A DNA stretch of 64,000 nucleotides from positions 2,170,001 to 2,234,000 of the forward strand of contig NZ_CP059556.1 in assembly GCF_024734405.1 (NCBI RefSeq). Reading direction: 5' to 3'. This DNA is from Saccharopolyspora gregorii. Its GTDB lineage: Bacteria; Actinomycetota; Actinomycetes; Mycobacteriales; Pseudonocardiaceae. Position numbers and translations under genes: made by a program. The notes beneath the pieces are model-generated. The model was given only the letters and a program-made list of their open reading frames with translations, did no database searches and was not told where the DNA came from. Shown piece after piece: positions 1 to 64,000 of the stretch (the first letter of the stretch is position 1; the number at the start of each line of letters is the position of its first letter).

Positions 1-156
1 CGCCAGGTTGTCCAAAGTGGACAGGATCGGGGCGAGCACGTCGTCGAGGCCGGCGGTGAACTGCTGCGCGAGGTGGTCGTCCGCGTACATCCCGGGCAGC
101 TGTTCCCCCATCGGGTAGCGGCTGCGCAGTCCGGGGATCCCCGCCCGCCGCGTCAC
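1..156 (-). CDS. eCIS/phage tail protein, P2 gpI-like (Afp12-like), partial
   Basis: Only the first 52 codons lie in the window; the gene runs off the left edge. The GTG start overlaps the stop of the J-like baseplate gene (GTGA), so it continues the same operon. The visible N-terminus reads GLRSRYPMGEQLPGMYADD, then QQFTAGLDDVLAPILSTLDN. This is the pattern of the TIGR02242 tail-protein domain: an LR..LP.-YAD opening followed by a helix ending LAPI..TLDNL. In known eCIS and P2-like tails the protein is a baseplate wedge component. The family assignment is recognition from a short stretch, and the rest of the protein is not visible. Confidence 0.8.
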   Translation of the reverse strand, partial: MTRRAGIPGLRSRYPMGEQLPGMYADDHLAQQFTAGLDDVLAPILSTLDNLA

Positions 157-2117
157 CTGGGCTCCGCGCCGTCGTGCGGGACGACCACGACCTGGTGCTG
201 GTGGGAGAACACGAGGGCGTGCGCGGGCAGGTCGATGCGGTCGGCCGGGGTGCCGCGCCTGCCGGTGATCGGGTCGGCGGGGAACAACCGCACCTCCTCG
301 ACGAGCCCGACGCCGTCGACGCGTTGCAGGACGGCGAAGACCTCGCCGACCTGCACGGGCCGGCCGAACGGCCAGCCGGTGCCGTCGGCGCCGCCGCGCA
401 ACGGGTTCAGGTGCGCGTACAGCGCGTCGAGGGCGTCGCGGTCGATCCGGCCGGTGTCGGCGCCGGTGGAGCGGAGCCGGGCCACCACGGTGATGCCCTG
501 GTAGAACGGCGGTTCCACCACGATCCGCGCCCCCAGCAGCCTGCGTTCGTCGAGCCGCGAGGCGATGGTCGCCAGCAGCTGCTCGGAGGGGATGAGCTGC
601 TCGAAGCGGATGCGATCACCGGTGTCGGCGACGGCGCCTGGCACGACGAGCAGCCGGGCCGCGCCGGGGTCCTGCTCGGCCGCGGCGGGCAGGCAGCGGA
701 TGCGGGCGGCGGCGGGTGCGGCTTGGCGGGCGATCTGCTCGTGGTCGGCGGCGGTGACGGCCCGTTCCTGCAGTTGCAGCTGGTGCGGGGCGCGGATCTT
801 CGCCTCGGCGATGGTCTCGCCGTCGACGCCGCCGATGGCGGCTTCCCGGTTCTCCACCTCGGAGATGTAGGGCTCGGAGCTGCGCAGCACGGAGATGGCG
901 CCGCGCGCGACGTTGCCGGCCCGGCCGCCTCCGGTGCGGTAGCGGGGGATGCGCAGCTGGGCGCCCTTCGCCGGGACGGCGCCGTAGTACCGCAGCGAAC
1001 CGTCGGGCAGCCGCACGGCCGGAGGGAAGCCGAACTCGCCGGTGGTGGGGTCGAGGGTGACGTGCCGGTCGGTGGGGCCGGAGCGGCCGAAGTGGTCGAC
1101 GACGGTCCAGTCCTCCCAGCCGTCCTCGGTGGAGACCTGGACGACGACGGGGTCGCCGTCGGTGAGCACCGGCGCGACGTCCGCGGTGAACCGCTGCCCG
1201 GGGACCCCGGCGGATTCGCCGAGGGGCACGTCGGTGTGCGCCTCGGCGTGCTCGACGCCGGTGGTGCCGCCGACGGTGGAGACCTCGGCGACGCGGACGG
1301 TGGGTGATTCGGAGTAGAACGGCTGGTCCGGCACGGGCGCGGTGACGCGGCAGCGCAACCACCCGGCGCGCACCCCGGCGACGGTGGAGGGCGTGTGCCC
1401 GGGCCCGATCTGCAGCAGCACCTCACCGGGCTTGTTGAGCCCGCCGGTGGTGTCCTCGAAAGCCTCGCACTCGGCCCAGCGGGTGCCGTCCCACGCCTCC
1501 CACACCAGCGGCGGCTGGCGCGGGTCGACGCCGATGCCTTCGACCCGGCTGTCGAGCTCGACGGCGATGACGCAGCGCGGCACGGCGCCGCTGAGCCCGA
1601 ACAGCATGGCGTCGCCGACGGCGGGTTCGGTCTGGAAGCAGGGCACGTCCTCGGCGGCGGCGAGGTCGGCGGTGCGGTCCTCGATGGTGCCGGTGGCGGA
1701 GATCGTGACGAGGGTGCGCAGTTCGCAGGGCACGATCGGCAGCTCGTGCTCGGTGGCGAACACGACTTCCCGGTCGGCTTCGGAGTGGGCGGTGGCGACC
1801 TCGGTGCCGCGCGGCAGCAGCACGGTGTCGGGTTGTGCGGTGGAGAGCCAGAAGGTCACGTCGCCGCGGGCGGCGGTGGGCGGGAACAGGCGCACGCCCA
1901 TCAGGTCCAGGAACGCGAGGTAGTTCTTCTCCGGCACCCGGTTGAGCCGGTAGACGAGCTGGTCGACCATGTGCGCGAAGGTCTCGATGAGCGTGACGCC
2001 CGGGTCGGAGACGTTGTGGTCGGTCCACTCGGGGGCGCGCTGCTGCACGTAGCGCTTCGCCTCGTCGACGAGCTGCTGGAAGCGCCGGTCGTCGAGGTTG
2101 GGCGTGGGGATCGCCAT
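153..2117 (-). CDS. Putative baseplate assembly protein (J/gp6-like, Afp11-like)
   Basis: A 654-residue protein matching the TIGR02243 baseplate assembly family in length and in its opening: MAIPTPNLDDRRFQQLVDEA, then PEWTDHNVSDPGVTLIE, then LNRVPEKNYLAFLDLMGVRL. In eCIS particles the J/gp6-like protein forms the baseplate wedge ring that joins spike, tube and sheath. The start overlaps the gp25 stop by one base (TGATG) and the next gene begins in its stop codon, so translation is coupled. The middle of the protein (about residues 200-430) is beta-rich and the C-terminal part carries the R-rich J-like domain. An ORF on the opposite strand over the same bases is a codon-bias shadow. Confidence 0.93.
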   Translation of the reverse strand: MAIPTPNLDDRRFQQLVDEAKRYVQQRAPEWTDHNVSDPGVTLIETFAHMVDQLVYRLNRVPEKNYLAFLDLMGVRLFPPTAARGDVTFWLSTAQPDTVLLPRGTEVATAHSEADREVVFATEHELPIVPCELRTLVTISATGTIEDRTADLAAAEDVPCFQTEPAVGDAMLFGLSGAVPRCVIAVELDSRVEGIGVDPRQPPLVWEAWDGTRWAECEAFEDTTGGLNKPGEVLLQIGPGHTPSTVAGVRAGWLRCRVTAPVPDQPFYSESPTVRVAEVSTVGGTTGVEHAEAHTDVPLGESAGVPGQRFTADVAPVLTDGDPVVVQVSTEDGWEDWTVVDHFGRSGPTDRHVTLDPTTGEFGFPPAVRLPDGSLRYYGAVPAKGAQLRIPRYRTGGGRAGNVARGAISVLRSSEPYISEVENREAAIGGVDGETIAEAKIRAPHQLQLQERAVTAADHEQIARQAAPAAARIRCLPAAAEQDPGAARLLVVPGAVADTGDRIRFEQLIPSEQLLATIASRLDERRLLGARIVVEPPFYQGITVVARLRSTGADTGRIDRDALDALYAHLNPLRGGADGTGWPFGRPVQVGEVFAVLQRVDGVGLVEEVRLFPADPITGRRGTPADRIDLPAHALVFSHQHQVVVVPHDGAEPR

Positions 2118-2539
2118 CAGGCCGCTCCTCCCGCCTCGGAGCCGCCGCCGTCGGGGATGGTGTAGAAGGGGAACACGAGGTTGCGGCGGTCGTTGGTGGA
2201 CCGCAGCACGTAGTGCACGTCGATGTAGAGCACGCCTTCCTCGTCGGGGTCCAGGGCGACGACGACGTCCTCGACCTCGATGCGCGGTTCCCAGCGCTGC
2301 AGCGCGGACCGCACCTCGTGGGCGATGCGCCCGGCGGTCGCGCCGTCGGTGGGGGAGAAGACGTAGTCGTGGACGCCGCAGCCGAACTCGGGCCGCATGG
2401 GGCGTTCGCCGGGTGCGGTGCCCAGGACGAGCCGGATGGCCTCCTCGATCTCCTGCTCGCGCCCGACGAGCCCGATGCCGCCGGTGGGGGTGACGCGAAG
2501 CGGGAACCCCCAGCCGCGGCCGATGAACCGCTCGCTCAC
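2117..2539 (-). CDS. gp25/GPW-like baseplate wedge protein (Afp9-like)
   Basis: A 140-residue protein with the hallmark gp25 signature: LVGREQEIEEAIRLVLGT, then PGERPMRPEFGCGVHDYVF. The conserved arginine/glutamate pair after PGER and the FGCG motif are what trigger sheath contraction contacts in the T4 gp25 family. Translation begins at a GTG that overlaps the PAAR stop (GTGA) and ends inside the ATG of the J-like gene, giving a tightly coupled baseplate block. Length and motif placement are normal for the family. Confidence 0.94.
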   Translation of the reverse strand: MSERFIGRGWGFPLRVTPTGGIGLVGREQEIEEAIRLVLGTAPGERPMRPEFGCGVHDYVFSPTDGATAGRIAHEVRSALQRWEPRIEVEDVVVALDPDEEGVLYIDVHYVLRSTNDRRNLVFPFYTIPDGGGSEAGGAA

Positions 2540-2850
2540 ATCGGGCCCCCGATCAGGACGTTGAACGCGCCGATCTGGACCTGGGAGCCGCAGCTGCTCT
2601 TGTCGTTCATCTTCGCGGCGGGCAACCCGCTGATCAGCACGACGCCGCCGCGCGGTGGGCTGGGCACCAGGACGTTCGCGGGCCCGAGCAGCGCGTCCGG
2701 TCCCTTGGGGCAGGCGACGATGCTGCCGGTGACCGCGGCCGGTTTCCCGCCGATGAGCACGGTCGCGACCCTGGCGGCGGCGGGTCCCGGCGGAGCACCG
2801 ACCACGCCCCCGTGGTTGGTGGCGTCGCCGATCCGGGCGGCTGGTGGCAT
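2536..2850 (-). CDS. PAAR-domain spike-tip protein (Afp10-like)
   Basis: A 104-residue protein rich in glycine with paired short beta repeats: AARIGDATNHGG, then IGGKPAAVTGS, then LISGLPAAKMNDKSSCG and FNVLIGGP. This matches PAAR proteins, which sharpen the VgrG trimer tip in T6SS and eCIS. The start is the ATG at 2850, just after a GAGGAGA ribosome site; a longer open frame upstream (to 3468) is antisense-type arginine-rich filler inside the VgrG gene and is rejected. It sits between gp25 and VgrG, the usual eCIS position. No effector extension is fused to it. Confidence 0.93.
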   Translation of the reverse strand: MPPAARIGDATNHGGVVGAPPGPAAARVATVLIGGKPAAVTGSIVACPKGPDALLGPANVLVPSPPRGGVVLISGLPAAKMNDKSSCGSQVQIGAFNVLIGGPM

Positions 2851-2876
2851 CGGGGTCTCCTCTCGCTGTGGGTGGG

Positions 2877-4697
2877 TCAGTTGATCCGGACGAGCATGGC
2901 GTGCAGGGCGGCGGTGCCGCCGCCGTCGATGTCGGCGGACAGGGAGCCCTTCAGCGAGGCGTTCTGCAGGGCGCTGATCCGGGCGTCGGCGGTGGCGTCG
3001 AGGTTGATGTTGCGGCCCTTGACCTTGACCTCGCCCGTGCCCGCGTCGAGGGTGATCCCCCCGTCGTCCAACGTGATCGAGCTGAGCGAGCCGCGGCCGC
3101 CGGGCCGCTTCACCGCGATCTCGATGGTCCTGGCCTTCTCGTCGAGCCGGACCTCCAGCCGGTCGTCGCCGCTGGCGATCCGCACTCCCGGCGGCCCCTT
3201 CTTGCTGTCGATCAGTTCGAGCCGGTGCCCGTCGCGGGAGACCAGCGAGCGCCGGGCGACCTTGCCGCGTTCGATCAGCGGGATGTCGTGCTCGGACGGC
3301 TTGTCCTTGCCGTTGTAGAGCCCGCCGAGCACGTACGGCTTGTCCAGGCAGCCCTGTTCGAAGGCGACGAGGACTTCGTCGTTCACGCTCGGGCTGATGA
3401 CGCCGCCGCCCTGCCCGCCGAGCTGCACGCTGCGCGCCCAGTCGGAGACGTACTTGGCGTCGAGCCACGGGAAGGTGAGCTTCACCCAGCCGCGGCCGCC
3501 GCCGGCGGGTTCGCTGACGTCGGTGACGATCGCGTTGACCACGCCCGGGATGCGCGGCCCCCGGTCGGGCGCGTTGGCGCCGGTGGTGAGCCCGGCCAGC
3601 GACCGGTCCGGGCTGGTGCTGACCTGCACGGTGGTGCGGTAGCCGAGGCCCGGTTCGATGACGTGGTGCACCGCGGTGGCGGTGTACTTGCCGGAGAACT
3701 TGTCGCCCGCGTTGCCGAGCGCGACCGGCACGCCCGCGCGCAGCTTCGGATCGCCCTCGACGACCGCTTCGACCTCGCCGAGCCCGGCGCTGGTGGCGGC
3801 CGACAGCGACTCCGCCAGCGCGTCGGCTTCGGCTCGGGTGCCGTAGGCCGTGTCGGTGACGGTGGTGCTGCTCTTCTTCCCGAAGTCCTTGATCGCCTCG
3901 GCCGGGGTCATGCCGGGAACGGTGGTCCCGCTCCGGGTGACGGTCTGCTCGGCGACGACGGGTTTCTTCGCCTGCACGTCCCAGCCGCGGACTTCGACCT
4001 TGCCGACCTGGTCGGTGGAGGTGAGCACGGCGCGCAGCGCCATCAGGTTCCGCCCGTACTCCAGCACGAACGGGCTCTTCGCCGCGGAGGTGCTGGGCGC
4101 GGGCGCCGAGGCGGCGGGGGCGAGCGGGGCGAAGTCGAGCTTGCCGGTCTCGTCGACGCGGACCGTGACGCCGTGCTCCTGGGCGAGGTTCTGCAGGAAG
4201 TCCCAGTCGGAGATGTTGGGCTGGGCCAGCTGGGTGTAGGTGATCGGTTTGGCCCGCACCTCCCCGACCGTCAGCCCGGCTGCGGTGGCGACCTTCTTCA
4301 CGATGGCGTCGGCCTTCATGTTCTTGTACGCCACCACCTTCCGGCCGCGCAACAGCCGGTGCGCCTTGTTCATCGCGCGCACCACGGTGAACGAGCCGGT
4401 GCCGTCGGAGTCCAGTTCCAGCGCGGTGACCTCGCCGGCGAACAGCTTCTCCGGCGTCCCGCCGCCCGCGGTGGACATGGACACGGTCAGCGCGGTGCCG
4501 ATGGTGATGGGGGTGGCGGTGAGCAGTTCGTGGTCCGGGTCCCGGAAGGTGAGGGTCGCCGCGTCGGGCAGGCCGACGTTCTCATCGACGACGCAGGACA
4601 CCAGCTGCTCCTGCCAGGGCGGGGGCAGCTTGCCGGGGCACTTGATGATCGGATCGGCGGCGAACGACCTGCCGTCCTGCTCTGCGGAACTTCCCAT
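2877..4697 (-). CDS. VgrG-like central spike protein (gp27/gp5-like, Afp8-like)
   Basis: A 606-residue spike protein. The N-terminal two thirds is the gp27-like hub, with LTFRDPDHELL near residue 50 and an ISDWDFLQNLAQEHG motif near residue 165. It is followed by a gp5-type OB fold (KLTFPWLDAKYVSDWARS, then PSVNDEVLVAFEQG, then YVLGGLYNGKD) and a C-terminal repeated beta-helix needle (LDDGGITLDAGTGEVKVKG). The ATG at 4697 overlaps the LysM stop (TGATG); the longer frame to 5267 is a shadow. The trimer would carry the PAAR tip encoded just downstream. An alanine/serine-rich linker near residues 225-245 is not obviously conserved. Confidence 0.93.
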   Translation of the reverse strand: MGSSAEQDGRSFAADPIIKCPGKLPPPWQEQLVSCVVDENVGLPDAATLTFRDPDHELLTATPITIGTALTVSMSTAGGGTPEKLFAGEVTALELDSDGTGSFTVVRAMNKAHRLLRGRKVVAYKNMKADAIVKKVATAAGLTVGEVRAKPITYTQLAQPNISDWDFLQNLAQEHGVTVRVDETGKLDFAPLAPAASAPAPSTSAAKSPFVLEYGRNLMALRAVLTSTDQVGKVEVRGWDVQAKKPVVAEQTVTRSGTTVPGMTPAEAIKDFGKKSSTTVTDTAYGTRAEADALAESLSAATSAGLGEVEAVVEGDPKLRAGVPVALGNAGDKFSGKYTATAVHHVIEPGLGYRTTVQVSTSPDRSLAGLTTGANAPDRGPRIPGVVNAIVTDVSEPAGGGRGWVKLTFPWLDAKYVSDWARSVQLGGQGGGVISPSVNDEVLVAFEQGCLDKPYVLGGLYNGKDKPSEHDIPLIERGKVARRSLVSRDGHRLELIDSKKGPPGVRIASGDDRLEVRLDEKARTIEIAVKRPGGRGSLSSITLDDGGITLDAGTGEVKVKGRNINLDATADARISALQNASLKGSLSADIDGGGTAALHAMLVRIN

Positions 4698-5416
4698 CAC
4701 GCACCGTCCTGTTCGGACTCGTCGAGGGCGGGGACGAGCAGTTCGCTGCCCGGCACCAGGACCATCGGGTCGTCGATCCCGTTGGCTTCGGCCACGTAGC
4801 GCCACGCCGTCGCGTCGCCGTACTCGTTCCAGGCGATCTGCGGGAGGCTGTCCCCGGCGATGACCCGGTGGGTGCGGCGCGCGGAGTCCGAGCCGGAGGT
4901 GGAGTTCTGCCCGGGGGTGTCGACGCTGGCTTCCTCGATGCCCAGCGAGCAGGTGGCGCGCAGCGGTTTGCCGTCGACGTCGAACAGCGAGTAGTCCACC
5001 GAGAAGCTGTTGAGCACCCCGTCGAACGAGGTGGTGCGGGCGGTGCCCCACTCGAACCGGACCCACGGGCTGGCCGGGGTCTTGGCAGCGAGGCTCTTCG
5101 GGGTGGGCACGCAGGCCACCATGAGGTCTTCGACCTTCTTCTCCACCGAGTCGTCGTGCTTCTCGGTGGCGTCGAGGAACACCTCCAGCTGCAGCGAGCG
5201 GGGCCCGCTGCCGACGAACTCGGGCAGCGCCGATTCGGCGGCCATCCGGGCCGGTTTGCGCCGCCACTCGGTGCTCTTGGTCAGCGCGAGCTTGTTCGGG
5301 TTGAACTGGAGCTTGACGCGCTTGAGCGTCGCCCCGGGTTTCGCGCCGACCTTGGCGGGCGGTTCCATGATGAGGATTTCGGCGCGGGCGAGGTTCTTGG
5401 CGCTGGTGACGGCCAT
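4697..5416 (-). CDS. eCIS hub/tube-baseplate adaptor with C-terminal LysM (Afp7-like)
   Basis: A 239-residue protein. The N-terminal region (LKRVKLQFNPNKLALTKSTEW, about residues 31-51) is the conserved gp53-like opening of eCIS/phage adaptor proteins. The C-terminal ~55 residues form a LysM module (THRVIAGDSLPQIAWNEYGD, then WRYVAEANGIDDPMVLVPG). In related particles the protein joins the first tube ring to the spike; LysM can bind glycan, but in this family it is structural. It lies 13 bases upstream of nothing but the tube gene's stop side and overlaps the VgrG start, keeping the order tube-adaptor-spike seen in Afp/PVC clusters. Confidence 0.92.
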   Translation of the reverse strand: MAVTSAKNLARAEILIMEPPAKVGAKPGATLKRVKLQFNPNKLALTKSTEWRRKPARMAAESALPEFVGSGPRSLQLEVFLDATEKHDDSVEKKVEDLMVACVPTPKSLAAKTPASPWVRFEWGTARTTSFDGVLNSFSVDYSLFDVDGKPLRATCSLGIEEASVDTPGQNSTSGSDSARRTHRVIAGDSLPQIAWNEYGDATAWRYVAEANGIDDPMVLVPGSELLVPALDESEQDGA

Positions 5417-5429
5417 CGGGTTCCTCCTC

Positions 5430-5858
5430 TCAGGACGGTTGCAGGCCTTCGTGGGCGATCTCCAGGGTTTCGATCGCCGCCTGGGAGTTCGACGGGTCGA
5501 AGGACGGGCCCTGCCAGCTGACGGGCACGATGCCGATGACCTGCCAGCGGGCGATCGGCGTCAGGTTCGGCTTCAGCGCCACGATCTCGCCGTTCTTGCG
5601 CTCGGCCTTGCGCATCGTGTCCGACAGCCACTTCGCGATCTTGGTGGTGTCCCCGGTGACGGGGCGGGTGAGCGTGATGTTGGTCCAGGTGATGCGGGTG
5701 GGCAGCTGCCAGGAGAACGAGTTGTTGCCGCCTTCGGCGAACTGCTCCACCTCGACCTGCGCGCCGAGCCCGGAACAGGTGTGGAACCGGCCGAGGTCGT
5801 TGCCCGCGATGGCCAGCCGGAAGAACACGCTGCTGGCGAAGATGTCCGTCGACGACAT
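5430..5858 (-). CDS. gp19-type tail tube protein, second copy (Afp5/Afp1b-like)
   Basis: A 142-residue T4 gp19-family tube protein: SVFFRLAIAGNDLGRFHTCSG, then EQFAEGGNNSFSWQLPTR and a C-terminal WQGPSFDP...ETLEIAHEGL strand. The start is the ATG at 5858 with an AGAGGAG ribosome site seven bases upstream; an in-frame TTG at 5876 is less likely. It differs clearly from the other tube gene (9335-9775), as expected for a terminal tube ring that contacts the baseplate adaptor encoded immediately downstream. Confidence 0.92.
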   Translation of the reverse strand: MSSTDIFASSVFFRLAIAGNDLGRFHTCSGLGAQVEVEQFAEGGNNSFSWQLPTRITWTNITLTRPVTGDTTKIAKWLSDTMRKAERKNGEIVALKPNLTPIARWQVIGIVPVSWQGPSFDPSNSQAAIETLEIAHEGLQPS

Positions 5859-5872
5859 CGGTGTGCTCCTCT

Positions 5873-8710
5873 TCAACGCCTGCGGTCGTAGGTGCGGCCG
5901 AACCGTTCGCGGCCGTGGCGCAGCTCGGTGCGCAGCAGCCGTCCGACGGGTTCGATGAGGCGGCGGGCGAGTTCCTCGATGTCCTGCTCGCCGCCGGTGC
6001 CGGTGGTGGGTTCGGGGTCGGCGCTCTCCTGGTGCTGCTTGGGCACGACGGTGACGGGGACACCGGGCGGGACGCCGGGGACCTGCGGGGCGGGCTCGTC
6101 CTGCGTCGGCGCCGACCGCGCGGCAGGCGGCGATTCCGGGGCGGTGCGGCGCTGCACCGGCCGGGCTGCGCGCATCGGCGGCCGTGCACCCGGGCCGTCC
6201 GCCGCGGAGCCGGGTGGGGCGGGCGCCGGTTCGGCCGCCGCGGAGTCCGGCGGGGGCGGTTCGGCCGCCACCGCGGGGAGGGCCGCCGGGGTGGCCGAAC
6301 GCTGCACCGGTGCCGGGTCGGCCGGTCGGTCCCCGGGCTCGCGGCGCGTCCAGCGCAGCGGCGCCACGGCCCGGTGCTCGGCCGGTGGCGCCGTCGCGTT
6401 CGGCCGCGGCTGGTCCAGCCGGGTTCGCGTGGTCAGCGGCCGCGTGGTGAGCAGCGGGCGGGCGCGCTGCACCGGGGCGGAGAGGTGCGTCGGGTCGTGG
6501 TGCGGCCGGAGGGCCAGGTCGGGTTCGTCCGGCGAGTCCGGCCGCGCGCGCTGGACGGAACGCGTACCGGTGGAGACCTCGTGCGGGCCGGCGAGCGGCG
6601 TCTCCGGTGCGTCCGCGCCGCTCGGTGCGGTGAGCCGCTGCACCGGGGTGCCGTGCGGTGCCGCCGCTTCCGGGGCGGTGGTGCTCGACGAACGCCGCAC
6701 CGGGGTGGCCGCTCGGTGCGGTGCGGTGGCGGGGCCGGACGACTGCTGCGAGGCAGGACCGGGCGAGTGCCGCGTGGCGGAGATCGGCGGTTGCCGTGCG
6801 CCGGAGCTGCTCGGGGTAGCCGGATTCCGCTGTGCGGTGGGCAGTTCGGCGCTGGGCGAGTGCCCCGGCGCCCCGGCGGGATGCGCGGGGGTGCCGCTCG
6901 CCGAGCGCTGGATCGTCGTGTCGCCGAGCAGGGGTGCGGTGCCGTGGTCCGCGCCGCCGTGCGGCGGTGCTCCGGCGGCGTCCTGGATCCGGCTGCGCTG
7001 GACCGGAGTCGCCGGGCCGGTGCCTGCGGGCTCGGAGCTCGAACCGGCGAGCGGCGTGGCGACCGGATCCGCCGGTGCGGGGTCGTCCGGCGTCGTCGCC
7101 CGCGGTTCGGTCCGCGTGCTCGGGGTGCGCTGGACCTGCGGGGCGGCGTCGCCGAGCAGCGGCGCGGCCTCCGCCGCACCGCCGGGGACGACCGGCCCGG
7201 GTGTGGGTGGGGTGCCGCCGGGACGCAGCGGGGTCGCCGACTCCGGCAGCCGACCGAGCGGTTCGCCGAGGCCACCGCGGGAGTTCGGCGTGCTGTGCCG
7301 CACTTCGGGGTTCGAGGTGGGCGGGCGCTTCCGGCCGCGCCCGGCCCGGGAAGGGCGGTCGGGCTGCTGCTCCGGCGCCGGTTCCGCGGCGCGCTGCACC
7401 AGTGGCGGTGGTTCGGGGGAGCCCGTCGACTCGTGGTGCAGCGGCACCGCTCCGGAGGGCATCCGCTGCACCGGGCCGCCCAGACCGGACTGCTCGGGAG
7501 ATCGGTCCGCGCCCAACGTGGGGCGGCTGCCCGGCGGTCCGCCCGGTGCGGTCGATCCGGTCCCGGCCGTGCTGGGTGCGGTGCCGGAGTCCGCCGGTGT
7601 ACCAGGGCTGCTCGGGGCGGTCGGCCGAGGCGCGTCGGACCGCTCCGGTGGCGCGTCGGCGTCCGCGCGGCGCTGCAGCACGAGATCCACGTCCGGCCCC
7701 GGCGGTGCGGCGTCCGCCTGCCCCGCGTCCGTGCCCGGCGCGGTGATCGCGGGCAGCCGGCGCGGGGTGGCGCGGGTGATCGGTCGTGCCCTGGTCAGCG
7801 GCGGGGCGAGCCTGCGCAGGGCGACCCGCTGCACCGCGGCCGAGCCGGGGGAACCGCTGTCGGTGTCTCCGCTCGAAGCGGTCGAACCCGCGCCGGACGA
7901 CCGCTCACCGGACGAGCTCGTACCGCCCGAGGTCGTACTGCCCGAGGTCGTGCCGGGCGCGGCCGCGCTGGAGGATGCCGTGCCGGACGAGCTCGGCGTG
8001 CTCGACGTGGCTGCCGTGCGCTGCGAACCGGCGCGTCCGGACGGCCCGCTCCCGGACGAACCGGCCGCGCCCGCAGCCCTCGCCGAGCCCGAAGAACTCG
8101 CCGAGCCCGAAGAACCCGCCGCGCCCGAAGAACTCGCCGAGTCCGAAGAACCCGCCGCGCCGGACGCACCGGACACCACGCCCGCGCGGGACGACGAACC
8201 GGCCGGACGCGCCGAACCACCCGAGTGGCTGTCCGCTCCCGCCGTCCCGCCCCCGGACGCCGCTCCGCGCGCAGCACCCCGGCCACGCCCGAGGATCCGG
8301 CCCGCCGACCGCTGCACGGCCCGCCGCCCCGAATGCGGAACCGGCGCGTCCGAGTCCGAAGTGGACTCCGCTTCCGGCCGCACCCAGGTGAACTCCTCGC
8401 CGTCCGACCGCTGCACCGGTCGCCCTCCCGCGCGCGCCAGCCCGCGCATCACGCCGCTCGGCGCTGCACCGGAGAGCCGGTGCCCGAGCCCGCCGCTGGT
8501 GACCCCGTGGTCCCGGAACGACGCGACGGACGCGCGGAAGCGCTCGGGCCGGATCACCTCGCCCGAGTCGCGCTGCAGCACGCCGCGCATCGGCGCCGTG
8601 CGACGCCAGCCACCGTCCGGTTCCGATGCGGGGGCGGCCGGTGCGGGTGCGGTCTCCGGCTCCGGGGCGTCCCGGCCGAAGAAGCGGCGCAGCGGGTTCC
8701 AGCGGCTCAT
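5873..8710 (-). CDS. Disordered VQR-repeat protein of the eCIS operon (945 aa)
   Basis: I recognise the type (large low-complexity protein in actinobacterial eCIS operons) but know no function. It has a short basic N-terminus (MSRWNPLRRFFGRD), a conserved-looking stretch VIRPERFRASVASFRDHG near residue 55, a Ser/Ala/Gly block at about 150-300, then Pro/Ala/Thr-rich sequence. It closes with an amphipathic helix (DIEELARRLIEPVGRLLRTE). The tripeptide VQR occurs 12 times and close variants (LQR, IQR, AQR, VRR) five more, at irregular spacing. No signal peptide or membrane segment is seen. The ATG at 8710 was chosen because sequence upstream in this frame overlaps the DUF6760 gene. Its place next to tube and adaptor genes suggests a structural ruler, cargo or scaffold. 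Confidence 0.8.
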   Translation of the reverse strand: MSRWNPLRRFFGRDAPEPETAPAPAAPASEPDGGWRRTAPMRGVLQRDSGEVIRPERFRASVASFRDHGVTSGGLGHRLSGAAPSGVMRGLARAGGRPVQRSDGEEFTWVRPEAESTSDSDAPVPHSGRRAVQRSAGRILGRGRGAARGAASGGGTAGADSHSGGSARPAGSSSRAGVVSGASGAAGSSDSASSSGAAGSSGSASSSGSARAAGAAGSSGSGPSGRAGSQRTAATSSTPSSSGTASSSAAAPGTTSGSTTSGGTSSSGERSSGAGSTASSGDTDSGSPGSAAVQRVALRRLAPPLTRARPITRATPRRLPAITAPGTDAGQADAAPPGPDVDLVLQRRADADAPPERSDAPRPTAPSSPGTPADSGTAPSTAGTGSTAPGGPPGSRPTLGADRSPEQSGLGGPVQRMPSGAVPLHHESTGSPEPPPLVQRAAEPAPEQQPDRPSRAGRGRKRPPTSNPEVRHSTPNSRGGLGEPLGRLPESATPLRPGGTPPTPGPVVPGGAAEAAPLLGDAAPQVQRTPSTRTEPRATTPDDPAPADPVATPLAGSSSEPAGTGPATPVQRSRIQDAAGAPPHGGADHGTAPLLGDTTIQRSASGTPAHPAGAPGHSPSAELPTAQRNPATPSSSGARQPPISATRHSPGPASQQSSGPATAPHRAATPVRRSSSTTAPEAAAPHGTPVQRLTAPSGADAPETPLAGPHEVSTGTRSVQRARPDSPDEPDLALRPHHDPTHLSAPVQRARPLLTTRPLTTRTRLDQPRPNATAPPAEHRAVAPLRWTRREPGDRPADPAPVQRSATPAALPAVAAEPPPPDSAAAEPAPAPPGSAADGPGARPPMRAARPVQRRTAPESPPAARSAPTQDEPAPQVPGVPPGVPVTVVPKQHQESADPEPTTGTGGEQDIEELARRLIEPVGRLLRTELRHGRERFGRTYDRRR
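8091..8162. repeat. Two tandem 36-bp repeats inside the VQR-repeat gene
   Basis: Two adjacent copies of a 36-bp unit beginning gaagaactcgccgag, with two mismatches between them, encode the Ser/Ala/Gly block of the VQR protein on the minus strand. A partial third copy precedes them. Such slippage repeats make the gene length variable between strains. Confidence 0.8.
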
Positions 8711-8715
8711 CCGGC

Positions 8716-8874
8716 TCACCTGCTCTCGTTCACCCGCGTGTTGATGCGGGCGATCTCCCGCACCCAGCGCCTGCGCTCCAGGTGGTCCAGGTCCAAGAGC
8801 TCCTCGCGGGTCCAGTGGAAGTGGTAGGCGATGTACGCGACCTCCTCGTGCAGCCGGTCGGCCGCGTACGTCAC
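8716..8874 (-). CDS. DUF6760-like small eCIS protein (52 aa)
   Basis: A 52-residue gene that is easy to miss because of its size. It begins with GTG overlapping the stop of the upstream assembly gene (GTGA) and ends five bases before the VQR-protein ATG. The product reads TYAADRLHEEVAYIAYHFHW, then TREELLDLDHLERRRWVREI. This is the typical short acidic/basic helical protein encoded between tail-assembly and tube genes in actinobacterial eCIS clusters (DUF6760). Its position resembles the tail assembly chaperone pairs of phages, which is a possible but unproven role. Confidence 0.85.
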   Translation of the reverse strand: MTYAADRLHEEVAYIAYHFHWTREELLDLDHLERRRWVREIARINTRVNESR

Positions 8875-9338
8875 GATTCCCCCAGGCCGTCACCGGCCAG
8901 GTCGATCTCGAACCCCGAACCGCAGGACGGGCAGGTGACCCCGGCGCGGGTGTGCCCCTCGCTGTTGATGCGGCGGTAGAAGTCCTGCAGGAACGCGATG
9001 TCGGTGGCGTACATGTTCTCCACCAGGCCCGAGTGCACGTCCGTGATGTCGCCGAGCCGCGTGATCACCTGGCTCAGCAGCACCACGCTCAGGTACGCCG
9101 GGTTCTCCTTGACCCGCAGGTCGATCTGCGGGCGCAGCTCGTCGCGCGCCGTCGCCAGCCGCATCCGGCCGTGCCGGTGCAGCGTGCCGTCGGTGTGCCG
9201 GTAGCCGCGCGGCAGCTCGAACTCGAACTCGTCGTGCGCCGCCTGCGGTGCGGGGCGTTCCGCGGTGGCCGTGGCGGTGTCGGGCTTGCGGGCTCTGAAC
9301 TGGTCCAGGTCGTCGAGCGAGTTGACCCGCCGCCTCAT
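8871..9338 (-). CDS. eCIS tail assembly protein with CxxC zinc-ribbon-like C-terminus
   Basis: A 155-residue protein: a variable first 35 residues, then FEFELPRGYRHTDGTLHRHG, MRLATARDELRP, and a helical region NPAYLSVVLLSQVITRLGD. It ends in a short CPSCGSGFE motif that could be half of a metal site. The ATG start overlaps the stop of the main tube gene (ATGA), so it is translationally coupled to the tube. It resembles the phage tail assembly proteins found at this point in eCIS and phage operons. The longer frame (to 9878) is a shadow across the tube gene. Confidence 0.85.
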   Translation of the reverse strand: MRRRVNSLDDLDQFRARKPDTATATAERPAPQAAHDEFEFELPRGYRHTDGTLHRHGRMRLATARDELRPQIDLRVKENPAYLSVVLLSQVITRLGDITDVHSGLVENMYATDIAFLQDFYRRINSEGHTRAGVTCPSCGSGFEIDLAGDGLGES

Positions 9339-9775
9339 TCGACCTCGATCCGCTCGAAGGTGATGGTGGCCTTCTCGGTCGCCGCGTTGGACTCGCCCGC
9401 GTTGAGGCCGGGGCCTTCCCACTTGCTCACCCACGCGTCGTAGAGCTGGATCCGCCGCACGACGGTCCCGTTCGGTTCCATCACCTCGATGGTCAGGTTC
9501 TCCCGCGCGTCCTCGACCTCGCCGTCGGACACCGTCTTCTTGAGCCACTTGGTGAACTCGGGGCTCTCGGTCATGCCGCGGGTGATCGTCACCTCGCCGC
9601 CCTTGTGCCCACCGGGCTGCTTCTTGTTCATCATCTTGCCGGTGTCGGTGACCTGCTGGGTCTCGACCACGTCCTGCTCGACGGTCAGGCCGCTGACCTC
9701 TTTGATCGACTCGACGGTGACCCCGCCGAGCTGCACACCGAACCGGTGGACGGAAAGGCTGTCGCCTTCTGCCAT
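9335..9775 (-). CDS. gp19-type main tail tube protein (Afp1-like)
   Basis: A 146-residue T4 gp19-family protein: SLSVHRFGVQLGGVTVESIK, then GLTVEQDVVETQQVTD, KKQPGGHKGGEVTITRGMTE, and FTKWLKKT. Spacing of the long central beta hairpin motif PGGHKGGEVT is characteristic of eCIS inner-tube subunits. A good ribosome site (AAGGGG) precedes the ATG. The gene follows the sheath, with a 121-bp gap holding a small hairpin but no gene. The sheath-tube order and the expected high dosage fit the major tube subunit. Confidence 0.94.
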   Translation of the reverse strand: MAEGDSLSVHRFGVQLGGVTVESIKEVSGLTVEQDVVETQQVTDTGKMMNKKQPGGHKGGEVTITRGMTESPEFTKWLKKTVSDGEVEDARENLTIEVMEPNGTVVRRIQLYDAWVSKWEGPGLNAGESNAATEKATITFERIEVE

Positions 9776-9896
9776 GACTACCCCTTCGAGGTGAAGTGTG
9801 TCGTGCCTTCGTCTTGCCTGCGGCGAAGCCGCTCAGCGGCGACCACCCGAGCCACCGGCACCGCCGCGGTTCCGCCACCCGGACGGGCGAGCGGAG

Positions 9897-11417
9897 TCAT
9901 TCGCTCAGGAGGCTGGAGCTGTCGGAGAACTGGGAGAGGCGGAAGATGACGAACTCGGCGGGCTTCACCGGGGCCACGCCGATCTCGCAGACGACCTGGC
10001 CGAGGTCGATGGATTCCTGCGGGTTGTTCTCCCGGTCGCACTTCACGTAGAAGGCCTCGGCGGGGGTGCGGCCGAACAGGGCGCCGTCCCGCCAGGTCTG
10101 GGTGAGGAACGCGCCGATGTTGCGCCGGATGCTGGACCACAGCCGGTCGTCGTTCGGCTCGAACACCACCCACTGGGTGCCGAGCAGGATCGACTCCTCC
10201 AGGTAGTTGAACAGCCGCCGCACGTTCAGGTAGCGCCACGCCGGGTCGGAGGACAGGGTGCGGGCGCCCCAGATGCGGATGCCGCGGCCGGCGAACGCGC
10301 GCACGCAGTTCACCCCGACCGGGTTGAGCAGGTCCTGCTCGCCCTTGCTGAGCGTGGTCTCCAGGTCGACGGCACCGCGGATCACCTCGTTCGCGGGCGC
10401 CTTGTGCACCCCGCGCTCGGTGTCGTTGCGCGCCCACACCCCGGCGATGTGCCCGCTCGGCGGCACCATCTTGTTCCGGCCGGAGGACGGGTCGAACACC
10501 TTGATCCACGGGTAGTACAGCGCCGCGTAGTTCGAGTCGTAGCCGGTTTCGTCCATCCGCCAGGTCCGCACCTGCTGCGCGTTCAGCCCGGGCGGGGCGT
10601 CGAGCAGGGCGACGCGGTCACCGAGCTGCTCGCAGTGCGAGATCGCCGCCAGCTGCACGGTCTTCACGCCTTCGGCGTCGATGAGGCCGCGCTGGTGGGC
10701 GCTCATCAGGTCGGGGACGGCGACGATGGTGATCTCGTCGATGGTCTCCAGGCCGCCGAAACCGGTGCGGGCGGCCAGATCGCCCACGTACTCCTGCGCG
10801 TCGACCTTCGCCGGGGTGGTGGCGCTGGGCGGCGTGCCGGGGACGGTGACGCTCTGGTTGTCGGGGCGAGCGAGGGCACCGCCGGACGGCTCGGTGACCT
10901 CGATGAGCTTCGAGTGCTCCTTGACCTGGTTCACCACGTAGCTCTTGACGTTCTTGCGGGTGGAGACGTCGTGGGTCTCGGCGACCTTGCCGCCTTGGCG
11001 CACCACCAGCTTGAACCGGTCGTCCGGCGGGTTCTCGCCGTCGGCGTCGGCGACCTCCACGGTCACGTCGGAGGTGGTCGCGGACAGCGCGGAGACCCGC
11101 AGCCCGCCCAGCTCCACCGGCTTCGGCGCGGGAGCGGCGGGTGCCGCGGCCTCGGACGGGCCGCCGATGCGCACCACGTAGGCGGAGCCGCCGCCGTTGG
11201 CGAAGTAGCCGTAGACGGCGTGCGCGAGGTACCCGTCGTCGAACCCGCCGAAGTTCTGCACGTACTGGTTCCAGTTCGTGACCAGCGTCGGCTGGTGGAA
11301 GGGCCCCTGCGGCGCGAAACCGACGAAGGCGGCCACCGCGGTCCCGACCCCTTCGATCGGCCTGGCCCCGCTCTGGACTTCCTCCACGTACACGCCAGGG
11401 GACAGGTACGACGGCAT
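9897..11417 (-). CDS. Contractile tail sheath protein (Afp2-4-like)
   Basis: A 506-residue sheath subunit. The N-terminus PSYLSPGVYVEEVQSGARPI and the C-terminal domain (VNCVRAFAGRGIRIWGARTL, NYLEESILLGTQWVVFEPND, LFGRTPAEAFYVKCDRENNP) are diagnostic of eCIS/phage sheaths. A variable insertion of about 150 residues (about 110-260) forms the outer domain. The ATG at 11417 has a consensus AAGGAG site; upstream in-frame codons to 11591 are ignored. It is the promoter-proximal gene of the leftward structural operon. There is only one sheath gene, as in Streptomyces-type clusters, whereas Afp has three. Confidence 0.96.
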   Translation of the reverse strand: MPSYLSPGVYVEEVQSGARPIEGVGTAVAAFVGFAPQGPFHQPTLVTNWNQYVQNFGGFDDGYLAHAVYGYFANGGGSAYVVRIGGPSEAAAPAAPAPKPVELGGLRVSALSATTSDVTVEVADADGENPPDDRFKLVVRQGGKVAETHDVSTRKNVKSYVVNQVKEHSKLIEVTEPSGGALARPDNQSVTVPGTPPSATTPAKVDAQEYVGDLAARTGFGGLETIDEITIVAVPDLMSAHQRGLIDAEGVKTVQLAAISHCEQLGDRVALLDAPPGLNAQQVRTWRMDETGYDSNYAALYYPWIKVFDPSSGRNKMVPPSGHIAGVWARNDTERGVHKAPANEVIRGAVDLETTLSKGEQDLLNPVGVNCVRAFAGRGIRIWGARTLSSDPAWRYLNVRRLFNYLEESILLGTQWVVFEPNDDRLWSSIRRNIGAFLTQTWRDGALFGRTPAEAFYVKCDRENNPQESIDLGQVVCEIGVAPVKPAEFVIFRLSQFSDSSSLLSE

Positions 11418-11521
11418 GCTCGCTCCTTCGTCTGCGGCGTTCGTGCACCCAGAGCTTTCGCCACCGCCCGCCCGCGCCACCATGTCCGCCCGACCTGCGC
11501 CGAGGGCAGCACCGCTGCCTT

Positions 11522-11571
11522 CCGGGGCAATCCCGCACTGCCTGCGCAGGCAGGAAGTGGGCGTTGCCCGG
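11522..11571. promoter_or_regulatory. Long imperfect palindrome between sheath and DUF4157 genes
   Basis: A 16-bp perfect palindrome (CTGCCTGCGCAGGCAG, 11538-11553) lies within a wider dyad whose outer arms are CCGGGGCAA (11522-11530) and TTGCCCGG (11564-11571). It sits in the 233-bp region between divergent genes, about 120 bp upstream of the sheath start and 80 bp upstream of the DUF4157 start. This placement suits an operator controlling both directions. No regulator has been matched to it. Confidence 0.5.
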
Positions 11572-11650
11572 AGCTCTGCCCCTTCGTGCATTCCCCGCCG
11601 GGCCGCGCTCCCGGTAGGTCTGGAGCCGTTGCCGTGTCCGAGGAGGGACC

Positions 11651-12214
11651 ATGCGGGACCGCGAGCAGCGCGACGCGGCGAAGTCCGAGGCGAGGCCCCA
11701 GCAAGCGGCGCGCACCCCCGACCACTCCGGGCCGGTCGAAGAGCTGCTGCACCTGCAGCGGACCCTCGGCAACGCCGCCGTCAGCCGGATGGTCCAGCGG
11801 CGGATGGCGCCTCCGGAGCCGGCACCGGAGCCGGTCTGGTCCGGGGAGGACGTGCTGAAGTCGGCCGGGAAGCCGATGGACGCGCCGGTGCGCCAGGAGA
11901 TGGAGACCCGGCTGGGCGCGGACTTCTCCGACGTGCGGCTGCACACCGGCGCCACCGCGCAGCGCTCGGCGTCCGAGATCGGCGCGCGGGCCTACACCTC
12001 CGGCAGCGACGTGGTGCTCGGCTCGGGCGCCTCCGACAAGCACACCCTCGCCCACGAGCTCACCCACGTCATCCAGCAGCGCTCCGGCCCCGTCGCGGGC
12101 ACCGACAACGGCAGCGGCCTCAAGATCTCCGACCCCTCCGACCACTTCGAGCGCGCGGCGGAGGAGAACGCCCACCGCGCGATGCGCATCCCCCTAGAAG
12201 ATCAGGACCCCTGA
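11651..12214 (+). CDS. DUF4157 protein, zinc-metallopeptidase-like eCIS accessory
   Basis: A 187-residue protein. Residues about 30-50 hold the conserved preamble LLHLQRTLGNAAVSRMVQRR. The DUF4157 core follows: METRLGADFSDVRLHTG, then SGSDVVLGSG and the zinc motif HELTHVIQQR (HExxH), with an EENAHRAM helix that could give the third ligand. DUF4157 is known to be strongly associated with eCIS loci, either as a stand-alone protein or as the leading part of toxins. Here there is no toxin domain behind it. The GAGGAGG site six bases before the ATG fixes the start. It is divergent from the sheath operon, and shares VQR-type motifs with the 945-aa protein. Confidence 0.9.
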   Translation: MRDREQRDAAKSEARPQQAARTPDHSGPVEELLHLQRTLGNAAVSRMVQRRMAPPEPAPEPVWSGEDVLKSAGKPMDAPVRQEMETRLGADFSDVRLHTGATAQRSASEIGARAYTSGSDVVLGSGASDKHTLAHELTHVIQQRSGPVAGTDNGSGLKISDPSDHFERAAEENAHRAMRIPLEDQDP

Positions 12215-12299
12215 TCCCACCGCCAGGTGAGTGGCCTGGCCCACCCGCCCACGCAGCACGGGCGAACGGGACACCCACCTGGGCGCATTCGGGTGACGG

Positions 12300-12632
12300 T
12301 CAGCCGAGCGGTTCGGCGAGGGCGACGAGGCCGCCCGCGGGGTCCACCGCGAACATCACGCTGCGCAGGCCCAGCGCGTTCGGCGGTTGCGAGGTCCCGC
12401 CGATCGCGGCCGGGTTGTGGAAGTTCGTCAGTTCCAGCTGACCGTGCCCGTCCGGGATTCGCATCATCACGATGTCGACCCGGACGTCGTCGATCCCGTT
12501 GACCCGGTCCACCCACGGCCCCTCGACGGGAGTGCGGCCCGCCTCCTCCATCCCGAGCTCGGTGAAGAACGCGACGGCACCGTCGAGATCCTCGACGTTC
12601 ACCCCGACATGGTCCATTCGCAGAGTCGCCAT
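12300..12632 (-). CDS. VOC-family (glyoxalase-fold) protein with internal deletion
   Basis: A 110-residue member of the vicinal-oxygen-chelate family. The first module is intact (MDHVGVNVEDLDGAVAFFTE, then GPWVDRVNGIDDVRVDIVMM and GHGQLELTNFHNP). The second module reads LGLRSVMFAVD and then jumps straight to PAGGLVALAEPLG, the usual C-terminus. Full-length relatives, as I recall them, are about 145 residues, so about 35 residues covering most of the second beta-alpha-beta unit are missing in frame. The domain can probably not close its metal site, so it may be a decayed gene. TACCGT lies six bases before the ATG, a leaderless-type promoter. Confidence 0.8.
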   Translation of the reverse strand: MATLRMDHVGVNVEDLDGAVAFFTELGMEEAGRTPVEGPWVDRVNGIDDVRVDIVMMRIPDGHGQLELTNFHNPAAIGGTSQPPNALGLRSVMFAVDPAGGLVALAEPLG

Positions 12633-12826
12633 CCGGTGACGGTAGAGGCGACCACCGAGATTCGGCGCGGAACACGGCCGTCACCAGCCGATCGAAGCCT
12701 CGGCGGAGATCGCTCGGGCCGCTCGCGCAGGCTGCGCGTGCTGAACGAAAACAGCCCGATCGCCGGGTAAAAGGCCAGGTCGAGAAGTATCAGACCTGCG
12801 CAGACGGCGACGGCCCCAGCGCACGG

Positions 12827-13012
12827 TCAGAGCTTTCTGAGGCCGTGCAGCACGCGTTCGTAGAGCGTGATGGTGCGATCCGGGGTGGTGTCGGCCTGAA
12901 GGTGACCGGTCAGGTGGAGGACGTACCCGGTCGCCCCAGGTCGGGAGAGGAGACCGGGGCGTCGGCCGGGCGGGGTCGCCGAGTCCGGGTCGGTCGGGGG
13001 CTGCTCGGGCAT
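12827..13012 (-). CDS. Small hypothetical protein (61 aa)
   Basis: A 61-residue frame starting at an ATG eight bases after the stop of the next gene upstream. The C-terminal half (TGYVLHLTGHLQADTTPDRT, then ITLYERVLHGLRKL) looks protein-like, while the first half is proline-rich. I do not recognise a family. The tight spacing with the 77-aa gene suggests a two-gene unit. Confidence 0.4.
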   Translation of the reverse strand: MPEQPPTDPDSATPPGRRPGLLSRPGATGYVLHLTGHLQADTTPDRTITLYERVLHGLRKL

Positions 13013-13020
13013 CGCGGGGC

Positions 13021-13254
13021 TCAGCCGCGGGGGTTGTTCTTGGCCCAGGTGTGGGCCTTTCGGGCGACGTCGTGGTCGTTCACCCAGGGCTGTGCGACGG
13101 GAACGGTGTCGATGAGGGCGTGGTCGCCGCGGTCTCCGCGCCGGTCGCCGGAATGCACCGTGAAGACCGGGTCGGGCCGGCCCCAGCGCACGGTGATGTC
13201 GCGGCCCGGCTCGTAGTGCCAGGCGCAGGGAAGCCCGTAGGCCCTGGGAATCAT
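13021..13254 (-). CDS. Small hypothetical protein (77 aa)
   Basis: A 77-residue protein: MIPRAYGLPCAWHYEPGRD, then DHALIDTVPVAQPWVNDHDV and ARKAHTWAKNNPRG. The composition is balanced and unlike the arginine/proline filler of shadow frames, so it is likely real. The ATG at 13254 has AGGA eight bases upstream; the longer frame to 13434 is low-complexity. I have no family for it. It sits beside the DUF5753/DUF397 pair, a common location for small lineage-specific Pseudonocardiales proteins. Confidence 0.55.
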   Translation of the reverse strand: MIPRAYGLPCAWHYEPGRDITVRWGRPDPVFTVHSGDRRGDRGDHALIDTVPVAQPWVNDHDVARKAHTWAKNNPRG

Positions 13255-13792
13255 GAGGCGTCCTGGGGGGAGGGACCGTCCGGGCCTCTGCTCGGGCGGA
13301 AGGGGAAGTCCGGGCGGCGCGCACGGGGATGCGGGAAGCGGGAATCCGGCCGCACGACCGGGGGAGGGAAAGTCGTGCGGCCGGACGTTCCGGGCCGCGC
13401 TCGGGGAGGACGCGGTCCGGCCCGGGACCGGCACCGGTCGAGGGGCGTCGTCAGGTGCCGGTCCACCCCGGCGGGACGTCGGTGGACATCCCGCCGGGAA
13501 CCGGTGGATCAGTGGAACCCCGCCGACCGCCCGAGTTCGGGGCGTCGGCGGCCGACGGGGCGATCACCCACCGGAGCATCGGCACGGCGCGCGACCGGGA
13601 CCGTTGTCTCACCGCCACCTGCCGGAGGGTGGAACGAGAAACGCGTAGTCGGGTCAGAACGGCAGAGTTCTCCGTTGTGGCAAGGTTTTCCGGCGACGCC
13701 GAAGCCGGTGGGCGGAGTGCTCGTAGCAGACGTCCACGGGTACCTCCTGCGACTGGCCGCCTGCGCGAGGGAGGCCCGCGCCGACGGGAAAG
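13255..13792. other. 538-bp stretch without a convincing gene
   Basis: Long open frames here are low-complexity Gly/Arg/Pro shadows. The only protein-like trace is at about 13740-13790 on the plus strand, where the reading GYLLRLAACAREARADGK resembles the linker that follows the HTH in Scr1-type regulators. It is in a different frame from the DUF5753 gene that follows. No HTH-coding sequence is visible further upstream. Confidence 0.5.
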
Positions 13793-14413
13793 ATGCGGTC
13801 CACCGGATCCCACTGGCTCTCGGTCGGCATGCCGGATCAGCAGCGGCAGGTCGCGACCCTGCTGGAGATCGAGCGCGAGGCCAAACAACTCACGACCGTG
13901 TCGCCACTGTTGATTCCGGGACTTCTGCAAACGGCTGAATACGCGCGTTCGATCATGAACCTCGCCGGGGTCCCGGCCGACGAGATCGATACCCGAGTGG
14001 CAGTGCGGGTGGGGCGACGCGATGTCATCGCGGGGAGGAATCCCGCACAGTTTCGGGCGTACGTGGGAGAAGCCGCGCTGCGCACGATCATCGGTGGCCC
14101 TGCGGCGATGTCCTACCAACTGGAGCAGTTGGTGCAGCTCGGGCAGTGGGACAACGTCGAGCTCCAAGTGGTGCCGCTTCGCGCTGATTGGCATCCAGGG
14201 CTGGAAGGGCTCTTCTCGATCGCCTCGTTCGGTGACGGCCGAGATCCCGTGGTGCACCTGGAAAATCGGATCTCAGGGTTGTTCCTGCATGAGACCGCCG
14301 AAGTCTCCGCCTACGAAGAAGCACTTGGCAGGATGGACGAAGTGGCGTTGAGTCCGGCAGAGTCGACCAAGTTCATCGTCGGCATCATCGAGGAGACGGA
14401 GGCGACGGTATGA
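13793..14413 (+). pseudogene. DUF5753 (Scr1-family) regulator lacking its XRE HTH
   Basis: A 206-residue frame covering the whole DUF5753 effector domain: TTVSPLLIPGLLQTAEYARS, then FRAYVGEAALRTIIGG, VELQVVPLRADWHPGLEGLF and PVVHLENRISGLFLHE. In this actinomycete family the domain follows an N-terminal XRE helix-turn-helix of about 70 residues. That part is absent here. The linker segment (GYLLRLAACAREARADGK) survives upstream but one frame off, which points to a frameshift plus loss of the HTH. The start shown is only the first ATG of the frame and has no good ribosome site. It overlaps the DUF397 start by ATGA as in intact pairs. It could still be expressed as a DNA-binding-deficient protein. 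Confidence 0.7.
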
Positions 14414-14613
14414 CGGCGCGGCAGGAGATTCCCAGCGGCTGGCGGAAGTCGAGCCGGAGCAGCCAGACCGACAGCTGCGTCGAAGTCGGCCGGGTGACCG
14501 GTGGTGCTGCGGTCCGGGATACGAAGGACCGGGCTGCGGGTCACTTCACGGCGACCAACGCGCAGTGGTCGGCGTTCGTGGGCGCGATCAGGCACGGCCG
14601 CTTCGACGCGTGA
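14410..14613 (+). CDS. DUF397 domain protein
   Basis: A 67-residue protein with the DUF397 pattern: SGWRKSSRSSQTDSCVEVGR, then AAVRDTKDRAAGHFTATNAQ and WSAFVGAIRHGRFD. DUF397 proteins are small partners of DUF5753/XRE regulators in actinomycetes; some pairs behave like toxin-antitoxin or developmental switches. The ATG overlaps the upstream stop (ATGA), the normal arrangement. Because the partner has lost its HTH, this copy is probably an orphan. A strong hairpin follows its stop. Confidence 0.9.
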   Translation: MTARQEIPSGWRKSSRSSQTDSCVEVGRVTGGAAVRDTKDRAAGHFTATNAQWSAFVGAIRHGRFDA

Positions 14614-14617
14614 GCGA

Positions 14618-14655
14618 GGACGAGCCCTGGCGGAGGAATCCGCCGGGGCTCGTCC
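14618..14655. terminator. Strong bidirectional terminator hairpin
   Basis: A 17-bp stem (14618-14634 with 14639-14655, one G-T wobble) with a 4-base loop lies between the convergent DUF397 and aldo/keto reductase genes. No T-tract follows, as is common in high-GC actinomycete terminators. Confidence 0.8.
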
Positions 14656-14678
14656 CGTAACGCGTGCCTCTGCGCTCG

Positions 14679-15761
14679 TCAGCGTGGTTCGAGCTTCAGA
14701 TCTCCCGCCGTCGCTCGGCGGATGTGGTCGCCGGCGAGCATGTCGTGCGGCAGGCCGAGTTCGATCGCGCTGGCCGCGTCGAGGCGGGACAGCTGGGTTT
14801 CGGTGAGCTCGACGTCGAGGGCGCCGAGGTTGTCCACCAGCTGCGCGGTCGTGCGGGCGCCGATGATCGGTGCCGTCACGGCCGGGTTCCGCAGGGTCCA
14901 GGCCAGCGCGACCTGGGCGGGGCTGTGCCCGAGTTCGGCGGCGACCTCCCGCACGGTCTCGGCGACGGCGAGATTGCGTTCGGTGACGGTGCCGAGGGCG
15001 TGGTTGAAGCTCTTGCGGTTGCTGCCCTCGGAGGCGGTGCCGTTCCCGGTGAGGTCCGCGCGGGTGTACTTGCCGGTGAGCACGCCACCGGCCAGCGGCG
15101 AGTACGGCACCACGCCGAGCCCCATCTCGCGGGCCATCGGGATCAGGTCGCGTTCCCCGCCGCGCTCGGCCAGGTTGTACTCGATCTCCAGCGCGATCAG
15201 CGGTGACCAGCCGCGCAGGTCGGCGATGGCCTGCATCCGCGACACCTGCCAGGCCGGGGCGTTGGAGATCCCCACGTACAGCACCTTGCCGCTGCGCACC
15301 AGGTCGTCGAGCCCGCGCAGGATCTCCTCGACGGGCGTCGTGAAGTCCCAGACGTGCAGGTACAGCAGGTCGAGGTGGTCGGTGCCGAGCTGCCGCAGGC
15401 TCGATTCGACGGAGCCGACGAGGCTCTTGCGGTGCGCGCCGCGCGAGTTCGGGTCGCCGGGCCTGCGCAGCGTCGTGTACTTCGTCGCCAGCACCAGGCG
15501 TTCGCGGTCGTGCCGGGTGAATTCGCCGAGGAGCCGTTCGGAGCTGCCGTCGGTGTAGGTGTTGGCGGTGTCGATGAAGTTGCCGCCGCGCTCGACGTAG
15601 GTGTCGAACAGCGCGCGGGATTCGTCCCGCCCGGCGCCCCACCCCCATTCGGTGCCGAAGGTAGCCGCGCCCAGCGCCAGCGGCGAGACCCGCAGCCCGG
15701 AGCGGCCCAGCGGCCGGTAGGTGTCCAGGGTGAGCGGCATCGCGTCCTGCTGAGTTCCCAT
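14679..15761 (-). CDS. Aldo/keto reductase
   Basis: A 360-residue NADPH-dependent aldo/keto reductase. It has the TIM-barrel opening YRPLGRSGLRVSPLALGAAT and the catalytic tetrad in IDTANTYTDG (Asp, Tyr), LVLATKY (Lys) and LDLLYLHVWD (His). A C-terminal cofactor segment APIIGARTTAQLVDNLGAL follows. The ATG at 15761 has a GGGAGAG site; the longer frame to 15833 is not needed. It is divergent from the XRE/MmyB regulator at 15875, with 113 bp between them. That pairing is frequent and suggests the regulator controls this gene. The substrate is unknown. Confidence 0.92.
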   Translation of the reverse strand: MGTQQDAMPLTLDTYRPLGRSGLRVSPLALGAATFGTEWGWGAGRDESRALFDTYVERGGNFIDTANTYTDGSSERLLGEFTRHDRERLVLATKYTTLRRPGDPNSRGAHRKSLVGSVESSLRQLGTDHLDLLYLHVWDFTTPVEEILRGLDDLVRSGKVLYVGISNAPAWQVSRMQAIADLRGWSPLIALEIEYNLAERGGERDLIPMAREMGLGVVPYSPLAGGVLTGKYTRADLTGNGTASEGSNRKSFNHALGTVTERNLAVAETVREVAAELGHSPAQVALAWTLRNPAVTAPIIGARTTAQLVDNLGALDVELTETQLSRLDAASAIELGLPHDMLAGDHIRRATAGDLKLEPR

Positions 15762-15874
15762 CGTGTTCTCTCCCGTGTTCGTCGTGCTGCGGCGAGCCTG
15801 CGCCGACGCGGGGCGGGCGGTAAGGGAAGGCACTTCCTGGGAACACCGGTCCTCCCCCGGCTGTTGGAGCTGTC

Positions 15875-16705
15875 ATGACGACCAGCACGGTGGACCCGAC
15901 GCGGGAACTGGCCGCGTTCCTGCGGTCCCGGCGCGAACGCCTGGACCCGGACGACTTCGGCCTGCCGAAGCGGCGGTCCCGCCGCACCCCGGGATTGCGC
16001 CGCGAGGAGGTCGCCGAGCTGGCGGGGATCAGCATCGACTACGTGGTGCGGCTGGAGCAGGCGCGCGGGATCCGGCCCTCGGTGTCGGTGGTGGAGGCGC
16101 TGGCCAGGGCGCTGCGGTTGAACCCCGACGAACGCGCCTACCTGTTCGCCCTCACCCGGCACTACCCGCGCGGGTCCGACGACGTCGCCACCACCGCGCC
16201 GCCGCCGCTGGCCGGGTTGGTCGAGGACCTCTCGCCGCTGCCCGCGATGCTGGTGAACCACCGCTTCGACGTCCTCGCCTGGAACGCGGAGATGGCGGGG
16301 ATGCTGCTGGACTTCAGCACGTTGCCCGCGCCGCACCGCAACGCGATGTGGTTGTGCCTGGCGCACCCGGAGATCCGCGAGTACTACGTCGACCGCGACC
16401 GCGTCCTCCGCGACGGCGTCGCGCACCTGCGGACCGCGTGGGCCGCGCACCCGGAGGACCGGGCGCTCACCGGCCTCATCGCCGCGATCACCGAGCACGA
16501 CGCGGAATTCGCGCGCCTGTGGTCGCAGCGCGACGTGAAGCTCAACGGCCGCGGTGGCAAGGCGATGCGGCATCCCGAACTCGGCCCGATCGAGGTGCAA
16601 TTCGAAGTCCTGGTCCCGGTGCAGGACTCCGGCCAGCGCCTCATGATCTGCCGCCCGGCCGACGAACCGACCCGCCTGGCCCTGTCCCGGCTGCGAGCCT
16701 CCTGA
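15875..16705 (+). CDS. XRE-family regulator with MmyB-like ligand-binding domain
   Basis: A 276-residue protein. The HTH (about residues 10-85) reads RRTPGLRREEVAELAGISID, then YVVRLEQARGIRPSVSVVEA and LNPDERAYLFALTRH. The C-terminal MmyB-like domain has LPAMLVNHRFDVLAWNAEMA, then ALTGLIAAITEHDAEFARLW and HPELGPIEVQFEVL. MmyB-type domains bind fatty-acid-like or other small ligands. The gene is divergent from the aldo/keto reductase, its probable target. An ATG with GGAGCTGTC upstream gives the start. Confidence 0.93.
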   Translation: MTTSTVDPTRELAAFLRSRRERLDPDDFGLPKRRSRRTPGLRREEVAELAGISIDYVVRLEQARGIRPSVSVVEALARALRLNPDERAYLFALTRHYPRGSDDVATTAPPPLAGLVEDLSPLPAMLVNHRFDVLAWNAEMAGMLLDFSTLPAPHRNAMWLCLAHPEIREYYVDRDRVLRDGVAHLRTAWAAHPEDRALTGLIAAITEHDAEFARLWSQRDVKLNGRGGKAMRHPELGPIEVQFEVLVPVQDSGQRLMICRPADEPTRLALSRLRAS

Positions 16706-16711
16706 CCCCGG

Positions 16712-17329
16712 TCAGTCCGGGTCGGCGTTCTTCCCCAGCAGCCGCCGGATGCCGTCTTCGAAGCGGTCGTCGAAGGTGTCGGCGGCGAGGGCGTGCAGCG
16801 AGGCGATCAGGGCCGGATGGGCCTCGGGGTCCGCTGCGCGGGCGAGGCGGTCCTGATCGGCGTCGCCGGTGGTCTGCTGCTCCTGGGCGAGGCCGAGGGT
16901 GAAGTAGACGAGCGCGTAGAAGATCCGGGTGGCGGCCACGGGATCGTCGTGCGATGCGCGGAGGGCGGCGAGCAGCGCTTCGCCGAAGCGCAGCGTGTGC
17001 GGTTCGGGGACGTGGGTTCCGGTCACGAGGGCGGCGCCGTCGCGGTGGGCGAGGAGTGCACCCCGGTAGCGGCGGATCAGTTCGGCCGCCCGCTCGTCGG
17101 CCGCGTCCGGCAGGCCGGTGTGGTCGATGGTGCCGACGACCGCGTCCGCCATCAGCTCCAGCAGCCGCTTCTTCGTCTTGACGTGCCACAGGACGGTGTT
17201 CATCTGCACGCCGAGCCGGTCGGCGACCGCGCGCACCGTCACGGCGTCGAGTCCTTCCTCGGCCAGCAGCCGCATGGCCGCGTCGACGACGTCCGCCGGG
17301 GTGAGCGCCGCTCGTTGCGCCTTGGTCAT
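16712..17329 (-). CDS. TetR/AcrR-family repressor (TetR_C type)
   Basis: A 205-residue repressor. The N-terminal HTH is ALTPADVVDAAMRLLAEEGL, then AVTVRAVADRLGVQMNTVLW, with the HVKTKKRLLELMADAV helix. The C-terminal half resembles TetR_C effector domains (RYRGALLAHRDGAALVTGTH, then TRIFYALVYFTLGLAQEQQ). It is divergent from the FAD monooxygenase, the arrangement of tetR/tetX-like and rifampicin-monooxygenase systems, so an aromatic antibiotic-like ligand is plausible. The ATG at 17329 is preceded at six bases by TAAACT, a leaderless promoter, and the start lies inside the first operator copy. Confidence 0.93.
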   Translation of the reverse strand: MTKAQRAALTPADVVDAAMRLLAEEGLDAVTVRAVADRLGVQMNTVLWHVKTKKRLLELMADAVVGTIDHTGLPDAADERAAELIRRYRGALLAHRDGAALVTGTHVPEPHTLRFGEALLAALRASHDDPVAATRIFYALVYFTLGLAQEQQTTGDADQDRLARAADPEAHPALIASLHALAADTFDDRFEDGIRRLLGKNADPD

Positions 17330-17370
17330 TGACCTAGTTTACTGGAGGAGCCCATTGGTCACTGACTAAG
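17322..17370. promoter_or_regulatory. Two TetR operator-like palindromes between TetR and FAD monooxygenase
   Basis: Two copies of the motif TTGGTCAYTGACYWAG start at 17322 and 17355, 33 bp apart (about three helical turns). Their cores are the palindromes GGTCATTGACC (17324-17334) and GGTCACTGACT (17357-17367). The first covers the TetR start codon and its -10 (TAAACT, 17336-17341); the second abuts the ribosome site (AAGGAG) of the monooxygenase. Binding would repress both genes. Confidence 0.75.
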
Positions 17371-17378
17371 GAGCGCGC

Positions 17379-18830
17379 GTGGAAGACGTCGTGATCGTCG
17401 GAGCCGGACCCACCGGGCTCTGGCTCGCCGCGGAGCTGCGGCTGCAAGGGGTGTCCGCGACCGTGCTGGAGGCGAAGCGCGAACCCGAACCGCACTCCAA
17501 GGCGCTCACCCTCCACCCGCGGACCATCGAGATCTTGGGGATGCGCGGCATCGCCGACGAGTTCGTCGACGCGGGGATCCCGCTGCCCACCGGCCACTTC
17601 GGCGCGCTGGACGCGCGGCTCGACTTCCGCGGGCTCGACACGCCCTACCCGTTCACCCTGTTCCTGCCGCAGGTCCGCACCGAGGAACTCCTGGCGGCGC
17701 ACGCGAGCGACCGGGGCGTCCCGATCCACCGCGGACACCAGGTCACCGGCCTCGACCAGGGCCCGGATTCGGTCCGCATCGCGGTCGAGGGGCCCGCCGG
17801 GACGTACGAGCTGGCGGCCCGCTACGTCGTCGGCTGCGACGGAACCCGCAGCACCGCGCGGACCTCGGCCGGCATCGGATTCCCCGGCACCGGCAGCACG
17901 ATCTGGGGCTGGCTCGCCGACGTCGTCCTCGCCGACCCGCCCGCCGGAGCGGTCAGCGCGTTCGGGCCCGACGGCGGCGTCATGGCCGTCCCGATGCCCG
18001 GCGGCCGCACCCGGTTCGTCGGCATCGCACCGGAGGACCACCGGGCCGAGCACCCCGGCGAGCTGACCACCGCGGAAGTGCGGGACAAGCTGCGGCGCGC
18101 GCTGGGCACGGACTTCGGGCTGCACTCGCCGAGCTGGAGCTCCCGTTTCGGCAACGCCACCCGGCAGGCCGACGCCTACCGGCGGGGGCGCGTGCTGCTC
18201 GCCGGGGACGCCGCGCACAGGCACTTCCCGACCGGCGGCGTCGGGCTCAACGTCGGGTTCCAGGACGCGACCAACCTCGGCTGGAAGCTCGCCGCCACCC
18301 TCCGCGGCACCGCCGAACCCGGACTGCTCGACAGCTACCACGCCGAACGGCACCCGGTCGGTGCGGACCTGCTCGAATCGACCCGGGCGCAGACCGCGCT
18401 CATGACCACCGGGTCCGTCGAAGGGCTGGCACTGCGCGGATTCCTGTCCGGCATGATCCGCGAGGTCCCCGAGTTCTCCCGCGCGCTCGCCGAACGCCTC
18501 GGCGCGCTCGACGTCCGCTACCCGGCCGCCGACACCGCGCACCCGCTGACCGGGCGGCGGGCGCCGAACCTGGCGTTCGCGGACGGCGGCGAGCTGTTCC
18601 CCCTGCTGCGCGGCGGGAATCACGTGCTGCTCGACTTCACCGCGGGCGGAGCCGACACCGCGCTGCCGCCCGGGACGCGGCGGCACCGGACCGAGCTGCG
18701 CGGCGCCGCCGAACCCTGGGCGAGCGCCGAGGCCGTGCTCATCCGCCCGGACGGCCACGTCGCCTGGGCCATCGGCGGTGACGGGCGGTCCGGCGGTGCT
18801 GCGACCGAGCAGCCCGACCGGACCTGCTGA
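17379..18830 (+). CDS. FAD-dependent aromatic monooxygenase (PheA/TfdB, TetX/Rox-like)
   Basis: A 483-residue group A flavin hydroxylase. It has the dinucleotide motif VVIVGAGPTGLWLAAELRL at residues 4-22, the RYVVGCDGTRSTARTSAG motif near residue 150, and the FAD/GD motif VLLAGDAAHRHFPTGGVGLN near residue 270. A C-terminal thioredoxin-like domain follows. Related enzymes hydroxylate phenols, polyketides, rifamycins or tetracyclines with NAD(P)H and oxygen. The GTG start follows AAGGAG at five bases. It is controlled by the divergent TetR. Resistance or catabolism are both possible; the sequence does not decide the substrate. Confidence 0.93.
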   Translation: MEDVVIVGAGPTGLWLAAELRLQGVSATVLEAKREPEPHSKALTLHPRTIEILGMRGIADEFVDAGIPLPTGHFGALDARLDFRGLDTPYPFTLFLPQVRTEELLAAHASDRGVPIHRGHQVTGLDQGPDSVRIAVEGPAGTYELAARYVVGCDGTRSTARTSAGIGFPGTGSTIWGWLADVVLADPPAGAVSAFGPDGGVMAVPMPGGRTRFVGIAPEDHRAEHPGELTTAEVRDKLRRALGTDFGLHSPSWSSRFGNATRQADAYRRGRVLLAGDAAHRHFPTGGVGLNVGFQDATNLGWKLAATLRGTAEPGLLDSYHAERHPVGADLLESTRAQTALMTTGSVEGLALRGFLSGMIREVPEFSRALAERLGALDVRYPAADTAHPLTGRRAPNLAFADGGELFPLLRGGNHVLLDFTAGGADTALPPGTRRHRTELRGAAEPWASAEAVLIRPDGHVAWAIGGDGRSGGAATEQPDRTC

Positions 18831-18836
18831 GCACGG

Positions 18837-19232
18837 CTACCGCTGCTCGTCCTGGACGATCCAGGGCATGTTCTCCGGTTCGGCCCGGCCGGGCAGCTGG
18901 GCGTTGAGCACCGGGGGCAGCCAGGTCGTGATCGGTGCGCCGAGTTCGGCGGACCACCGCTCCAGCAGCGCGGCCTGCTCGGCGTTCGGGCGGATGCGGA
19001 CCTGCACCGGACCGGAGCCGAGGTAGTGCACCTCGTCCCTGGCGTGCGGCGACCGGAGCCGCGCCCGCGCGCCGCGCACCACGTCCGGCACCCGGTCGCG
19101 CACCGCCTCGATCGCCTCGAACACCACCGCGGTGGCCGTGCGCCCGTCCGCGCAGCACGCGTCCAGCCGCGCCTGCAACGCGTCCGACACGAACACCGTC
19201 CAGAGCACCGATCCGCCCTCCCGCAACGCCAT
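18837..19232 (-). CDS. Hypothetical protein (131 aa)
   Basis: A 131-residue frame with balanced composition: VLWTVFVSDALQARLDACCA, then TATAVVFEAIEAVRDRVPD, YLGSGPVQVRIRPNAEQAAL and LERWSAELGAPITTW. The N-terminal strand-helix and the C-terminal helix vaguely suggest a ribbon-helix-helix or antitoxin-like fold, but I do not recognise a family. It converges on the FAD monooxygenase (stop to stop six bases) and lies upstream of the eCIS ATPase on the same strand, 73 bp away. No promoter or ribosome site is obvious. Confidence 0.5.
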   Translation of the reverse strand: MALREGGSVLWTVFVSDALQARLDACCADGRTATAVVFEAIEAVRDRVPDVVRGARARLRSPHARDEVHYLGSGPVQVRIRPNAEQAALLERWSAELGAPITTWLPPVLNAQLPGRAEPENMPWIVQDEQR

Positions 19233-19305
19233 GCCGGATGTCTACCAAACGGTGCTCACGGCCTGGTGGCCGAGCCGCACGGGCCAGGTCATGACAGGGC
19301 AGCCC

Positions 19306-21267
19306 CTACTCGAATTCGGCGTCGAGGGTGAGGCGGCCGAGCTTGGCGTACTCCTGGCGGACGGCGGTGAGCAGATCGGCCGTCGTGACCGGGCGGTCGG
19401 CTTCGGCGGCGAGGTAGGCGGCGGTGACGGCGCAGGCCCGGATGGAGCCCCCGGCGAGTTCGAAGCGCTCGGCGCAGCGGTCCAGGTCGAGGTCGTCGGC
19501 GCGGGGGAGTTCGGCGCCGAGGGTGCGGTCCCAGAGGGCGCGGCGCTGCTCCGCTCCGGGCACGGGGAAGTCGGCGATGACGTCCAGCCGGCGGGTGAAG
19601 GCCTCGTCGAGGTTGGCGCGGAGGTTCGTGGTGAGCACCGCGATGCCGTCGAAGGACTCCATCCGCTGCAGCAGGTACGCCGATTCGACGTTGGCGTAGC
19701 GGTCGTGCGCGTCCTTCACCTGAGAGCGCTTGCCGAAGATCGCGTCCGCTTCGTCGAACAGCAGCACCCCGTTCACCCCGGCCGCTTCGGTGAAGATGCG
19801 CTCCAGGTTCTTCTCCGTCTCGCCCACGTACTTGTCGACCACCGTGGACAGATCGACCACGTAGAGCTCCATGCCGAGGTCGGCGGCGACCACTTCCGCG
19901 GACATCGTCTTGCCGGTGCCGGATTCACCGGCGAACAGCGCGACCACACCGCGCCCGCGACCGCCGCCGGGGCGCATCCGCCAGTCGCCGAGCACCCGGT
20001 CCCGGTGCCGGGCGCGCACCGACAGCTCCGCCAGCGCCCGCGTCGTCCGCTCGGGCAGCACCAGGTCCTCCCAGCTGACACCGGGTGTGATGCGGCGGGC
20101 CAGGCGTTCCAGCCCGGCGCCGTTCTGCGCGCGCACCCCGGCGCGCAGGTGGTCCGCGTCGAGCGGCCGCCCTTCGAAGCGGGCCAGGCGGGTCGCCACC
20201 GAGGCGGCCCGGCGCACCTGGTCGGCGCCGAGCCGGTACGCGCTCAACGGCTCGACGTCGACCTCCCCGGCGCCGGCCTCGGCGAGCGCGCGGTGCCACA
20301 GCGCGGCGCGGTCCGGTTCGGGCGAGGTCAGCGACAGCGGTGCCTGCCGCGCCCAGGCCGGGTCCCAGCCGCCGGAACCGTGCAGCAGCAGCGGAATCCG
20401 CTCCGACTCGTCCAGCAGCCGCCGCAGGAGGCGCGCGGATTCGGGACGCGACGACGACTCCAGCGGCCCGAACACCAGGCCCGCTCGCCGCAGCCGCGCC
20501 TCCCGCACCAGTTCCGCCACCGGGGGTTCCGCTTCGGCGTCCAGCGCCGCCGCGTCCAGCACCAGCGCCGCGCGCCCGCTCACCGCCAACGCGTCCACCG
20601 CCTGCTGCTCGGCGCCCGCCGCACCGCGCAGGTGGACCGCGCCGATTCCCGCGTCCAGGCCGGTGGCCAGGCGCTTCACCAGTTCCGCCGGTTCCGCGAC
20701 CGGCTCGTCCACCACCCGCGCCAGGCCGCGCACCGCCGGGTCCGGTTCGTCCCCGCCGAGCAGGTGCGCCACCACGCGGTCCGGCACCCGCAGCGTCCTG
20801 GTCAGCAGCGGTCGCTCCGGCTCCTGCACCTCCAGCAGACCGCCCGCCACCAGCGGCGCCTCCGGGACGAAGCGGAACCGGCCCGCGCCCGCCGTCGGCA
20901 TCCCGCACAGCTCCAGCACCATGCCGGGTGTCGCCCGCCGCCGCGTCACGTCGTCGTTGAGGTAGCCGTAGAGCCGCTCGAACCGGGCGTCCAGCTCGGG
21001 GGCCAGCGCGATCAGCAGGAACTCCACGTCCCAGGCGTCCAAGCCGAAATCCGCGGCCAGCCGCGCCAGCCGCGCGCCCGGTTCGGCGACCTCGCCCGGT
21101 TCCGCGGACCAGGACGCCGACGGGGATTCCAGCACCCGCCGCACCATCTCCTCGGTGAGGTACAGGCCGCGGTACGGGTCGTCGCGATCCGGATCGGCGC
21201 GGGCGTCCAGCGCGAGCCGCACCCGGTGTTCCACCGCGCGCAGCCGCTCCCACAGCTCGCCGCTCAC
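19306..21267 (-). CDS. eCIS AAA+ ATPase (Afp15-like)
   Basis: A 653-residue protein. The N-terminal region (to about 130) has the eCIS-ATPase pattern LAADFGLDAWDVEFLLIALA, then FERLYGYLNDDVTRRRATPG. A degenerate ATPase-like middle domain follows. The canonical AAA+ module near residue 430 has Walker A GESGTGKTMSAEVVA, Walker B GVLLFDEADAIFG, sensor AVLTTNLRANLDEAFTRRLD and an arginine finger pair. This ATPase is conserved in eCIS loci and needed for particle assembly or maturation. The GTG start overlaps the DUF4255 stop (GTGA); the longer frame to 21690 is rejected. It is separated from the structural operon by 7 kb of unrelated genes. Confidence 0.93.
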   Translation of the reverse strand: MSGELWERLRAVEHRVRLALDARADPDRDDPYRGLYLTEEMVRRVLESPSASWSAEPGEVAEPGARLARLAADFGLDAWDVEFLLIALAPELDARFERLYGYLNDDVTRRRATPGMVLELCGMPTAGAGRFRFVPEAPLVAGGLLEVQEPERPLLTRTLRVPDRVVAHLLGGDEPDPAVRGLARVVDEPVAEPAELVKRLATGLDAGIGAVHLRGAAGAEQQAVDALAVSGRAALVLDAAALDAEAEPPVAELVREARLRRAGLVFGPLESSSRPESARLLRRLLDESERIPLLLHGSGGWDPAWARQAPLSLTSPEPDRAALWHRALAEAGAGEVDVEPLSAYRLGADQVRRAASVATRLARFEGRPLDADHLRAGVRAQNGAGLERLARRITPGVSWEDLVLPERTTRALAELSVRARHRDRVLGDWRMRPGGGRGRGVVALFAGESGTGKTMSAEVVAADLGMELYVVDLSTVVDKYVGETEKNLERIFTEAAGVNGVLLFDEADAIFGKRSQVKDAHDRYANVESAYLLQRMESFDGIAVLTTNLRANLDEAFTRRLDVIADFPVPGAEQRRALWDRTLGAELPRADDLDLDRCAERFELAGGSIRACAVTAAYLAAEADRPVTTADLLTAVRQEYAKLGRLTLDAEFE

Positions 21268-21956
21268 AACGGGCCCCGCATCCGGCGGCGGCCCTGCGGG
21301 CGCGGCTTCGGCGAGGAGAACCCGTCGCCCTCGGCGGCGGTCCCGTCGTAGCGCAGGTGCCGCTGCTCGTCGGCGGGCCCCTCCGGGAACGACGCCCGGC
21401 CGCGCAGCGCCACGCCCTCCGTGACCGGCGGGCCGACCGGGCGCAGCGCGCCCGCCAGCGGCGCGGTCACCCGCAGCGGGATCGACGGTTTCAGCTCCCC
21501 GCCCAGCGCCGACCACACGTCCGTCGGCGACCGGTTCTCCGCCAGCTCCCCGCCCGTCTCCAACGACACCTCCAACCCGAGCTCGCCCAGCGAACCCGTG
21601 CGCCACCGCGGATCCAGCGCCTCGTACCGGATGAGGCCGCGCAGCGCCTGCGCCAGCAGCCGGTGCTCGTCCTGCGGACGGTTCGTCCACGCCGTCACCA
21701 GGTAGGACAGCTGGAACCAGCGCGGCGGGTCGAAGCGGCCGACGACCTCGCCGGACTCGTCGAACCGGTCCACCGCACCGGACCGGCGCAGCGCCGGCTC
21801 CTCCCGGAGGTCGTAGAGGAACACGTTCACCGTCGGGGCGTTGCGCTTCGCCGCCCAGTCCGTGGTGGGCGGGTCGAACGCCAGCTCCACCCCCGAACCG
21901 GGCAGGCCCTCCTCGGCCAGCAGCAACCGCAGGCCCTCGTCGACTTCGTGGATCAC
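21264..21956 (-). CDS. DUF4255 tube-terminator/cap protein (Pvc16/Afp16-like)
   Basis: A 230-residue protein with the DUF4255 signature: MIHEVDEGLRLLLAEEGLPG, then ELAFDPPTTDWAAKRNAPTV, NVFLYDLREEPALRR and RWFQLSYLVTAWTNRPQDEH. In Afp and PVC the family member caps the tube and sheath and sets their length. The C-terminal ~60 residues are basic and low-complexity. It overlaps the ATPase by GTGA, so the two are one transcriptional unit, with the propeller gene 82 bp upstream. Confidence 0.93.
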   Translation of the reverse strand: MIHEVDEGLRLLLAEEGLPGSGVELAFDPPTTDWAAKRNAPTVNVFLYDLREEPALRRSGAVDRFDESGEVVGRFDPPRWFQLSYLVTAWTNRPQDEHRLLAQALRGLIRYEALDPRWRTGSLGELGLEVSLETGGELAENRSPTDVWSALGGELKPSIPLRVTAPLAGALRPVGPPVTEGVALRGRASFPEGPADEQRHLRYDGTAAEGDGFSSPKPRPQGRRRMRGPL

Positions 21957-22038
21957 TGCGCGCTCCTCGCGTTCCTGCGGCAGGCCGGGTCGGGTGGCGG
22001 CACCTCAGCGGCCTCGGCGTCGCGCCCGCACCGCTCGA

Positions 22039-25000
22039 TCACCGCCGTCCCATCAGCGGCGGCGGGACCGCCGGGGCGACGACCAGGAACGGTTCCGGGA
22101 CGTGGACCGGGCTGAAGCCCGCGCCGGTGGCGGTGATGTCGCGCGGGCCGAGCCGGTCCTTCGGCAGGATCAACAGCTGTGCCGCGAACCTCCCGTCCGG
22201 GCCGGGGATCGTGGGCGCGGCGGCCGCGGTGATGCCCGGTGTCCAGTTCAGCCGCACCGGCACCCCCGGCGGGAAGTCGAAGCCGCGCACCGAGGTCACG
22301 AATCCCGGCTCGCCCACCTCGGGGACCGAGATGATCCGCGGTTGCAGCACCCGGTACGGGGTGCGCGCCACGTTGTCCGCCGGGGTCGTGTCGGTGCCGG
22401 TGGTGCGCAGCGTGCCGGTGATCTCGCCGTCCAGCGCCGCCTTCGGCGCCAGCACCAGCACCACCGGCCGTTCCGCGCCCGGCGGCAGGTCCGGCAGCAG
22501 GCATCGGCTCGCCGAGCATCCCGGCGGCAGCGCGGTCACCGGGATCCCCGGTGGTAGCGCCATCTCCAGCGTCAACCCGGTCGCGGGGGAGGGGCCGGCG
22601 TTGCGCACCGTGAACGTCACGTCGGTGCGACCACCCACGTAGGACGGGTTCGGCTCGGCCCGCACCGTCACCCCCGGGGCCGCGGGCGGCGGAGGCGGCG
22701 GTGGCGGTGGTGGGGGCGCAGGCGGTTCCGGCGCGACGACCGGCACGATCGTGGTGGCGGTGTTGTCGGCGGGCCTGCTGTCCCGCATCCGGCTGCGCGC
22801 CTGCCAGCGGAGCCGCTGGTCGCCGCCGTCGACTCCGACGACGGTCGCGGTCACCCGCACCTGCCGGCCCGGTTCGAGCAGGCCGAGTTCGCACCGGCCG
22901 TCCTGCCCGCAGGTGCCGACCGTCGAGTCGATCCCGGTCAGCCGTGCCCCGTCCGGCACGGTGAGCTCGGCGGTCGCGCCGGGGGCGGCGGCCGGGCCGT
23001 TGTTGGTGATCTGCGCCGAGACCCGCACCTCGTCGCCCACGTCGATCTCGTCGGTGCGCTCCGGCGCGGACACGCTCACGTCGACGGTGGCCTGCCAGGT
23101 CGCTTCCTTCTGCCTGCCGGGGAAGCCCTGGGTGAGCGGGGTGATCCGGCCGGTCCGCATGTCCACCGCGGACAGGTGTTCGGGGGCGTTCACGCTCGCC
23201 CGCTCGGAGAACACCGCGCTGCTCCCGTCCGGGGACCAGCTGAGGTCGCGCGGCTGGTAGTGCTCGGGCGGGTCGTCGCCGTCGCCGGGCTTGTCGCGGC
23301 AGGAGTCCTCGGATTCCGGCAGCACCACCGAGCACGACTCGTCCTCGATCTCGTAGCGGTACAGCCCGTGCGGTTCCCGGTTGAACGCCAGGCTCGCGCC
23401 GTCGGGGGAGAACGCGGCGCTGTCGTCGACCACCAGCTCGGGGCAGTCGCAGAGCTCCTCGGTGACGTTGCGCTGCTGCTCCAGCTTCCCGACCTGGGCG
23501 AACCAGATGTGGTTGTAGCGCTGCTCCTCCGGCACGATCAGCTGCCCGCGGCTGAACGCGAGCCGTTCCCCGTCGGGGGAGAACACCGGCTGGGTGTCGT
23601 CCTCCGCCTGGTTCCGCGGCGGCACCCGGCCGAGGACCTTGCCGGTGGCCACCTCCACGATCACGATCCGGCTCTTGCCGCGGTCCTGATCGCCGGGCTG
23701 ACCGCCGGGGGAGCGGCGCGCCACCGCCAGCTTCGTGCCGTCCGGGGACCAGGCCGCGTCGGTCTCCCAGTCGTCCTGCCCGCGGTCCGCGATGGGCAGT
23801 TCCCGCCGGTTCGAGCCGTCCGCGTCCACCAGCTGGATGCGCTGCCGCCGATCCCCCTGCGGGCCGCTGAACGCGCTCACCGCGATCGTCGCGCCGTCGG
23901 GGGAGTAGGACTGCCGCTGCGTCCACGGGTCGTAGTCCGGGTCCGGTTCGAACAGCTTGCTGGAATCCTCGGCGGCGGCCGGGTCCTCGTGCAGCACGTC
24001 CACGCCGAGGCTGCGCGGATCGCTGCCGTCCGGCCGGATGTCCTGCAGCTGGGCCACGTTGAAGCAGCACGCCGTCGTGCGCGCCACCAGCAGCCGGCCG
24101 CCGGGCAGCAGCGCGGGCGAGTCGACCTCCCGCACCTCGTCGAGCATCAGCACCGGGGTGTTCGTGGTCGGTGCCGCCGGGACGTCCACCCGGTACACGT
24201 AGTTCGTGGTGAACCGCCCGCTCGGCAGGTCGTGGCTCAGGAACAGCAGGCACTCGCCGTCCGCCCGCCACACCGGCCAGAAGCTCGTCCACGAGGCCCG
24301 GTCGCCGCCGAGCAGCGCGTCCCCGGTGGTCTGCCCCGGACTCGACAGCACCCGCACCTGCTGGTCGTAGCTGTCCGCGAGGTTCCCGTCCGGGTCGAAG
24401 GTGTAGGCGATCCGGTCCTCGTCCACCGGGTTCCACGCGGGTTGCACCGCGGCTCCGCTCGGCTCCCGGGTGCGCTGCTGCGCGAACGCGCCGGTGACCT
24501 CGCGGGTGTAGATCTGCCAGCGCCCGGTCGCGTCGCCCGCGAACGCGATCCGCTCCCCGTCCGGGGAGAACGACGGCCAGGTCTCGTTCGACGCGGACGT
24601 GGTGAGCCGGGTCAGCTGCGTGCCGTCGGTGCGCACCCGCCACAGGTCCCGCTGCGTCCGCTGCCCGCCCGCGGGCTCCGCCGAGTCGAACACCACCCAC
24701 CGGCCGTCCGGGGACAGCTTCGGGTGCGCGGCGTCGCGGCCCTCGGTCAACCGGCGCACCGCACCGGAACCGTCGCGCAGGTACACCTGCGCGGTGGCCT
24801 CGTCGCGGAGGCTGGTGAACACCACCAGGTCGCCGCGGGTCGCCGGGTCCTCGTCGAAGTGCGCGGGCCGCTCGTCCAGCAGCGGTTCCGAGGTCTTCCC
24901 GTCCGCGGACCCGGAGGTGTCGTCGACGAGGCCGATGCTGCGGTGCCCCGGCCCGGAGAACGCGATGCGGCCCGCCGGCGGATCCTGCGGTTCCTGCTGC

Positions 25001-25107
25001 GCCGTCGCGGGCGGCAACCAGATCAGCCCGCACAGCACCACGAGCACGCCGAACAGGGCGCCCCCGACGCGCACCCGCCCGCGCCGGAACGCGCCCGACA
25101 CCTGCAT
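22039..25107 (-). CDS. Secreted beta-propeller/CARDB protein of the eCIS locus
   Basis: A 1022-residue protein. A signal-peptide-like N-terminus (GALFGVLVVLCGLIWLPPAT) is followed by many TolB/PD40 blades with repeated cores such as LSPDGRWVVFDSA, FSPDGERIAFAGDA, YSPDGATIAVSA and WSPDGTKLAVARR (residues about 45-690). Two CARDB/DUF11-like immunoglobulin modules come next (GDEVRVSAQITNNGPAAAPG near 725, TDVTFTVRNAGPSPATGL near 875), joined by a proline-rich linker around residue 820. PD40 propeller proteins recur in actinobacterial eCIS loci, but I know no proven role. Exported to the cell surface, it could act as receptor or anchor. It precedes DUF4255 and the ATPase on the same strand. Confidence 0.88.
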   Translation of the reverse strand: MQVSGAFRRGRVRVGGALFGVLVVLCGLIWLPPATAQQEPQDPPAGRIAFSGPGHRSIGLVDDTSGSADGKTSEPLLDERPAHFDEDPATRGDLVVFTSLRDEATAQVYLRDGSGAVRRLTEGRDAAHPKLSPDGRWVVFDSAEPAGGQRTQRDLWRVRTDGTQLTRLTTSASNETWPSFSPDGERIAFAGDATGRWQIYTREVTGAFAQQRTREPSGAAVQPAWNPVDEDRIAYTFDPDGNLADSYDQQVRVLSSPGQTTGDALLGGDRASWTSFWPVWRADGECLLFLSHDLPSGRFTTNYVYRVDVPAAPTTNTPVLMLDEVREVDSPALLPGGRLLVARTTACCFNVAQLQDIRPDGSDPRSLGVDVLHEDPAAAEDSSKLFEPDPDYDPWTQRQSYSPDGATIAVSAFSGPQGDRRQRIQLVDADGSNRRELPIADRGQDDWETDAAWSPDGTKLAVARRSPGGQPGDQDRGKSRIVIVEVATGKVLGRVPPRNQAEDDTQPVFSPDGERLAFSRGQLIVPEEQRYNHIWFAQVGKLEQQRNVTEELCDCPELVVDDSAAFSPDGASLAFNREPHGLYRYEIEDESCSVVLPESEDSCRDKPGDGDDPPEHYQPRDLSWSPDGSSAVFSERASVNAPEHLSAVDMRTGRITPLTQGFPGRQKEATWQATVDVSVSAPERTDEIDVGDEVRVSAQITNNGPAAAPGATAELTVPDGARLTGIDSTVGTCGQDGRCELGLLEPGRQVRVTATVVGVDGGDQRLRWQARSRMRDSRPADNTATTIVPVVAPEPPAPPPPPPPPPPPAAPGVTVRAEPNPSYVGGRTDVTFTVRNAGPSPATGLTLEMALPPGIPVTALPPGCSASRCLLPDLPPGAERPVVLVLAPKAALDGEITGTLRTTGTDTTPADNVARTPYRVLQPRIISVPEVGEPGFVTSVRGFDFPPGVPVRLNWTPGITAAAAPTIPGPDGRFAAQLLILPKDRLGPRDITATGAGFSPVHVPEPFLVVAPAVPPPLMGRR

Positions 25108-25226
25108 TCCCCACCTCCGAGCTCGGAACCCCGTCCGATCCTGTCCGCAGCCGGGGGCACCGGGGAGGTCCGCTCAGGCACCGGGGCGGGAAGCCCGCAG
25201 GGGACTTTCGGGCAACGCGGGGGGAA

Positions 25227-25853
25227 TCAGATCAACCCCTGCCGCATCACGTGGCCGACCGCGTGCGCCCGGTTGCGCAGCTGCAGGCGGGTGGTGACCT
25301 CGTGCAGGATGTTCTTCACCGTGCGCTCCGAGTACGACATCTTCCCCGCGATCTCCCCGGTGTCGAAGCCCTCCGAGATCAACCGCAGCACTTCCACCTC
25401 CCGCGCCGTCAACGTCGACAGGTTGAAGCCCTGCGCGTCGGCGGAACTGCGCTGCAACCGGCCCACGTGGTCCAGCAGCCGGGAGAGCATGTCGCCGGGC
25501 AGCACGCTCTCCCCGCGCACCAGGGCCGTGATCAGCCCGACGACCCGGTCCTGTTCGGCCTCGACCCGCCGCAGCACCGCGGACACCCCGCACTCGATGA
25601 CGATGCGCAACGCGTTCTGCCCGAACTCGCCGACGATGAGGCCGGTGCGGGTGCTCGGCGTCCGCTGCAACCGCCGCAGCAGCAGCACCGCCTCGTCGTC
25701 CACCCGGTCCACCACGACCAGCGACACCTGCGCCTTCTCGTGCTCGTCGAGCTTCAGCACGTCCACCTCGGGTCGCGGGCGCAGCTGCGCGGTCACGCCC
25801 GCGTGCAGCAGCGGGTCGCCCGCGTGCACCGCGACGGGCACTCTCGTGGTCAT
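25227..25853 (-). CDS. LuxR/NarL-type regulator with atypical receiver domain
   Basis: A 208-residue protein. The C-terminal LuxR HTH is clear: LSTLTAREVEVLRLISEGFD, then TGEIAGKMSYSERTVKNILH and EVTTRLQLRNRAHAV. The N-terminal half has receiver length, and a strand SLVVVDRVDD supplies an Asp at the phosphorylation place. However, the acidic pair is reduced to one Asp (VHAGDPL) and the conserved Lys is replaced (SAVLRRV). No histidine kinase is nearby. It may work without phosphorylation. It lies between the propeller gene and the divergent membrane protein, the likely local targets. Confidence 0.9.
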   Translation of the reverse strand: MTTRVPVAVHAGDPLLHAGVTAQLRPRPEVDVLKLDEHEKAQVSLVVVDRVDDEAVLLLRRLQRTPSTRTGLIVGEFGQNALRIVIECGVSAVLRRVEAEQDRVVGLITALVRGESVLPGDMLSRLLDHVGRLQRSSADAQGFNLSTLTAREVEVLRLISEGFDTGEIAGKMSYSERTVKNILHEVTTRLQLRNRAHAVGHVMRQGLI

Positions 25854-25991
25854 GTCCGCTCTCTCCTCACCTCGTGGGTGGTGGCCGGGAGGTCCGGGCA
25901 GTCGGGTTGCGTCGGTGCGGGCAGCCGCCCTGCCCGCCCGCTGCCCCCGAGACCCTGCCGCGGACGGCCGGGGGCACCTAGCTTTCGTCGG

Positions 25992-27317
25992 GTGAGCACC
26001 TCAGCTGTGTGGGAGAACGAGACGATCGTGGTCGCCCCGGGCGGGGAGGCCACCGCGACCCTGACCGTGCACAACGGCACCGACATCGTGGAGGCCTACG
26101 AGTTCGAGGTCGTCGGTCGCTGCTCGCCGTGGACCGTCGTCGAACCGGCGCGGCTCTCGCTCTACCCGGGGACGCGGGGCAGCGTGACGCTGCTGCTGCG
26201 CCCGCCGAGGTCTCCCGAAGTGCCCGCCGGGGAAGTGCCGCTGGCGGTGCGGGTCACCCCGGTGGAACGGCCCGAGCTGGTGGCGGTGCCCGAGACGACC
26301 GTGCACGTCGAACCGTTCCAGCAGCTGCGCGCGTGGCTGGCGCCGCAACGCCGCCGGGCCTGGCGCACCGGCCGCTTCCACGTGGTGCTGCACAACCAGG
26401 GCAACACGCCGATCGACGTGCCGCTGGAACCGGGGGACGCCGCCGAGGAACTGCGGTTCCGGCTGGAGGAGTCCCGGCCCCGGGTCGAACCGGACGAGCA
26501 GGTGGAGGTGCGGCTGCGGGCGCGCGCCGCGAAGCTGATCTGGTTCGGCGCCCCGGCGCGCACGCCGTTCGTGGTCACCGCCTCGCCGGTCGCGATCCAC
26601 GACGCGGTGGCGGCGCCCGCGGGTGCCGGTGCGTTTCCGGCGACGGGGTTCGAGGCGTACCCGGAGCAGCTGGACGGGGAGCTGCACCAGCTGCCGATCC
26701 TGCCGAAGTGGCTGCTGGCGTTGCTGGCGCTGCTGCTGGCGCTGCTGATCGCCTGGTTCGCGCTGCTGAAGCCGACGCTGGAGTCCGCGGCGAAGGAGGC
26801 CGCGGAGGAGCGGGCGCAGGAGATGGCGCGCAACGGCGAACTCGCCCCCGCTCCGCAGCCGCAGCCCGAACCGCCGCCCCCGGCGGAGGAACCAAGCGGG
26901 GACCAGCAGGACCGACCGCCCGGAACCGTTCCGCCCGGGAGCAACACCGTGCCGGGCGGCGGGCAGTTCTCCACGACCATTCGAGTGGCCACGAATGGCG
27001 GAGAGGCCGGTGCCCAGCCCTACATCGTCCCGGAGGGGAAGGTGTTCTACATCACCGACTTGGTGCTGGCGAACTCCCAGGGCGATGAAGGAGTGCTCAC
27101 CATTTGGTTCGGCGGTCGCATGGTCACCACGATCGCGCTGGAAACGTTCCGGAACCAGGACTACCACTGGGTCACGCCGATCGAAGTCCCCGCGGGCGGA
27201 CGCGTCGTCGGCGAGGTGAATTGCGCCCTGCCCGGAACTCCGCCGTCGGGGCAGCGCGCGCCGCGGTGCGTGGAGGTGCTCAACGTCAGCGGGGTGCTGC
27301 GGGATCTGCCGCGGTGA
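25992..27317 (+). CDS. Single-pass membrane protein of the eCIS locus
   Basis: A 441-residue protein. Residues 1-230 form two immunoglobulin-like/COG1470-type beta domains (VVAPGGEATATLTVHNGTD, then RTGRFHVVLHNQGNTPIDVP). One strong transmembrane helix (LLALLALLLALLIAWFALL, about 240-260) follows, then a charged helix (ESAAKEAAEERAQEM), a Pro/Gln linker and a C-terminal beta domain (IRVATNGGEAGAQPYIVPEG, VFYITDLVLANSQGDEG). The GTG start has no clear ribosome site. Large N-terminal and C-terminal domains on opposite membrane faces could couple the particle to the envelope. From memory, Streptomyces eCIS loci encode a bitopic protein (CisA) needed for their death phenotype; equivalence is inference. 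It is divergent from the LuxR gene. Confidence 0.82.
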   Translation: MSTSAVWENETIVVAPGGEATATLTVHNGTDIVEAYEFEVVGRCSPWTVVEPARLSLYPGTRGSVTLLLRPPRSPEVPAGEVPLAVRVTPVERPELVAVPETTVHVEPFQQLRAWLAPQRRRAWRTGRFHVVLHNQGNTPIDVPLEPGDAAEELRFRLEESRPRVEPDEQVEVRLRARAAKLIWFGAPARTPFVVTASPVAIHDAVAAPAGAGAFPATGFEAYPEQLDGELHQLPILPKWLLALLALLLALLIAWFALLKPTLESAAKEAAEERAQEMARNGELAPAPQPQPEPPPPAEEPSGDQQDRPPGTVPPGSNTVPGGGQFSTTIRVATNGGEAGAQPYIVPEGKVFYITDLVLANSQGDEGVLTIWFGGRMVTTIALETFRNQDYHWVTPIEVPAGGRVVGEVNCALPGTPPSGQRAPRCVEVLNVSGVLRDLPR

Positions 27318-27336
27318 CCCGGTGTTCCCGGATCCC

Positions 27337-27377
27337 GGCCGCCCGGAGCACCTCGGCCGCGGGGCGCTCCGGCGGCC
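27337..27377 (+). terminator. Hairpin after the eCIS membrane-protein gene
   Basis: Arms 27337-27349 and 27366-27377 pair over 12 bp with one bulged C, 20 bp after the stop. A G+C stem with no T-tract. It marks the right end of the eCIS region. Confidence 0.6.
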
Positions 27378-27643
27378 CGCTCGGTACCCCGACATGCGCA
27401 CCCCTCCCCGAATCGATCCCACGCCGCCCGATCGGCGTCCCCTGATCCAGCGAAGCACGAAATGCCGAACCCGGCCAGGAAGATCCACAGGAAGAACGGG
27501 CGCGCGCATTTCTTCCGGTCCAGAACCCGTGCACGGCTGATCGAGTGCATTTCCGCTGCCATTCGGGTGCGTCCGTTCGAGCAGTGGGAATGCGTCCGGT
27601 GACGGCGGGACCACCGGGACGGGGAATGGCGCGATCGCGGACG
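27378..27643. other. Gene-free stretch upstream of the NB-ARC regulator
   Basis: No convincing coding frame is present; short frames here are shadows. Together with the promoter region that follows (to 27791), the gap between genes is about 470 bp. Confidence 0.5.
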
Positions 27644-27747
27644 TTGTGCCGTGCGAAGCATCTCCGGATAATGGTGTCCGGAGATCATCGGGGGCTCGGG
27701 GAGAACGTCGGTACCGCAGCGTGGCGGCCTGAATTCCGGCGCGGTAC
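27644..27747 (+). promoter_or_regulatory. Promoter with operator-like inverted repeat over the -10
   Basis: TTGTGC (27644-27649) and GATAAT (27667-27672) are 17 bp apart, a good sigma-70-type pair. A perfect 9-bp inverted repeat, ATCTCCGGA (27660-27668) and TCCGGAGAT (27677-27685), brackets the -10 so that a bound regulator would block it. A second repeat, GTACCGC (27711-27717) and GCGGTAC (27741-27747), lies in the expected leader. The gene served is the XRE/NB-ARC regulator, which may control itself. Confidence 0.65.
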
Positions 27748-27791
27748 GTCGGCGGACCCGGTCCGCCGCTGCGGGAGAAGTGGTGGGGTAC

Positions 27792-29252
27792 ATGGCGCAG
27801 GTCGGTCCCGGCGACACCCCGCACCCCGGTTTCGGGACCGCGCTCCGGCGGCGCCGCGCCCGTGCCGGCCTCACCCAGGAGGAACTGGCCCGGCGCACCG
27901 GCATCAGCGCCCGCGCCATCGGCGACATGGAACGCGGGCGGGTGGCCCGCCCGCAGGCCCGGACGCTGCGTTCGCTGGCCGCGGCCCTCGCCACCGACGA
28001 GGGGGAGCTGCGGAACCTGTTGCCGCGCCCCGGGATCGGAACGCCGGAGGCCGCACCGGCTCCGCCGGACCCGGGCTGGGGCGGGATGCTGTGCGCGCTG
28101 CCGCCCGAGATCGCCGACCTCACCGGCCGCGAGCAGGCGGCCGCCGAGCTGCGGACCGTGGCCGCGGCGGAGCGCCGCCCCCGCAGCGCCCCCGTCGTGG
28201 CCGTCACCGGTCCGCCCGGAGTCGGCAAGTCCACCTTCCTGGTGCACACCGCGCACCGGCTCGCCGAGCACTACCCGGACGGCTGCCTCTTCCTGCCGAT
28301 GCACCGGTACGGGCGGGTGCGCCCGGAGAACGCGCTCGGGGTGGTGCTGCGCGCGCTCGGCGTCGCCGAGAACCGGCTGCCGCCCGGCGCCGACGCGCGC
28401 TCCAGCCTGTACCGCTCGCTGTTGCAGGGCCGCCGGGTGCTGCTGGTCCTCGACGACGTCACCGACGAGGCGCAGGTGCGGCCGCTGCTGCCCAGCGACC
28501 CGGACTGCCTGCTGCTCGTCGCCGGGCGCGGCGGGCTGGCCGGGTTGGAATCGGTGGCGCGGATCCCGCTGGACGTGCTCGCCCCGGCCGATTCGGTGCG
28601 GCTGCTCGGCGCCATCGCCGGGGACGAGCGGATGAGCCGCGAGCCGTCGGCGGCCGTGGCGCTGGCCGAGCTGTGCGGGCACCTGCCGCTGGCGCTGCGG
28701 ATCGCGGGCAACCGGCTCGCCGGGCGCCCCACCTGGCTGGTGTCCGACCTGCTGCGGCGGCTGGCGGACCGGCGCGGGCGGCTCGACGCGCTCACCGCGG
28801 GCGACCTGGCGGTGCGGCCGGTGCTCGCGGCGGTCCACCGGCGGTGCGGTGAGCTCGCCCGGACCGTGTTCCGGCGGCTCGCGCTCGCCAGGGACGGGGA
28901 GATCACGGTGCGGCGGGCCGCGCTGCTCGCGGAGCTCGACGTCGACTCCGTCGAACGGGCGCTGGAGGAACTGGTGGACCTCGGCCTGCTGGACTGCGTC
29001 GCGGGCGGCGGGCGCTACGCCCTGCCCGAACTGCCGCGGCTGTTCGCCGAGGAACGGCTTCGCGCGGAGGAATCGGGCCGGGAGGAGGCGGTGCGGGCGG
29101 CCGACCGCGCCTGCTCGGTCCCGTCGCGCCCTGCCGCGGGCGCCCGGCCGCAGCACCTGCCGCAGGTCGCGGGCCGCGAGCAACGCCGCGTCGCGGAGCC
29201 CCCGCTGCTGGGAGCGCTGCGCCTGCCCGAGGGGTTCGTCCGGCCGGACTAG
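27792..29252 (+). CDS. XRE HTH - NB-ARC (STAND) ATPase regulator
   Basis: A 486-residue protein from the ATG at 27792 (GTG starts at 27780 or 27783 are possible). The N-terminal XRE domain covers residues 13-70 (LTQEELARRTGISARAIGDM). The NB-ARC P-loop is at about 140-147 (VAVTGPPGVGKSTFL), Walker B-like VLLVLDDVTDEAQVRPL, and GLPL-equivalent LCGHLPLALRIAGNRLAG. A winged-helix-like region ends the ATPase (FRRLALARDGEITVRRAALL). The TPR sensor array usual in AfsR/SARP-type STAND proteins is missing, so it is a short form. The last ~60 residues are low-complexity. Candidate autoregulation is through the promoter repeat upstream. Confidence 0.88.
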   Translation: MAQVGPGDTPHPGFGTALRRRRARAGLTQEELARRTGISARAIGDMERGRVARPQARTLRSLAAALATDEGELRNLLPRPGIGTPEAAPAPPDPGWGGMLCALPPEIADLTGREQAAAELRTVAAAERRPRSAPVVAVTGPPGVGKSTFLVHTAHRLAEHYPDGCLFLPMHRYGRVRPENALGVVLRALGVAENRLPPGADARSSLYRSLLQGRRVLLVLDDVTDEAQVRPLLPSDPDCLLLVAGRGGLAGLESVARIPLDVLAPADSVRLLGAIAGDERMSREPSAAVALAELCGHLPLALRIAGNRLAGRPTWLVSDLLRRLADRRGRLDALTAGDLAVRPVLAAVHRRCGELARTVFRRLALARDGEITVRRAALLAELDVDSVERALEELVDLGLLDCVAGGGRYALPELPRLFAEERLRAEESGREEAVRAADRACSVPSRPAAGARPQHLPQVAGREQRRVAEPPLLGALRLPEGFVRPD

Positions 29253-29358
29253 CCGGACTTCCGCACTGGCCGGACTTCCGCGCGAACGGCGGCCGCTGAC
29301 CGGGGGTTCCCGGTGGTGGCTGGTCACGCGACGGGGGCGTGGGCCACGATGTTGCCCC

Positions 29359-30264
29359 ATGCGCACCGTGGTGTTGATCAATCCAGCTTCCGGCCGGGGC
29401 CGCGGCGCGGCCGTCGCCGCGCAGGCCGTCCGGCGGTTCCGCGTGGTCTCGGCGGTCCGCGTCGTGATCGCCGCCGACGCCGCCGAGTTCGCCACCGCCG
29501 CCCGCGCCGCGGTGGGCGACGACGTCGACGTGCTGGCCGTGGTCGGCGGGGACGGTGCCGCGCACGCCGCCGTGCAGGCCTGCGCCGGGGCGCGCACCGC
29601 GCTGGCGATCATCCCGGTGGGCACCGGCAACGACTTGGCCCGCGCGCTCGGCCTGCCCGCCGACCCGCTGGAGGCCGTGCGCGCCGCCACCGACGCCGTG
29701 CAGGGCGGGCACCGGCGGGCGCTGGACCTGGGCCGCGTGGTCGGCGGGCAGCGGTTCGCGACCGTGCTGTGCGCGGGGTTCGACGCCCAGGTCAACAGCA
29801 GGGTGAACCGCTCCCGGTTACCCATCGGGCGCGCCCGCTACGACGTGGCCGTGCTGCGCGAGCTCGCCCGGCTGCAGGCCATGCCGCTGCGGGTCGAAGC
29901 GGACAACGTGGTGCTCGACGTGGCCGCGACCTGCGTGGCCGTCGGCAACACGCCCTACTACGGCGGCGGGGTGCCGATCTGCCCCGGCGCGGACCCGGCC
30001 GACGGCCTGTTCGACGTGACCGTCGTCGGGGAGGTGGGGCGCGCCGACCTGCTGCGGGTGCTGCCCGCGATCCGCACCGGCGAGCACGTCGAGCACCCCG
30101 CGGTGCGCACGCTGCGGGCCCGCTCGGTGCGGCTCGGCGGCGGCAACGGCTGGACCGCGTTCGCCGACGGCGAACCGCAGGCCAGGCTGCCGGTGAGCCT
30201 GCGCTGCCAGCCCGCCGCGCTCCAGGTGCTCGCCCCGGCCGCGGCGAAGAGCGACGCGGCCTGA
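29359..30264 (+). CDS. Diacylglycerol kinase-family lipid kinase
   Basis: A 301-residue DAGK-catalytic-domain protein. It starts MRTVVLINPASGRGRGAAVA, has the ATP-binding VVGGDGAAHAAVQ motif near residue 62 and GTGNDLARALGLPADPLEA near 90, and ends with the family C-terminal beta domain (FADGEPQARLPVSL). Family members phosphorylate diacylglycerol or related lipids at the membrane. The ATG at 29359 matches homologous N-termini. In other actinomycetes this gene sits next to helY, as here, so it probably belongs to the conserved core and not to the eCIS. Confidence 0.9.
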   Translation: MRTVVLINPASGRGRGAAVAAQAVRRFRVVSAVRVVIAADAAEFATAARAAVGDDVDVLAVVGGDGAAHAAVQACAGARTALAIIPVGTGNDLARALGLPADPLEAVRAATDAVQGGHRRALDLGRVVGGQRFATVLCAGFDAQVNSRVNRSRLPIGRARYDVAVLRELARLQAMPLRVEADNVVLDVAATCVAVGNTPYYGGGVPICPGADPADGLFDVTVVGEVGRADLLRVLPAIRTGEHVEHPAVRTLRARSVRLGGGNGWTAFADGEPQARLPVSLRCQPAALQVLAPAAAKSDAA

Positions 30265-30281
30265 GCTGCCCGTTCATCTCG

Positions 30282-30331
30282 GGTGGCTGGGCCGTTCGCC
30301 CCGTTCCCGCCGGTCGAACGGCCCAGCCACC
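30282..30331 (+). terminator. Terminator hairpin after the lipid kinase gene
   Basis: A perfect 17-bp stem, 30282-30298 with 30315-30331 (GGTGGCTGGGCCGTTCG and its complement), and a 16-base loop. It separates the kinase gene from helY, which must therefore have its own promoter in the next ~80 bp. Confidence 0.8.
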
Positions 30332-30412
30332 TCGTCGGGCCGCGGGGTTGCGCGGCGGGTCCGGAGCACTGCGCGTGCGACGACGGTCGGTGCGATGTGA
30401 AAGCCTGTCAGG

Positions 30413-33400
30413 GTGGCTGTGAGCCGTTCGCACTCCGACATGTCGCATCCGGATCGCTCGGGATCGGATGAGAAGAACCCCGGTTCGCCCCGTGACCCGG
30501 TGGCCCAGAACCCGGCCGCCGAGGACCCGCCCGCGGTGGAGCCCGGTTCCGCCGACGCGTCCTCCGGGAGCGCGGGCCCGCCGCGCCGCAACCGGACCCG
30601 GGGCGGCCGCCGCACCGGTGCGCAGGCCCAGGGCGACCGGCCCGCCGGCGCGCGGGACCGGGGCGACCGGCCCGCCGAGCGGAACCGGGAAGACGGGCCC
30701 GCTGCCGAGCACGTCCGGGAGGACCGGCCCGCGGAAGCGCAGGACCGGGACGCCCCCACCGGCGAACCGGACCGGGACGGCCGCTCCGCCGCGGAAGGCG
30801 CTCGCCGCCGTCCCACCGGCGAGCAGGCCCGCCGCGGCGCGGACGCGGACGACGCCCCCGCCTCGCCCGCCGAGTCCTACGCCGCGCACCGCCGCCGCAG
30901 CGCGCACCCGAAGTTCGCCGAGTTCGCCGGTTCGCTGAGCTTCGAGCTCGACGCGTTCCAGCGCACCTCCTGCCAGGCCCTCGAATCCGGCCACGGCGTG
31001 CTGGTGTGCGCGCCGACCGGCGCGGGCAAGACCGTGGTCGGCGAGTTCGCGGTGCACCTGGCGCTGTCCGAGGGACGCCGCTGCTTCTACACCACCCCGA
31101 TCAAGGCGCTGTCCAACCAGAAGTTCGCCGACCTCTGCGAGCGCTACGGCGAGGACGCGGTGGGCCTGCTCACCGGCGACACCTCTATCAACGGGGACGC
31201 GCAGGTCGTGGTGATGACCACCGAGGTGCTGCGCAACATGCTGTACGCGGGCTCGCGCGGCATCGACCAGCTCGGCTACGTGGTGATGGACGAGGTGCAC
31301 TACCTCGCCGACCGGTTCCGCGGTGCCGTGTGGGAAGAGGTGATCCTGCACCTGCCGCAGCACGTGCAGCTGGCCAGCCTGTCGGCGACGGTCAGCAACG
31401 CCGAGGAGTTCGGCGAATGGCTCGTGGAGGTCCGCGGCGACACCACCGTCGTCGTCGACGAGCACCGGCCGGTGCCGCTGTGGCAGCACATGCAGGTCGG
31501 CTCCCGGATGTTCGACCTGTTCGGCGGCGAGACCTCGGAGCGGGAGCTGTCGCTGAACCCGCGGCTGCTGCGCCACACCCAGGAGCTGTCCCGGGTGCAC
31601 TCGCCGTACGGCCGCGGCCGCGGCGGTCCCGGTGGCGGCAGGCGCAAGGGGCCCCGGCCGCCGCGGTTCTTCGCACCGTCGCGGGTGGAGGTCCTGGACA
31701 GCTTGAACTCGGCGGGCCTGCTGCCCGCCATCGTGTTCATCTTCAGCCGCGCGGGCTGCGACGCGGCCGTGAGCCAGTGCATGCGCGCGGGACTGCGGCT
31801 CACCGGCGAGCACGAGGTCGACGAGATCCGCGAGGTCATCGAGGAGCACACCAGCTCGCTGCCCGAGGCGGACCTGTCGGTCCTCGGCTACTGGGAGTGG
31901 CGCGACGCGCTGGAGCGCGGGATCGCCGCGCACCACGCCGGTCTGCTGCCCGCGTTCAAGGAGACGGTGGAGGAGCTGTTCGTCCGCGGCCTCGTCAAGG
32001 CCGTGTTCGCCACCGAGACCCTCGCCCTCGGCATCAACATGCCCGCCCGCACCGTGGTGCTGGAGCGGCTGGTCAAGTTCAACGGCGAATCGCACGTCGA
32101 CCTCACGCCCGGCGAGTACACGCAGCTCACCGGGCGCGCGGGTCGGCGCGGCATCGACGTGGAGGGCCACGCCGTCGTGGTGTGGCAGCCGGGCGTGGAC
32201 CCGAAGCAGGTCGCGGGGCTCGCCTCCACCCGCACCTATCCGCTGCGCTCCTCGTTCCGGCCCGGCTACAACATGGCCGTGAACCTGGTGCAGCGGGTGG
32301 GCCGGGACGCGGCGCGCGACCTGCTGGAGCAGTCGTTCGCGCAGTTCCAGGCGGACCGCTCGGTGGTCGGCATGTCGCGGCGGGTGGACCGCAACGCCGA
32401 CGCCCTGGAGGGCTACGCGGAGTCGATGACCTGCCACCTCGGTGATTTCGCCGAGTACTTCTCACTGCGCCGCCGAATCTCCGAACGGGAGAAGGTGCTG
32501 GCCAGGCAGAACCGCGCGTCGAAGCGGGCCGAGGCGGCGAAGTCGCTGGAGAAGCTGCGCAAGGGCGACGTCATCCAGGTGCCCGCGGGCCGCCGCTCCG
32601 GGCTGGCCGTGGTCATCGACCCGGGCCTGGAGCCGATGGGGGAGCCGCGCCCGCTGGTGGTCACCGACGACCGCTGGTCCGGCCGGTTGTCCGTCGCCGA
32701 CTTCACCTCCCCGGTGGAGGCGCTGGGCCGGATGCGGCTGCCCAAGCACGTGGACACCCGGTCGCCGAAGTCGCGCCGCGACCTGGCCTCCAGCCTGCGG
32801 GACACCGGGATCTCGGTGGGCGGCGGGCGCGGCGGGCGCCGCTCCGACGTCGGGGACGACGCCGAACTGGCCAGCCTGCGCCGCGCGCTGAAGGCGCACC
32901 CGTGCCACGGCTGCGACGAGCGGGAGAAGCACGCCCGCTGGGCCGAGCGGTACGAGCGGCTGCGGTCCGAGACCGAGCACCTGCGGCGCAAGGTCTCCAC
33001 CACCACGCATTCGCTGGCGCGCGCGTTCGACCGGATCATCGGCCTGCTCGCCGAACGGGACTACGTCACGCCGGACGACCCGGAGCAGCCGGTCACCGAG
33101 AACGGCAGGCGGCTCACCCGGCTCTACAGCGAATCGGACCTGCTGGCCGCGGAATGCCTGCGCGCCGGGATCTGGCGGTCCTTGCAGCCGGCGGAACTCG
33201 CGGCCGTGGTGTCCGCGCTGGTCTACGAGTCCCGCCGGGAGGGCGCGGTCTCGCCGCCGGTGCCGTCCGGGGCGGTCGCCGACGTGCTGGACAAGACCTG
33301 GGACGTGTGGGGCGAGCTGGAGGAGGACGAGCGCAGGCACAAGCTCGACCGCACCCGGGAACCCGACGCCGGGTTCGCGTGGCCGGTGTACCGGTGGGCG

Positions 33401-33610
33401 CGCGGCGAGTCGCTGGAGCGGGTGCTCACCGCCGCCGAATCCACCGGTCACGAGCTGTCCGCGGGCGACTTCGTGCGCTGGTGCCGCCAGGTGGTGGACC
33501 TGCTCGACCAGATCCGCGACGTCACCGGCAAGTCCGATCCGGTGGGTTCGGCGGCGGCGAAGGCCGTCACCGCGATCCGCCGCGGGGTGGTCGCCGCGGG
33601 CGCCGTGTGA
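30413..33610 (+). CDS. helY: Ski2/Mtr4-like DEAD/DEAH-box RNA helicase HelY
   Basis: A 1065-residue helicase. After a disordered, charged N-terminal extension (residues 1-160), the core starts FELDAFQRTSCQALESGHGV. It has Walker A APTGAGKTVVGEF near 200, DEVH box VVMDEVHYLADRFRG near 290, motif III LASLSATVSNAEEFGEW, and motifs V-VI ALGINMPARTVVLERL and QLTGRAGRRGIDVEGH. The C-terminal ~180 residues are a DSHCT domain (CLRAGIWRSLQPAELAAVVS). The M. tuberculosis HelY is the named relative. The GTG at 30413 is the likely start, with another GTG two codons later. The extension, rich in RPAE/DRP repeats, is longer than I expect for the family. Confidence 0.94.
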   Translation: MAVSRSHSDMSHPDRSGSDEKNPGSPRDPVAQNPAAEDPPAVEPGSADASSGSAGPPRRNRTRGGRRTGAQAQGDRPAGARDRGDRPAERNREDGPAAEHVREDRPAEAQDRDAPTGEPDRDGRSAAEGARRRPTGEQARRGADADDAPASPAESYAAHRRRSAHPKFAEFAGSLSFELDAFQRTSCQALESGHGVLVCAPTGAGKTVVGEFAVHLALSEGRRCFYTTPIKALSNQKFADLCERYGEDAVGLLTGDTSINGDAQVVVMTTEVLRNMLYAGSRGIDQLGYVVMDEVHYLADRFRGAVWEEVILHLPQHVQLASLSATVSNAEEFGEWLVEVRGDTTVVVDEHRPVPLWQHMQVGSRMFDLFGGETSERELSLNPRLLRHTQELSRVHSPYGRGRGGPGGGRRKGPRPPRFFAPSRVEVLDSLNSAGLLPAIVFIFSRAGCDAAVSQCMRAGLRLTGEHEVDEIREVIEEHTSSLPEADLSVLGYWEWRDALERGIAAHHAGLLPAFKETVEELFVRGLVKAVFATETLALGINMPARTVVLERLVKFNGESHVDLTPGEYTQLTGRAGRRGIDVEGHAVVVWQPGVDPKQVAGLASTRTYPLRSSFRPGYNMAVNLVQRVGRDAARDLLEQSFAQFQADRSVVGMSRRVDRNADALEGYAESMTCHLGDFAEYFSLRRRISEREKVLARQNRASKRAEAAKSLEKLRKGDVIQVPAGRRSGLAVVIDPGLEPMGEPRPLVVTDDRWSGRLSVADFTSPVEALGRMRLPKHVDTRSPKSRRDLASSLRDTGISVGGGRGGRRSDVGDDAELASLRRALKAHPCHGCDEREKHARWAERYERLRSETEHLRRKVSTTTHSLARAFDRIIGLLAERDYVTPDDPEQPVTENGRRLTRLYSESDLLAAECLRAGIWRSLQPAELAAVVSALVYESRREGAVSPPVPSGAVADVLDKTWDVWGELEEDERRHKLDRTREPDAGFAWPVYRWARGESLERVLTAAESTGHELSAGDFVRWCRQVVDLLDQIRDVTGKSDPVGSAAAKAVTAIRRGVVAAGAV

Positions 33611-33772
33611 TCGGCCGCCGCGCCCGGATCGGTTGCGGCGGCGGCTGATCGCCGTCGGCCGCGCGACCCGGCGGGGTCATGGCGCGATGGCGCGCTGTGA
33701 TTGGATTCGGGGGTGCGGTGCGTCGGGGGTCGCGCGCCGCGCCGGAACTTTCAGCTTTCCCGGAGGTACTGG

Positions 33773-34726
33773 ATGAGCGGCCCCAACGGCCCGTCCCAGC
33801 AGGGCGGTCGGCCGGCGCAAGGGCACCCCGGTTCCGCGGCCGGTGCCGGTCAGCGGACCAACCCGGGTCTGCCGGTTCCCGGGCGCCGTCCCGGGCGACC
33901 GGGCCAGGGCAGGACCGGCCAGGGCGGCGCGGAGCAGCAGGGCAGGGCGACGCAGCCGGGGCAGACCCAGCCGGGTCACACCCAGCCGGGCCACACCCAA
34001 CCGGGTCAGGCGCAGCCGGGCCACACCCAGCCCGGCCAAGCCCAGCCCGGCCAAGCCCAATCCGGCCAGACTCAGCCCGGCCAGACGCAGCAGACCCAGA
34101 CCCAGCCGGGGCTTTCCCACCCGGGGCAGGCCCAGCCCGGTCACTCCCACCCCGGCCGGACCCAGCAGACCGGCCAGCACCCGCCGCGCCCGGACCAGCA
34201 ATCCCGCCCGCGGCAAGGGGAATCCGGTGCGCAGCAACCGGGACCGGACCGCAGGCCCGGCGCCGCGAACCCGGGGCAGCAGCACCGCACCGGCGACGCC
34301 GGCGGGCGTCCGCGGGCCACCGGCGCGGAATCCACCCACCCGAACCTGCCGCCGATCGTCGTCGGCCCGCCCGGCCGCGGCTCCGCTCCGCCGCCCGCGC
34401 CGCGCACGAGGTCGAAGGTGCCGTGGGTGTTCGGCGGCGCGGTCCTGGTGACCGTCGCCGGGTCGCTGGCCGTCGTCGGCTTCGTGCACCCCGGCGTGCT
34501 GGTGCACGACCGCTTCGACCCGGAGAGCGTGCAGCAGGGCGTGGCGCAGACGCTGCGCGACTCCTACCACCTCGGCACCGTCGAATCGGTGAGCTGCCCG
34601 GCCGAGCAGCAGGTGGTGCCGGGCAACCGGTTCGACTGCCAGGTGACGCTCGGCGGCGGGACGAAGCCGGTGTCGGTGACCGTCCGGGACGCGAGCGGCA
34701 CCTACGAGGTCGGCTACCCGCGGTAG
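33773..34726 (+). CDS. DUF4333 membrane protein with QPG-repeat N-terminus
   Basis: A 317-residue protein. The N-terminal ~190 residues are disordered and contain about nine QPG(H/Q)(T/A) pentapeptides. A single transmembrane helix (WVFGGAVLVTVAGSLAVVGF, about 223-242) precedes a C-terminal DUF4333 domain (VQQGVAQTLRDSYHLGTVES, then CPAEQQVVPGNRFDCQVTLG), placing that domain outside the cell. The two cysteines in it may form a disulfide. The ATG follows GGAGG at seven bases. It is next to helY, as the DUF4333 gene is in mycobacteria. The function is unknown. Confidence 0.9.
   Translation: MSGPNGPSQQGGRPAQGHPGSAAGAGQRTNPGLPVPGRRPGRPGQGRTGQGGAEQQGRATQPGQTQPGHTQPGHTQPGQAQPGHTQPGQAQPGQAQSGQTQPGQTQQTQTQPGLSHPGQAQPGHSHPGRTQQTGQHPPRPDQQSRPRQGESGAQQPGPDRRPGAANPGQQHRTGDAGGRPRATGAESTHPNLPPIVVGPPGRGSAPPPAPRTRSKVPWVFGGAVLVTVAGSLAVVGFVHPGVLVHDRFDPESVQQGVAQTLRDSYHLGTVESVSCPAEQQVVPGNRFDCQVTLGGGTKPVSVTVRDASGTYEVGYPR
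33953..34087. repeat. 15-bp tandem repeats encoding QPGHT/QPGQA units
   Basis: About nine imperfect copies of the 15-bp unit CAGCCGGGCCACACC lie in the DUF4333 gene, with further degenerate copies to about 34160. The unit length keeps frame, so copy number can change without breaking the gene. It is coding and not a CRISPR array. Confidence 0.85.
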
Positions 34727-34778
34727 GGGAGCCGGGAATTCGCTCGACGCGCGGCCCGGCACTGGGCAGGATGCAGGC

Positions 34779-35999
34779 GTGACCGACGTCGACGTGCGGC
34801 CGCTGGCCGAATCCGAGTACCGCCCGAGCTTCGACCTGTTCCTGGCCTCGCTGCACGAACCGCAGCGCCCCGGGGACGAGCGCTGGCAGCGCTCGTCGAC
34901 CAGGTACGAGCCGGGCCGGGTGTTCGGCGCGTTCCTCGACGGCGAGCTCGCCGGTACCGCCCTGTCGATGACCTCGGCCCTGGAGGTGCCCGGCGGCGCG
35001 GTGCTGCCCGCCGCCGCGGTCACCGGGGTGGGGGTGCGCGCGGACCGCACCCGGCGCGGCCTGCTGCGGGGGCTGATGCGCGCGCAGCTGACCGAGCTGC
35101 GGGAGCGCGGTGAGCCGCTGGCGGTGCTGCACGCCTCCGAGACGCGGATCTACCCGCGCTTCGGCTACGGCCTCGGAACCCGGTCGCAACGGGTGCAGGT
35201 GGCCCGCACGCACGCCGAGCTGCGCCCGGACGCGCCGATCGGCGGGCAGGTGCGGCTGGTCGACGGGCCCGCGGCGGAGAAGCTGCTGCCCGAGCTGTAC
35301 TCCCGCATCGCCGCGGGCAGGCCCGGCCTCATCGCCCGCGGCGAGGGCTGGTGGACCACCCGGCTGGCCGGGACGGTGGAGAACGGGGGAGCGCTGCGGG
35401 TCGCGGTGCACTCCGACGACTCCGGCACCGACGACGGGTTCGCGCTCTGGGAGCCGTCGAAGACCGACCACCACTTCGGCGACGGGTCGATCCGCATCCT
35501 GGTGAGCGACATGCACGGCGCGGACGACGCGGCCACCGCTTCGCTGTGGCGGTTCCTGCTGGGCCTGGACCTGGCGACCTCGGTGATCGCCGTGGACCGC
35601 CCGCTGGACGAGCCGCTGCCGTGGTGGCTCGCGGACCGGCGCGGTTGCGGCGTGGACCGCGTCGACGACGACCTGTGGGTGCGGCTGGTGGACGTGCCCG
35701 CGGCGCTGGCCGCGCGGTCCTACGGCGCGGCCGAGCCCGTCGTCGTCGAGGTGCGGGACCCGTTCCTGCCGCAGAACTCGGGCCGCTACCGGATCGGGCC
35801 GGGTGGCGCGGAACCGGTCGCGGACGCGCCGCAGCTGGGCCTGGACGTGGACGTGCTGGGTTCGCTGTACCTGGGCGACGTCCGGCCGAGCACCCTCGCC
35901 GCGGCGAACCGCGTCGAGGTCCACGAGCCGTCGGCGCTCGCCGCCGCCGACCGCCTCTTCGCCGCTGCGCGCCCGCCGTGGTGCGGCACCCAGTTCTGA
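34779..35999 (+). CDS. Eis-family GNAT N-acetyltransferase
   Basis: A 406-residue protein with the three-part Eis layout. The N-terminal GNAT domain has the acetyl-CoA motif VTGVGVRADRTRRGLLRGLM (about residues 82-101) and a conserved ETRIYPRFGYGLGTRSQRVQ stretch. A second GNAT-like domain and a sterol-carrier-like C-terminal region (GRYRIGPGGAEPVADAPQL) end in phenylalanine, the usual carboxy-terminal residue that acts as general base in Eis. Known relatives acetylate amines such as aminoglycosides or protein lysines. A CAGGAT six bases before the GTG suggests a leaderless transcript. It sits inside the helY-pepQ core block. Confidence 0.9.
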   Translation: MTDVDVRPLAESEYRPSFDLFLASLHEPQRPGDERWQRSSTRYEPGRVFGAFLDGELAGTALSMTSALEVPGGAVLPAAAVTGVGVRADRTRRGLLRGLMRAQLTELRERGEPLAVLHASETRIYPRFGYGLGTRSQRVQVARTHAELRPDAPIGGQVRLVDGPAAEKLLPELYSRIAAGRPGLIARGEGWWTTRLAGTVENGGALRVAVHSDDSGTDDGFALWEPSKTDHHFGDGSIRILVSDMHGADDAATASLWRFLLGLDLATSVIAVDRPLDEPLPWWLADRRGCGVDRVDDDLWVRLVDVPAALAARSYGAAEPVVVEVRDPFLPQNSGRYRIGPGGAEPVADAPQLGLDVDVLGSLYLGDVRPSTLAAANRVEVHEPSALAAADRLFAAARPPWCGTQF

Positions 36000-36023
36000 C
36001 CGGGACGGTCGAGCGGCACCGGG

Positions 36024-36959
36024 TCAGAGCGCGGCGATGAGCCGGTCCAAGGGCCCGCCGAGGCCCCACCGGGTGCCGAGCTCGGCCAACCGGTCCGGGT
36101 CGGCCGGCGCGGCGGGAGCGGTGTCCGGCCGGTCCAGCACCACGGGCGCGTCCCGCACGACCCGCACCACGGCGGGCGCGGCGGCGAGGTAGTCGGCGGC
36201 GTCGGCGAGCTTGCCGCGCACCCGCGGCGTGAGCCGCCGATCGCCCTGCTCGGAAGCGGCCAGCAGCGCCGCCAGCGAACCGAACTCGGTGATCAGCTTC
36301 GCGGCCGTCTTCTCCCCGATGCCGGCCACCCCGGGCAGCCCGTCCGAGGGGTCGCCGCGCAGCACGGCCATCTCCGCGTACGCCTCGCCCGCGCGAGCGG
36401 GGTCCAGCGCGTAGCGCTCGGCGAGTTCGTCCGGGCCGAAGTCCTGCGCCTTCGCCAACCCGGCCCCGACGTAGCGGACGCGCACCGGTGTCGGTGCCCG
36501 GCGCACCAGCTGGAACAGGTCGCGGTCGCCGGTGACGACCTCCACCGGGTCGGTGGTCTCGCGTTCGGCGAGGACGCCGATCACGTCGTCGGCCTCGTAG
36601 CCCTCGGCCTCCGCGGTGGCCACGCCGAGCGCGTCCAGCACGTCCAGGATGATCGGGATCTGCGGGCCGAGGGTGTCCGGCACCTCTTCGGCGTCCGGGT
36701 CCGCCTCGGCGACCCGGTGCGCCTTGTAGGACGGCAGCGCGTCCACCCGGAACTGCGGCCGCCAGTCGTTGTCCAGGCAGGCCACCACGCGGGTCGGCCG
36801 CCGTTCGCCGATGAGCTTCGCGAGCATGTCGCAGAACCCGCGCACCGAGTTCACCGGCGTCCCGTCCGGGGCGGTCAGCGATTCGGGCAGCGCGTAGTAG
36901 GAGCGGAACCACAACCCGGCGGAGTCGATCAGCATCACAGAACCCGTCACGGCGCACAC
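36024..36959 (-). CDS. 5'-3' exonuclease (PolI N-terminal-type)
   Basis: A protein of up to 311 residues with the flap-nuclease fold. It has metal-binding acidic motifs LIDSAGLWFRSYYALPESLT, ACLDNDWRPQFR, EGYEADDVIGVLAERE and VVTGDRDLFQLVR, and a helix-hairpin-helix GDPSDGLPGVAGIGEKTAAK. It matches the stand-alone polA-exo homologues of actinobacteria (Rv2090 type), which remove RNA primers or flaps. The start is uncertain between GTG 36959, GTG 36950 and ATG 36935; none has a clear ribosome site. It converges with the Eis gene, 24 bp apart. Confidence 0.93.
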   Translation of the reverse strand: MCAVTGSVMLIDSAGLWFRSYYALPESLTAPDGTPVNSVRGFCDMLAKLIGERRPTRVVACLDNDWRPQFRVDALPSYKAHRVAEADPDAEEVPDTLGPQIPIILDVLDALGVATAEAEGYEADDVIGVLAERETTDPVEVVTGDRDLFQLVRRAPTPVRVRYVGAGLAKAQDFGPDELAERYALDPARAGEAYAEMAVLRGDPSDGLPGVAGIGEKTAAKLITEFGSLAALLAASEQGDRRLTPRVRGKLADAADYLAAAPAVVRVVRDAPVVLDRPDTAPAAPADPDRLAELGTRWGLGGPLDRLIAAL

Positions 36960-37319
36960 TCTGTCACGACCGGCCGACGCCGTCCGGCGGAGCGGGGCCG
37001 ATCCGGGTTCCGCAGGGCTGTCAGATCACTGTCACCAGGCCGCTCGGGGGACGTCCTACAGTCGCAGCAGCCCGGTGCGCACGCGCCGCGCACCGCGGCT
37101 TCCCGGTCCTCGTGGCCGGGGTGCGGAGCGGCCCGTCGCCGACCCCCGACCGGTGGGCGGGCCGTTCCGGCCGGGCACGTCGGTCCTCCCCGGGGCGTCG
37201 CAGCCCGGCCGGGCGCGGCGGGCCGGGCGGGTCAGCGGCGTCCCGCCCGGTTCCGGCCCGCGGACCGCGGTGCTGATCTTCGGCCCGCGCACCGCCGGAG
37301 GAGCGCGGCGCCCGGCGGT
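36960..37319. other. 360-bp intergenic region, no gene seen
   Basis: Divergent promoters for the exonuclease and the M24 peptidase are expected here. Short frames in it are arginine/glycine/proline-rich shadows. No repeat or strong hairpin stands out. Confidence 0.5.
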
Positions 37320-37325
37320 TAGGCT
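37320..37325 (+). promoter_or_regulatory. TAGGCT -10 element, leaderless M24 peptidase promoter
   Basis: TAGGCT ends eight bases before the ATG at 37334, so transcription would begin at or next to the start codon. No Shine-Dalgarno sequence is present. Confidence 0.55.
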
Positions 37326-37333
37326 AGGTGGCC

Positions 37334-38482
37334 ATGGCCACTGACTCGCTCAAGCAGGATCCCGCGGTGCTCTCCGCCCGGCTCCGCCGCGCCGCGGAGA
37401 CGGCGGCGCACGCCGACCTGGACGCCCTGCTGATCACCCCCGGTTCGGACTTGCGGTACCTGCTCGGTGCCCGCGGTGAGTCCTTCGAGCGGCTCAGCAC
37501 CTTGGTGCTGCCCGCCGCCGGCGGTGCCGCCCCGGTGCTGGTGCTGCCGAAGCTGGAGGCTCCCGGTTACGCGGACGTCCCGGCCGACGAGCTCGGCATC
37601 GAGGTCGTGACCTGGGTGGACGGCGAGGACCCGCACGCGCTGGTCGCGGACCTGCTGCGCCGCGGCGGTCGCGCCCCGTCCCGGCTGGGCGTCGCCGACG
37701 TGATGCCGGCGCTGCACTGCCTGCCGCTGCGCTCGGCGACGGGTGCCGAGCAGGTGCTGGCCGGTTCGGTGCTGCGCGAGCTGCGGATGCGCAAGGACGC
37801 CGCCGAGATCGACGCGTTGCGCGCGGCGGGCGCCGCGATCGACCGGGTGCACGCGCGGATGGGCGAGTTCCTCACCGCCGGGCGCACCGAGGCGCAGGTG
37901 GGCGCGGACATCGCCGCGGCCATCGTCGAGGAGGGGCACACCGAGGCGGAGTTCGTCATCGTCGGTTCCGCCGCGAACGGTGCCAGCCCGCACCACGCGC
38001 TGTCGGACCGGGTGATCGAGGCCGGGGACGTGGTGGTGGTGGACATCGGCGGTCCGATCGCCTCCGGCTACAACTCGGACTGCACCCGCACCTACGCGGT
38101 GGGCGAGCCGGCCCAGCCGGACGTGCTGGAGACCTACGCGGTGCTGCAGGCGGCGCAGGACGCGGCGGTGCGGGCGGTGCGCCCCGGAGCCACCGCCGAG
38201 TCGATCGACGCCGCGGCGCGGGAACCGATCGCGGCGGCCGGTTTCGGCGAGCAGTTCATCCACCGCACCGGGCACGGCATCGGCCTGGACGTGCACGAGG
38301 AGCCCTACATCGTCGGCGGCAACGCGCTGGAGCTGGAGCCGGGCATGGCGTTCAGCATCGAACCGGGCATCTACCACGCGGGCCGGTGGGGCGCCCGCAT
38401 CGAGGACATCGTGGTGGTCACCGAGGACGGGGTGCTGAGCGTGAACTCGCAGCCGCACGACCTGGTGGTGCTGCCGGCGTGA
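37334..38482 (+). CDS. M24 aminopeptidase P/prolidase (PepQ/PepE-like)
   Basis: A 382-residue creatinase-fold metallopeptidase. The N-terminal domain is about residues 1-150 (ALLITPGSDLRYLLGARGES). The catalytic pita-bread domain shows all five metal ligands: VVVDIGGPIASGYNSDCTRT (two Asp), HRTGHGIGLDVHEEPYI (His), FSIEPGIYH (Glu) and GARIEDIVVV (Glu). It would cleave X-Pro dipeptides or N-terminal residues in the cytosol. A GTG two codons upstream is also possible. It shares the region with the 5'-3' exonuclease as in mycobacteria (pepE/Rv2090), and overlaps the Lrp gene by four bases. Confidence 0.94.
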   Translation: MATDSLKQDPAVLSARLRRAAETAAHADLDALLITPGSDLRYLLGARGESFERLSTLVLPAAGGAAPVLVLPKLEAPGYADVPADELGIEVVTWVDGEDPHALVADLLRRGGRAPSRLGVADVMPALHCLPLRSATGAEQVLAGSVLRELRMRKDAAEIDALRAAGAAIDRVHARMGEFLTAGRTEAQVGADIAAAIVEEGHTEAEFVIVGSAANGASPHHALSDRVIEAGDVVVVDIGGPIASGYNSDCTRTYAVGEPAQPDVLETYAVLQAAQDAAVRAVRPGATAESIDAAAREPIAAAGFGEQFIHRTGHGIGLDVHEEPYIVGGNALELEPGMAFSIEPGIYHAGRWGARIEDIVVVTEDGVLSVNSQPHDLVVLPA

Positions 38483-38943
38483 GCGACCGGAACACGGGCG
38501 AACTGGAAGCGACGGACCGCGCGATCCTGCGGGAGCTGGCGCACGACGGCCGGTGCAGCTTCACCGATCTGGCCGAGCGCGTCGGGTTGAGCGTGTCGGC
38601 GGTGCACCAGCGGGTGCGGCGGCTGGAGCAGCGCGGCGCGCTGCAGGGCTACGTGGCCAAAGTGGACGGTGACCAGATCGGGTTGCCGCTGACGGCGTTC
38701 ATCTCGTTGACGCCGATCGATCCGGCCGCGCCGGACGACTACCCGCAGCGGCTGGAGCACCTGCCGGAGATCGAGTCGTGCTACTCGGTGGCGGGCGACG
38801 AGTCCTACATCCTGCAGGTGCGGGTGGCCTCGCCGCTGGGCTTGGAGGAGCTGCTGCGGCAGATCCGGGAGGCGGCGAAGGTGTCGACGCGGACGACGGT
38901 GGTGCTGTCCACCCCGTACGAGCACCGGCCGCCGCAGATCTAG
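38479..38943 (+). CDS. Lrp/AsnC-family regulator
   Basis: A 154-residue protein. The winged HTH (TDRAILRELAHDGRCSFTDL, then AERVGLSVSAVHQRVRRLEQ) is followed by a RAM ligand-binding domain (DPAAPDDYPQRLEHLPEIES, then YILQVRVASPLGLEELLRQI). Family members respond to amino acids and form octamers. The GTG start overlaps the peptidase stop (GTGA), so a regulator of amino-acid metabolism is co-translated with a proline dipeptidase. A terminator hairpin follows at 16 bases. Confidence 0.94.
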   Translation: MSDRNTGELEATDRAILRELAHDGRCSFTDLAERVGLSVSAVHQRVRRLEQRGALQGYVAKVDGDQIGLPLTAFISLTPIDPAAPDDYPQRLEHLPEIESCYSVAGDESYILQVRVASPLGLEELLRQIREAAKVSTRTTVVLSTPYEHRPPQI

Positions 38944-38958
38944 CCCTCGACGTGCTCG

Positions 38959-38991
38959 CGTGGCGGTGCCGATCCGTTCGGCACCGCCACG
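38959..38991 (+). terminator. Rho-independent terminator of the peptidase-Lrp operon
   Basis: A perfect 14-bp stem (38959-38972 with 38978-38991), a 5-base loop, and then the T-rich TTCGCTTT. A classic terminator placed 16 bp after the lrp stop. Confidence 0.88.
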
Positions 38992-39398
38992 TTCGCTTTC
39001 CGGGGGTCGCCGATTCGCGTGGTGCAGTGATGCGAGTGCGCGGTGAATCGTGCGGCAAGGGCGATGAAACTCGCATTTGGCCGGAAAGTTTTCATGACTC
39101 GAACAAATATCAGCATTCGTGAGAAACGTTCCTGAATCGGTCGTGCCGCGTCCCGATCCCGCCCCGCGGATGTGAATTCCGACCGCACTGCGCTGCGGAA
39201 ACGTTCTCCTCGCGCATCGGGGTCTTGCGGTCGCGCAGTTCCCCGGTTTTGAATGGCCGCCCTAGCGCGCTGGACCGGTGGGGCCCCGAAACCCATTCCG
39301 GTCGCCTTGCGGCATCATGACCTCTCCGCGCATCGGAATGGTCCAGTGCGACGACCCGACGCGAGCGGGGCGCGGTATCGGCAACCTGATTGGGTGGC
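38992..39398. other. Gene-free, relatively A+T-rich region before the condensation genes
   Basis: No credible coding frame. The stretch 39040-39130 is visibly richer in A and T than its surroundings. The element GAAACGTTC occurs twice, near 39123 and near 39199. These are reasonable promoter or operator candidates for the condensation-domain operon. Confidence 0.5.
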
Positions 39399-40964
39399 AT
39401 GAGATTCACGGAGATCGCGGACTACAGCGTCCGGCCGGGCGAGGCGGCGCAGTGGAGCGTGTCCCCCGCGGAAGGGGCGGAACCCGTGCCCGACCCCCGC
39501 CCGCCGTCGCACCTGCAACAGGCCCACGTGCGGGCCCGGGCCGAGCGGGGCGCGGCGAGCGACCCGAGCTGGCTGGCGATCGGCTTCGACCTGGACGGCC
39601 CGCTGGACGAGCCGGCCTGGCGCGCGGCGCTGCTGCGGTGGGTCGACCGGCACGAGACCCTGCGCAGCGCCCTGCGCTCGGACGGCGGCGAGGTCCGGCG
39701 CCGCACCTGGGCCCCCGGTCGATCGGTGATCTCCCGCGACGGGCTGGGTACCTTCCGGGAACCGGCGGAGATCTCCGACGCGTTGCGCGAGCTGTTCAAC
39801 GCGCGCACCGACCCGACGAGCTGGCCCTCGTACGTGTTCGCGACCGTCACCCGCGCCGACTCGTGCACGGTGTGCCTCGCGTTCGACCACGGCAACGTGG
39901 ACGGCTACTCGATCCTGCTGGTGCTGCAGGAGGTCCGCGAGCTCTACCTCGCCGCCCGCGCCGGTCGCCCCGCCGACCTGCCCGCCGCGGAGGAGGTCGG
40001 CAGCTACGTCGACTTCTGCGCCCGGGAGCGGGAGTACACCGACGGTTTCGAGCGCTCCGACGAACCGGTCGAGCGGTGGGCCGAGTTCCTCGCCGACTGC
40101 GGCGGTGCGCCGCCCGGGTTCCCGCTGCCCGCGGGTGCGCCGTCCGCCGAGCCGAGGTCGCGCCAGCACGGCCTCTGCGAGTGGCTGGTGGACGCGGACG
40201 GCGCCACCGCCTTCGAGGTGGCGTGCCGCCGCAACGGGGGCAGCGCGTTCTCCGGGGCGCTGGCGGCGCTGGCGCTGGCCGCGGCCCGGCCGGGCGCCCC
40301 CGACGCGCCGGAGCAGTTCCGCGCGTTGCTGCTGCTGCACACCAGGTCCGCCCGCCGGTGGGCGCGGTCGCTGGGCTGGTTCGTCGGCCTCGCCCCGGTG
40401 GCGCTGCCGCTGCCGGTGGGGGTGGTCGCCGCGGGTGCCGCCGGGGTGCCGGACGGCGTGGACCTGCTGGACCTGCTGCCGGGGGCCGGGGCGGCGCTGC
40501 GGCGGGCGAAGCCGCTGTCGACGGTGCCCGTGCCGAAGGTGGCGGAGCTGCTGGGCGTCGAGCTGCCGCCGCGGTTCGTGGTGTCCTACATGGACTTGCG
40601 CTCCAGCCCAGGGGCGCGGTGCTGGGCCGAGTCGAAGGCGCGGGCGCTGCACGCGCCGGCCAGCTCCGCCGACGAGGTCTACCTCTGGGTGATGCGCAGC
40701 GAGGAGGGGATCTACGTGACGAGCAGGTTCCCCGGTGCGGCGCGGACGGATGCCGCGGTGCGCGAGTACGTCGAGCGGATCCGGTACCTGGTGCGCGCGG
40801 CGGCCTCGGCGGCGGATCCGGAGCTGCTGCCCGAGTTCGCGCCACTGTGGACGGACGTCGAACTCCATGATCAAGTAGGGTCCGGTGCGCGCACGCCGGT
40901 CGGTGCCGGTTCGCGGCGCGCCGGGCCGGACCACGACGTGGTGCTGAAGGGAACTCGCCCATGA
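39399..40964 (+). CDS. Stand-alone condensation-domain acyltransferase-like protein 1
   Basis: A 521-residue condensation (CoA-dependent acyltransferase fold) protein. It opens MRFTEIADYSVRPGEAAQW, then SWLAIGFDLDGPLDEPAWRA and LLRWVDRHETLR. The active motif is FDHGNVDGYSI: the usual HHxxxDG has Asp at the first position and keeps the catalytic second His and the DG. A conserved GWFVGLAPVALPL floor loop and VVSYMDLRS strand follow. Such proteins (PapA, tri-type) transfer acyl groups onto alcohols or amines outside NRPS lines. It is the first of three tandem paralogues and overlaps the next by ATGA. The last ~35 residues are low-complexity. No carrier protein is nearby. Confidence 0.85.
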   Translation: MRFTEIADYSVRPGEAAQWSVSPAEGAEPVPDPRPPSHLQQAHVRARAERGAASDPSWLAIGFDLDGPLDEPAWRAALLRWVDRHETLRSALRSDGGEVRRRTWAPGRSVISRDGLGTFREPAEISDALRELFNARTDPTSWPSYVFATVTRADSCTVCLAFDHGNVDGYSILLVLQEVRELYLAARAGRPADLPAAEEVGSYVDFCAREREYTDGFERSDEPVERWAEFLADCGGAPPGFPLPAGAPSAEPRSRQHGLCEWLVDADGATAFEVACRRNGGSAFSGALAALALAAARPGAPDAPEQFRALLLLHTRSARRWARSLGWFVGLAPVALPLPVGVVAAGAAGVPDGVDLLDLLPGAGAALRRAKPLSTVPVPKVAELLGVELPPRFVVSYMDLRSSPGARCWAESKARALHAPASSADEVYLWVMRSEEGIYVTSRFPGAARTDAAVREYVERIRYLVRAAASAADPELLPEFAPLWTDVELHDQVGSGARTPVGAGSRRAGPDHDVVLKGTRP

Positions 40965-42394
40965 GGATGACCGCACTCCGCGAGTACGAGCCCGCTCCGG
41001 GCAGGCTCGTCGAATGGCACCCGACGGAGTCCACTTCGGACTCGTTGGGCGAGGCCCGGGAGCATCCGGCGCCACCGTCCTCGTTCCAGGAGAACCACCT
41101 CCGCCGCGCGCTGGCCAACGACGCCGCGGGCGCGGTGCACTCGCCGTGGCTGGCCACCGCGTTCGACCTGCCGGGTGAGCTGGACCCGGTGGCGATGGCC
41201 GGTGCCTGGCAGCGCTGGGTGCGCAGGCATGCCACCTTGCTGACCTGGTTCGAGAACACCGGCGACGAGCTGCGCCGCTGCGCGCTGGACGCCGCGGACG
41301 TGGCGTTCGCGCCCGTCGAGGTCGGCGAGTACGGCAGCGGTGCCGACATCCGGGACCACCTGCTGCACCGGTTCGCCACCGCCACCAGCGCGCTGAGCTG
41401 GCCGCCGTTCGTGCTCGGCGGGGTGCTGCGGCCGGAGTCCTCCACCGTGTTCTTCGCCGTCGACCACGCGCACACCGACGGCTACTCGATCTTCCTGGTG
41501 TTCGACGAGCTGCGCCGCCTCTACTGGGAGCAGATCACGGGCGAACCGGCAGAGCTCCCGGAGGTCGGCGACCACGCCGACTTCGCCGCGCTGGAGCGCG
41601 ACCGCGAGATCGGTGCCGAGGAGCAGGCCGCGGCCGTGCGGACCTGGAGCGAGTTCTGGCTGGAGGGCGGCAGCAGGCCGCCGTCGTTCCCGCTGCCGCT
41701 GGGGCTCGGCGACGAACCGCGCGGCAAGCTGCTCACCGAGCGCGAGCTGTTCGACGCCGCGCAGGCCACCGCGTTCGGCAAGCGCTGCCGGGAGCACCGC
41801 GGCAGCTTCCCGGCCGGGGTCTTCGCGGCGCTCGCGATCGCCGCCGCCGAGCTGGCAGGCGCGGAGTCGTACCGCACGCTGACTCCGGTGCAGACCCGCG
41901 ACGAGCCGCGGTGGGCCGCCGCGCAGGGCTGGTTCGTGAACCTGGTGCCGCTGCACTTCTCGCTGGCCGGGCTGCGCACCTTCGGCGAGGTGCTCGCCGC
42001 CGCCGACGAGGCGTTCGTCCGGGCCCGTGCGATCGCGGGCGTGCCGGTGGTGAAGTTGGTGGAGATGCTGGGGTCGCGGCTGCGGCTGCAGGAGGACGCG
42101 CGCACCGTGCTGCCGATCGTGTCGTTCATCGACCTGCGCCGCGTCCGCGGCTCCGAGCTGTGGGAGGCGGCGGGCGCGCGAGTGCTCAGCGGTCCGGGGG
42201 AGGGTTTCGACGTGCCGATGTGGATCAACCGGTTGCGCGGGCTGACCTACTTGAAGGCCAGCTACCCGGACACCCCGGTCGCGGCGGAGAACGTGGCCCG
42301 CTACCTGGACCGCGTGCAGGCCGTGCTGCACCGGGTCCTCGCCGAGGGCGACCACGAGTTCCGCGGCGCCGCGCCGCTCGCGGCCGTGGAGTGA
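40961..42394 (+). CDS. Stand-alone condensation-domain acyltransferase-like protein 2
   Basis: A 477-residue paralogue of the preceding gene: MTALREYEPAPGRLVEWHPT, then WLATAFDLPGELDPVAMAGA and WQRWVRRHATLL. Its active motif is VDHAHTDGYSI (HxxxDG intact), with GWFVNLVPLHFSL and IVSFIDLRRV in the second lobe. The ATG overlaps the upstream stop, so all three copies are probably co-translated. Sequence divergence from copy 1 outside the motifs is large, which suggests different substrates or donor/acceptor pairs and not a recent duplication. Confidence 0.85.
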   Translation: MRMTALREYEPAPGRLVEWHPTESTSDSLGEAREHPAPPSSFQENHLRRALANDAAGAVHSPWLATAFDLPGELDPVAMAGAWQRWVRRHATLLTWFENTGDELRRCALDAADVAFAPVEVGEYGSGADIRDHLLHRFATATSALSWPPFVLGGVLRPESSTVFFAVDHAHTDGYSIFLVFDELRRLYWEQITGEPAELPEVGDHADFAALERDREIGAEEQAAAVRTWSEFWLEGGSRPPSFPLPLGLGDEPRGKLLTERELFDAAQATAFGKRCREHRGSFPAGVFAALAIAAAELAGAESYRTLTPVQTRDEPRWAAAQGWFVNLVPLHFSLAGLRTFGEVLAAADEAFVRARAIAGVPVVKLVEMLGSRLRLQEDARTVLPIVSFIDLRRVRGSELWEAAGARVLSGPGEGFDVPMWINRLRGLTYLKASYPDTPVAAENVARYLDRVQAVLHRVLAEGDHEFRGAAPLAAVE

Positions 42395-42400
42395 TCGGCG

Positions 42401-43858
42401 GTGCACGTCACGACGACCAGCGCGTTCGACCCGCCGCCCGGCGAGGTCGTGGAGTGGACCGCGTTCCCGTTGCCGGGCCACGAGTTCGCGCCCAGCGAGG
42501 TGCCGCCCTCGCTGAACCAGCGCTTCCACCTGGACGGGGTCCGGGCGGGCGGGGCGCCGCAGTGGCTGGCCGTCGCGTTCGACCTGCCGGGGGAGCCCGA
42601 CACCGCGGCGCTGGAGGTGGCGTTCGGGCGCTGGGTCCGGCGGCATCCCGGGTTGCTGAGCCGGTTCGCCGAGCACGGCGGTGAGTTCCACCGCGCGGTG
42701 CTCGCCCCCGATGCGGTGGCGCTGCGGCGGCGCGAGGCGGGTGCGTTCCCGAGTTCGGCGGCGGTGCGCGCGCACCTGGCGCGGCGGTTCGCCGAGCGGT
42801 GCCACCCGCTGCGGTGGCCGCCGTTCCTGCTGGGCGCGATCCGGCACGAGCGGGGGATGACCGCGTTCGCCGCGTTCGACCACTCCTGCGCGGACGCCCA
42901 GTCGATGGCAGTGGTCGCGCACGAGGTCCAGGTGCTGCACCGCGCCGCGGTCCGCGGCGAGCAGGCGGCGCTGCCCGCGGTCGGCGACTTCGTGGACCAC
43001 TGCGCGGCGGAGCACGCGGCGGTCACCGCGGCCCGGGTCGGCGCGGTGCGCACCGCACCCGGGCCGGAGTGGGACGCGCCCGGCCCGGAGGTGCTGGACG
43101 CACCGCCGGCCCCCGAGGTCGAACATCCGGCGGTGACCTACTGGCGGGATTTCCTGCTGGAGCGCGGTGGCACGACGCCCGGCTTCCCGCTGGAGCTCGG
43201 GGTGCGGCCGGGCGAGCCGGTGCCGCAGCGCTCGACGACGGGCCGGCTGCTGGACGCGGAGTGCGCGGACGCGTTCGACGCGGCCTGCCGGTCGGCGGCG
43301 GGCAGCGCCTTCACCGGGCTGCTGGCCGCCGCCGGGCTGGCGCTGCGCGAGCTGGGCGCCGCGGACCGGATCGGGCTGCTCGTCCCGCTGCACACCCGCC
43401 ACGAACCGCGGTGGCGGCACGCGGTCGGCTGGTTCACCACGAACGCGCCGATCGCGTTCAACGTGGTGGAGGGCCGGTTCGCGGAGACCCACACGCACGC
43501 GAAGGTCGCGTTCCGGGAGGCGTTGGGCACGCTGGGGGTGCCGCTGCCGAACGTGCTGGCCGCGGTCGCCGAGGACTACCGGCGGGAGCGCCGCGACGTC
43601 TTCATGCTGTCCTACGTGGACTACCGGGCGATGCCGGTGTCGCTGGAGTTCCCGGAATCCCGGCCGCGGCACATCAGCAGCGAGACGGTGGCCGACGACG
43701 TGCAGCTGTGGGTCTCGCGCACCGACGACGGGTTGTTCCTGCGCGCCCGCTTCCCCGGGACGCCGGCGGCGGAGGCGGCGGTGCGCGGGTTCCGCGCCCG
43801 GCTCGTCGCGGTCCTCACCGCGGCGGCGCGGCGCCCGGTCGCGGTCAGGGCAGGTTGA
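42401..43858 (+). CDS. Stand-alone condensation-domain protein 3, altered HxxxDG motif
   Basis: A 485-residue third paralogue, GTG start six bases after copy 2. It has EVVEWTAFPLPGHEFAPSEV, then WLAVAFDLPGEPDTAALEVA and FGRWVRRHPGLL. The catalytic stretch reads FDHSCADAQSM: His and Asp are kept but the glycine of HxxxDG is replaced by alanine. An Ala/Pro-rich insert (about residues 215-245) interrupts the lobes. The floor and latch motifs GWFTTNAPIAFN and MLSYVDYRAMP are present. Activity may be reduced or altered. It converges with the EamA gene and overlaps it by 14 bases. Confidence 0.83.
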   Translation: MHVTTTSAFDPPPGEVVEWTAFPLPGHEFAPSEVPPSLNQRFHLDGVRAGGAPQWLAVAFDLPGEPDTAALEVAFGRWVRRHPGLLSRFAEHGGEFHRAVLAPDAVALRRREAGAFPSSAAVRAHLARRFAERCHPLRWPPFLLGAIRHERGMTAFAAFDHSCADAQSMAVVAHEVQVLHRAAVRGEQAALPAVGDFVDHCAAEHAAVTAARVGAVRTAPGPEWDAPGPEVLDAPPAPEVEHPAVTYWRDFLLERGGTTPGFPLELGVRPGEPVPQRSTTGRLLDAECADAFDAACRSAAGSAFTGLLAAAGLALRELGAADRIGLLVPLHTRHEPRWRHAVGWFTTNAPIAFNVVEGRFAETHTHAKVAFREALGTLGVPLPNVLAAVAEDYRRERRDVFMLSYVDYRAMPVSLEFPESRPRHISSETVADDVQLWVSRTDDGLFLRARFPGTPAAEAAVRGFRARLVAVLTAAARRPVAVRAG

Positions 43859-44672
43859 GCAGCACGATCCCGGCGAGCACGACGGCGCTCGCGAGCACGC
43901 GCCCCCGGCCGAGGCGTTCGCGGAACAGCACCGCCCCGATCAGCGCGCCGAACACGATGCTGGTCTCGCGCAGCGCGGCGATGGGCGCGAGCGCGCCGCG
44001 GGTCTGCGCCCACAGCACGATGCCGTAGGCGGCCAGCGACAGCACCCCGCCGAGCAGCGCGCCGCCGGATGCGGACCGCAGCTGGGCGGGCAGCGCCCGG
44101 CCGCGCACCGCCAGCGCCAGCGGTGGCAGCGCGAGCCCTTGCAGCAGGAACAGCCAGGCGGCGTAGGTGAGCACGTCGGTACGGTGCACGCCGACGCCGT
44201 CGAGCACGGTGTAGAGCGCGATCACCAGCCCGGTGCCGAACGCGGCGGCCAGCGCCGGGAACCGCGCGGCGGTGGGCCGCCCGCCGACGAGCACCAGGCT
44301 GGTCAGCCCGGCCGAGATCACCAGCACCCCGGCGAGCTCGGGCACCGAGATCCGCTGTCCGAGCAGCGCGGCGGAGGTCAGCGCCACCACCCACGGCGCG
44401 GTGCCGCGCGCGAGCGGGTAGACCTGGCCGAACTGGCCGAGGCGGTAGCTGAGCATCAGCCCCACCTGGTAGAGCACGTGCGCCGCGGCGGAGGCGAGCA
44501 CGTACGGCCACGCGGCGGCCGTGGGGAACCCGGTGACCAGGGCGGCGGCGCCGCCGATCGCGGCGTAGACCAGCGACATGAGGGTGAATCCGGCGAGCCG
44601 GTCGTCCATGCCGTGCGCGAGGGCGTTCCAGGTGGCGTGCAGCAGCGCCGCGCCGAGCACGGCGAGCACCAC
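43845..44672 (-). CDS. EamA/DMT-superfamily transporter
   Basis: A 275-residue membrane protein with about ten hydrophobic helices in two EamA repeats: VLGAALLHATWNALAHGM, GLMLSYRLGQFGQVYPLARG and TAPWVVALTSAALLGQR in the first, ALRETSIVFGALIGAVLFRE in the second. DMT transporters move metabolites, often outward. The GTG at 44672 is the assumed start. It converges on the third condensation gene, so a functional link to that operon is suggested only by location. Confidence 0.88.
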   Translation of the reverse strand: MVLAVLGAALLHATWNALAHGMDDRLAGFTLMSLVYAAIGGAAALVTGFPTAAAWPYVLASAAAHVLYQVGLMLSYRLGQFGQVYPLARGTAPWVVALTSAALLGQRISVPELAGVLVISAGLTSLVLVGGRPTAARFPALAAAFGTGLVIALYTVLDGVGVHRTDVLTYAAWLFLLQGLALPPLALAVRGRALPAQLRSASGGALLGGVLSLAAYGIVLWAQTRGALAPIAALRETSIVFGALIGAVLFRERLGRGRVLASAVVLAGIVLLNLP

Positions 44673-44977
44673 GTCGACGCCGATGGCCGCCTCCCTGAAT
44701 CGGACCGCGTCCCGATCCTGCCCCGCCCGCGGCCCGTCGCGCTCGCGCGGCCGGAGCAGTCGGCTCGTCCGTCCGGAGCGGCCCGCGGGCGGATCGTCCG
44801 TTCCGTCCGATGTGGTCGTCCGGAGTGGCCGGTCTGCCGCGGGTTCCGGACGCGACCGGGGTGCCGGGCGATCCCGGAGTGACCGGCGCCCCGGGCTCCC
44901 GGAGCACCGGTCGCCGTGCGGCTCCGCAGCGCCCGGGTCGCCGGGTTCCCCGAAGCCGCCGGGCCGCCCCTCACGTG
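44673..44977. other. 305-bp intergenic region, no gene seen
   Basis: Upstream of the EamA gene and downstream of OsmC. Only proline/arginine-rich shadow frames are present. The OsmC-side terminator follows at its right end. Confidence 0.5.
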
Positions 44978-45018
44978 AACGGCCCGTCCGCCCGGTCCCA
45001 CCGGTCGAACGGGCCGTT
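44978..45018 (-). terminator. Hairpin downstream of OsmC
   Basis: AACGGCCCGT (44978-44987) pairs with ACGGGCCGTT (45009-45018), a perfect 10-bp stem 15 bp beyond the OsmC stop on the minus strand. Confidence 0.6.
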
Positions 45019-45032
45019 GCTCCCGGGGAGCG

Positions 45033-45464
45033 TCAGGACAGGGTGGCTTCCAGGGTGATGGTGGTGCCGGTCAGGGCGGCGGAGACCGGGCAGATCTCCT
45101 TGGCCTTCTGCGCGGCCTGCTGGAAGGTGGCGTCGTCGGCGCCGGGCACGGTCGCCTGCACGGTCAGCGCGATGCCGGTGATGGCGAAGCCGCCGCCGGA
45201 CTTGCCGAGGGTGACCTCGGCGCTGGTGTCGATCCGTTCCGGGGTGAGGCCGGCTTCGCTGAGCAACCCGGACAGCTGCATGCTGAAGCAGGACGAGTGC
45301 GCGGCGGCGATGAGCTCTTCGGGGCTGGTCTGCCCGGCCGGGTCCTCGGCGCGGGTCGCGAACGACACGGGGAACTGCCCCGCGTTCGAGGAGTCCAGGG
45401 TGACGAGGCCCGAACCCGAGCCCAGGTCGCCGGTCCAGCTAGTCGTGGCGTTGCGGTCGGCCAT
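45033..45464 (-). CDS. osmC: OsmC-family peroxiredoxin
   Basis: A 143-residue OsmC. The two redox cysteines are visible in AAAHSSCFSMQLSGLLSEAG and AKEICPVSAALTGT, with the Glu of PEELIAAAH that positions the peroxide. It would reduce organic hydroperoxides in the cytosol. The ATG at 45464 follows AGGAG at six bases; the longer frame to 45599 is rejected. It stands alone, with its own terminator, next to the TetR/MMPL locus. Confidence 0.94.
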   Translation of the reverse strand: MADRNATTSWTGDLGSGSGLVTLDSSNAGQFPVSFATRAEDPAGQTSPEELIAAAHSSCFSMQLSGLLSEAGLTPERIDTSAEVTLGKSGGGFAITGIALTVQATVPGADDATFQQAAQKAKEICPVSAALTGTTITLEATLS

Positions 45465-45663
45465 GACCTCTCCTTCTGCGTCGGTGTCGTCGGGTGCGCG
45501 CGGTGGCGCACCCGGGATCAAGAACGTCCCGACCTTCGCAGAGCTTCCACTCCCACGCCGTGCGGAATCCCACCCACCCCCCGACCGGCCCCCACCCACC
45601 CCGGCTCCGAACTTCTTCCGGGGACGTCCACGTGGACGTGCATCAGAAATCGCGGCCGCACCG

Positions 45664-45712
45664 AAAAGCGGGCAGCGAGGAAGCCGCTGAGGTTCCGCTA
45701 CCCGACCCGCCC
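45664..45712 (-). terminator. Probable terminator of the TetR gene
   Basis: On the minus strand an imperfect GC stem (about 45668-45705, with two bulges) is followed by TTTT (45664-45667). It lies about 30-70 bp after the TetR stop. The rest of the 267-bp gap between OsmC and TetR holds no gene. Confidence 0.5.
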
Positions 45713-45731
45713 CGCAATGAAAAGACGCTCG

Positions 45732-46427
45732 TCAGTCCCCGTCCAGCGTGGTGGTGAGGCTGTGCACCAGGAGGGGGAGCGTCCGCATCACCTTCTCGCG
45801 CACGCTGCGGTCGGGGTCCTCGTCCCCGGCGAGGATCGCCTCCTGCATGGCCGAGTCGAACTGGTCGACCAGCAGCCGGGTGAGGTCGAGCGCGTCGATC
45901 CGGAAGCGGACGCCGACGGCCCGCACCGCGGTGTCGATCATCGTGGCGAGCTCGCGCTGGAAGGACTGCGCGGCGGCCAGGAACCGCGGGGCCACGTCCG
46001 GGTCGCGCAGCGCCAGCAGCCGGAACTCGCTCTGCATCAGGCACCACTGCCGGATGTCCGGCTGGAACGACATGACGTCGGCGATGATGCCTTCGATGTG
46101 GGCGGGCGCCGGTTTGCCGCCGGTCTCCCCGAGCGGCGCCACCAGCCGGGAGAAGTGTTCGCGCAGCGTCTCCAGCCGGGCCCGGTTCTCCCGCTCGGTG
46201 AGCGCGAAGAACAGCTCCTCCTTGCTGCCGAAGTTGGAGTAGAACGCGCCGCGGGTGAAGCCCGCGTCGTCGGCGATGGCCTCGATGGAGGCGCCGTTGA
46301 TGCCGTGCTCGCTGAACTGCCGGTAGGCGGCGTCCAGCAGCCGTTCCCGGGTCCGGGCGCGCCGGGCGGTCTCGCGCGCGGGCGCGTCCGCGCGCCCCTC
46401 GGGTGCGACGAGCTTGTTCGCGCTCAT
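45732..46427 (-). CDS. TetR/AcrR-family repressor beside MMPL transporter
   Basis: A 231-residue repressor. The HTH is RTRERLLDAAYRQFSEHGIN, then GASIEAIADDAGFTRGAFYS and NFGSKEELFFAL. The C-terminal domain is helical (TAVRAVGVRFRIDALDLTRL). The ATG at 46427 has a strong GGAAGGAAGG site. The much longer frame reading on to 48926 is antisense to the MMPL gene. The gene is divergent from the MMPL transporter, and a perfect inverted repeat lies between them, which strongly suggests it represses both itself and the MMPL-YhgE operon. Confidence 0.94.
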   Translation of the reverse strand: MSANKLVAPEGRADAPARETARRARTRERLLDAAYRQFSEHGINGASIEAIADDAGFTRGAFYSNFGSKEELFFALTERENRARLETLREHFSRLVAPLGETGGKPAPAHIEGIIADVMSFQPDIRQWCLMQSEFRLLALRDPDVAPRFLAAAQSFQRELATMIDTAVRAVGVRFRIDALDLTRLLVDQFDSAMQEAILAGDEDPDRSVREKVMRTLPLLVHSLTTTLDGD

Positions 46428-46500
46428 CACGAACCTTCCTTCCTGCGGTGTGCACCTGCGGATTTCCCGCCGATCGCGGCCCGCGTGGAACCGTCCCATC

Positions 46501-46540
46501 GTATCCGATACGCTCATGTATCGGATACAGCGTTGTATCC
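46501..46540. promoter_or_regulatory. TetR operator: perfect 11-6-11 inverted repeat plus half-site
   Basis: GTATCCGATAC (46501-46511) and GTATCGGATAC (46518-46528) are exact reverse complements six bases apart. A further half-site GTATCC lies at 46535-46540. Located 74 bp before the TetR start and 61 bp before the MMPL start, it is the natural binding site for the divergent TetR. Confidence 0.88.
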
Positions 46541-46601
46541 ACTTCCCCTGATCTGGTGATCCGCCGTCCGGCGAGAACCTTCCCGGCGACAGGAGTGTGG
46601 C

Positions 46602-49325
46602 GTGTCCTCGTTCCTCTACACACTGGGGCGGAGGGCCTACGCGGCCCGCAAGACCGTCCTCGTGATCTGGCTCCTCGTGCTCGTCGTGACCGGCGGCGCG
46701 GCCGGTCTCCTGTTCAAAGGAATGGACAACAACGTCACGATCCCCGGCACCGAGGCGCAGAACGCCCTCGACCGGCTGTCGGTGACCTTCCCGCAGACCA
46801 GCGGCGCCTCCGCGCAGATCATCGTGGTCGCCGACGACGTGCGCGCCCCGGCCGTGCAGCGCGAGGTCGAGCGGTCCGTGGACGAGCTCGAAGGCATGGA
46901 CGAGGCCGCCTCCATCGTCTCGCCCTACAACGCGGACCTCGGCGGATCGATCAGCGAGGACGGCGAAGCCGCCCTGATCATGATCCAGCTGGAGGGGCAG
47001 ACCATGGAGATCGGTCAGCCCACCAAGGACCACATCGCCCAGATCACCGCCGACCTCCAGCAGCGGCTCCCGGAGGGCTCCCAGTCCTCCTACGGCGGGC
47101 CGCTGTTCGCGCAGAGCTTCCCCGGCATCAGCATCGTCGAAGCGCTCGGCCTGGTGATCGCCATCGTGGTGCTGATGATCACGCTGGGCTCGTTCCTCGC
47201 CGCGGGCATGCCGCTGGTGAACGCGCTGATCGGCGTCGGCGTCTCCACCGCGCTCATCCTCGTCTCGACCGCGTTCGGCTCCGTCACCGCGACCACGCCG
47301 CTGCTGTCGCTGATGCTCGGCCTCGCCGTCGGCATCGACTACGCGCTGTTCATCGTCTCCCGGCACCAGCAGGAACTCGCCCAGGGCGTGTCGCCGCAGG
47401 AGGCCGCGGCGCGGTCCACCGCCACCGCGGGCTCCGCGGTGATCTTCGCCGGGCTGACCGTGGTGATCGCGCTCGTCGGCCTCGGCGTCGCGGGCATCCC
47501 GTTCCTCACCACGATGGGCGTCGCCGGTGCCGTCGCCGTCGCCATCGCCGTGCTCGTCTCGCTCACCCTCATCCCGGCGCTGCTCGGCTTCGCCGGGGCC
47601 CGGCTCACCCCGCGGTCGGCGAGGGCGGGCAAGCGCGCCCGCGCCGACCGCGCCAAGCCGCCGGTGGGCGAGCGGTTCTTCGCCGGCTGGGTCCGCGCCG
47701 CGACCCGCTTCCCGATCGTCACCGTGCTCATCGTCGTCGGCGTCCTCGGCATCGCGACCGTGCCCGCCGCCGGGCTCCGCCTCGGGCTCCCCGACGCGGG
47801 CGCGCTGCCGCACGGCGACCCGGCGCGGGTCACCTACGACCTCACCGACGAGCACTTCCCGCAGGGCTTCAACGGGCCGCTGATCGTCACCGGCAGCATC
47901 GTCACCAGCGAAGACCCGCTCGGCCTGATGAACGACCTCAAGGCCGAGATCGAACGGCTGCCCGGCGTCGCCGACGTGCCGATGGCCGTGCCGAACCCGA
48001 CCGCGGACACCGGCATCGTGCAGGTGATCCCGGAGGGCGCCCCGGACTCGCAGCAGACCAAGGACCTCGTCGAGGAGATCCGCTCGCTGCGCGGGCACTT
48101 CCAGGAGGCCTACGGCATCGACATCTCCGTCACCGGCTTCACCGCCGTCGGCATCGACGTCTCCGACAAGCTCGGTGAGGCGCTGCTGCCGTTCGGCGTC
48201 GTCGTGGTCGGGTTGTCGCTGGTGCTGCTGACGATGGTGTTCCGCTCCATCGCCGTGCCGATCAAGGCGACGCTGGGCTACCTGCTCAGCATCGGCGCCT
48301 CGATGGGCATCGTGACGCTGATCTTCCAGGACGGCTGGGGCGCCGAGGCGCTCAACGTCGCCCGCACCGGGCCGGTGATCAGCTTCATGCCGATCGTGCT
48401 GATGGGCATCCTGTTCGGCCTCGCCATGGACTACGAGGTCTTCCTGGTGTCCCGGATGCGCGAGGAGTACGTGCACACCAAGGACGCCCAGGCCGCGATC
48501 CACACCGGCTTCGTCTCCTCCGGCAAGGTCGTCACCGCGGCCGCGGTGATCATGTTCGCGGTGTTCGCCGCGTTCGTCCCCGACGGCGACGCCAACCTCA
48601 AGCCCATCGCGCTGGGGCTCGCGGTCGGCGTGTTCGTCGACGCGTTCATCGTGCGCATGACGCTGGTGCCCGCGGTGCTCGCGCTGCTCGGCGAGAAGGC
48701 GTGGTGGATGCCGCGGAAGCTGGACCGGGTGCTGCCCGCCTTCGACGTCGAAGGGGAGAACCTGCGCGAGGAGATCGAGCTCGCCGACTGGCCGCGCCCC
48801 GGTTCGAACGAGGCCATCGCCTGCGCCGGGCTGCGGCTCGACGACCCGTCCACCGGCGCACCCGTCTACCGGGACGTGGGCTTCCTGGTGGAGCGCGGCG
48901 GCACCCACGTGGTGCGCGGCGTGCACGAATCCGCGATCACCGCGGTGCTGCTGACGCTGTCCGGCAGGCTCCAGCCCGACTCCGGGCGGCTCAAGGTCCT
49001 CGGCTACGTGCTCCCCGCCCGCGGCTCGGCCGTGCGGTCCCGGGTCGCCTACGTCGACGCCGGTGCGGGCGGCGCGGACGCGGTGCGGGCGGCGCTGCGC
49101 GAAGAACCGGAGGTCCTGGTGCTCGACCGCACCGACCGGGCCTCCGACCCCGGCGAGCGCGGCCGCATCCGCGAACTGCTCACCGGCGCCGGGACCACCG
49201 TCATCGCCGGCACCACCGGGCTGGCCGAGGCGCGCGACGTGCTGCCCGCCGGTGCCCCCGCCACCCTCACCGAACTGCGCGACGACGCCGCGATGCCCGA
49301 CGTCCTCTCCGCCGCGATCCGCTAG
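46602..49325 (+). CDS. MMPL/RND transporter with C-terminal degenerate ABC-ATPase domain
   Basis: A 907-residue protein. Residues 1-720 form an MMPL-type RND transporter with twelve helices in two repeats. The proton-relay motif regions are LGLAVGIDYALFIVSRHQQE and LFGLAMDYEVFLVSRMREEY, and periplasmic loops lie between helices 1-2 and 7-8. From about residue 740 the sequence follows ABC nucleotide-binding domains (PVYRDVGFLVERGGTHVV, LSGRLQPDSGRLKVLGYVLP, EPEVLVLDRTD). The P-loop, however, is GVHESAITAVLL, without GK[ST], and the signature motif is not seen, so it should not hydrolyse ATP. GTG start with ACAGGAG upstream. A YhgE gene follows at 20 bp. Confidence 0.9.
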   Translation: MSSFLYTLGRRAYAARKTVLVIWLLVLVVTGGAAGLLFKGMDNNVTIPGTEAQNALDRLSVTFPQTSGASAQIIVVADDVRAPAVQREVERSVDELEGMDEAASIVSPYNADLGGSISEDGEAALIMIQLEGQTMEIGQPTKDHIAQITADLQQRLPEGSQSSYGGPLFAQSFPGISIVEALGLVIAIVVLMITLGSFLAAGMPLVNALIGVGVSTALILVSTAFGSVTATTPLLSLMLGLAVGIDYALFIVSRHQQELAQGVSPQEAAARSTATAGSAVIFAGLTVVIALVGLGVAGIPFLTTMGVAGAVAVAIAVLVSLTLIPALLGFAGARLTPRSARAGKRARADRAKPPVGERFFAGWVRAATRFPIVTVLIVVGVLGIATVPAAGLRLGLPDAGALPHGDPARVTYDLTDEHFPQGFNGPLIVTGSIVTSEDPLGLMNDLKAEIERLPGVADVPMAVPNPTADTGIVQVIPEGAPDSQQTKDLVEEIRSLRGHFQEAYGIDISVTGFTAVGIDVSDKLGEALLPFGVVVVGLSLVLLTMVFRSIAVPIKATLGYLLSIGASMGIVTLIFQDGWGAEALNVARTGPVISFMPIVLMGILFGLAMDYEVFLVSRMREEYVHTKDAQAAIHTGFVSSGKVVTAAAVIMFAVFAAFVPDGDANLKPIALGLAVGVFVDAFIVRMTLVPAVLALLGEKAWWMPRKLDRVLPAFDVEGENLREEIELADWPRPGSNEAIACAGLRLDDPSTGAPVYRDVGFLVERGGTHVVRGVHESAITAVLLTLSGRLQPDSGRLKVLGYVLPARGSAVRSRVAYVDAGAGGADAVRAALREEPEVLVLDRTDRASDPGERGRIRELLTGAGTTVIAGTTGLAEARDVLPAGAPATLTELRDDAAMPDVLSAAIR

Positions 49326-49345
49326 AAAGCAGAGGTAATCAGACG

Positions 49346-51271
49346 ATGGCGAAGCGCCGCTTGATCCTCCCCCTGATCGGCCTGCTGCTGGTACCGCTGG
49401 CGATCGCGGGCCTGCTGATCTGGTCGCTGGGCAAACCCGAGGACCGGTTGAAGGACGTCAAGGCCGCCGTCGTGAACAACGACGAACCGGTCGAGGTGAA
49501 CGGCCAGCTCACCCCGCTCGGGCGGCAGCTGTCCGCGAAGCTCGTCGGCGGCGAGATCGAGAGCAACTACAGCTGGGAGTTCGCCACCCCGCAGACCGCC
49601 GCCGACGGCCTGGCGGACGGCAGCTACGCCGCGGTCGTGACGATCCCGGAGAACTTCTCCGCCGCCGCCACCTCCTTCTCCGGCGACCCGGCGCAGGCGA
49701 AGAAGGCCACCATCGACGTCAGCACCGGCGGCCGCAGCAAGTTCGCGGACGAGGCGATCAGCCGGGTCGTCACCAACACGGCCGCTGACCTGCTCGGCAG
49801 GCAGCTGACCACGACCTACCTGGACAACGTGTTCGTCGGGTTCAACACGCTCGGCGACAAGCTCGGCGAGGCCTCCGACGGGGCGACCTCGCTCGCCGAC
49901 GGCGCGCAGCAGCTCGCGGGCGGCACCGACCAGCTCGCCGGTGGCGCCGACCAGCTCGCGGACGGTTCGCGGGCGCTCGCCGACGGCATCGGCGCGCTCG
50001 AAGGCGGCGCGCAGCAGCTCAAGACCGGGATGGGCGGGCTCGCCGACGGCATCGGCCAGCTCAAGGAGCAGACCGCGCAGCTGCCCGGCCAGGTCGGCCA
50101 GCTCGCCGACGTGTCCGCGCAGGAGGCCCAGGGCGTGCAGCAGCTCTCCGGTGGTCTCCAGGGCATGTCCGAAAGCCTCGCCGAGATGAGCAAGGAGTGC
50201 CCGCCCGGCACGCTGCCCATCTGTAACAAGATCGCCATCCAGGCGGCCACCGCGAAGGCGCTCGGCGACGGTGCCGGGCAGCTGCAGCAGGCCAGCACCG
50301 GCGTGTCCGGCGGGCTCGCCGCGCTCGCCGGGAAGACCCCCGAGTCCGGTGGCGGGCTCGTCGCCCTGTCCGGCGGCATCGACCAGCTCCACGACGGTGC
50401 CCAGCAGCTCGACGGCGGCGTGGGCCAGCTCGCCGACGGGATCTCGCAGACCGGGGGCGGTGCCGGGCAGCTCGCCGACGGCGCCGACCAGCTCGCCCAG
50501 GGCGTGCGCGGGCTCTCCGACGGCGCGCACCAGCTCGGCGACGGCACCGGGCAGCTGTCCTCCGGCCTCGACCAGGCCGTGGACCAGCTGCCCAGCTACC
50601 CCGACGGCGACCGCGACAAGCTCGCCAAGACCGTCGCCAACCCGATCACCACCGCGGAGGGCAGCAGCCTCGGGTTCGGTTCCTCCGGGATCGCGCTGTA
50701 CGCGGTGCTGGCGCTGTGGGTCGGTGCGGTCGCCACGTTCCTGGTGCTGCGCGCGGTGCCGCGCCGGGCGCTGGAATCCACCCGGTCTTCGTTCTCGTTG
50801 GCGCTGCGGCAGTTCCGGCTGCCCGCGGTGGTCGGGCTCGCGCAGGGGCTGCTGGTCGCGGTCGTCGTCGGCATCGCGCAGGACCTGTCGGTGGGCGGCT
50901 GGTTCGGCTGCGCCGGTCTGGCGATGCTCACCGCCGTCGCGTTCACCGCGGTGAACCAGGCGCTGGCGGGCGCGCTGCGCGGCACCGGCCGGTTCCTGGC
51001 GATGCTCGTCGCGGTGGTGCTGCTGGCGACCGGGTTCATCACCGCGGTGCCCTCCGCGTTGAACTCGGTGCTCGCGGCGCTGCCGGTCGGGCCCGCGCAG
51101 GACGCGCTGCGTGCCGTGGTGGACGGCTCCGCGCCGGGCGGCGGCACCGTGGTGCTGCTGGTGATCTGGGGGCTCGCCGGTCTGGTGGTGACGTACCTGG
51201 CCGTCGAGCGCGGGCGCACCGTGCGGGCCACCCGGCTCACCGGGTTCACCGCGCGGACGGCGGAGGCGTGA
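49346..51271 (+). CDS. YhgE/Pip-family membrane protein
   Basis: A 641-residue protein of the ABC-2/YhgE-Pip type. It has an N-terminal helix (LILPLIGLLLVPLAIAGLLI) and a large external region containing the conserved VVNNDEPVEVNGQLTPLGRQ start. About 250 residues of glycine-rich heptad-like repeats follow (ADGAQQLAGGTDQLAGGADQ), which form a long coiled rod. Five to six C-terminal transmembrane helices close it (LYAVLALWVGAVATFLVLRA onward). Such proteins accompany MMPL and ABC transporters and may bridge to the cell wall. It is co-transcribed with the MMPL gene and ends at a terminator. Confidence 0.92.
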   Translation: MAKRRLILPLIGLLLVPLAIAGLLIWSLGKPEDRLKDVKAAVVNNDEPVEVNGQLTPLGRQLSAKLVGGEIESNYSWEFATPQTAADGLADGSYAAVVTIPENFSAAATSFSGDPAQAKKATIDVSTGGRSKFADEAISRVVTNTAADLLGRQLTTTYLDNVFVGFNTLGDKLGEASDGATSLADGAQQLAGGTDQLAGGADQLADGSRALADGIGALEGGAQQLKTGMGGLADGIGQLKEQTAQLPGQVGQLADVSAQEAQGVQQLSGGLQGMSESLAEMSKECPPGTLPICNKIAIQAATAKALGDGAGQLQQASTGVSGGLAALAGKTPESGGGLVALSGGIDQLHDGAQQLDGGVGQLADGISQTGGGAGQLADGADQLAQGVRGLSDGAHQLGDGTGQLSSGLDQAVDQLPSYPDGDRDKLAKTVANPITTAEGSSLGFGSSGIALYAVLALWVGAVATFLVLRAVPRRALESTRSSFSLALRQFRLPAVVGLAQGLLVAVVVGIAQDLSVGGWFGCAGLAMLTAVAFTAVNQALAGALRGTGRFLAMLVAVVLLATGFITAVPSALNSVLAALPVGPAQDALRAVVDGSAPGGGTVVLLVIWGLAGLVVTYLAVERGRTVRATRLTGFTARTAEA

Positions 51272-51293
51272 TCCGCTGAAGTCCACTGCGGAC

Positions 51294-51327
51294 GTGTGGC
51301 GCGGTCCCTCCCGGGGCCGCGCCACAC
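51294..51327 (+). terminator. Terminator of the MMPL-YhgE operon
   Basis: GTGTGGCGCGG (51294-51304) pairs with CCGCGCCACAC (51317-51327), extendable by three more pairs inside. It lies 22 bp after the YhgE stop. Confidence 0.8.
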
Positions 51328-51371
51328 CTGTCCGGGGCGGGCGGACGAGTGACAGCACCGCGACGAGGAGT

Positions 51372-51377
51372 TAGGTT
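51372..51377 (+). promoter_or_regulatory. TAGGTT -10 element, leaderless dienelactone hydrolase promoter
   Basis: TAGGTT ends seven bases before the GTG at 51385. This spacing places the transcript start at the start codon and supports the shorter N-terminus. Confidence 0.6.
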
Positions 51378-51384
51378 CGATCCC

Positions 51385-52107
51385 GTGACCACGACCGTGC
51401 CCACCTCGGACGGCGACCTCCGCGTCCACCTCGCGGCGCCCTACCCCTCGATCTCCGGGGCACCACCGTGGCCCGGCGTGGTCGTGGTGCACGACGCGTT
51501 CGGCATGACCGAGGACGCGCGGGCCATCACCGACCGGTTCGCCGCCGAGGGCTTCCTCGCCATCGCACCCGACCTCTACACCCGCGGCGGGTTCGCGCGC
51601 TGCGTGCGCACCGTCTTCCGCCAGCTCAGCACCGGCAGCGGCCAGGCCTTCGAGGACGTCGAAGCCGCCCGGCGCGCGCTCGCCGACCGCGAGGACTGCA
51701 CCGGGAAGGTCGGCGTCGTCGGTTTCTGCATGGGCGGTGGCTTCGCGCTGCTCGCCGCGCCGCGCGGGTTCGACGCCGCCGCGCCCTACTACGGGCAGGT
51801 CCCGCACGACCGGTCCGTGCTCGACGGCGCCTGCCCCGTCGTGGCCAGCTTCGGCGGGAAGGACCGCGCGCTCCGGGGCGCGGCGGACCTGCTCGAATCG
51901 CACCTCACCGAGCTCGGCGTGCCGCACGACGTCGAGGAGTACCCCGACGCCGGGCACGGTTTCGCCAACAAGCTGAAGGTCGGCCCGTTCGGCCCGCTGC
52001 TGCGGGTCGCCGGCATCGGCTACGACCGGGAAGCCGACGAGGACGCGTGGCGCCGGGTCCTGTCGTTCTTCGCGGAGCACTTGGGACCGGAAGGGGAGCG
52101 GGGATGA
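51385..52107 (+). CDS. Dienelactone hydrolase-family alpha/beta hydrolase
   Basis: A 240-residue hydrolase. It has the DLH opening VVVVHDAFGMTEDARAITDR, then IAPDLYTRGGFARCVRT. The catalytic triad is Cys in VGVVGFCMGGGFALLAA, Asp in SFGGKDRALRGA and His in YPDAGHGFANK. Members open carboxymethylenebutenolides or related esters. GTG 51385 is preferred over the frame start at 51349 because of the leaderless -10. It overlaps the PPOX gene by ATGA, so the pair is one operon; the pathway is not evident. Confidence 0.93.
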   Translation: MTTTVPTSDGDLRVHLAAPYPSISGAPPWPGVVVVHDAFGMTEDARAITDRFAAEGFLAIAPDLYTRGGFARCVRTVFRQLSTGSGQAFEDVEAARRALADREDCTGKVGVVGFCMGGGFALLAAPRGFDAAAPYYGQVPHDRSVLDGACPVVASFGGKDRALRGAADLLESHLTELGVPHDVEEYPDAGHGFANKLKVGPFGPLLRVAGIGYDREADEDAWRRVLSFFAEHLGPEGERG

Positions 52108-52580
52108 CCGACGAACTCCGGCCGCAGAAGCGCGGCCGCCGCATCGCCATGAGCCGCGAGGAGCTCGACGCGTTCCTCGCCGCCGAACGCACCTGCCGGG
52201 TCGCGACCATCGGGCCCGACGGACCGCACGCCACGCCGCTCTGGTTCGGCTGGGACGGTTCCGCGCTGTGGCTGAACTCCCTCACCCGCAGCAAGCGCTG
52301 GGCGGACCTGCGGCGCGATCCGCGGATCAGCGTCGTCGTCGACGCGGGCACCGAGTACCAGCAGCTGCGCGGCGTGGAGATCAGCGGCACCGCCGAGGTC
52401 GTCGGCGAGGCGCCGCGCACCGGCGAACCCGAACCGGCCCTCGCCGAGATCGAGCCGCTGTTCGCCCGCAAGTACCTCGGCGGCGACGAGATGATCCACG
52501 ACGGCAGGCACGGCTGGCTGCGCGTCACGCCGACGAAGATCAGCAGCTGGGACTTCCGGAAGCTCGCCGAGCTCCGCTGA
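52104..52580 (+). CDS. PPOX-class (pyridoxamine-phosphate-oxidase-like) flavin/F420-binding protein
   Basis: A 158-residue split-beta-barrel protein: MSREELDAFLAAERTCRVAT, then TPLWFGWDGSALWLNSLTRS, KRWADLRRDPRISVVVDAG and LRGVEISGTAEVVGE. The family binds FMN or the deazaflavin F420, the latter being common in actinomycetes; the pattern here does not settle which. The ATG overlaps the upstream hydrolase stop. The dimeric enzyme would reduce small substrates in the cytosol. No RNA signal was seen before the next gene, 171 bp on. Confidence 0.88.
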   Translation: MTDELRPQKRGRRIAMSREELDAFLAAERTCRVATIGPDGPHATPLWFGWDGSALWLNSLTRSKRWADLRRDPRISVVVDAGTEYQQLRGVEISGTAEVVGEAPRTGEPEPALAEIEPLFARKYLGGDEMIHDGRHGWLRVTPTKISSWDFRKLAELR

Positions 52581-52751
52581 CCCCGCGCGCACCACCCGAT
52601 CTCGCGCTTCCGGCGGTTGACATCCGACACACCACCGCTGGCCGATGCCGCCCGCGGCACCAGGAAGATCGGTGGAACAGGAGGTCAGCGCGCTGCGGGC
52701 CACTCCGGGGCGGCGTCGCCGAGCACCGGCCGCTGTGCTAGAGAACTACCC

Positions 52752-53657
52752 GTGGCCGCTCGACTCCTCAATCCCAGTGCCCTCGCCGACACCTTCCGCG
52801 CGGAGATCCGCGCCGAGGTGGCCGCGCTGCCGGAACCGCTGACGCTGACCGGTTTCCGCGTCGAAGGGGACGGCCCCACCCAGACCTACGCCGAGTACAC
52901 CCGGCGCGGCTGCGAGAGCGTCGGGATCCGCTTCGACCAGCGGGTGCTGCCCGCGGGCGAGGTCGAGCGCGCGGTGCACGAGGCGGGCAGCGACCCGGGC
53001 GTGCACGGCATCTTCCTGTACTACCCGATCATGGGGCTGGCGCAGGACCGCTGGTTGCGCGAGCTCGTCGACCCTCGCAAGGACGTGGAGGGCCTGCACT
53101 CCTTCTGGAGCCGCTGCCTCTACGAGAACCGCCGCTACATCGACGCCGAGCGCACCAAGCGCGCCGTGCTGCCGTGCACCCCGCTCGCGGTGCTCAAGCT
53201 CGTCGAGCAGGCCGGGATCACCCGCACCGGTGCCGCGCAGCCGCTGGCCGGGCTGAAGGCCTGCGTGTTCAACCGCAGCGAGATCGTGGGCCAGCCGCTG
53301 GCGGCGATGATGGCCAACGACGGCGCCGAGGTCACCTCGTTCGACATCGACGGCCCGCTGTCCTACCTGCCCGCGCGGGAGGAGGGCGCCTTCCAGGTCC
53401 GGCCGACCGGCGTGGACCGCGCCACCGCCCTCGCTGAGGCGGACGTGGTGGTGACCGGGGTGCCCTCCCGCGAGTTCCCCGTGGTGCGCGCCGCCGAGAT
53501 CAAGCCGGGCGCGACCTGCATCAACTTCTCCACGTTGAAGAACTACGACGAGGACGTCGTGGACGCGGCCGGGGTGTTCGTCCCGCGCATCGGCCCGATG
53601 ACGGTGACGATGGCGTTGCGCAACGCGGTGCGGCTCTACCGCAACTGGCACAGCTGA
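52752..53657 (+). CDS. MTD1-like NAD-dependent methylenetetrahydrofolate dehydrogenase (FolD superfamily)
   Basis: A 301-residue protein. The first domain has LTLTGFRVEGDGPTQTYAEY and GIFLYYPIMGLAQDRWL. The Rossmann domain has CVFNRSEIVGQPLAAMMAND, VVTGVPSREFPV and CINFSTLKNYDEDVV, ending VTMALRNAVRLYRNW. These features resemble the yeast monofunctional MTD1 enzyme more than ordinary FolD. The catalytic lysine of bifunctional FolD (motif YVxxKxK) is replaced: residues 46-52 read YAEYTRR, so cyclohydrolase activity should be absent. It probably makes methenyl-THF with NAD. GTG 52752 was chosen from the homologous N-terminus; no strong ribosome site. The gene stands alone. Confidence 0.87.
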   Translation: MAARLLNPSALADTFRAEIRAEVAALPEPLTLTGFRVEGDGPTQTYAEYTRRGCESVGIRFDQRVLPAGEVERAVHEAGSDPGVHGIFLYYPIMGLAQDRWLRELVDPRKDVEGLHSFWSRCLYENRRYIDAERTKRAVLPCTPLAVLKLVEQAGITRTGAAQPLAGLKACVFNRSEIVGQPLAAMMANDGAEVTSFDIDGPLSYLPAREEGAFQVRPTGVDRATALAEADVVVTGVPSREFPVVRAAEIKPGATCINFSTLKNYDEDVVDAAGVFVPRIGPMTVTMALRNAVRLYRNWHS

Positions 53658-53914
53658 CCTCGGCGGACACCGCTCCGGGCCCGGCTGAACGGCCCGCGCG
53701 CCCGGTGGTCTCCGGCAGGTGCGTGGCCGGGCGGGCAGCCGATCCGGCAGGTGGCGGACTCCCACCTGGCGGGGGCGCCGCCGGCCCGGTGGGGCCCACG
53801 ATCCGGGAACATCGGGCCGAGCGGGAACGGTCGGGGCCGTCGCGTCGTTGCGCCGGACGAACGGGTGTCCGCGCAGCGGGCGCGGACGACGGCGACGAGG
53901 AAGGTCACCGACTG

Positions 53915-54913
53915 ATGACTGTGGCTCGACGAGACGACATCCCGCAGCACCGGCTCGGCGCGGGCGGTCCCGCGGTCAGTGCCCTCGGGTACGGGGCGAT
54001 GGGGCTGTCCGGGGTGTACGGCGCGGCCGACGACGCGGAGTCCGAACGGCTCATCCACCACCTCGTCGAGGCCGGGATCACGCTGATCGACACCGCCGAC
54101 GTCTACGGGAACGGGCACAACGAGCAGCTGATCGGCCGGGCGCTGTCCGGCGGGCTGCGGGACCGGGTGGTGCTGGCCACCAAGACCGGCGCGGGCGGCG
54201 GCGAAGGGCTGGGGCGTCCGGAGCGGATCCACCAGGCGATCGACTCCAGCCTGAAGCGGCTCGGCACCGACCGGATCGACCTGTACTACCTGCACCGGGT
54301 GGACCCGTCCACTCCGATCGAGGACAGCGTCGGCGCGATCGCGGAGGCGGTGCAGCAGGGCAAGGTCGGGCACATCGGGGTCTCCGAGGTCTCCGCGGAC
54401 ACGCTGCGGCGGGCGCACTCGGTGCATCCGATCGCCGTCACGCAGGAGGAGTACTCGCTGTTCACCCGGGACGTGGAGGCGGAACTGCTGCCCGCCGCGC
54501 GGGAGCTGGGCGTGGGCCTGGTGGCGTACTCGCCGCTGGGGCGCGGCGTGCTCGGCGGGTCCATCCGCAGCGCCGCCGACGTGGAGAACCTGGAGGGCAG
54601 GCAGGCGCGCTACCCGCGGTTCGCCGCGGACGCGCTGGAGCAGAACCTGACCAGGGTGGACCGGTTGCGCGCCCGCGCCGAGGAGCTCGGCACCACCCCG
54701 GCCGCGCTGGCGCTGGGCTGGCTGATCGCCCAGGGCGAGGACGTGGTGCCGATCCCGGGGACGCGGCGCGCGGCGAACCTCGACGCGAACCTGGAGGCGG
54801 CCCGGCTGGTGCTGCCCGCCGAGGTGGTCGCCGAGCTGTCCGAGATCTTCCCGCCCGGTTCCACGGCGGGGGAGCGGTACACCGCGAACCTGCGCGGCGG
54901 TCTCGGCCGCTGA
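53915..54913 (+). CDS. Aldo/keto reductase (AKR13-like)
   Basis: A 332-residue aldo/keto reductase distinct from the one at 14.7 kb. It has LGYGAMGLSGVYGAADD, and the tetrad in LIDTADVYGNGHNEQLIGRA (Asp, Tyr), VVLATKTG (Lys) and IDLYYLHRVDPSTPIED (His). The cofactor-binding IPGTRRAANLDANLEAA ends it. The YLHRVDP pattern is typical of AKR13-type enzymes such as pyridoxal reductase-like proteins. ATG 53915 has a GAGGAAGG site. It is flanked by 257 bp and 371 bp of non-coding DNA and is probably monocistronic. Confidence 0.92.
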   Translation: MTVARRDDIPQHRLGAGGPAVSALGYGAMGLSGVYGAADDAESERLIHHLVEAGITLIDTADVYGNGHNEQLIGRALSGGLRDRVVLATKTGAGGGEGLGRPERIHQAIDSSLKRLGTDRIDLYYLHRVDPSTPIEDSVGAIAEAVQQGKVGHIGVSEVSADTLRRAHSVHPIAVTQEEYSLFTRDVEAELLPAARELGVGLVAYSPLGRGVLGGSIRSAADVENLEGRQARYPRFAADALEQNLTRVDRLRARAEELGTTPAALALGWLIAQGEDVVPIPGTRRAANLDANLEAARLVLPAEVVAELSEIFPPGSTAGERYTANLRGGLGR

Positions 54914-55200
54914 TCGTGCCCGCGGGTGGTCGCCCGGCGCGGCGGCCACCCGCCGGTACGGCGGTTCCGCCCGTCGGTGGAACGCGGTTCACCGGTTCGG
55001 GGGCGGAGTTCCGCGGGGAGCTCGCGGTGGCCATTGTGGACTGATCGCGAAGATCCGGGACCGTGCGGTGCGAACCGGCGTCCGTTGGTCCTATGTGGAC
55101 CGTGAATCGGCGCCGTCCGCGAGTTCTCCGGTTCCGACGGTGAGATGATCTCGGCCGAGGCATAAAACCGCAGGTATATTCCGAAAAACGACGCGGGGTG

Positions 55201-55281
55201 GGTGGATCTCCGGTGGTCGCGGCGGGGCACACTGTCCGTCGAACGAAGCGTGCCGACCCGGTTCCCGACTGGAGATCCACC
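55201..55281 (+). ncRNA. Structured leader that can sequester the cupin ribosome site
   Basis: GGTGGATCTCC (55201-55211) is an exact complement of GGAGATCCACC (55271-55281), extendable to 14 pairs with one G-U. The 3' arm contains the GGAG ribosome site and ends three bases before the cupin ATG. Inside the loop GGTC/GACC (55215-55218, 55255-55258) and GGCAC/GTGCC (55226-55230, 55250-55254) can pair, with a bulge. The architecture resembles an RNA switch or thermosensor; alternatively the two arms are protein-binding sites. No known riboswitch class is recognised. Confidence 0.5.
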
Positions 55282-55284
55282 ACG

Positions 55285-55650
55285 ATGAGCATCGACGACG
55301 CCCCTGCCGTGTGGGCGAAGGTCCTCGACGAGGAACCGTGGGTTCCGTACGAGGACCCGCACCTGCCCGGCGGCGACCAGGCCGCCCAGGTGAAGATCCT
55401 CGCGCCGAACGTCTTCTACGCCTGGTTCCCGCCCGGCTACGCCGCGCCCGAGCACAGCCACCCGTTCAACACGACCTACCACCTGGTCAAGGGCGCGCTG
55501 CGGTTCGGCGACGAGGGCTGGGTCCGCGCGGGCTCGGTGCGCGGCGTCCGGGCCGGGCACGTGTACGGACCGGAGGAAGCCGATCCCGCCGAGGGCTGCG
55601 AATTCCTGCTCGTCTCCGACGGGCCGATCGGCATCGACTGGGCGGCCTGA
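55285..55650 (+). CDS. Small cupin-domain protein
   Basis: A 121-residue single-cupin protein. The metal-binding motif is partly visible as APEHSHPFNTTYHLVKGALR, with two His and a later His in GVRAGHVYGPEEAD. It could be a dioxygenase, isomerase or sensor, and the substrate is unknown. The ATG follows GGAG at ten bases, and that site is locked in a potential leader hairpin, suggesting post-transcriptional control. The longer frame from 55198 is rejected. A cluster of short repeats follows the stop. Confidence 0.87.
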   Translation: MSIDDAPAVWAKVLDEEPWVPYEDPHLPGGDQAAQVKILAPNVFYAWFPPGYAAPEHSHPFNTTYHLVKGALRFGDEGWVRAGSVRGVRAGHVYGPEEADPAEGCEFLLVSDGPIGIDWAA

Positions 55651-55658
55651 CCGACCGG

Positions 55659-55790
55659 GCGGCCTGCTCCACCAGGCCACCCGGCCGGCCGCCTGCTCCA
55701 CCAGGCCACCCGTCGGCCACCTGCTTCACCGAGCCGCCTGCTCGACCGACGGCCTGCTCGACCGGCCGCCTGCTCGACCGGGCTGGTTGA
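55659..55790. repeat. Cluster of imperfect CCTGCTCSACC repeats between convergent genes
   Basis: About six copies of CCTGCTYSACC are spaced irregularly over 130 bp. The first two are long (GCCTGCTCCACCAGGCCACC) and about 30 bp apart. The last can fold, GCTCGACC with GGTTGAGC. They lie between the cupin and STAS stop codons, so they may work together as a terminator. No coding role is seen. Confidence 0.65.
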
Positions 55791-55802
55791 GCGGCCCGGA
55801 CG

Positions 55803-56267
55803 TCAGCGCAGCGCGCTCGGCAGGTCCGCGAAGGTCAGGAACCGCACCCGCGCGTCCGCCAGCTCCAGCAGCCGGTCCAGCAGGCCGCGCTCGTCGAGCA
55901 CCACCCGGAACGAGATGTCGTGCTGGTCCGCCCGGCGCTGGCACTGGTCCAGCAGGTGCAGGCAGGCCGTGTCGACGAAGGTGATCGCGGCCAGGTCCAG
56001 CACCACGGTCCCGGTGCACGACGAGAGCCGGTGCCACAGCAGTTCGCGCAGCCGCCCCGCGCTGCCCGCGTCGATCTCGCCGCGGGCGGAGAGCAGGATC
56101 GTGCGCGGGTCGGGGCGGTGCAGCTCCAGCTCCAGCGCCCCACCCCCGGCGCGCGGCGGCGGGGAGGCCTCGGGCGGGCGTCGGTCCGGGATGCCGGGGC
56201 CGGCGCCGACCGGGACGTCCAGCGCCGGCGCGTCGGTGGTGGTGGTGCGTACGGGAGTCACAGGCAT
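55803..56267 (-). CDS. STAS-domain anti-sigma-factor-antagonist-like protein
   Basis: A 154-residue protein. After a ~45-residue low-complexity leader, the STAS domain runs ILLSARGEIDAGSAGRLREL, then GTVVLDLAAITFVDTACLHL and LLDQCQRRADQHD. In SpoIIAA-type antagonists a serine in the D-S-S-G loop is phosphorylated by the anti-sigma kinase; here the loop is DTAC, with Ala at the phospho-serine position and a Thr before it. It may be constitutively active or use the Thr. An AGGAGG site precedes the ATG. No kinase or sigma factor is nearby. Confidence 0.88.
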   Translation of the reverse strand: MPVTPVRTTTTDAPALDVPVGAGPGIPDRRPPEASPPPRAGGGALELELHRPDPRTILLSARGEIDAGSAGRLRELLWHRLSSCTGTVVLDLAAITFVDTACLHLLDQCQRRADQHDISFRVVLDERGLLDRLLELADARVRFLTFADLPSALR

Positions 56268-56470
56268 GCCGCCTCCTGGGGGAAACCGAGAGCGGACGGC
56301 AGCAGCGGGCGGTGATGGCCGAGCGCACGCCCTCGGTGGCGAAAAACTTGTCGCGGCTGTGGGCTCAACCGATTCCCACGCTACCTGCCGGTGCAACCCC
56401 GGGGGGCGGAACCGGGACGCGCGGTCCGGGCGCGGAACCCGTCGCGGCGCCGCGGTGAAGCCGGACCGGA

Positions 56471-57559
56471 TCACCAGGTGAGCACCGGTTTGAGCACCCG
56501 TCCCGCGCGCTGGTCGGCGACGGCCCGGTTGATGTCCGCGAAGGCGTAGGCGGTGACGAGCTCGGCCACCGGGAACCGCCCGGCCGCGTGCAGCGCCAGC
56601 AGCTCCGGGATGAACCGCTGCGGCACCGCGTCGCCTTCGATGCAGCCGCGCACGGTCTTGCCCCGGTGCAGCAGGTCGCGCAGGTCCAGCCGGGCCGACG
56701 CCGCGCCGAGCCCGACCACGGTCAGCGCTCCGGTGGCGCCCAGCGCGGCCAGCGCCTGCTCGAACACCGGGGCCAGCCCGGTCGCCTCCAGCGCGTGCGT
56801 GGCGCCGCCGCCGGTGAGTTCCCGCACCCGCGCGACCAGGTCGTCCGCGCCCGGGTCCAGCGCCGCACCGGCACCGAGCCGCAGCGCCAGCGCGCGGCGT
56901 TCGGGCAGCACGTCCACGGCGATCGTGGTGCGCACCCCGGCCGCTCGGGCGGCGAGCAGCGCGGCCAGGCCCACTCCGCCGGCGCCGAAAACCACCAGGG
57001 AGTCCTCGGGCGCGGGCCGCAGCACGTTGAGCACCGCCCCGGCCCCGGTCTGGAACCCGCAGCCCAGCGGCGCCGCCACCAGCGGGTCCACCGCGTCCGG
57101 CAGCACCACCGCGTTGTCCGCGGTCGCCAGCGCGTAGGTGGCGAAACCGGACTGCCCGAAGAACGAGCCGCCGAGCGGTGCGCCGCGCCAGGTCAGGGTG
57201 GGGGAGCCGTCGGGCCGCCTGCCGGATCCGTTGAGCCGCCGCGCCCGCGCGCAGTAGGCCCGGTCGCCCGCCGCGCACCGGCGGCACGCGCCGCAGCTGC
57301 GGTAGCTCAGCGCCACCCGGTCGCCCGGCCGGATGCCGGTGATCTCGGCGCCGACCCGCTCGACGGTCCCGGTGCTCTCGTGGCCGAGCACGACCGGTTC
57401 GCGCCGGCGCGGATCGTCCTTGGTGATCAGATCCGTGTGGCACAGGCCGGAGGCGGTGACGCGGACCAGGATCTCGTCGGCGCGCGGCTCGTCGAGCTCG
57501 ACGGTCTCCAGCACGAACTCGGCGCCCGGTTCCGGGGCGACCGCCGCGGTGATCTGCAC
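56471..57559 (-). CDS. Zinc-dependent alcohol dehydrogenase (aryl-alcohol type)
   Basis: A 362-residue MDR-family enzyme. The catalytic zinc ligands are in TASGLCHTDL (Cys) and VVLGHESTGTVERVG (His, Glu). A structural zinc knot CGACRRCAAGDRAYC follows near residue 95. The Rossmann motif is VVFGAGGVGLAALLAARAAG, and the region LGCGFQTGAGAVLNVLRPA fits class III/benzyl-alcohol dehydrogenases. It oxidises or reduces alcohols with NAD(P). The GTG at 57559 follows AGGAGAT; the larger frame to 58033 runs through the broken GXWXG gene. That gene lies 23 bp upstream, so the two were probably one operon. Confidence 0.92.
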   Translation of the reverse strand: MQITAAVAPEPGAEFVLETVELDEPRADEILVRVTASGLCHTDLITKDDPRRREPVVLGHESTGTVERVGAEITGIRPGDRVALSYRSCGACRRCAAGDRAYCARARRLNGSGRRPDGSPTLTWRGAPLGGSFFGQSGFATYALATADNAVVLPDAVDPLVAAPLGCGFQTGAGAVLNVLRPAPEDSLVVFGAGGVGLAALLAARAAGVRTTIAVDVLPERRALALRLGAGAALDPGADDLVARVRELTGGGATHALEATGLAPVFEQALAALGATGALTVVGLGAASARLDLRDLLHRGKTVRGCIEGDAVPQRFIPELLALHAAGRFPVAELVTAYAFADINRAVADQRAGRVLKPVLTW

Positions 57560-57582
57560 GGGGATCTCCTGCGCTGCCGGGG

Positions 57583-57990
57583 TCAGTCGCGTTCGAGCAG
57601 GAAGTAGTAGTGGCGGCCGTCGTCGAGCACCTGCTCCGGCCTGCCGTTCATGATCCCCATCAGCGTGGCCGGGTCGACCTGCTTGAAGTGGTCGAGCACG
57701 GGGCGCCCGTCGTAGACCATCGTCGCGGTCACCTCGCCGCGGAACTCGACGTTCCACAGCGTGGCCTCCCCGCCGCCGAGCCGGACGTCGGAGAACAGCT
57801 CGCCGGATTCGTCGCGGCAGATGAGCGGTTTCGCGTCCAGCGCCGAGCGGAAGGTCTTGCCGTGCCAGCGCGCGGCGACCAGTTACCGGGAGAGTCGGTG
57901 CCCGGTGGCGAAGTCCGCGCCGCGCCACGCGCCCAGCACGTCCGCGGCGGCGACGGTGGGCAGCGCCGCCCAGATCTCGTCGAGTTCGTC
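57583..57990 (-). pseudogene. GXWXG/DUF4334 protein, nonsense-mutated and 5'-truncated
   Basis: The minus strand reads DELDEIWAALPTVAAADVLG, AWRGADFATGHRLSR, then a TAA stop at 57883-57885. It continues in the same frame as LVAARWHGKTFRSALDAKPL, VTATMVYDGRPVLDHFKQVD and a normal end HYYFLLERD. This is the GXWXG domain followed by DUF4334. Two lesions are seen: the in-frame TAA, and the lack of any start, because at about 57995 the sequence switches to the C-terminal part of an oppositely oriented TetR gene. The stop was counted to be in frame with the final TGA at 57583. Function in intact relatives is unknown, though they occur next to alcohol dehydrogenases. Confidence 0.8.
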
Positions 57991-57998
57991 GGGCGGTC

Positions 57999-58415
57999 GT
58001 GCGCCGCTGGGTCGCCGAGATCGACGAGCGCACGGCGCTGCGCGGCGAGGACGTCCCGGGCTACGTGGGCCGGCTGTTCGACCACTACCTGGACCACCCG
58101 CAGAGCGCCCGGTTGCAGGCGTGGATCGACCTGGACGAACCGAAGCGGCTGGGTGCCGACGACCTGCGGCTCACCGCGCTGCGGCCGAAGATCGACGAGA
58201 TCCGGCGCGGCCAGGCCGAGGGGCACGTCGACCCGTCCTGGCACCCGGCGGACCTGCTGATCGTGCTGCTGGGCATCGCGCGGTCGATGGCGCTGTCCGC
58301 GCTGGCGATCGGGAAGCTGGACGGCGGGGCGCGCGGCCGGGACGCCGCGGGGATCCGGCGGGCCGCGGTGGTGGCCGCGCAGCGGATCGCCGAGCTGCCG
58401 TCAACTGGAGGTTGA
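57999..58415 (+). pseudogene. TetR-family regulator remnant lacking the HTH
   Basis: A 138-residue frame holding only the ligand-binding part of a TetR protein: VPGYVGRLFDHYLDHPQSAR, DLRLTALRPKIDEIRRGQAE, then GHVDPSWHPADLLIVLLGIA and RSMALSALAIGK. The DNA-binding N-terminal third is absent, and the bases where it should begin belong to the GXWXG remnant on the other strand. A deletion that removed the 5' ends of two divergent genes and their shared promoter explains both. The GTG at 57999 is only the first possible start and has no ribosome site. The stop lies inside a palindrome of the next gene's operator. Confidence 0.8.
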
Positions 58416-58445
58416 CGATTGGCATTCGGTCAACCTAGGGTTGAC
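58400..58445 (+). promoter_or_regulatory. Leaderless promoter with two GTCAAC-N5-GTTGAC operators
   Basis: Two 17-bp palindromes, GTCAAC-N5-GTTGAC, lie at 58400-58416 and 58429-58445, 29 bp apart. A -35 TTGACG (58412-58417) and -10 TAGGGT (58436-58441), 18 bp apart, overlap them, and the ATG at 58448 is six bases after the -10. A protein bound to the pair would cover the whole promoter. The likely ligand is the HTH-Clp_N protein itself. Confidence 0.75.
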
Positions 58446-58447
58446 GC

Positions 58448-59176
58448 ATGAGCGAACCCCTCCAGCTGTCCCCTCCCGTCCGGCTCGACGACCTGATCGC
58501 GGCGATCACGAGCGTGCACACCGACGCGCTCGACCGGCTCTCCGCCGCCGTCCTCACCGCCGACCACCTCGGCGAGATCTCCGACCACCTCATCGGCCAC
58601 TTCGTCGACCAGGCCCGCCGCTCCGGCGCGTCCTGGAAGGACATCGGCGTCGGCATGGGCGTCACCAAGCAGGCTGCGCAGAAGCGCTTCAAAGGCCCCG
58701 ACCTCTCCTCGGAGCAGGGCTTCAGCCGGTTCACCGGCCCCGCGCGCAGCGCCGTCGTCGCCGCGCAGAACGAGGCGCACGCCGCGGGGCACGTCGAGAT
58801 CCGCACCGAGCACCTGCTGCTCGGCCTGCTCGCCGCGCCCGACGCGACCGCCGCCCGGGTGCTGGCCGCCGACGGCGTCACCCCGGAAGCGCTGCGCCGC
58901 GCCGCCACCGCGCCGCTGCCGCCCGGCGGAACCGACGTCCCGGCCCTGATCCCGTTCGACGCGGGCGCCAAGAAGGCGCTGGAACTGACCTTCCGGGAAG
59001 CGCTGCGCCTCGGCCACCAGCACGTCGGCACCGGACACCTGCTGCTGGCCCTGCTGGAGCACGAGGGCGGCGCCGGCGTGCTCACCGCCCTCGGGCTGCG
59101 CAAGCCCGAGATCGAGGAACGCGTGCGCGCCGAGGTCGCCGACCGGCCGGAGCAGCCCGCCGTTACCGGCGAGTAG
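58448..59176 (+). CDS. HTH - double Clp_N domain regulator-like protein
   Basis: A 242-residue protein without ATPase domain. Residues about 55-85 contain an HTH-like segment (ASWKDIGVGMGVTKQAAQKR). Two Clp_N (ClpC N-terminal) repeats follow: FTGPARSAVVAAQNEAHAAG with IRTEHLLLGLLAAP, and FDAGAKKALELTFREALRLG with VGTGHLLLALLEHEGGA. ClpC N-domains bind adaptors and phospho-arginine-marked proteins, so a DNA-binding protein with these modules could sense misfolded or tagged proteins. It is probably autoregulated through the two palindromes just upstream, and translated from a leaderless mRNA. Its stop codon TAG is part of the next gene's -10. Confidence 0.88.
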   Translation: MSEPLQLSPPVRLDDLIAAITSVHTDALDRLSAAVLTADHLGEISDHLIGHFVDQARRSGASWKDIGVGMGVTKQAAQKRFKGPDLSSEQGFSRFTGPARSAVVAAQNEAHAAGHVEIRTEHLLLGLLAAPDATAARVLAADGVTPEALRRAATAPLPPGGTDVPALIPFDAGAKKALELTFREALRLGHQHVGTGHLLLALLEHEGGAGVLTALGLRKPEIEERVRAEVADRPEQPAVTGE

Positions 59177-59179
59177 GCT
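59174..59179 (+). promoter_or_regulatory. TAGGCT -10 element of the thioesterase gene
   Basis: TAGGCT ends seven bases before the ATG at 59187, giving a leaderless transcript. Its first three bases are the stop codon of the Clp_N gene. Confidence 0.6.
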
Positions 59180-59186
59180 GCGCGGC

Positions 59187-59636
59187 ATGGCCGAACCCGC
59201 CGAAGGACTTCCCCGCCGCGGCGACTTCACCGTGCTGTGGCCCATCACCACCAGGTGGGCGGACAACGACGTCTACGGCCACGTCAACAACGTCGTGCAC
59301 TACTCCTGGTTCGACACCGCGGTCAACGGCTGGCTGATCCGCGCCACCGGTGCCGACATCCGCGACTTCCCCGAGATCGGGCTCGTCGTCGAGACCAACT
59401 GCCGCTACCTCGCCGAGCTCGGCTTCCCCGAGGACGTCGAAGTGGGTGTGGGCCTGGAGCGGGTGGGCAATACCAGTGTCGTGTACCGCCTCGCCGTCTT
59501 CGGCGGGGGAGCCGACGAACCGGCCTCGGTGGGCCGGTTCGTGCACGTGTACGTCGACCGTGAGACGCGACGCCCGGTCCGCGTGCCCGAGCGCATCAGG
59601 ACGGCGCTCGCCGGACTGCGGTCGCTCGGTAGCTGA
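59187..59636 (+). CDS. Hotdog-fold acyl-CoA thioesterase
   Basis: A 149-residue 4-hydroxybenzoyl-CoA-thioesterase-like protein: TTRWADNDVYGHVNNVVHYS has the catalytic Asp (DNDVYGHVNN), then FDTAVNGWLIRATGADI, VETNCRYLAELGFPEDVEVG and GRFVHVYVDRETRRPVRVPE. It would hydrolyse short or aromatic acyl-CoA thioesters as a tetramer. The length is normal for the family. Its own leaderless promoter separates it from the Clp_N gene, 10 bp upstream. Confidence 0.92.
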   Translation: MAEPAEGLPRRGDFTVLWPITTRWADNDVYGHVNNVVHYSWFDTAVNGWLIRATGADIRDFPEIGLVVETNCRYLAELGFPEDVEVGVGLERVGNTSVVYRLAVFGGGADEPASVGRFVHVYVDRETRRPVRVPERIRTALAGLRSLGS

Positions 59637-59705
59637 AACCGCGGCCGGACCGTCGCGGCCGACCGCCGCCGGCGACTCCGGTGCGGGTGAGTCGGAGGTG
59701 GGTCC

Positions 59706-60530
59706 ATGGACCGGTGGCCGGGAGGACGTCCCGCCGACACCGAGGGCATCGACCTGCGGCGCCCCAACTCGGCCCGCATGTACGACTACTACCTCGGCGG
59801 ATCCACCAACTTCGAAGCGGATCGGGAGGCCGCGGACCGGGCCCTCGCCGCCAATCCCGACGTGGTGCCCTCGATCCGCGCCAACCGGGGCTTCCTCGGC
59901 CGCGTCGTGCGGTACCTCGTCGACCAGGGCATCGACCAGTTCCTCGACCTCGGTTCCGGCATCCCGACCGCGGGCAACGTGCACGACATCGCGCACCGGC
60001 TCGACCCGGCCGTCCGCGTCGTCTACGTCGACAACGAGCCGGTGACGGTCGCGCACGCCCGGCAGCTGATCACCGACGTGAAGCAGGTCGAGATCGTCGA
60101 CGCCGACCTGCGGGACCCGGAGACCGTGTTCGAACGGGCCGAGGAGACCAGGCTGCTCGACTTCAGCCGCCCCTTGGGCCTGCTGATGGTGTCGGTGCTC
60201 AACTTCATCGAGGACGACGCCGAGGTCGCCGAGCTCGTGCGCCGCTACGTCGCCCAGCTCGCCCCCGGCAGCTACCTCGCCGTCTCGCACTCCACCGCGC
60301 AGTGGCTGGCGCCGGAGACCGCCGCCCGCATCGCCGAGCTGTACCGGGACGTGAACCCGCCCAGCTACTGGCGGTCGCCCGAGCAGATCGGCCGGTTGTT
60401 CGCCGGCATGGAACTCGTGCCGCCGGGCGTCGTCGCGCCCTCGCACTGGCGCCCCGAAGCGGAACCGCAGCTGCCGCCGGAACGGATCGTGTACCGCGCG
60501 GGCCTGGCGCGCATCGGGGACCCCGCGTAG
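59706..60530 (+). CDS. PF04672-type SAM-dependent methyltransferase
   Basis: A 274-residue protein of the actinomycete-specific PF04672 (DUF574) family. It has RRPNSARMYDYYLGGSTNFE, then AADRALAANPDVVPSIRANR, the SAM-binding FLDLGSGIPTAGNVHDIAHR, and VRVVYVDNEPVTVAHARQLI. The C-terminal part keeps PPSYWRSPEQIGRLFAGMEL. These enzymes are abundant in Streptomyces and relatives, with largely unknown substrates. The start is an ATG with GGAGGTGGG upstream. It is 69 bp after the thioesterase and probably separately transcribed. Confidence 0.93.
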   Translation: MDRWPGGRPADTEGIDLRRPNSARMYDYYLGGSTNFEADREAADRALAANPDVVPSIRANRGFLGRVVRYLVDQGIDQFLDLGSGIPTAGNVHDIAHRLDPAVRVVYVDNEPVTVAHARQLITDVKQVEIVDADLRDPETVFERAEETRLLDFSRPLGLLMVSVLNFIEDDAEVAELVRRYVAQLAPGSYLAVSHSTAQWLAPETAARIAELYRDVNPPSYWRSPEQIGRLFAGMELVPPGVVAPSHWRPEAEPQLPPERIVYRAGLARIGDPA

Positions 60531-60633
60531 ACCGATCAGGCAAGGCCTCGGAGCCCATCGTCGGCCCGAAGTCGTAGGCGCGGTGGCCTGGAGGACGATT
60601 CGGCGATCGGCCCCGCCCGGCGAGCATGATCGG

Positions 60634-61824
60634 GTGAGCACGACAGAAATTTCATCCCAGAAGACGGAACGGATCAGCCGGCCCGGGACCGGGCGGCTGA
60701 TCGGAGTGGACATCGCGCGGGGGCTCGCCGTGCTCGGCATGTTCGTCGCGCACACGGGGCCACCGCAGAGCTGGCTGTTCGGACTCGTGTCCGGCCGGTC
60801 CGCCGCCCTGTTCGCGGTGCTGGCCGGGCTGTCGATCGCCCTGCTCAGCGGCGGGACGGCGCCGGTGGAAGGCGTCCGGCGGCGGCAGGTGGCGGTGCGG
60901 ATCGCGGTGCGCGCGGTCGTGCTGTTCGGGCTGGGACTGGTGCTGAGCATGCTCGACGCGCCGGTGATGGTGATCCTCACCTCGTACGGCGTGCTGTTCC
61001 TGCTGGCCCTGCCGCTGCTGCGGCTGCGCGCCAGGACGCTGGGCGTGCTGGCCGGGGTGCTGGCGATCGCGGCCCCGCTGGCGTCCTACCTGATCCGGGA
61101 CGCGATGCCGCCCGCGGGCGAATTCGGTGCGATCCCGCACCTCGGCGACTTCACGTCCTGGTCGGGGGCGGCTGCCGCGTTCCAGCACGTGCTGCTGGAC
61201 GGCGGCTACCCGGTGCTGACCTGGCTGCCGTTCGTGCTGGCCGGGATGGCGCTGGGCCGGATCGACCTGCGCGCCGCGCGCGGACCGGTCGCGCTGCTCG
61301 GGGCCGGGTTGGCGCTGGCCGGCTACGGCGGGTCGTGGCTGGCGATGAACGTGTTCGGCGGCCGCGAGCAGGTGCTGGCGTCCTACGGCGACGCGCTGCC
61401 GCCGGAGCTGGTGGACGTGCTGCTGAGCAGGGGTTTCGGTGCGGTCCCGACGGGCAGCCCGGTCATGCTGCTCTCGGCGGGCGCGCACAGCGGCAGCCCG
61501 TTCGAGGTCGTCGGGGCCACCGGGGCGGCGTTGCTGGTCATCGGGCTGTGCATGTTCGTGGAGCGGGCGCGGGTGCTGGCGCCGATCGCGGCCGTGGGTG
61601 CGCTCGCGCTCACCGCCTACGCCGGGCACATCGTGCTGCTGGCCGCCATCGGGACCGACGGCCTGACGGCGATGCAGCGGACCGGGCCGCACCTGACGTG
61701 GCTGCTGCTGACCGCGATCGTCGTGGTGTTCGCCGTGGTGTGGCGGGCGCTGCTCGGGCGCGGACCGCTGGAACGGGTGCTGCACCTGGTCTCGGCGGCG
61801 CCCGCCGCCCGGATCGGCCGCTAG
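60634..61824 (+). CDS. DUF418/DUF1624-type membrane protein
   Basis: A 396-residue membrane protein. It starts with the acyltransferase-like motif GVDIARGLAVLGMFVAHTGP near residue 25, typical of DUF1624/heparan-acetyltransferase-like proteins. About ten hydrophobic helices follow, and the last part has the DUF418-like pattern AVGALALTAYAGHIVLLAAI. It may acylate surface or lipid-linked sugars, by analogy only. The GTG at 60634 is the first start before a good N-terminus. It converges on the NERD gene and their stops overlap by four bases. Confidence 0.87.
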   Translation: MSTTEISSQKTERISRPGTGRLIGVDIARGLAVLGMFVAHTGPPQSWLFGLVSGRSAALFAVLAGLSIALLSGGTAPVEGVRRRQVAVRIAVRAVVLFGLGLVLSMLDAPVMVILTSYGVLFLLALPLLRLRARTLGVLAGVLAIAAPLASYLIRDAMPPAGEFGAIPHLGDFTSWSGAAAAFQHVLLDGGYPVLTWLPFVLAGMALGRIDLRAARGPVALLGAGLALAGYGGSWLAMNVFGGREQVLASYGDALPPELVDVLLSRGFGAVPTGSPVMLLSAGAHSGSPFEVVGATGAALLVIGLCMFVERARVLAPIAAVGALALTAYAGHIVLLAAIGTDGLTAMQRTGPHLTWLLLTAIVVVFAVVWRALLGRGPLERVLHLVSAAPAARIGR

Positions 61825-62603
61825 CCGTCGCGCTGGGCCCGGCGCTTCTCGTGGAACGCGTGATCGCGGCGCACCAGCCGCGCCACCTCCTCCGCGGACG
61901 CCGGGCCGAGCGTCGGTGGTGCCTGCCGCAGGGTGCGCACCAGCTCGTCGAGGCTCGCGGTGACCAGCGCCAGCCCGCTGCGCCGCACCGAACCGATCTC
62001 CGCGCGCGGGTTCACCACCACCAGCACCGGCCGCACCAGCACCTGGCGGCCCCGCTGGCGCAGGAAGTCGGCGAGCGCCTTCGACACGTCGCGGACCTGG
62101 CGGCCCCAGCTGCGGCCACTGCGGTCCGCGAGGGTGCGGTCCTCCACGTGGTTGCCGTAGCGGTCGAACACCTCCGAACGCCAGGAATCGCCGTCGGCGT
62201 GCACCCGGCCCGAGTGGTTCTTCACCTCGACCGCCCACACCCCGCCGGGGCCGACCACCAGGTGGTCCACCTCGCCGCGTCGGTTGCGGTAGCCGCGGAA
62301 CAGGACCCAGTCGTCGGAGAGGCGTTCCAGCGCGGTGGCCACCGCGTCCTCCGCCTCGATGCCCGCTTCCTGCTGGGCGAGCCGGTTCTGGACCGCCGCG
62401 TCGTCGGTGGGGCGCAGCTCCCGCAGCCGCCGCAGTTCCCGCCACTGGGCGGGCAGCTTCCAGACCTGCCACCAGCGGCGGCGGGCGTGGCGCTCCCGCG
62501 TCCGCGCCACCTCCTGCTCGTAGCGGGCGTGCCGCTCCCGCGCGGCCTGTTCGGTCCGGCGGGCCTCGGACCGCGGATGATCGGAGAGCACCTCGACGCG
62601 CAC
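61821..62603 (-). CDS. NERD-domain nuclease-related protein
   Basis: A 260-residue protein. A highly charged N-terminal region (about 1-85, probable coiled coil with RERHARYEQEVARTRERHAR) precedes the NERD domain. That domain has the restriction-endonuclease-like core: Glu and Asp in RRGEVDHLVVGPGGVWAVEV, then KNHSG, i.e. D-(x)n-ExK. A C-terminal helix region (SWGRQVRDVSKALADFLRQR) follows. NERD proteins are thought to act on DNA, but few are characterised. The GTG start has TACGGT six bases upstream, another leaderless promoter. Confidence 0.9.
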   Translation of the reverse strand: MRVEVLSDHPRSEARRTEQAARERHARYEQEVARTRERHARRRWWQVWKLPAQWRELRRLRELRPTDDAAVQNRLAQQEAGIEAEDAVATALERLSDDWVLFRGYRNRRGEVDHLVVGPGGVWAVEVKNHSGRVHADGDSWRSEVFDRYGNHVEDRTLADRSGRSWGRQVRDVSKALADFLRQRGRQVLVRPVLVVVNPRAEIGSVRRSGLALVTASLDELVRTLRQAPPTLGPASAEEVARLVRRDHAFHEKRRAQRDG

Positions 62604-62609
62604 CCCGGA

Positions 62610-62615
62610 ACCGTA
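62610..62615 (-). promoter_or_regulatory. TACGGT -10 element of the NERD gene
   Basis: On the minus strand TACGGT ends six bases before the GTG at 62603. No ribosome site is present. Confidence 0.5.
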
Positions 62616-62782
62616 CTGCCCGCGGTCCGCACCCCCTGAGCTGGTCCCGCCGCGCAGTCCCGCGGGGCACGGCCCACCGGGGGAGCGGGCGGATGTGATC
62701 TGGTGCGGGGAGGGGACCGTCCGCGGAGCGGGAGTGGTGCACTGGCCGGTGCAGGACCACCGCTTCGGGGAGGACGCGCGCG

Positions 62783-63508
62783 ATGATCAGCACCGGGTGG
62801 GACGGGACGGTCGGGCTGATCGCGCTCGACCGGCACGAACGGCGCAACGCCCTCGACCTGGAGCACTGCCGCGGGCTCGCCGCCGCCGTCGCCGAGCAGG
62901 TCGAGCAGGGCGCCCGCGCGCTCGTGCTCACCGGCGAGGGCAGCACGTTCTGCGCGGGCGCCGACCTGGACGGCGTGTACGGCGACGAGTTCCGGGACGC
63001 GCTCTACACCGCGCTGCGGTCCGTGCTCGATGCGCCGGTGCCGGTGCTCGCCGCGATCAACGGGCCCGCCGTCGGCGCCGGCGCGCAGCTCTCGCTCGCC
63101 GCCGACCTCCGGGTCGCCGGCCCCGAGGCCTACTTCGCGGTGCCCACCGCGCGCAACGGCCTCGCCGTGGACCCGTGGACCGTGCGGCGGCTGTCGCTGC
63201 TCGCCGGTGGCGGGCCCGCCCGCGCGCTGCTGCTCGCCGGGGAACGCCTCGCCGCCACCACCGCCCACGAGCGCGGCCTGGTGGACCGGATCGGGTCGCA
63301 CGCGGACGCGGTGAGCTGGGCGCGGGAGATCGCCGAGCTGGCACCGCTGTCGCTGCGCTACGCGAAGCTCGCGCTGAACTCCCTCGACACCGAGGTGCCG
63401 GACGCCGACCTGGAACGGGCCTACGACGCCTGCTGGGCCAGCGAGGACGCCGCCGAGGCGAGCCGGGCCCGCGCCGAACGCCGCGCGCCCCGCTTCCACG
63501 GCCGGTGA
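62783..63508 (+). CDS. Enoyl-CoA hydratase/isomerase (crotonase family)
   Basis: A 241-residue crotonase: ISTGWDGTVGLIALDRHERR opens it, the CoA-binding LTGEGSTFCAGADLDGVYGD and oxyanion-hole AAINGPAVGAGAQLSLAADL follow, then YFAVPTARNGLAVDPWTVRR. The catalytic acids are not obvious: the position that carries Glu in hydratases reads in the PTARNGLA segment without Glu, so the exact reaction is uncertain. The ATG at 62783 is 17 bp after a GGGGAGGA site, a slightly long spacing. It is convergent with the permease fragment. Confidence 0.88.
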   Translation: MISTGWDGTVGLIALDRHERRNALDLEHCRGLAAAVAEQVEQGARALVLTGEGSTFCAGADLDGVYGDEFRDALYTALRSVLDAPVPVLAAINGPAVGAGAQLSLAADLRVAGPEAYFAVPTARNGLAVDPWTVRRLSLLAGGGPARALLLAGERLAATTAHERGLVDRIGSHADAVSWAREIAELAPLSLRYAKLALNSLDTEVPDADLERAYDACWASEDAAEASRARAERRAPRFHGR

Positions 63509-63518
63509 GCAGCGGCCG

Positions 63519-64000
63519 CTAGCGCTCCGCAGCCAGGGCCGCCACGATCGTCTGCACCGCCACCAGGGCGAGCACCGGCGCCGCCAGCAGCCACGGGGCG
63601 GTGCCCAGGTGGTCCACCGATTCGGCGATCATCGCGCCCCACTCCGGCCGCGGCGGCGGTGGCCCGAGGCCGAGGAAACCCAGCGCCGCCACCGTGTTCA
63701 CCAGCGCGGGCAGCCGCACCGCGGCCAGCGCCCCCGCCGCCGGAGCCAGGAACGGCAGCAGCGACCGCCGCCAGATCAGCAGCCGGCCCGCGCCGAGCGC
63801 CCGGTGCGCCAGCACCCAGTTCCGGGTCCGCAGCTGCGCGGTCATCGCGTCGGCCTGCCGCGCGAACGGCAGCCAGCTCACCCCGGCCAGCGCCAGCAGC
63901 AGCGCCGCCGTGCTCGGCCCGGCGATCAGCGTCGTCACCAGCGCGACGATCAGCGGCGGCAGCGCGGTGGCCACGTCCACCCCGGCCCGCACCAGCGCGG
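63519..64000 (-). CDS. ABC transporter permease, DppC/OppC-like, partial
   Basis: The 3' part of a permease gene that begins beyond the right edge; about 160 codons are visible. Hydrophobic helices (LPPLIVALVTTLIAGPSTAA) and the EAA loop region (RALGAGRLLIWRRSLLPFLA) are followed by the DppC hallmark ALGFLGLGPPPPRPEWGAMI. The protein would form the inner-membrane channel for peptides, nickel or related substrates. The remaining subunits (periplasmic protein, DppB, ATPases) should lie to the right. Confidence 0.9.
   Translation of the reverse strand, partial: ALVRAGVDVATALPPLIVALVTTLIAGPSTAALLLALAGVSWLPFARQADAMTAQLRTRNWVLAHRALGAGRLLIWRRSLLPFLAPAAGALAAVRLPALVNTVAALGFLGLGPPPPRPEWGAMIAESVDHLGTAPWLLAAPVLALVAVQTIVAALAAER

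What the first reader, a model, noticed from the sequence alone, without database searches (positions are those of the whole stretch)
5873..8710. 945-aa eCIS protein built around 12 exact VQR motifs (17 with variants)
The disordered protein between tube and DUF6760 genes carries VQR 12 times plus LQR (2), IQR, AQR and VRR, usually after Pro/Ala and before Ser/Ala/Arg. The repetition is too regular for chance in a Ser/Ala/Pro protein, yet spacing is irregular. It also has a basic head and a conserved-looking amphipathic tail helix. It could be a tape measure, a lumen cargo, or a polyprotein cut at VQR. I know of no described role.
Basis: partly seen in the sequence, partly recalled or inferred. 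Interest (0 to 1): 0.75.

Follow-up and report, generated by a model that had tools for sequence, protein, structure and literature searches.

The report
Disordered tape-measure candidate with VQR repeats
A long floppy protein in a bacterial injection machine sits where phages keep the protein that sets tail length, and it carries spaced three-letter VQR tags that cargo proteins of these machines also carry, which makes a missing ruler and a possible cargo-docking code testable.

Summary
In detail: minus strand 8710-5873, 945 aa, 12 VQR against 0.15 expected, 0 of 5000 shuffles. In 109 complete homologues VQR occurs 1153 times against 23.1 expected and is the most over-represented tripeptide in 98; spacing is more even than chance. 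The gene follows a tail assembly chaperone (PHROG_508 in 48 of 50) whose partner DUF6760 lies in the -1 frame behind slippery GGGGGAA in 116 of 116 pairs. In tailed phages that place belongs to the tape measure, which papers on Streptomyces eCIS report as absent. VQR itself looks like a docking tag: DUF4157 cargo-type proteins carry it (9.8x), structural proteins do not (0.27-0.96x), and DUF4157 proteins mostly lack it where tapes do. Against universality: only 17 of 36 assessable genomes found through the chaperone have a clearly VQR-rich tape, and six tapes carry a fused DUF4157 domain instead. Frameshifting, length control and VQR binding are untested; cleavage at VQR is not excluded. New variant of a known kind.

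The parts
5873..8710 (-). VQR-rich disordered protein, 945 aa (stop codon included in the range); tape-measure candidate
   Evidence: translation; motif statistics; no Pfam, NCBIfam or PHROG match
8426..8710 (-). conserved N-terminal stretch (about residues 1-95): basic aromatic head, then WDGGWR..P..VIQR...FR..LASW.DH...LGH....APAG (family consensus)
   Evidence: alignments of homologues; AlphaFold mean pLDDT 64, no compact fold
6149..8578 (-). Pro/Ala/Ser/Gly-rich linker with 12 VQR (starting at residues 99,132,293,414,438,526,570,690,719,747,802,852) and variants LQR 45 and 345, IQR 600, AQR 626, VRR 671
   Evidence: family statistics
5876..6010 (-). conserved C-terminal amphipathic helix (residues 901-945), ..DIEELARRLIEPVGRLLRTELRHGRERFGRTYDRRR
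   Evidence: helical moment; helix inferred, not modelled
8871..9335 (-). tail assembly chaperone (TAC), open frame of 154 aa with CPxC near its end
   Evidence: PHROG_508 E 3.6e-6, 48 of 50 homologues; Phage_TAC_7 weakly in 9 of 50, Gp41_Mu in 2 of 50, neither in the window's own copy; viral structures incl. Mu FS-gp41
8877..8883 (-). slippery heptamer GGGGGAA, 0-frame codons CTG GGG GAA TCG then stop
   Evidence: 116 of 116 pairs, same phase; extended set
8716..8877 (-). DUF6760 reading frame, -1 relative to the TAC; its GTG overlaps the TAC stop
   Evidence: PF20546 E 8.3e-17; frame
5430..5876 (-). second tube protein (gp19-like; CIS5 tube-adaptor match below that model's cut-off)
4697..5416 (-). 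CIS_tube/LysM protein
2877..5267 (-). spike/hub (Phage_GPD, Phage_base_V); true start probably inside this open frame
153..3468 (-). PAAR, gp25 and baseplate J genes
9335..9775 (-). first tube protein (gp19-like)
9897..11591 (-). sheath
11651..12214 (+). small eCIS_core (DUF4157) protein, 187 aa, with LQRTLGNAAVSRMVQRR before the core domain
   Evidence: PF13699 E 6.2e-28, sequence

Best explanation
The protein is most likely the tape measure of this eCIS lineage. It is held during assembly by the tail assembly chaperone and its -1 frameshifted DUF6760 extension, anchored at the hub by its C-terminal helix and at the far end by its conserved N-terminus, with the linker running along the tube lumen. 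The spaced VQR triplets are short docking tags on that linker. DUF4157 core-domain proteins carry the same tag next to the domain, so the tag probably marks proteins packed in the lumen by engaging one shared partner (the core domain itself, the tube wall or the chaperone). Shown here: motif enrichment and spacing, gene order, chaperone match, slippery-site conservation, tail-helix conservation, tag sharing and joint absence. Inferred: frameshifting, length control, anchoring, the identity of the partner.
For: Place: sheath - tube - TAC - DUF6760 - this gene - tube adaptor - hub; 39 of 40 fetched family matches lie in such a locus as far as the contigs reach. Heptamer codons GGG 116 of 116 and GAA 116 of 116, although GGG is 28% of Gly and GAA 16% of Glu codons elsewhere in the same genes. 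In an extended set of 143 chaperone loci 128 have GGGGGAA (123) or GGGGGGA (5) in one phase; none of the 128 has a stop in the -1 frame before the DUF6760 core; 9 of 128 have no ATG/GTG/TTG within nine codons after the slip. PRFect (PMC10885494, passages) reports GGGGGAA in all of about a thousand 'fivetwo' sites of annotated SEA-PHAGES frameshifts. Architecture as in diffocin, whose TMP has its C-terminal helices on the spike and N-termini at the collar (PMC10996793 passages). Streptomyces papers state that no typical tape gene is present although CIS-Sc particles are identical in length, 268 nm and 60 tube layers. Tag: VQR 1153/23.1 in 109 tapes; DUF4157 proteins 69/7.0 in 42 open frames; sheath, tubes, spike, adaptor, gp25, baseplate and chaperone 0.27-0.96x. 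DUF4157 proteins with the tag in their flanks: 1 of 11 in genomes with VQR-poor or fused tapes, 23 of 27 where tapes are VQR-rich.
Against: No profile match to any tape measure and no phage homologue by tblastn. Not helical coiled coil: 15.4% Pro. Length varies 542-1487 aa over the family, more than expected of a strict ruler. In the passages I saw, S. coelicolor particle mass spectrometry names sco4242, sco4256 and sco4251 among proteins of unknown function, not the gene that should be the tape; the cryo-EM model holds nine cluster proteins and no tape; tubes of a mutant lacking sco4256-4258 look mostly empty. At the same place, sister lineages have tapes without VQR, so VQR is not needed for a tape role. 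With the looser motif [VLI]QR, baseplate J (132 vs 82) and the CIS_tube protein (41 vs 26) are also 1.6x enriched, so only VQR proper separates the classes cleanly. Tag sharing and joint absence are not phylogenetically independent. The GGGGGAA run could also act as a Shine-Dalgarno sequence for DUF6760. 15 of 143 chaperone loci, mostly distant, have no heptamer.
Confidence: 0.6

Rival explanations
1. VQR is a processing site: a protease, perhaps the HExxH core domain, cuts after Arg, trimming the tape and releasing cargo from the core domain. A tape fused to the core domain would then have to avoid VQR.
For: phiQR sits about 40-100 residues after HExxH, at the border to the C-terminal part of DUF4157 proteins; VQR 1153 against VQK 2 (K is rare, 1.9 expected); tapes with a fused core domain lack VQR enrichment.
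Against: 10-20 cuts would destroy a ruler; four of the six fused-core tapes keep one phiQR behind the core domain; growth inhibition by the cargo Cgo1 is quoted as independent of the metalloprotease motif (PMC11297309 passage); I found no proteolysis data.
Confidence: 0.15
2. The protein is a lumen-filling scaffold or cargo carrier and something else sets length; VQR tags bind cargo.
For: VQR shared with DUF4157 proteins; free length drift of the linker; an aromatic residue within the first eight as in described eCIS loading signals, though residues 6-21 are net neutral rather than positive (sequence).
Against: The chaperone-adjacent place and two conserved ends are tape features; no other tape candidate seen among the genes scanned, though the scan was not complete and the cap gene was not seen either.
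Confidence: 0.18
3. VQR binds the tube wall or the chaperone, serving only assembly; cargo proteins copied the tag to enter the lumen.
For: Spacing more even than chance; VQR enriched only in proteins expected inside the tube, among those tested.
Against: Tapes with the same chaperone and heptamer but without VQR enrichment exist (L260, L261).
Confidence: 0.2
4. Low-complexity drift or composition artefact in a GC-rich gene.
For: Rapidly evolving Pro/Ala-rich linker.
Against: Shuffles, rank-1 tripeptide in 98 of 109, mixed codons, depletion of SQR, TQR and GQR.
Confidence: 0.01

Closest known systems
Phage and tailocin tape measure proteins (e.g. diffocin CD1366; Cis14/Afp14 of other eCIS)
   Same: Place behind the tail assembly chaperone and before the hub, long variable linker, conserved C-terminal amphipathic helix, conserved N-terminus
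   Different: Pro/Ala/Ser/Gly-rich, not helical; no profile similarity; studded with VQR; function untested
Tail assembly chaperones with -1 frameshift (P2 E/E+E', Mu gp41/FS-gp41; PHROG_508)
   Same: TAC match in 48 of 50, second product in the -1 frame, heptamer GGGGGAA as in annotated SEA-PHAGES frameshifts
   Different: The second part is DUF6760, with an overlapping start codon in most loci; frameshifting not shown by experiment
Tme of Streptomyces davawensis (DUF4157 + tape-related region + nuclease; PMC11126660, abstract and passages)
   Same: Links the core domain with a tape-like protein, as do the fused tapes in L138, L237, L238, L241, L242 and L246
   Different: The window protein has no core domain and no nuclease match
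Sle1/Sle2 of Streptomyces lividans (PMC13277306, abstract, section 5 and passages)
   Same: Small DUF4157 protein beside the sheath, tape-related partner
   Different: Sle1 is a coiled-coil effector encoded beside the sheath in reverse direction; deletion of sle1/2 left particles without apparent structural defects
eCIS core-domain (DUF4157) effectors
   Same: phiQR tags
   Different: No PF13699 match in the window protein

Membership tests
tape measure protein | gene directly behind tail assembly chaperone and before tube adaptor/hub | tested here: met
   39 of 40 fetched family matches in eCIS loci
tape measure protein | sets tail length | not testable with these tools
   needs mutants and microscopy
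tape measure protein | long helical/coiled-coil body (common, not universal) | tested here: not met
   composition 15.4% P, 11.7% G, 11.7% S; no structure prediction of the linker was run
tape measure protein | sequence similarity to known tape measures | tested here: not met
   Pfam, NCBIfam, PHROGs none; phages tblastn none
tape measure protein | conserved C-terminal helix for the hub | tested here: inconclusive
   conserved and amphipathic; contact not testable
tail assembly chaperone (neighbour 8871-9335) | profile match | tested here: met
   PHROG_508 48 of 50; Pfam TAC models only weakly and in few members
tail assembly chaperone (neighbour 8871-9335) | -1 frame second product with slippery site | tested here: met
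   by sequence only:
eCIS core-domain effector | PF13699 domain | tested here: not met
polyprotein cut at VQR | cleaved products | not testable with these tools
   no proteomics at hand

The most novel reading that the evidence does not exclude
VQR is a lumen address tag of actinobacterial eCIS: a disordered tape measure carries one tag about every 60 residues, cargo proteins carry the same tag on either side of their DUF4157 domain, and a shared partner lines both up along the tube. In lineages that fused the core domain into the tape, the string of tags is missing. Six Streptomyces tapes that I picked as close kin of S. coelicolor (kinship recalled) have 19-21 tags against 60 tube rings in S. 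coelicolor, which three tape chains would match one to one; this is numerology, since the 53 complete Streptomyces-scan tapes range from 1 to 22 with median 11.
Probability: 0.3. Interest if true: 0.88.

Novelty: new variant of a known kind. Interest (0 to 1): 0.73.

Why it matters
Three papers on Streptomyces eCIS report that no typical tape-measure gene is present (PMC10066040, PMC10286715, PMC12237407; passages and one section seen), and the last notes that all analysed particles had the same length. This work names a candidate in the same operon, with a chaperone pair and a slippery site that point to it, and makes the question testable in one deletion strain. If VQR is a loading tag, it would explain how cargo without a shared fold is packed and what the DUF4157 domain, whose function PMC11297309 calls elusive, stands beside. 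Searches for print: 'extracellular contractile injection' + VQR, 'contractile injection' + frameshift + 'tail assembly chaperone', SCO4249, DUF6760, 'contractile injection' + 'assembly chaperone' + 'tape measure' listed nothing that, by title, start of abstract or passage seen, describes this; most of the listed papers were not opened.

Tried and rejected
AlphaFold of the N-terminal stretch (33 rows) gave pLDDT 64 and no fold. PDB fold search of the chaperone found nothing at E<=0.001; the viral library gave four. PDB sequence search with the DUF4157 protein gave four matches, best E 0.044, none meaningful. tblastn of the chaperone (E up to 1) and of the whole protein (E up to 0.1) against phages: no match. 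DUF4157 proteins of eight records outside actinomycetes, picked by me from 82 plasmid records with a match, were tested for phiQR: clear enrichment in three (Kovacikia p 8e-7, Halobacterium p 2e-5, Deinococcus p 5e-4), weak in Acaryochloris (p 0.018) and Rhizobium (p 0.049), none in Nostoc (p 0.066), Oscillatoria and Paracoccus. A paper that names SCO4249 calls it PhoP, evidently another gene.

Considered and rejected: composition artefact; DNA repeat (mixed codons). Universal VQR in eCIS is rejected: of 41 genomes found by the chaperone, own genome included, 17 have a clearly VQR-rich tape (G398 from a partial frame), one (G475) has 2 VQR against 0.05 expected, 18 have a VQR-poor, fused, different or absent tape, and 5 are not assessable (G251, G380, G478 cut off by contig ends; G385 and G423 not fetched).

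Dropped or special rows: L073 (no eCIS gene); L042 and L050 truncated; five broken open frames (L169, L170, L196, L202, L212); L213 and L174 kept in the counts although 881 of 1069 and 23 of 1151 residues are masked. Of 42 family matches outside the own genome 40 were fetched (not G144, G150). Of ten genomes with a match to the fused tape of G294 (own included), stretches of seven others were fetched; L243 has no eCIS gene and was dropped; G501 and G553 were not fetched. In the flank count: L268 (G423) left out of the 1-of-11 because its tape was not seen (2 of 12 with it, p 8e-5); G380 is counted as VQR-poor on a partial tape of 273 aa; the 11 include four proteins from two genomes with fused tapes; L279, L292, L295 and L310 without HExxH left out; three hits without a locus not examined.
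Full report
What is there. The finding's coordinates are right and the gene is on the minus strand: 945 aa from ATG, no match in Pfam, NCBIfam or PHROGs. VQR occurs 12 times against 0.15 expected, with 0 of 5000 shuffles reaching 12. The cluster reads, in gene order: sheath, tube, a 154-aa frame, DUF6760, the VQR protein, a second tube protein, CIS_tube/LysM, spike, PAAR, gp25, baseplate J, Tail_P2_I, and a protein with zinc ribbons and a discoidin-like domain; a small DUF4157 protein stands divergently beside the sheath. The last two genes of the row lie left of the window (L003; Tail_P2_I just reaches into it).

The family. The N-terminal 113 residues found matches in 41 of 200 genomes of the window's family, own genome included. 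I fetched 40 of the 42 matches outside the own genome; 39 lie in eCIS loci with the same gene order as far as the contigs reach, one (L073) does not. Profiles of the two ends reached further into the class: the C-terminal profile matched in 43 of 296 genomes, many matches weak, the N-terminal one in 15 of 296; 20 stretches were taken, and a scan of named genomes with the Streptomyces C-terminal alignment gave 149 relatives, of which the best 80 were kept. In all 140 loci were studied (window, 39, 20, 80).

Motif statistics. 109 proteins are complete by my criterion. VQR 1153 against 23.1, IQR 139 against 3.5, LQR 81 against 14.4, AQR 99 against 57.6; SQR, TQR and GQR are under-represented. VQR is the most over-represented tripeptide in 98 of 109, and 105 of 109 have p<1e-3. 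The four exceptions are L213 (mostly masked), L064 (nine IQR instead), L121 and L135 (2 VQR each). Motifs run along the whole length, median spacing 62 residues, more even than random in 68 of 101 proteins at the 5% level and just so in the window protein (4.3%).

The chaperone pair. The 154-aa neighbour matches PHROG_508 'tail assembly chaperone' in 48 of 50 homologues scanned. Pfam's own chaperone models match weakly and seldom (Phage_TAC_7 9 of 50, best E 0.0033; Gp41_Mu 2 of 50), less often than zinc-ribbon models (31 of 50), and not in the window's copy. Its AlphaFold model (124 residues, pLDDT 80) resembles viral predicted structures, among them Mu FS-gp41 at E 0.018 and others named tail or tape measure chaperone at E 0.04-0.07; the best hits (E 3e-6 to 1.5e-4) are baseplate, hub-assembly and uncharacterised proteins. 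In 116 of 116 pairs DUF6760 is in the -1 frame and GGGGGAA stands 10 (114) or 7 (2) bases before the chaperone's stop. The codons are GGG 116 of 116 and GAA 116 of 116, while elsewhere in the same genes GGG is 312 of 1106 Gly and GAA 184 of 1146 Glu codons. With sister lineages added, 143 chaperone loci were looked at: 128 have GGGGGAA (123) or GGGGGGA (5) in one phase, none of these has a stop in the -1 frame before the DUF6760 core, and in 9 there is no ATG, GTG or TTG within nine codons after the slip. Seven of these nine have Leu (CTG in the contexts seen) at the usual start position, which could start translation weakly; L059 and L245 do not. The 15 loci without the heptamer are L138, L237, L246, L248, L249 and L250-L259. 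A Shine-Dalgarno role is a partial alternative. PRFect (passages seen) reports GGGGGAA for all of about a thousand 'fivetwo' motifs in annotated, not experimentally tested, SEA-PHAGES frameshifts. That such a pair lies between the major tail protein and the tape measure in tailed phages is stated in PMC3091744 (passage).

Why a tape. A tape measure needs a far-end contact, a linker and a hub contact. This family has a conserved N-terminal stretch, total lengths of 542-1487 aa, and a C-terminal helix with invariant residues and a high helical moment in 101 of 109. In diffocin the C-terminal helices sit on the spike and the N-termini at the collar (PMC10996793, passages). PMC10066040 (passages), PMC10286715 (passage) and PMC12237407 (section 6 read) state that a typical tape measure gene is absent from Streptomyces clusters, the last with particles identical in length at 268 nm and 60 tube layers. 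By order SCO4249 should be this gene and SCO4251 the chaperone; I infer that from SCO4248 being the slpT2 homologue and SCO4253 the sheath, and did not see the sequences. Against: PMC10020575 names sco4242, sco4256 and sco4251, not SCO4249, as detected proteins of unknown function (passage), the cryo-EM model contains nine cluster proteins and no tape, and luminal density depends mostly on sco4256-4258. A few disordered chains might be invisible, but this is an excuse, not evidence.

What VQR may do. Among eCIS proteins located in these loci, sheath, tubes, spike, CIS_tube, gp25, baseplate J and chaperone have VQR at 0.27-0.96 of expectation; DUF4157 proteins have 69 against 7.0 (42 open frames). 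With [VLI]QR the picture is less clean: baseplate J 132 against 82, CIS_tube 41 against 26, DUF4157 128 against 15. In DUF4157 proteins the tag lies in two bands, about 60-120 residues before HExxH and 40-100 after it, the second at the border to the C-terminal part. In seven loci of another family the tape-like gene, with the same C-terminal helix, has 0 or 1 VQR; five of the seven carry PF13699. Six of the seven were found with the fused tape of the first as query, so this share is biased. A further fused case is L246 in the window's own family. No HExxH core was found in the 109 tapes. A further lineage (L135, L260, L261) has neither a fused core nor many VQR, and its DUF4157 proteins next to the eCIS genes lack the tag. 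Counted over DUF4157 proteins, 1 of 11 carry a flank tag where the tape is VQR-poor or fused and 23 of 27 where it is VQR-rich (Fisher p 2e-5). Relatedness makes the p value too small; the lineages behind it are few. Four of the six fused tapes keep one phiQR behind the core domain, so the tag is not simply banned near it.

How far it reaches. Starting from the chaperone instead of the tape, 41 of 296 genomes were found, own included. Seventeen have a clearly VQR-rich tape, G475 a weak case, 18 have a VQR-poor, fused, different or absent tape, five could not be judged. Seven of eight distant loci (L250-L252, L254-L258) still have a frame of 972-1556 aa near this place that ends in a charged, helix-like stretch. 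So a disordered tape may be general in these systems and VQR a property of a large clade.

Conclusion. I hold at about 0.6 the joint reading 'tape measure with lumen docking tags'; the tape part alone I would put near 0.75. Membership in a tape-measure family by homology is not shown; it has the place and shape of one. The most useful single experiment is the gene deletion with length measurement.

Noticed in passing
G000:C1:2373449-2373709 (+), locus L002: A second gp25-like gene about 200 kb from the window's own (E 6.9e-17), so the genome may hold another contractile system or prophage.
   Followed up: no
window 19306-21690 (-): AAA ATPase with a winged-helix domain (794 aa) on the strand of the structural genes, about 7 kb from the DUF4157 gene, possibly the eCIS ATPase; best NCBIfam match is far below its cut-off.
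   Followed up: no
L003:16238-17824 (-): Behind the baseplate genes, where Streptomyces has CisA: a protein with zinc ribbons, a Pro-rich linker, a hydrophobic stretch and an NADase-type glycan-binding (discoidin-like) domain.
   Followed up: no
window 8871-8950 (-): The chaperone ends in a CPxC zinc-ribbon-like stretch just before the slippery site; weak zinc-ribbon matches in 31 of 50 homologues.
   Followed up: no
L057 and L071 (genome G110), L125 and L126 (genome G433): Two different eCIS loci in one genome, with tapes of very different length (993 and 569 aa; 542 and 1396 aa).
   Followed up: no
L244 (genome G233): Chaperone, heptamer and DUF6760 present, but a frame ending like the LysM protein opens 720 bases behind the chaperone's stop, leaving no room for a long tape.
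   Followed up: no
L250-L252, L254-L258: Distant chaperones without the heptamer; in seven of the eight a frame of 972-1556 aa ending in a charged helix-like stretch such as ..ELADLVLDRIEGRVRGELERRG, with 0-2 VQR, follows.
   Followed up: partly
L222, L226: DUF4157 proteins of a haloarchaeon and a cyanobacterium also carry phiQR tags beside the core domain.
   Followed up: partly
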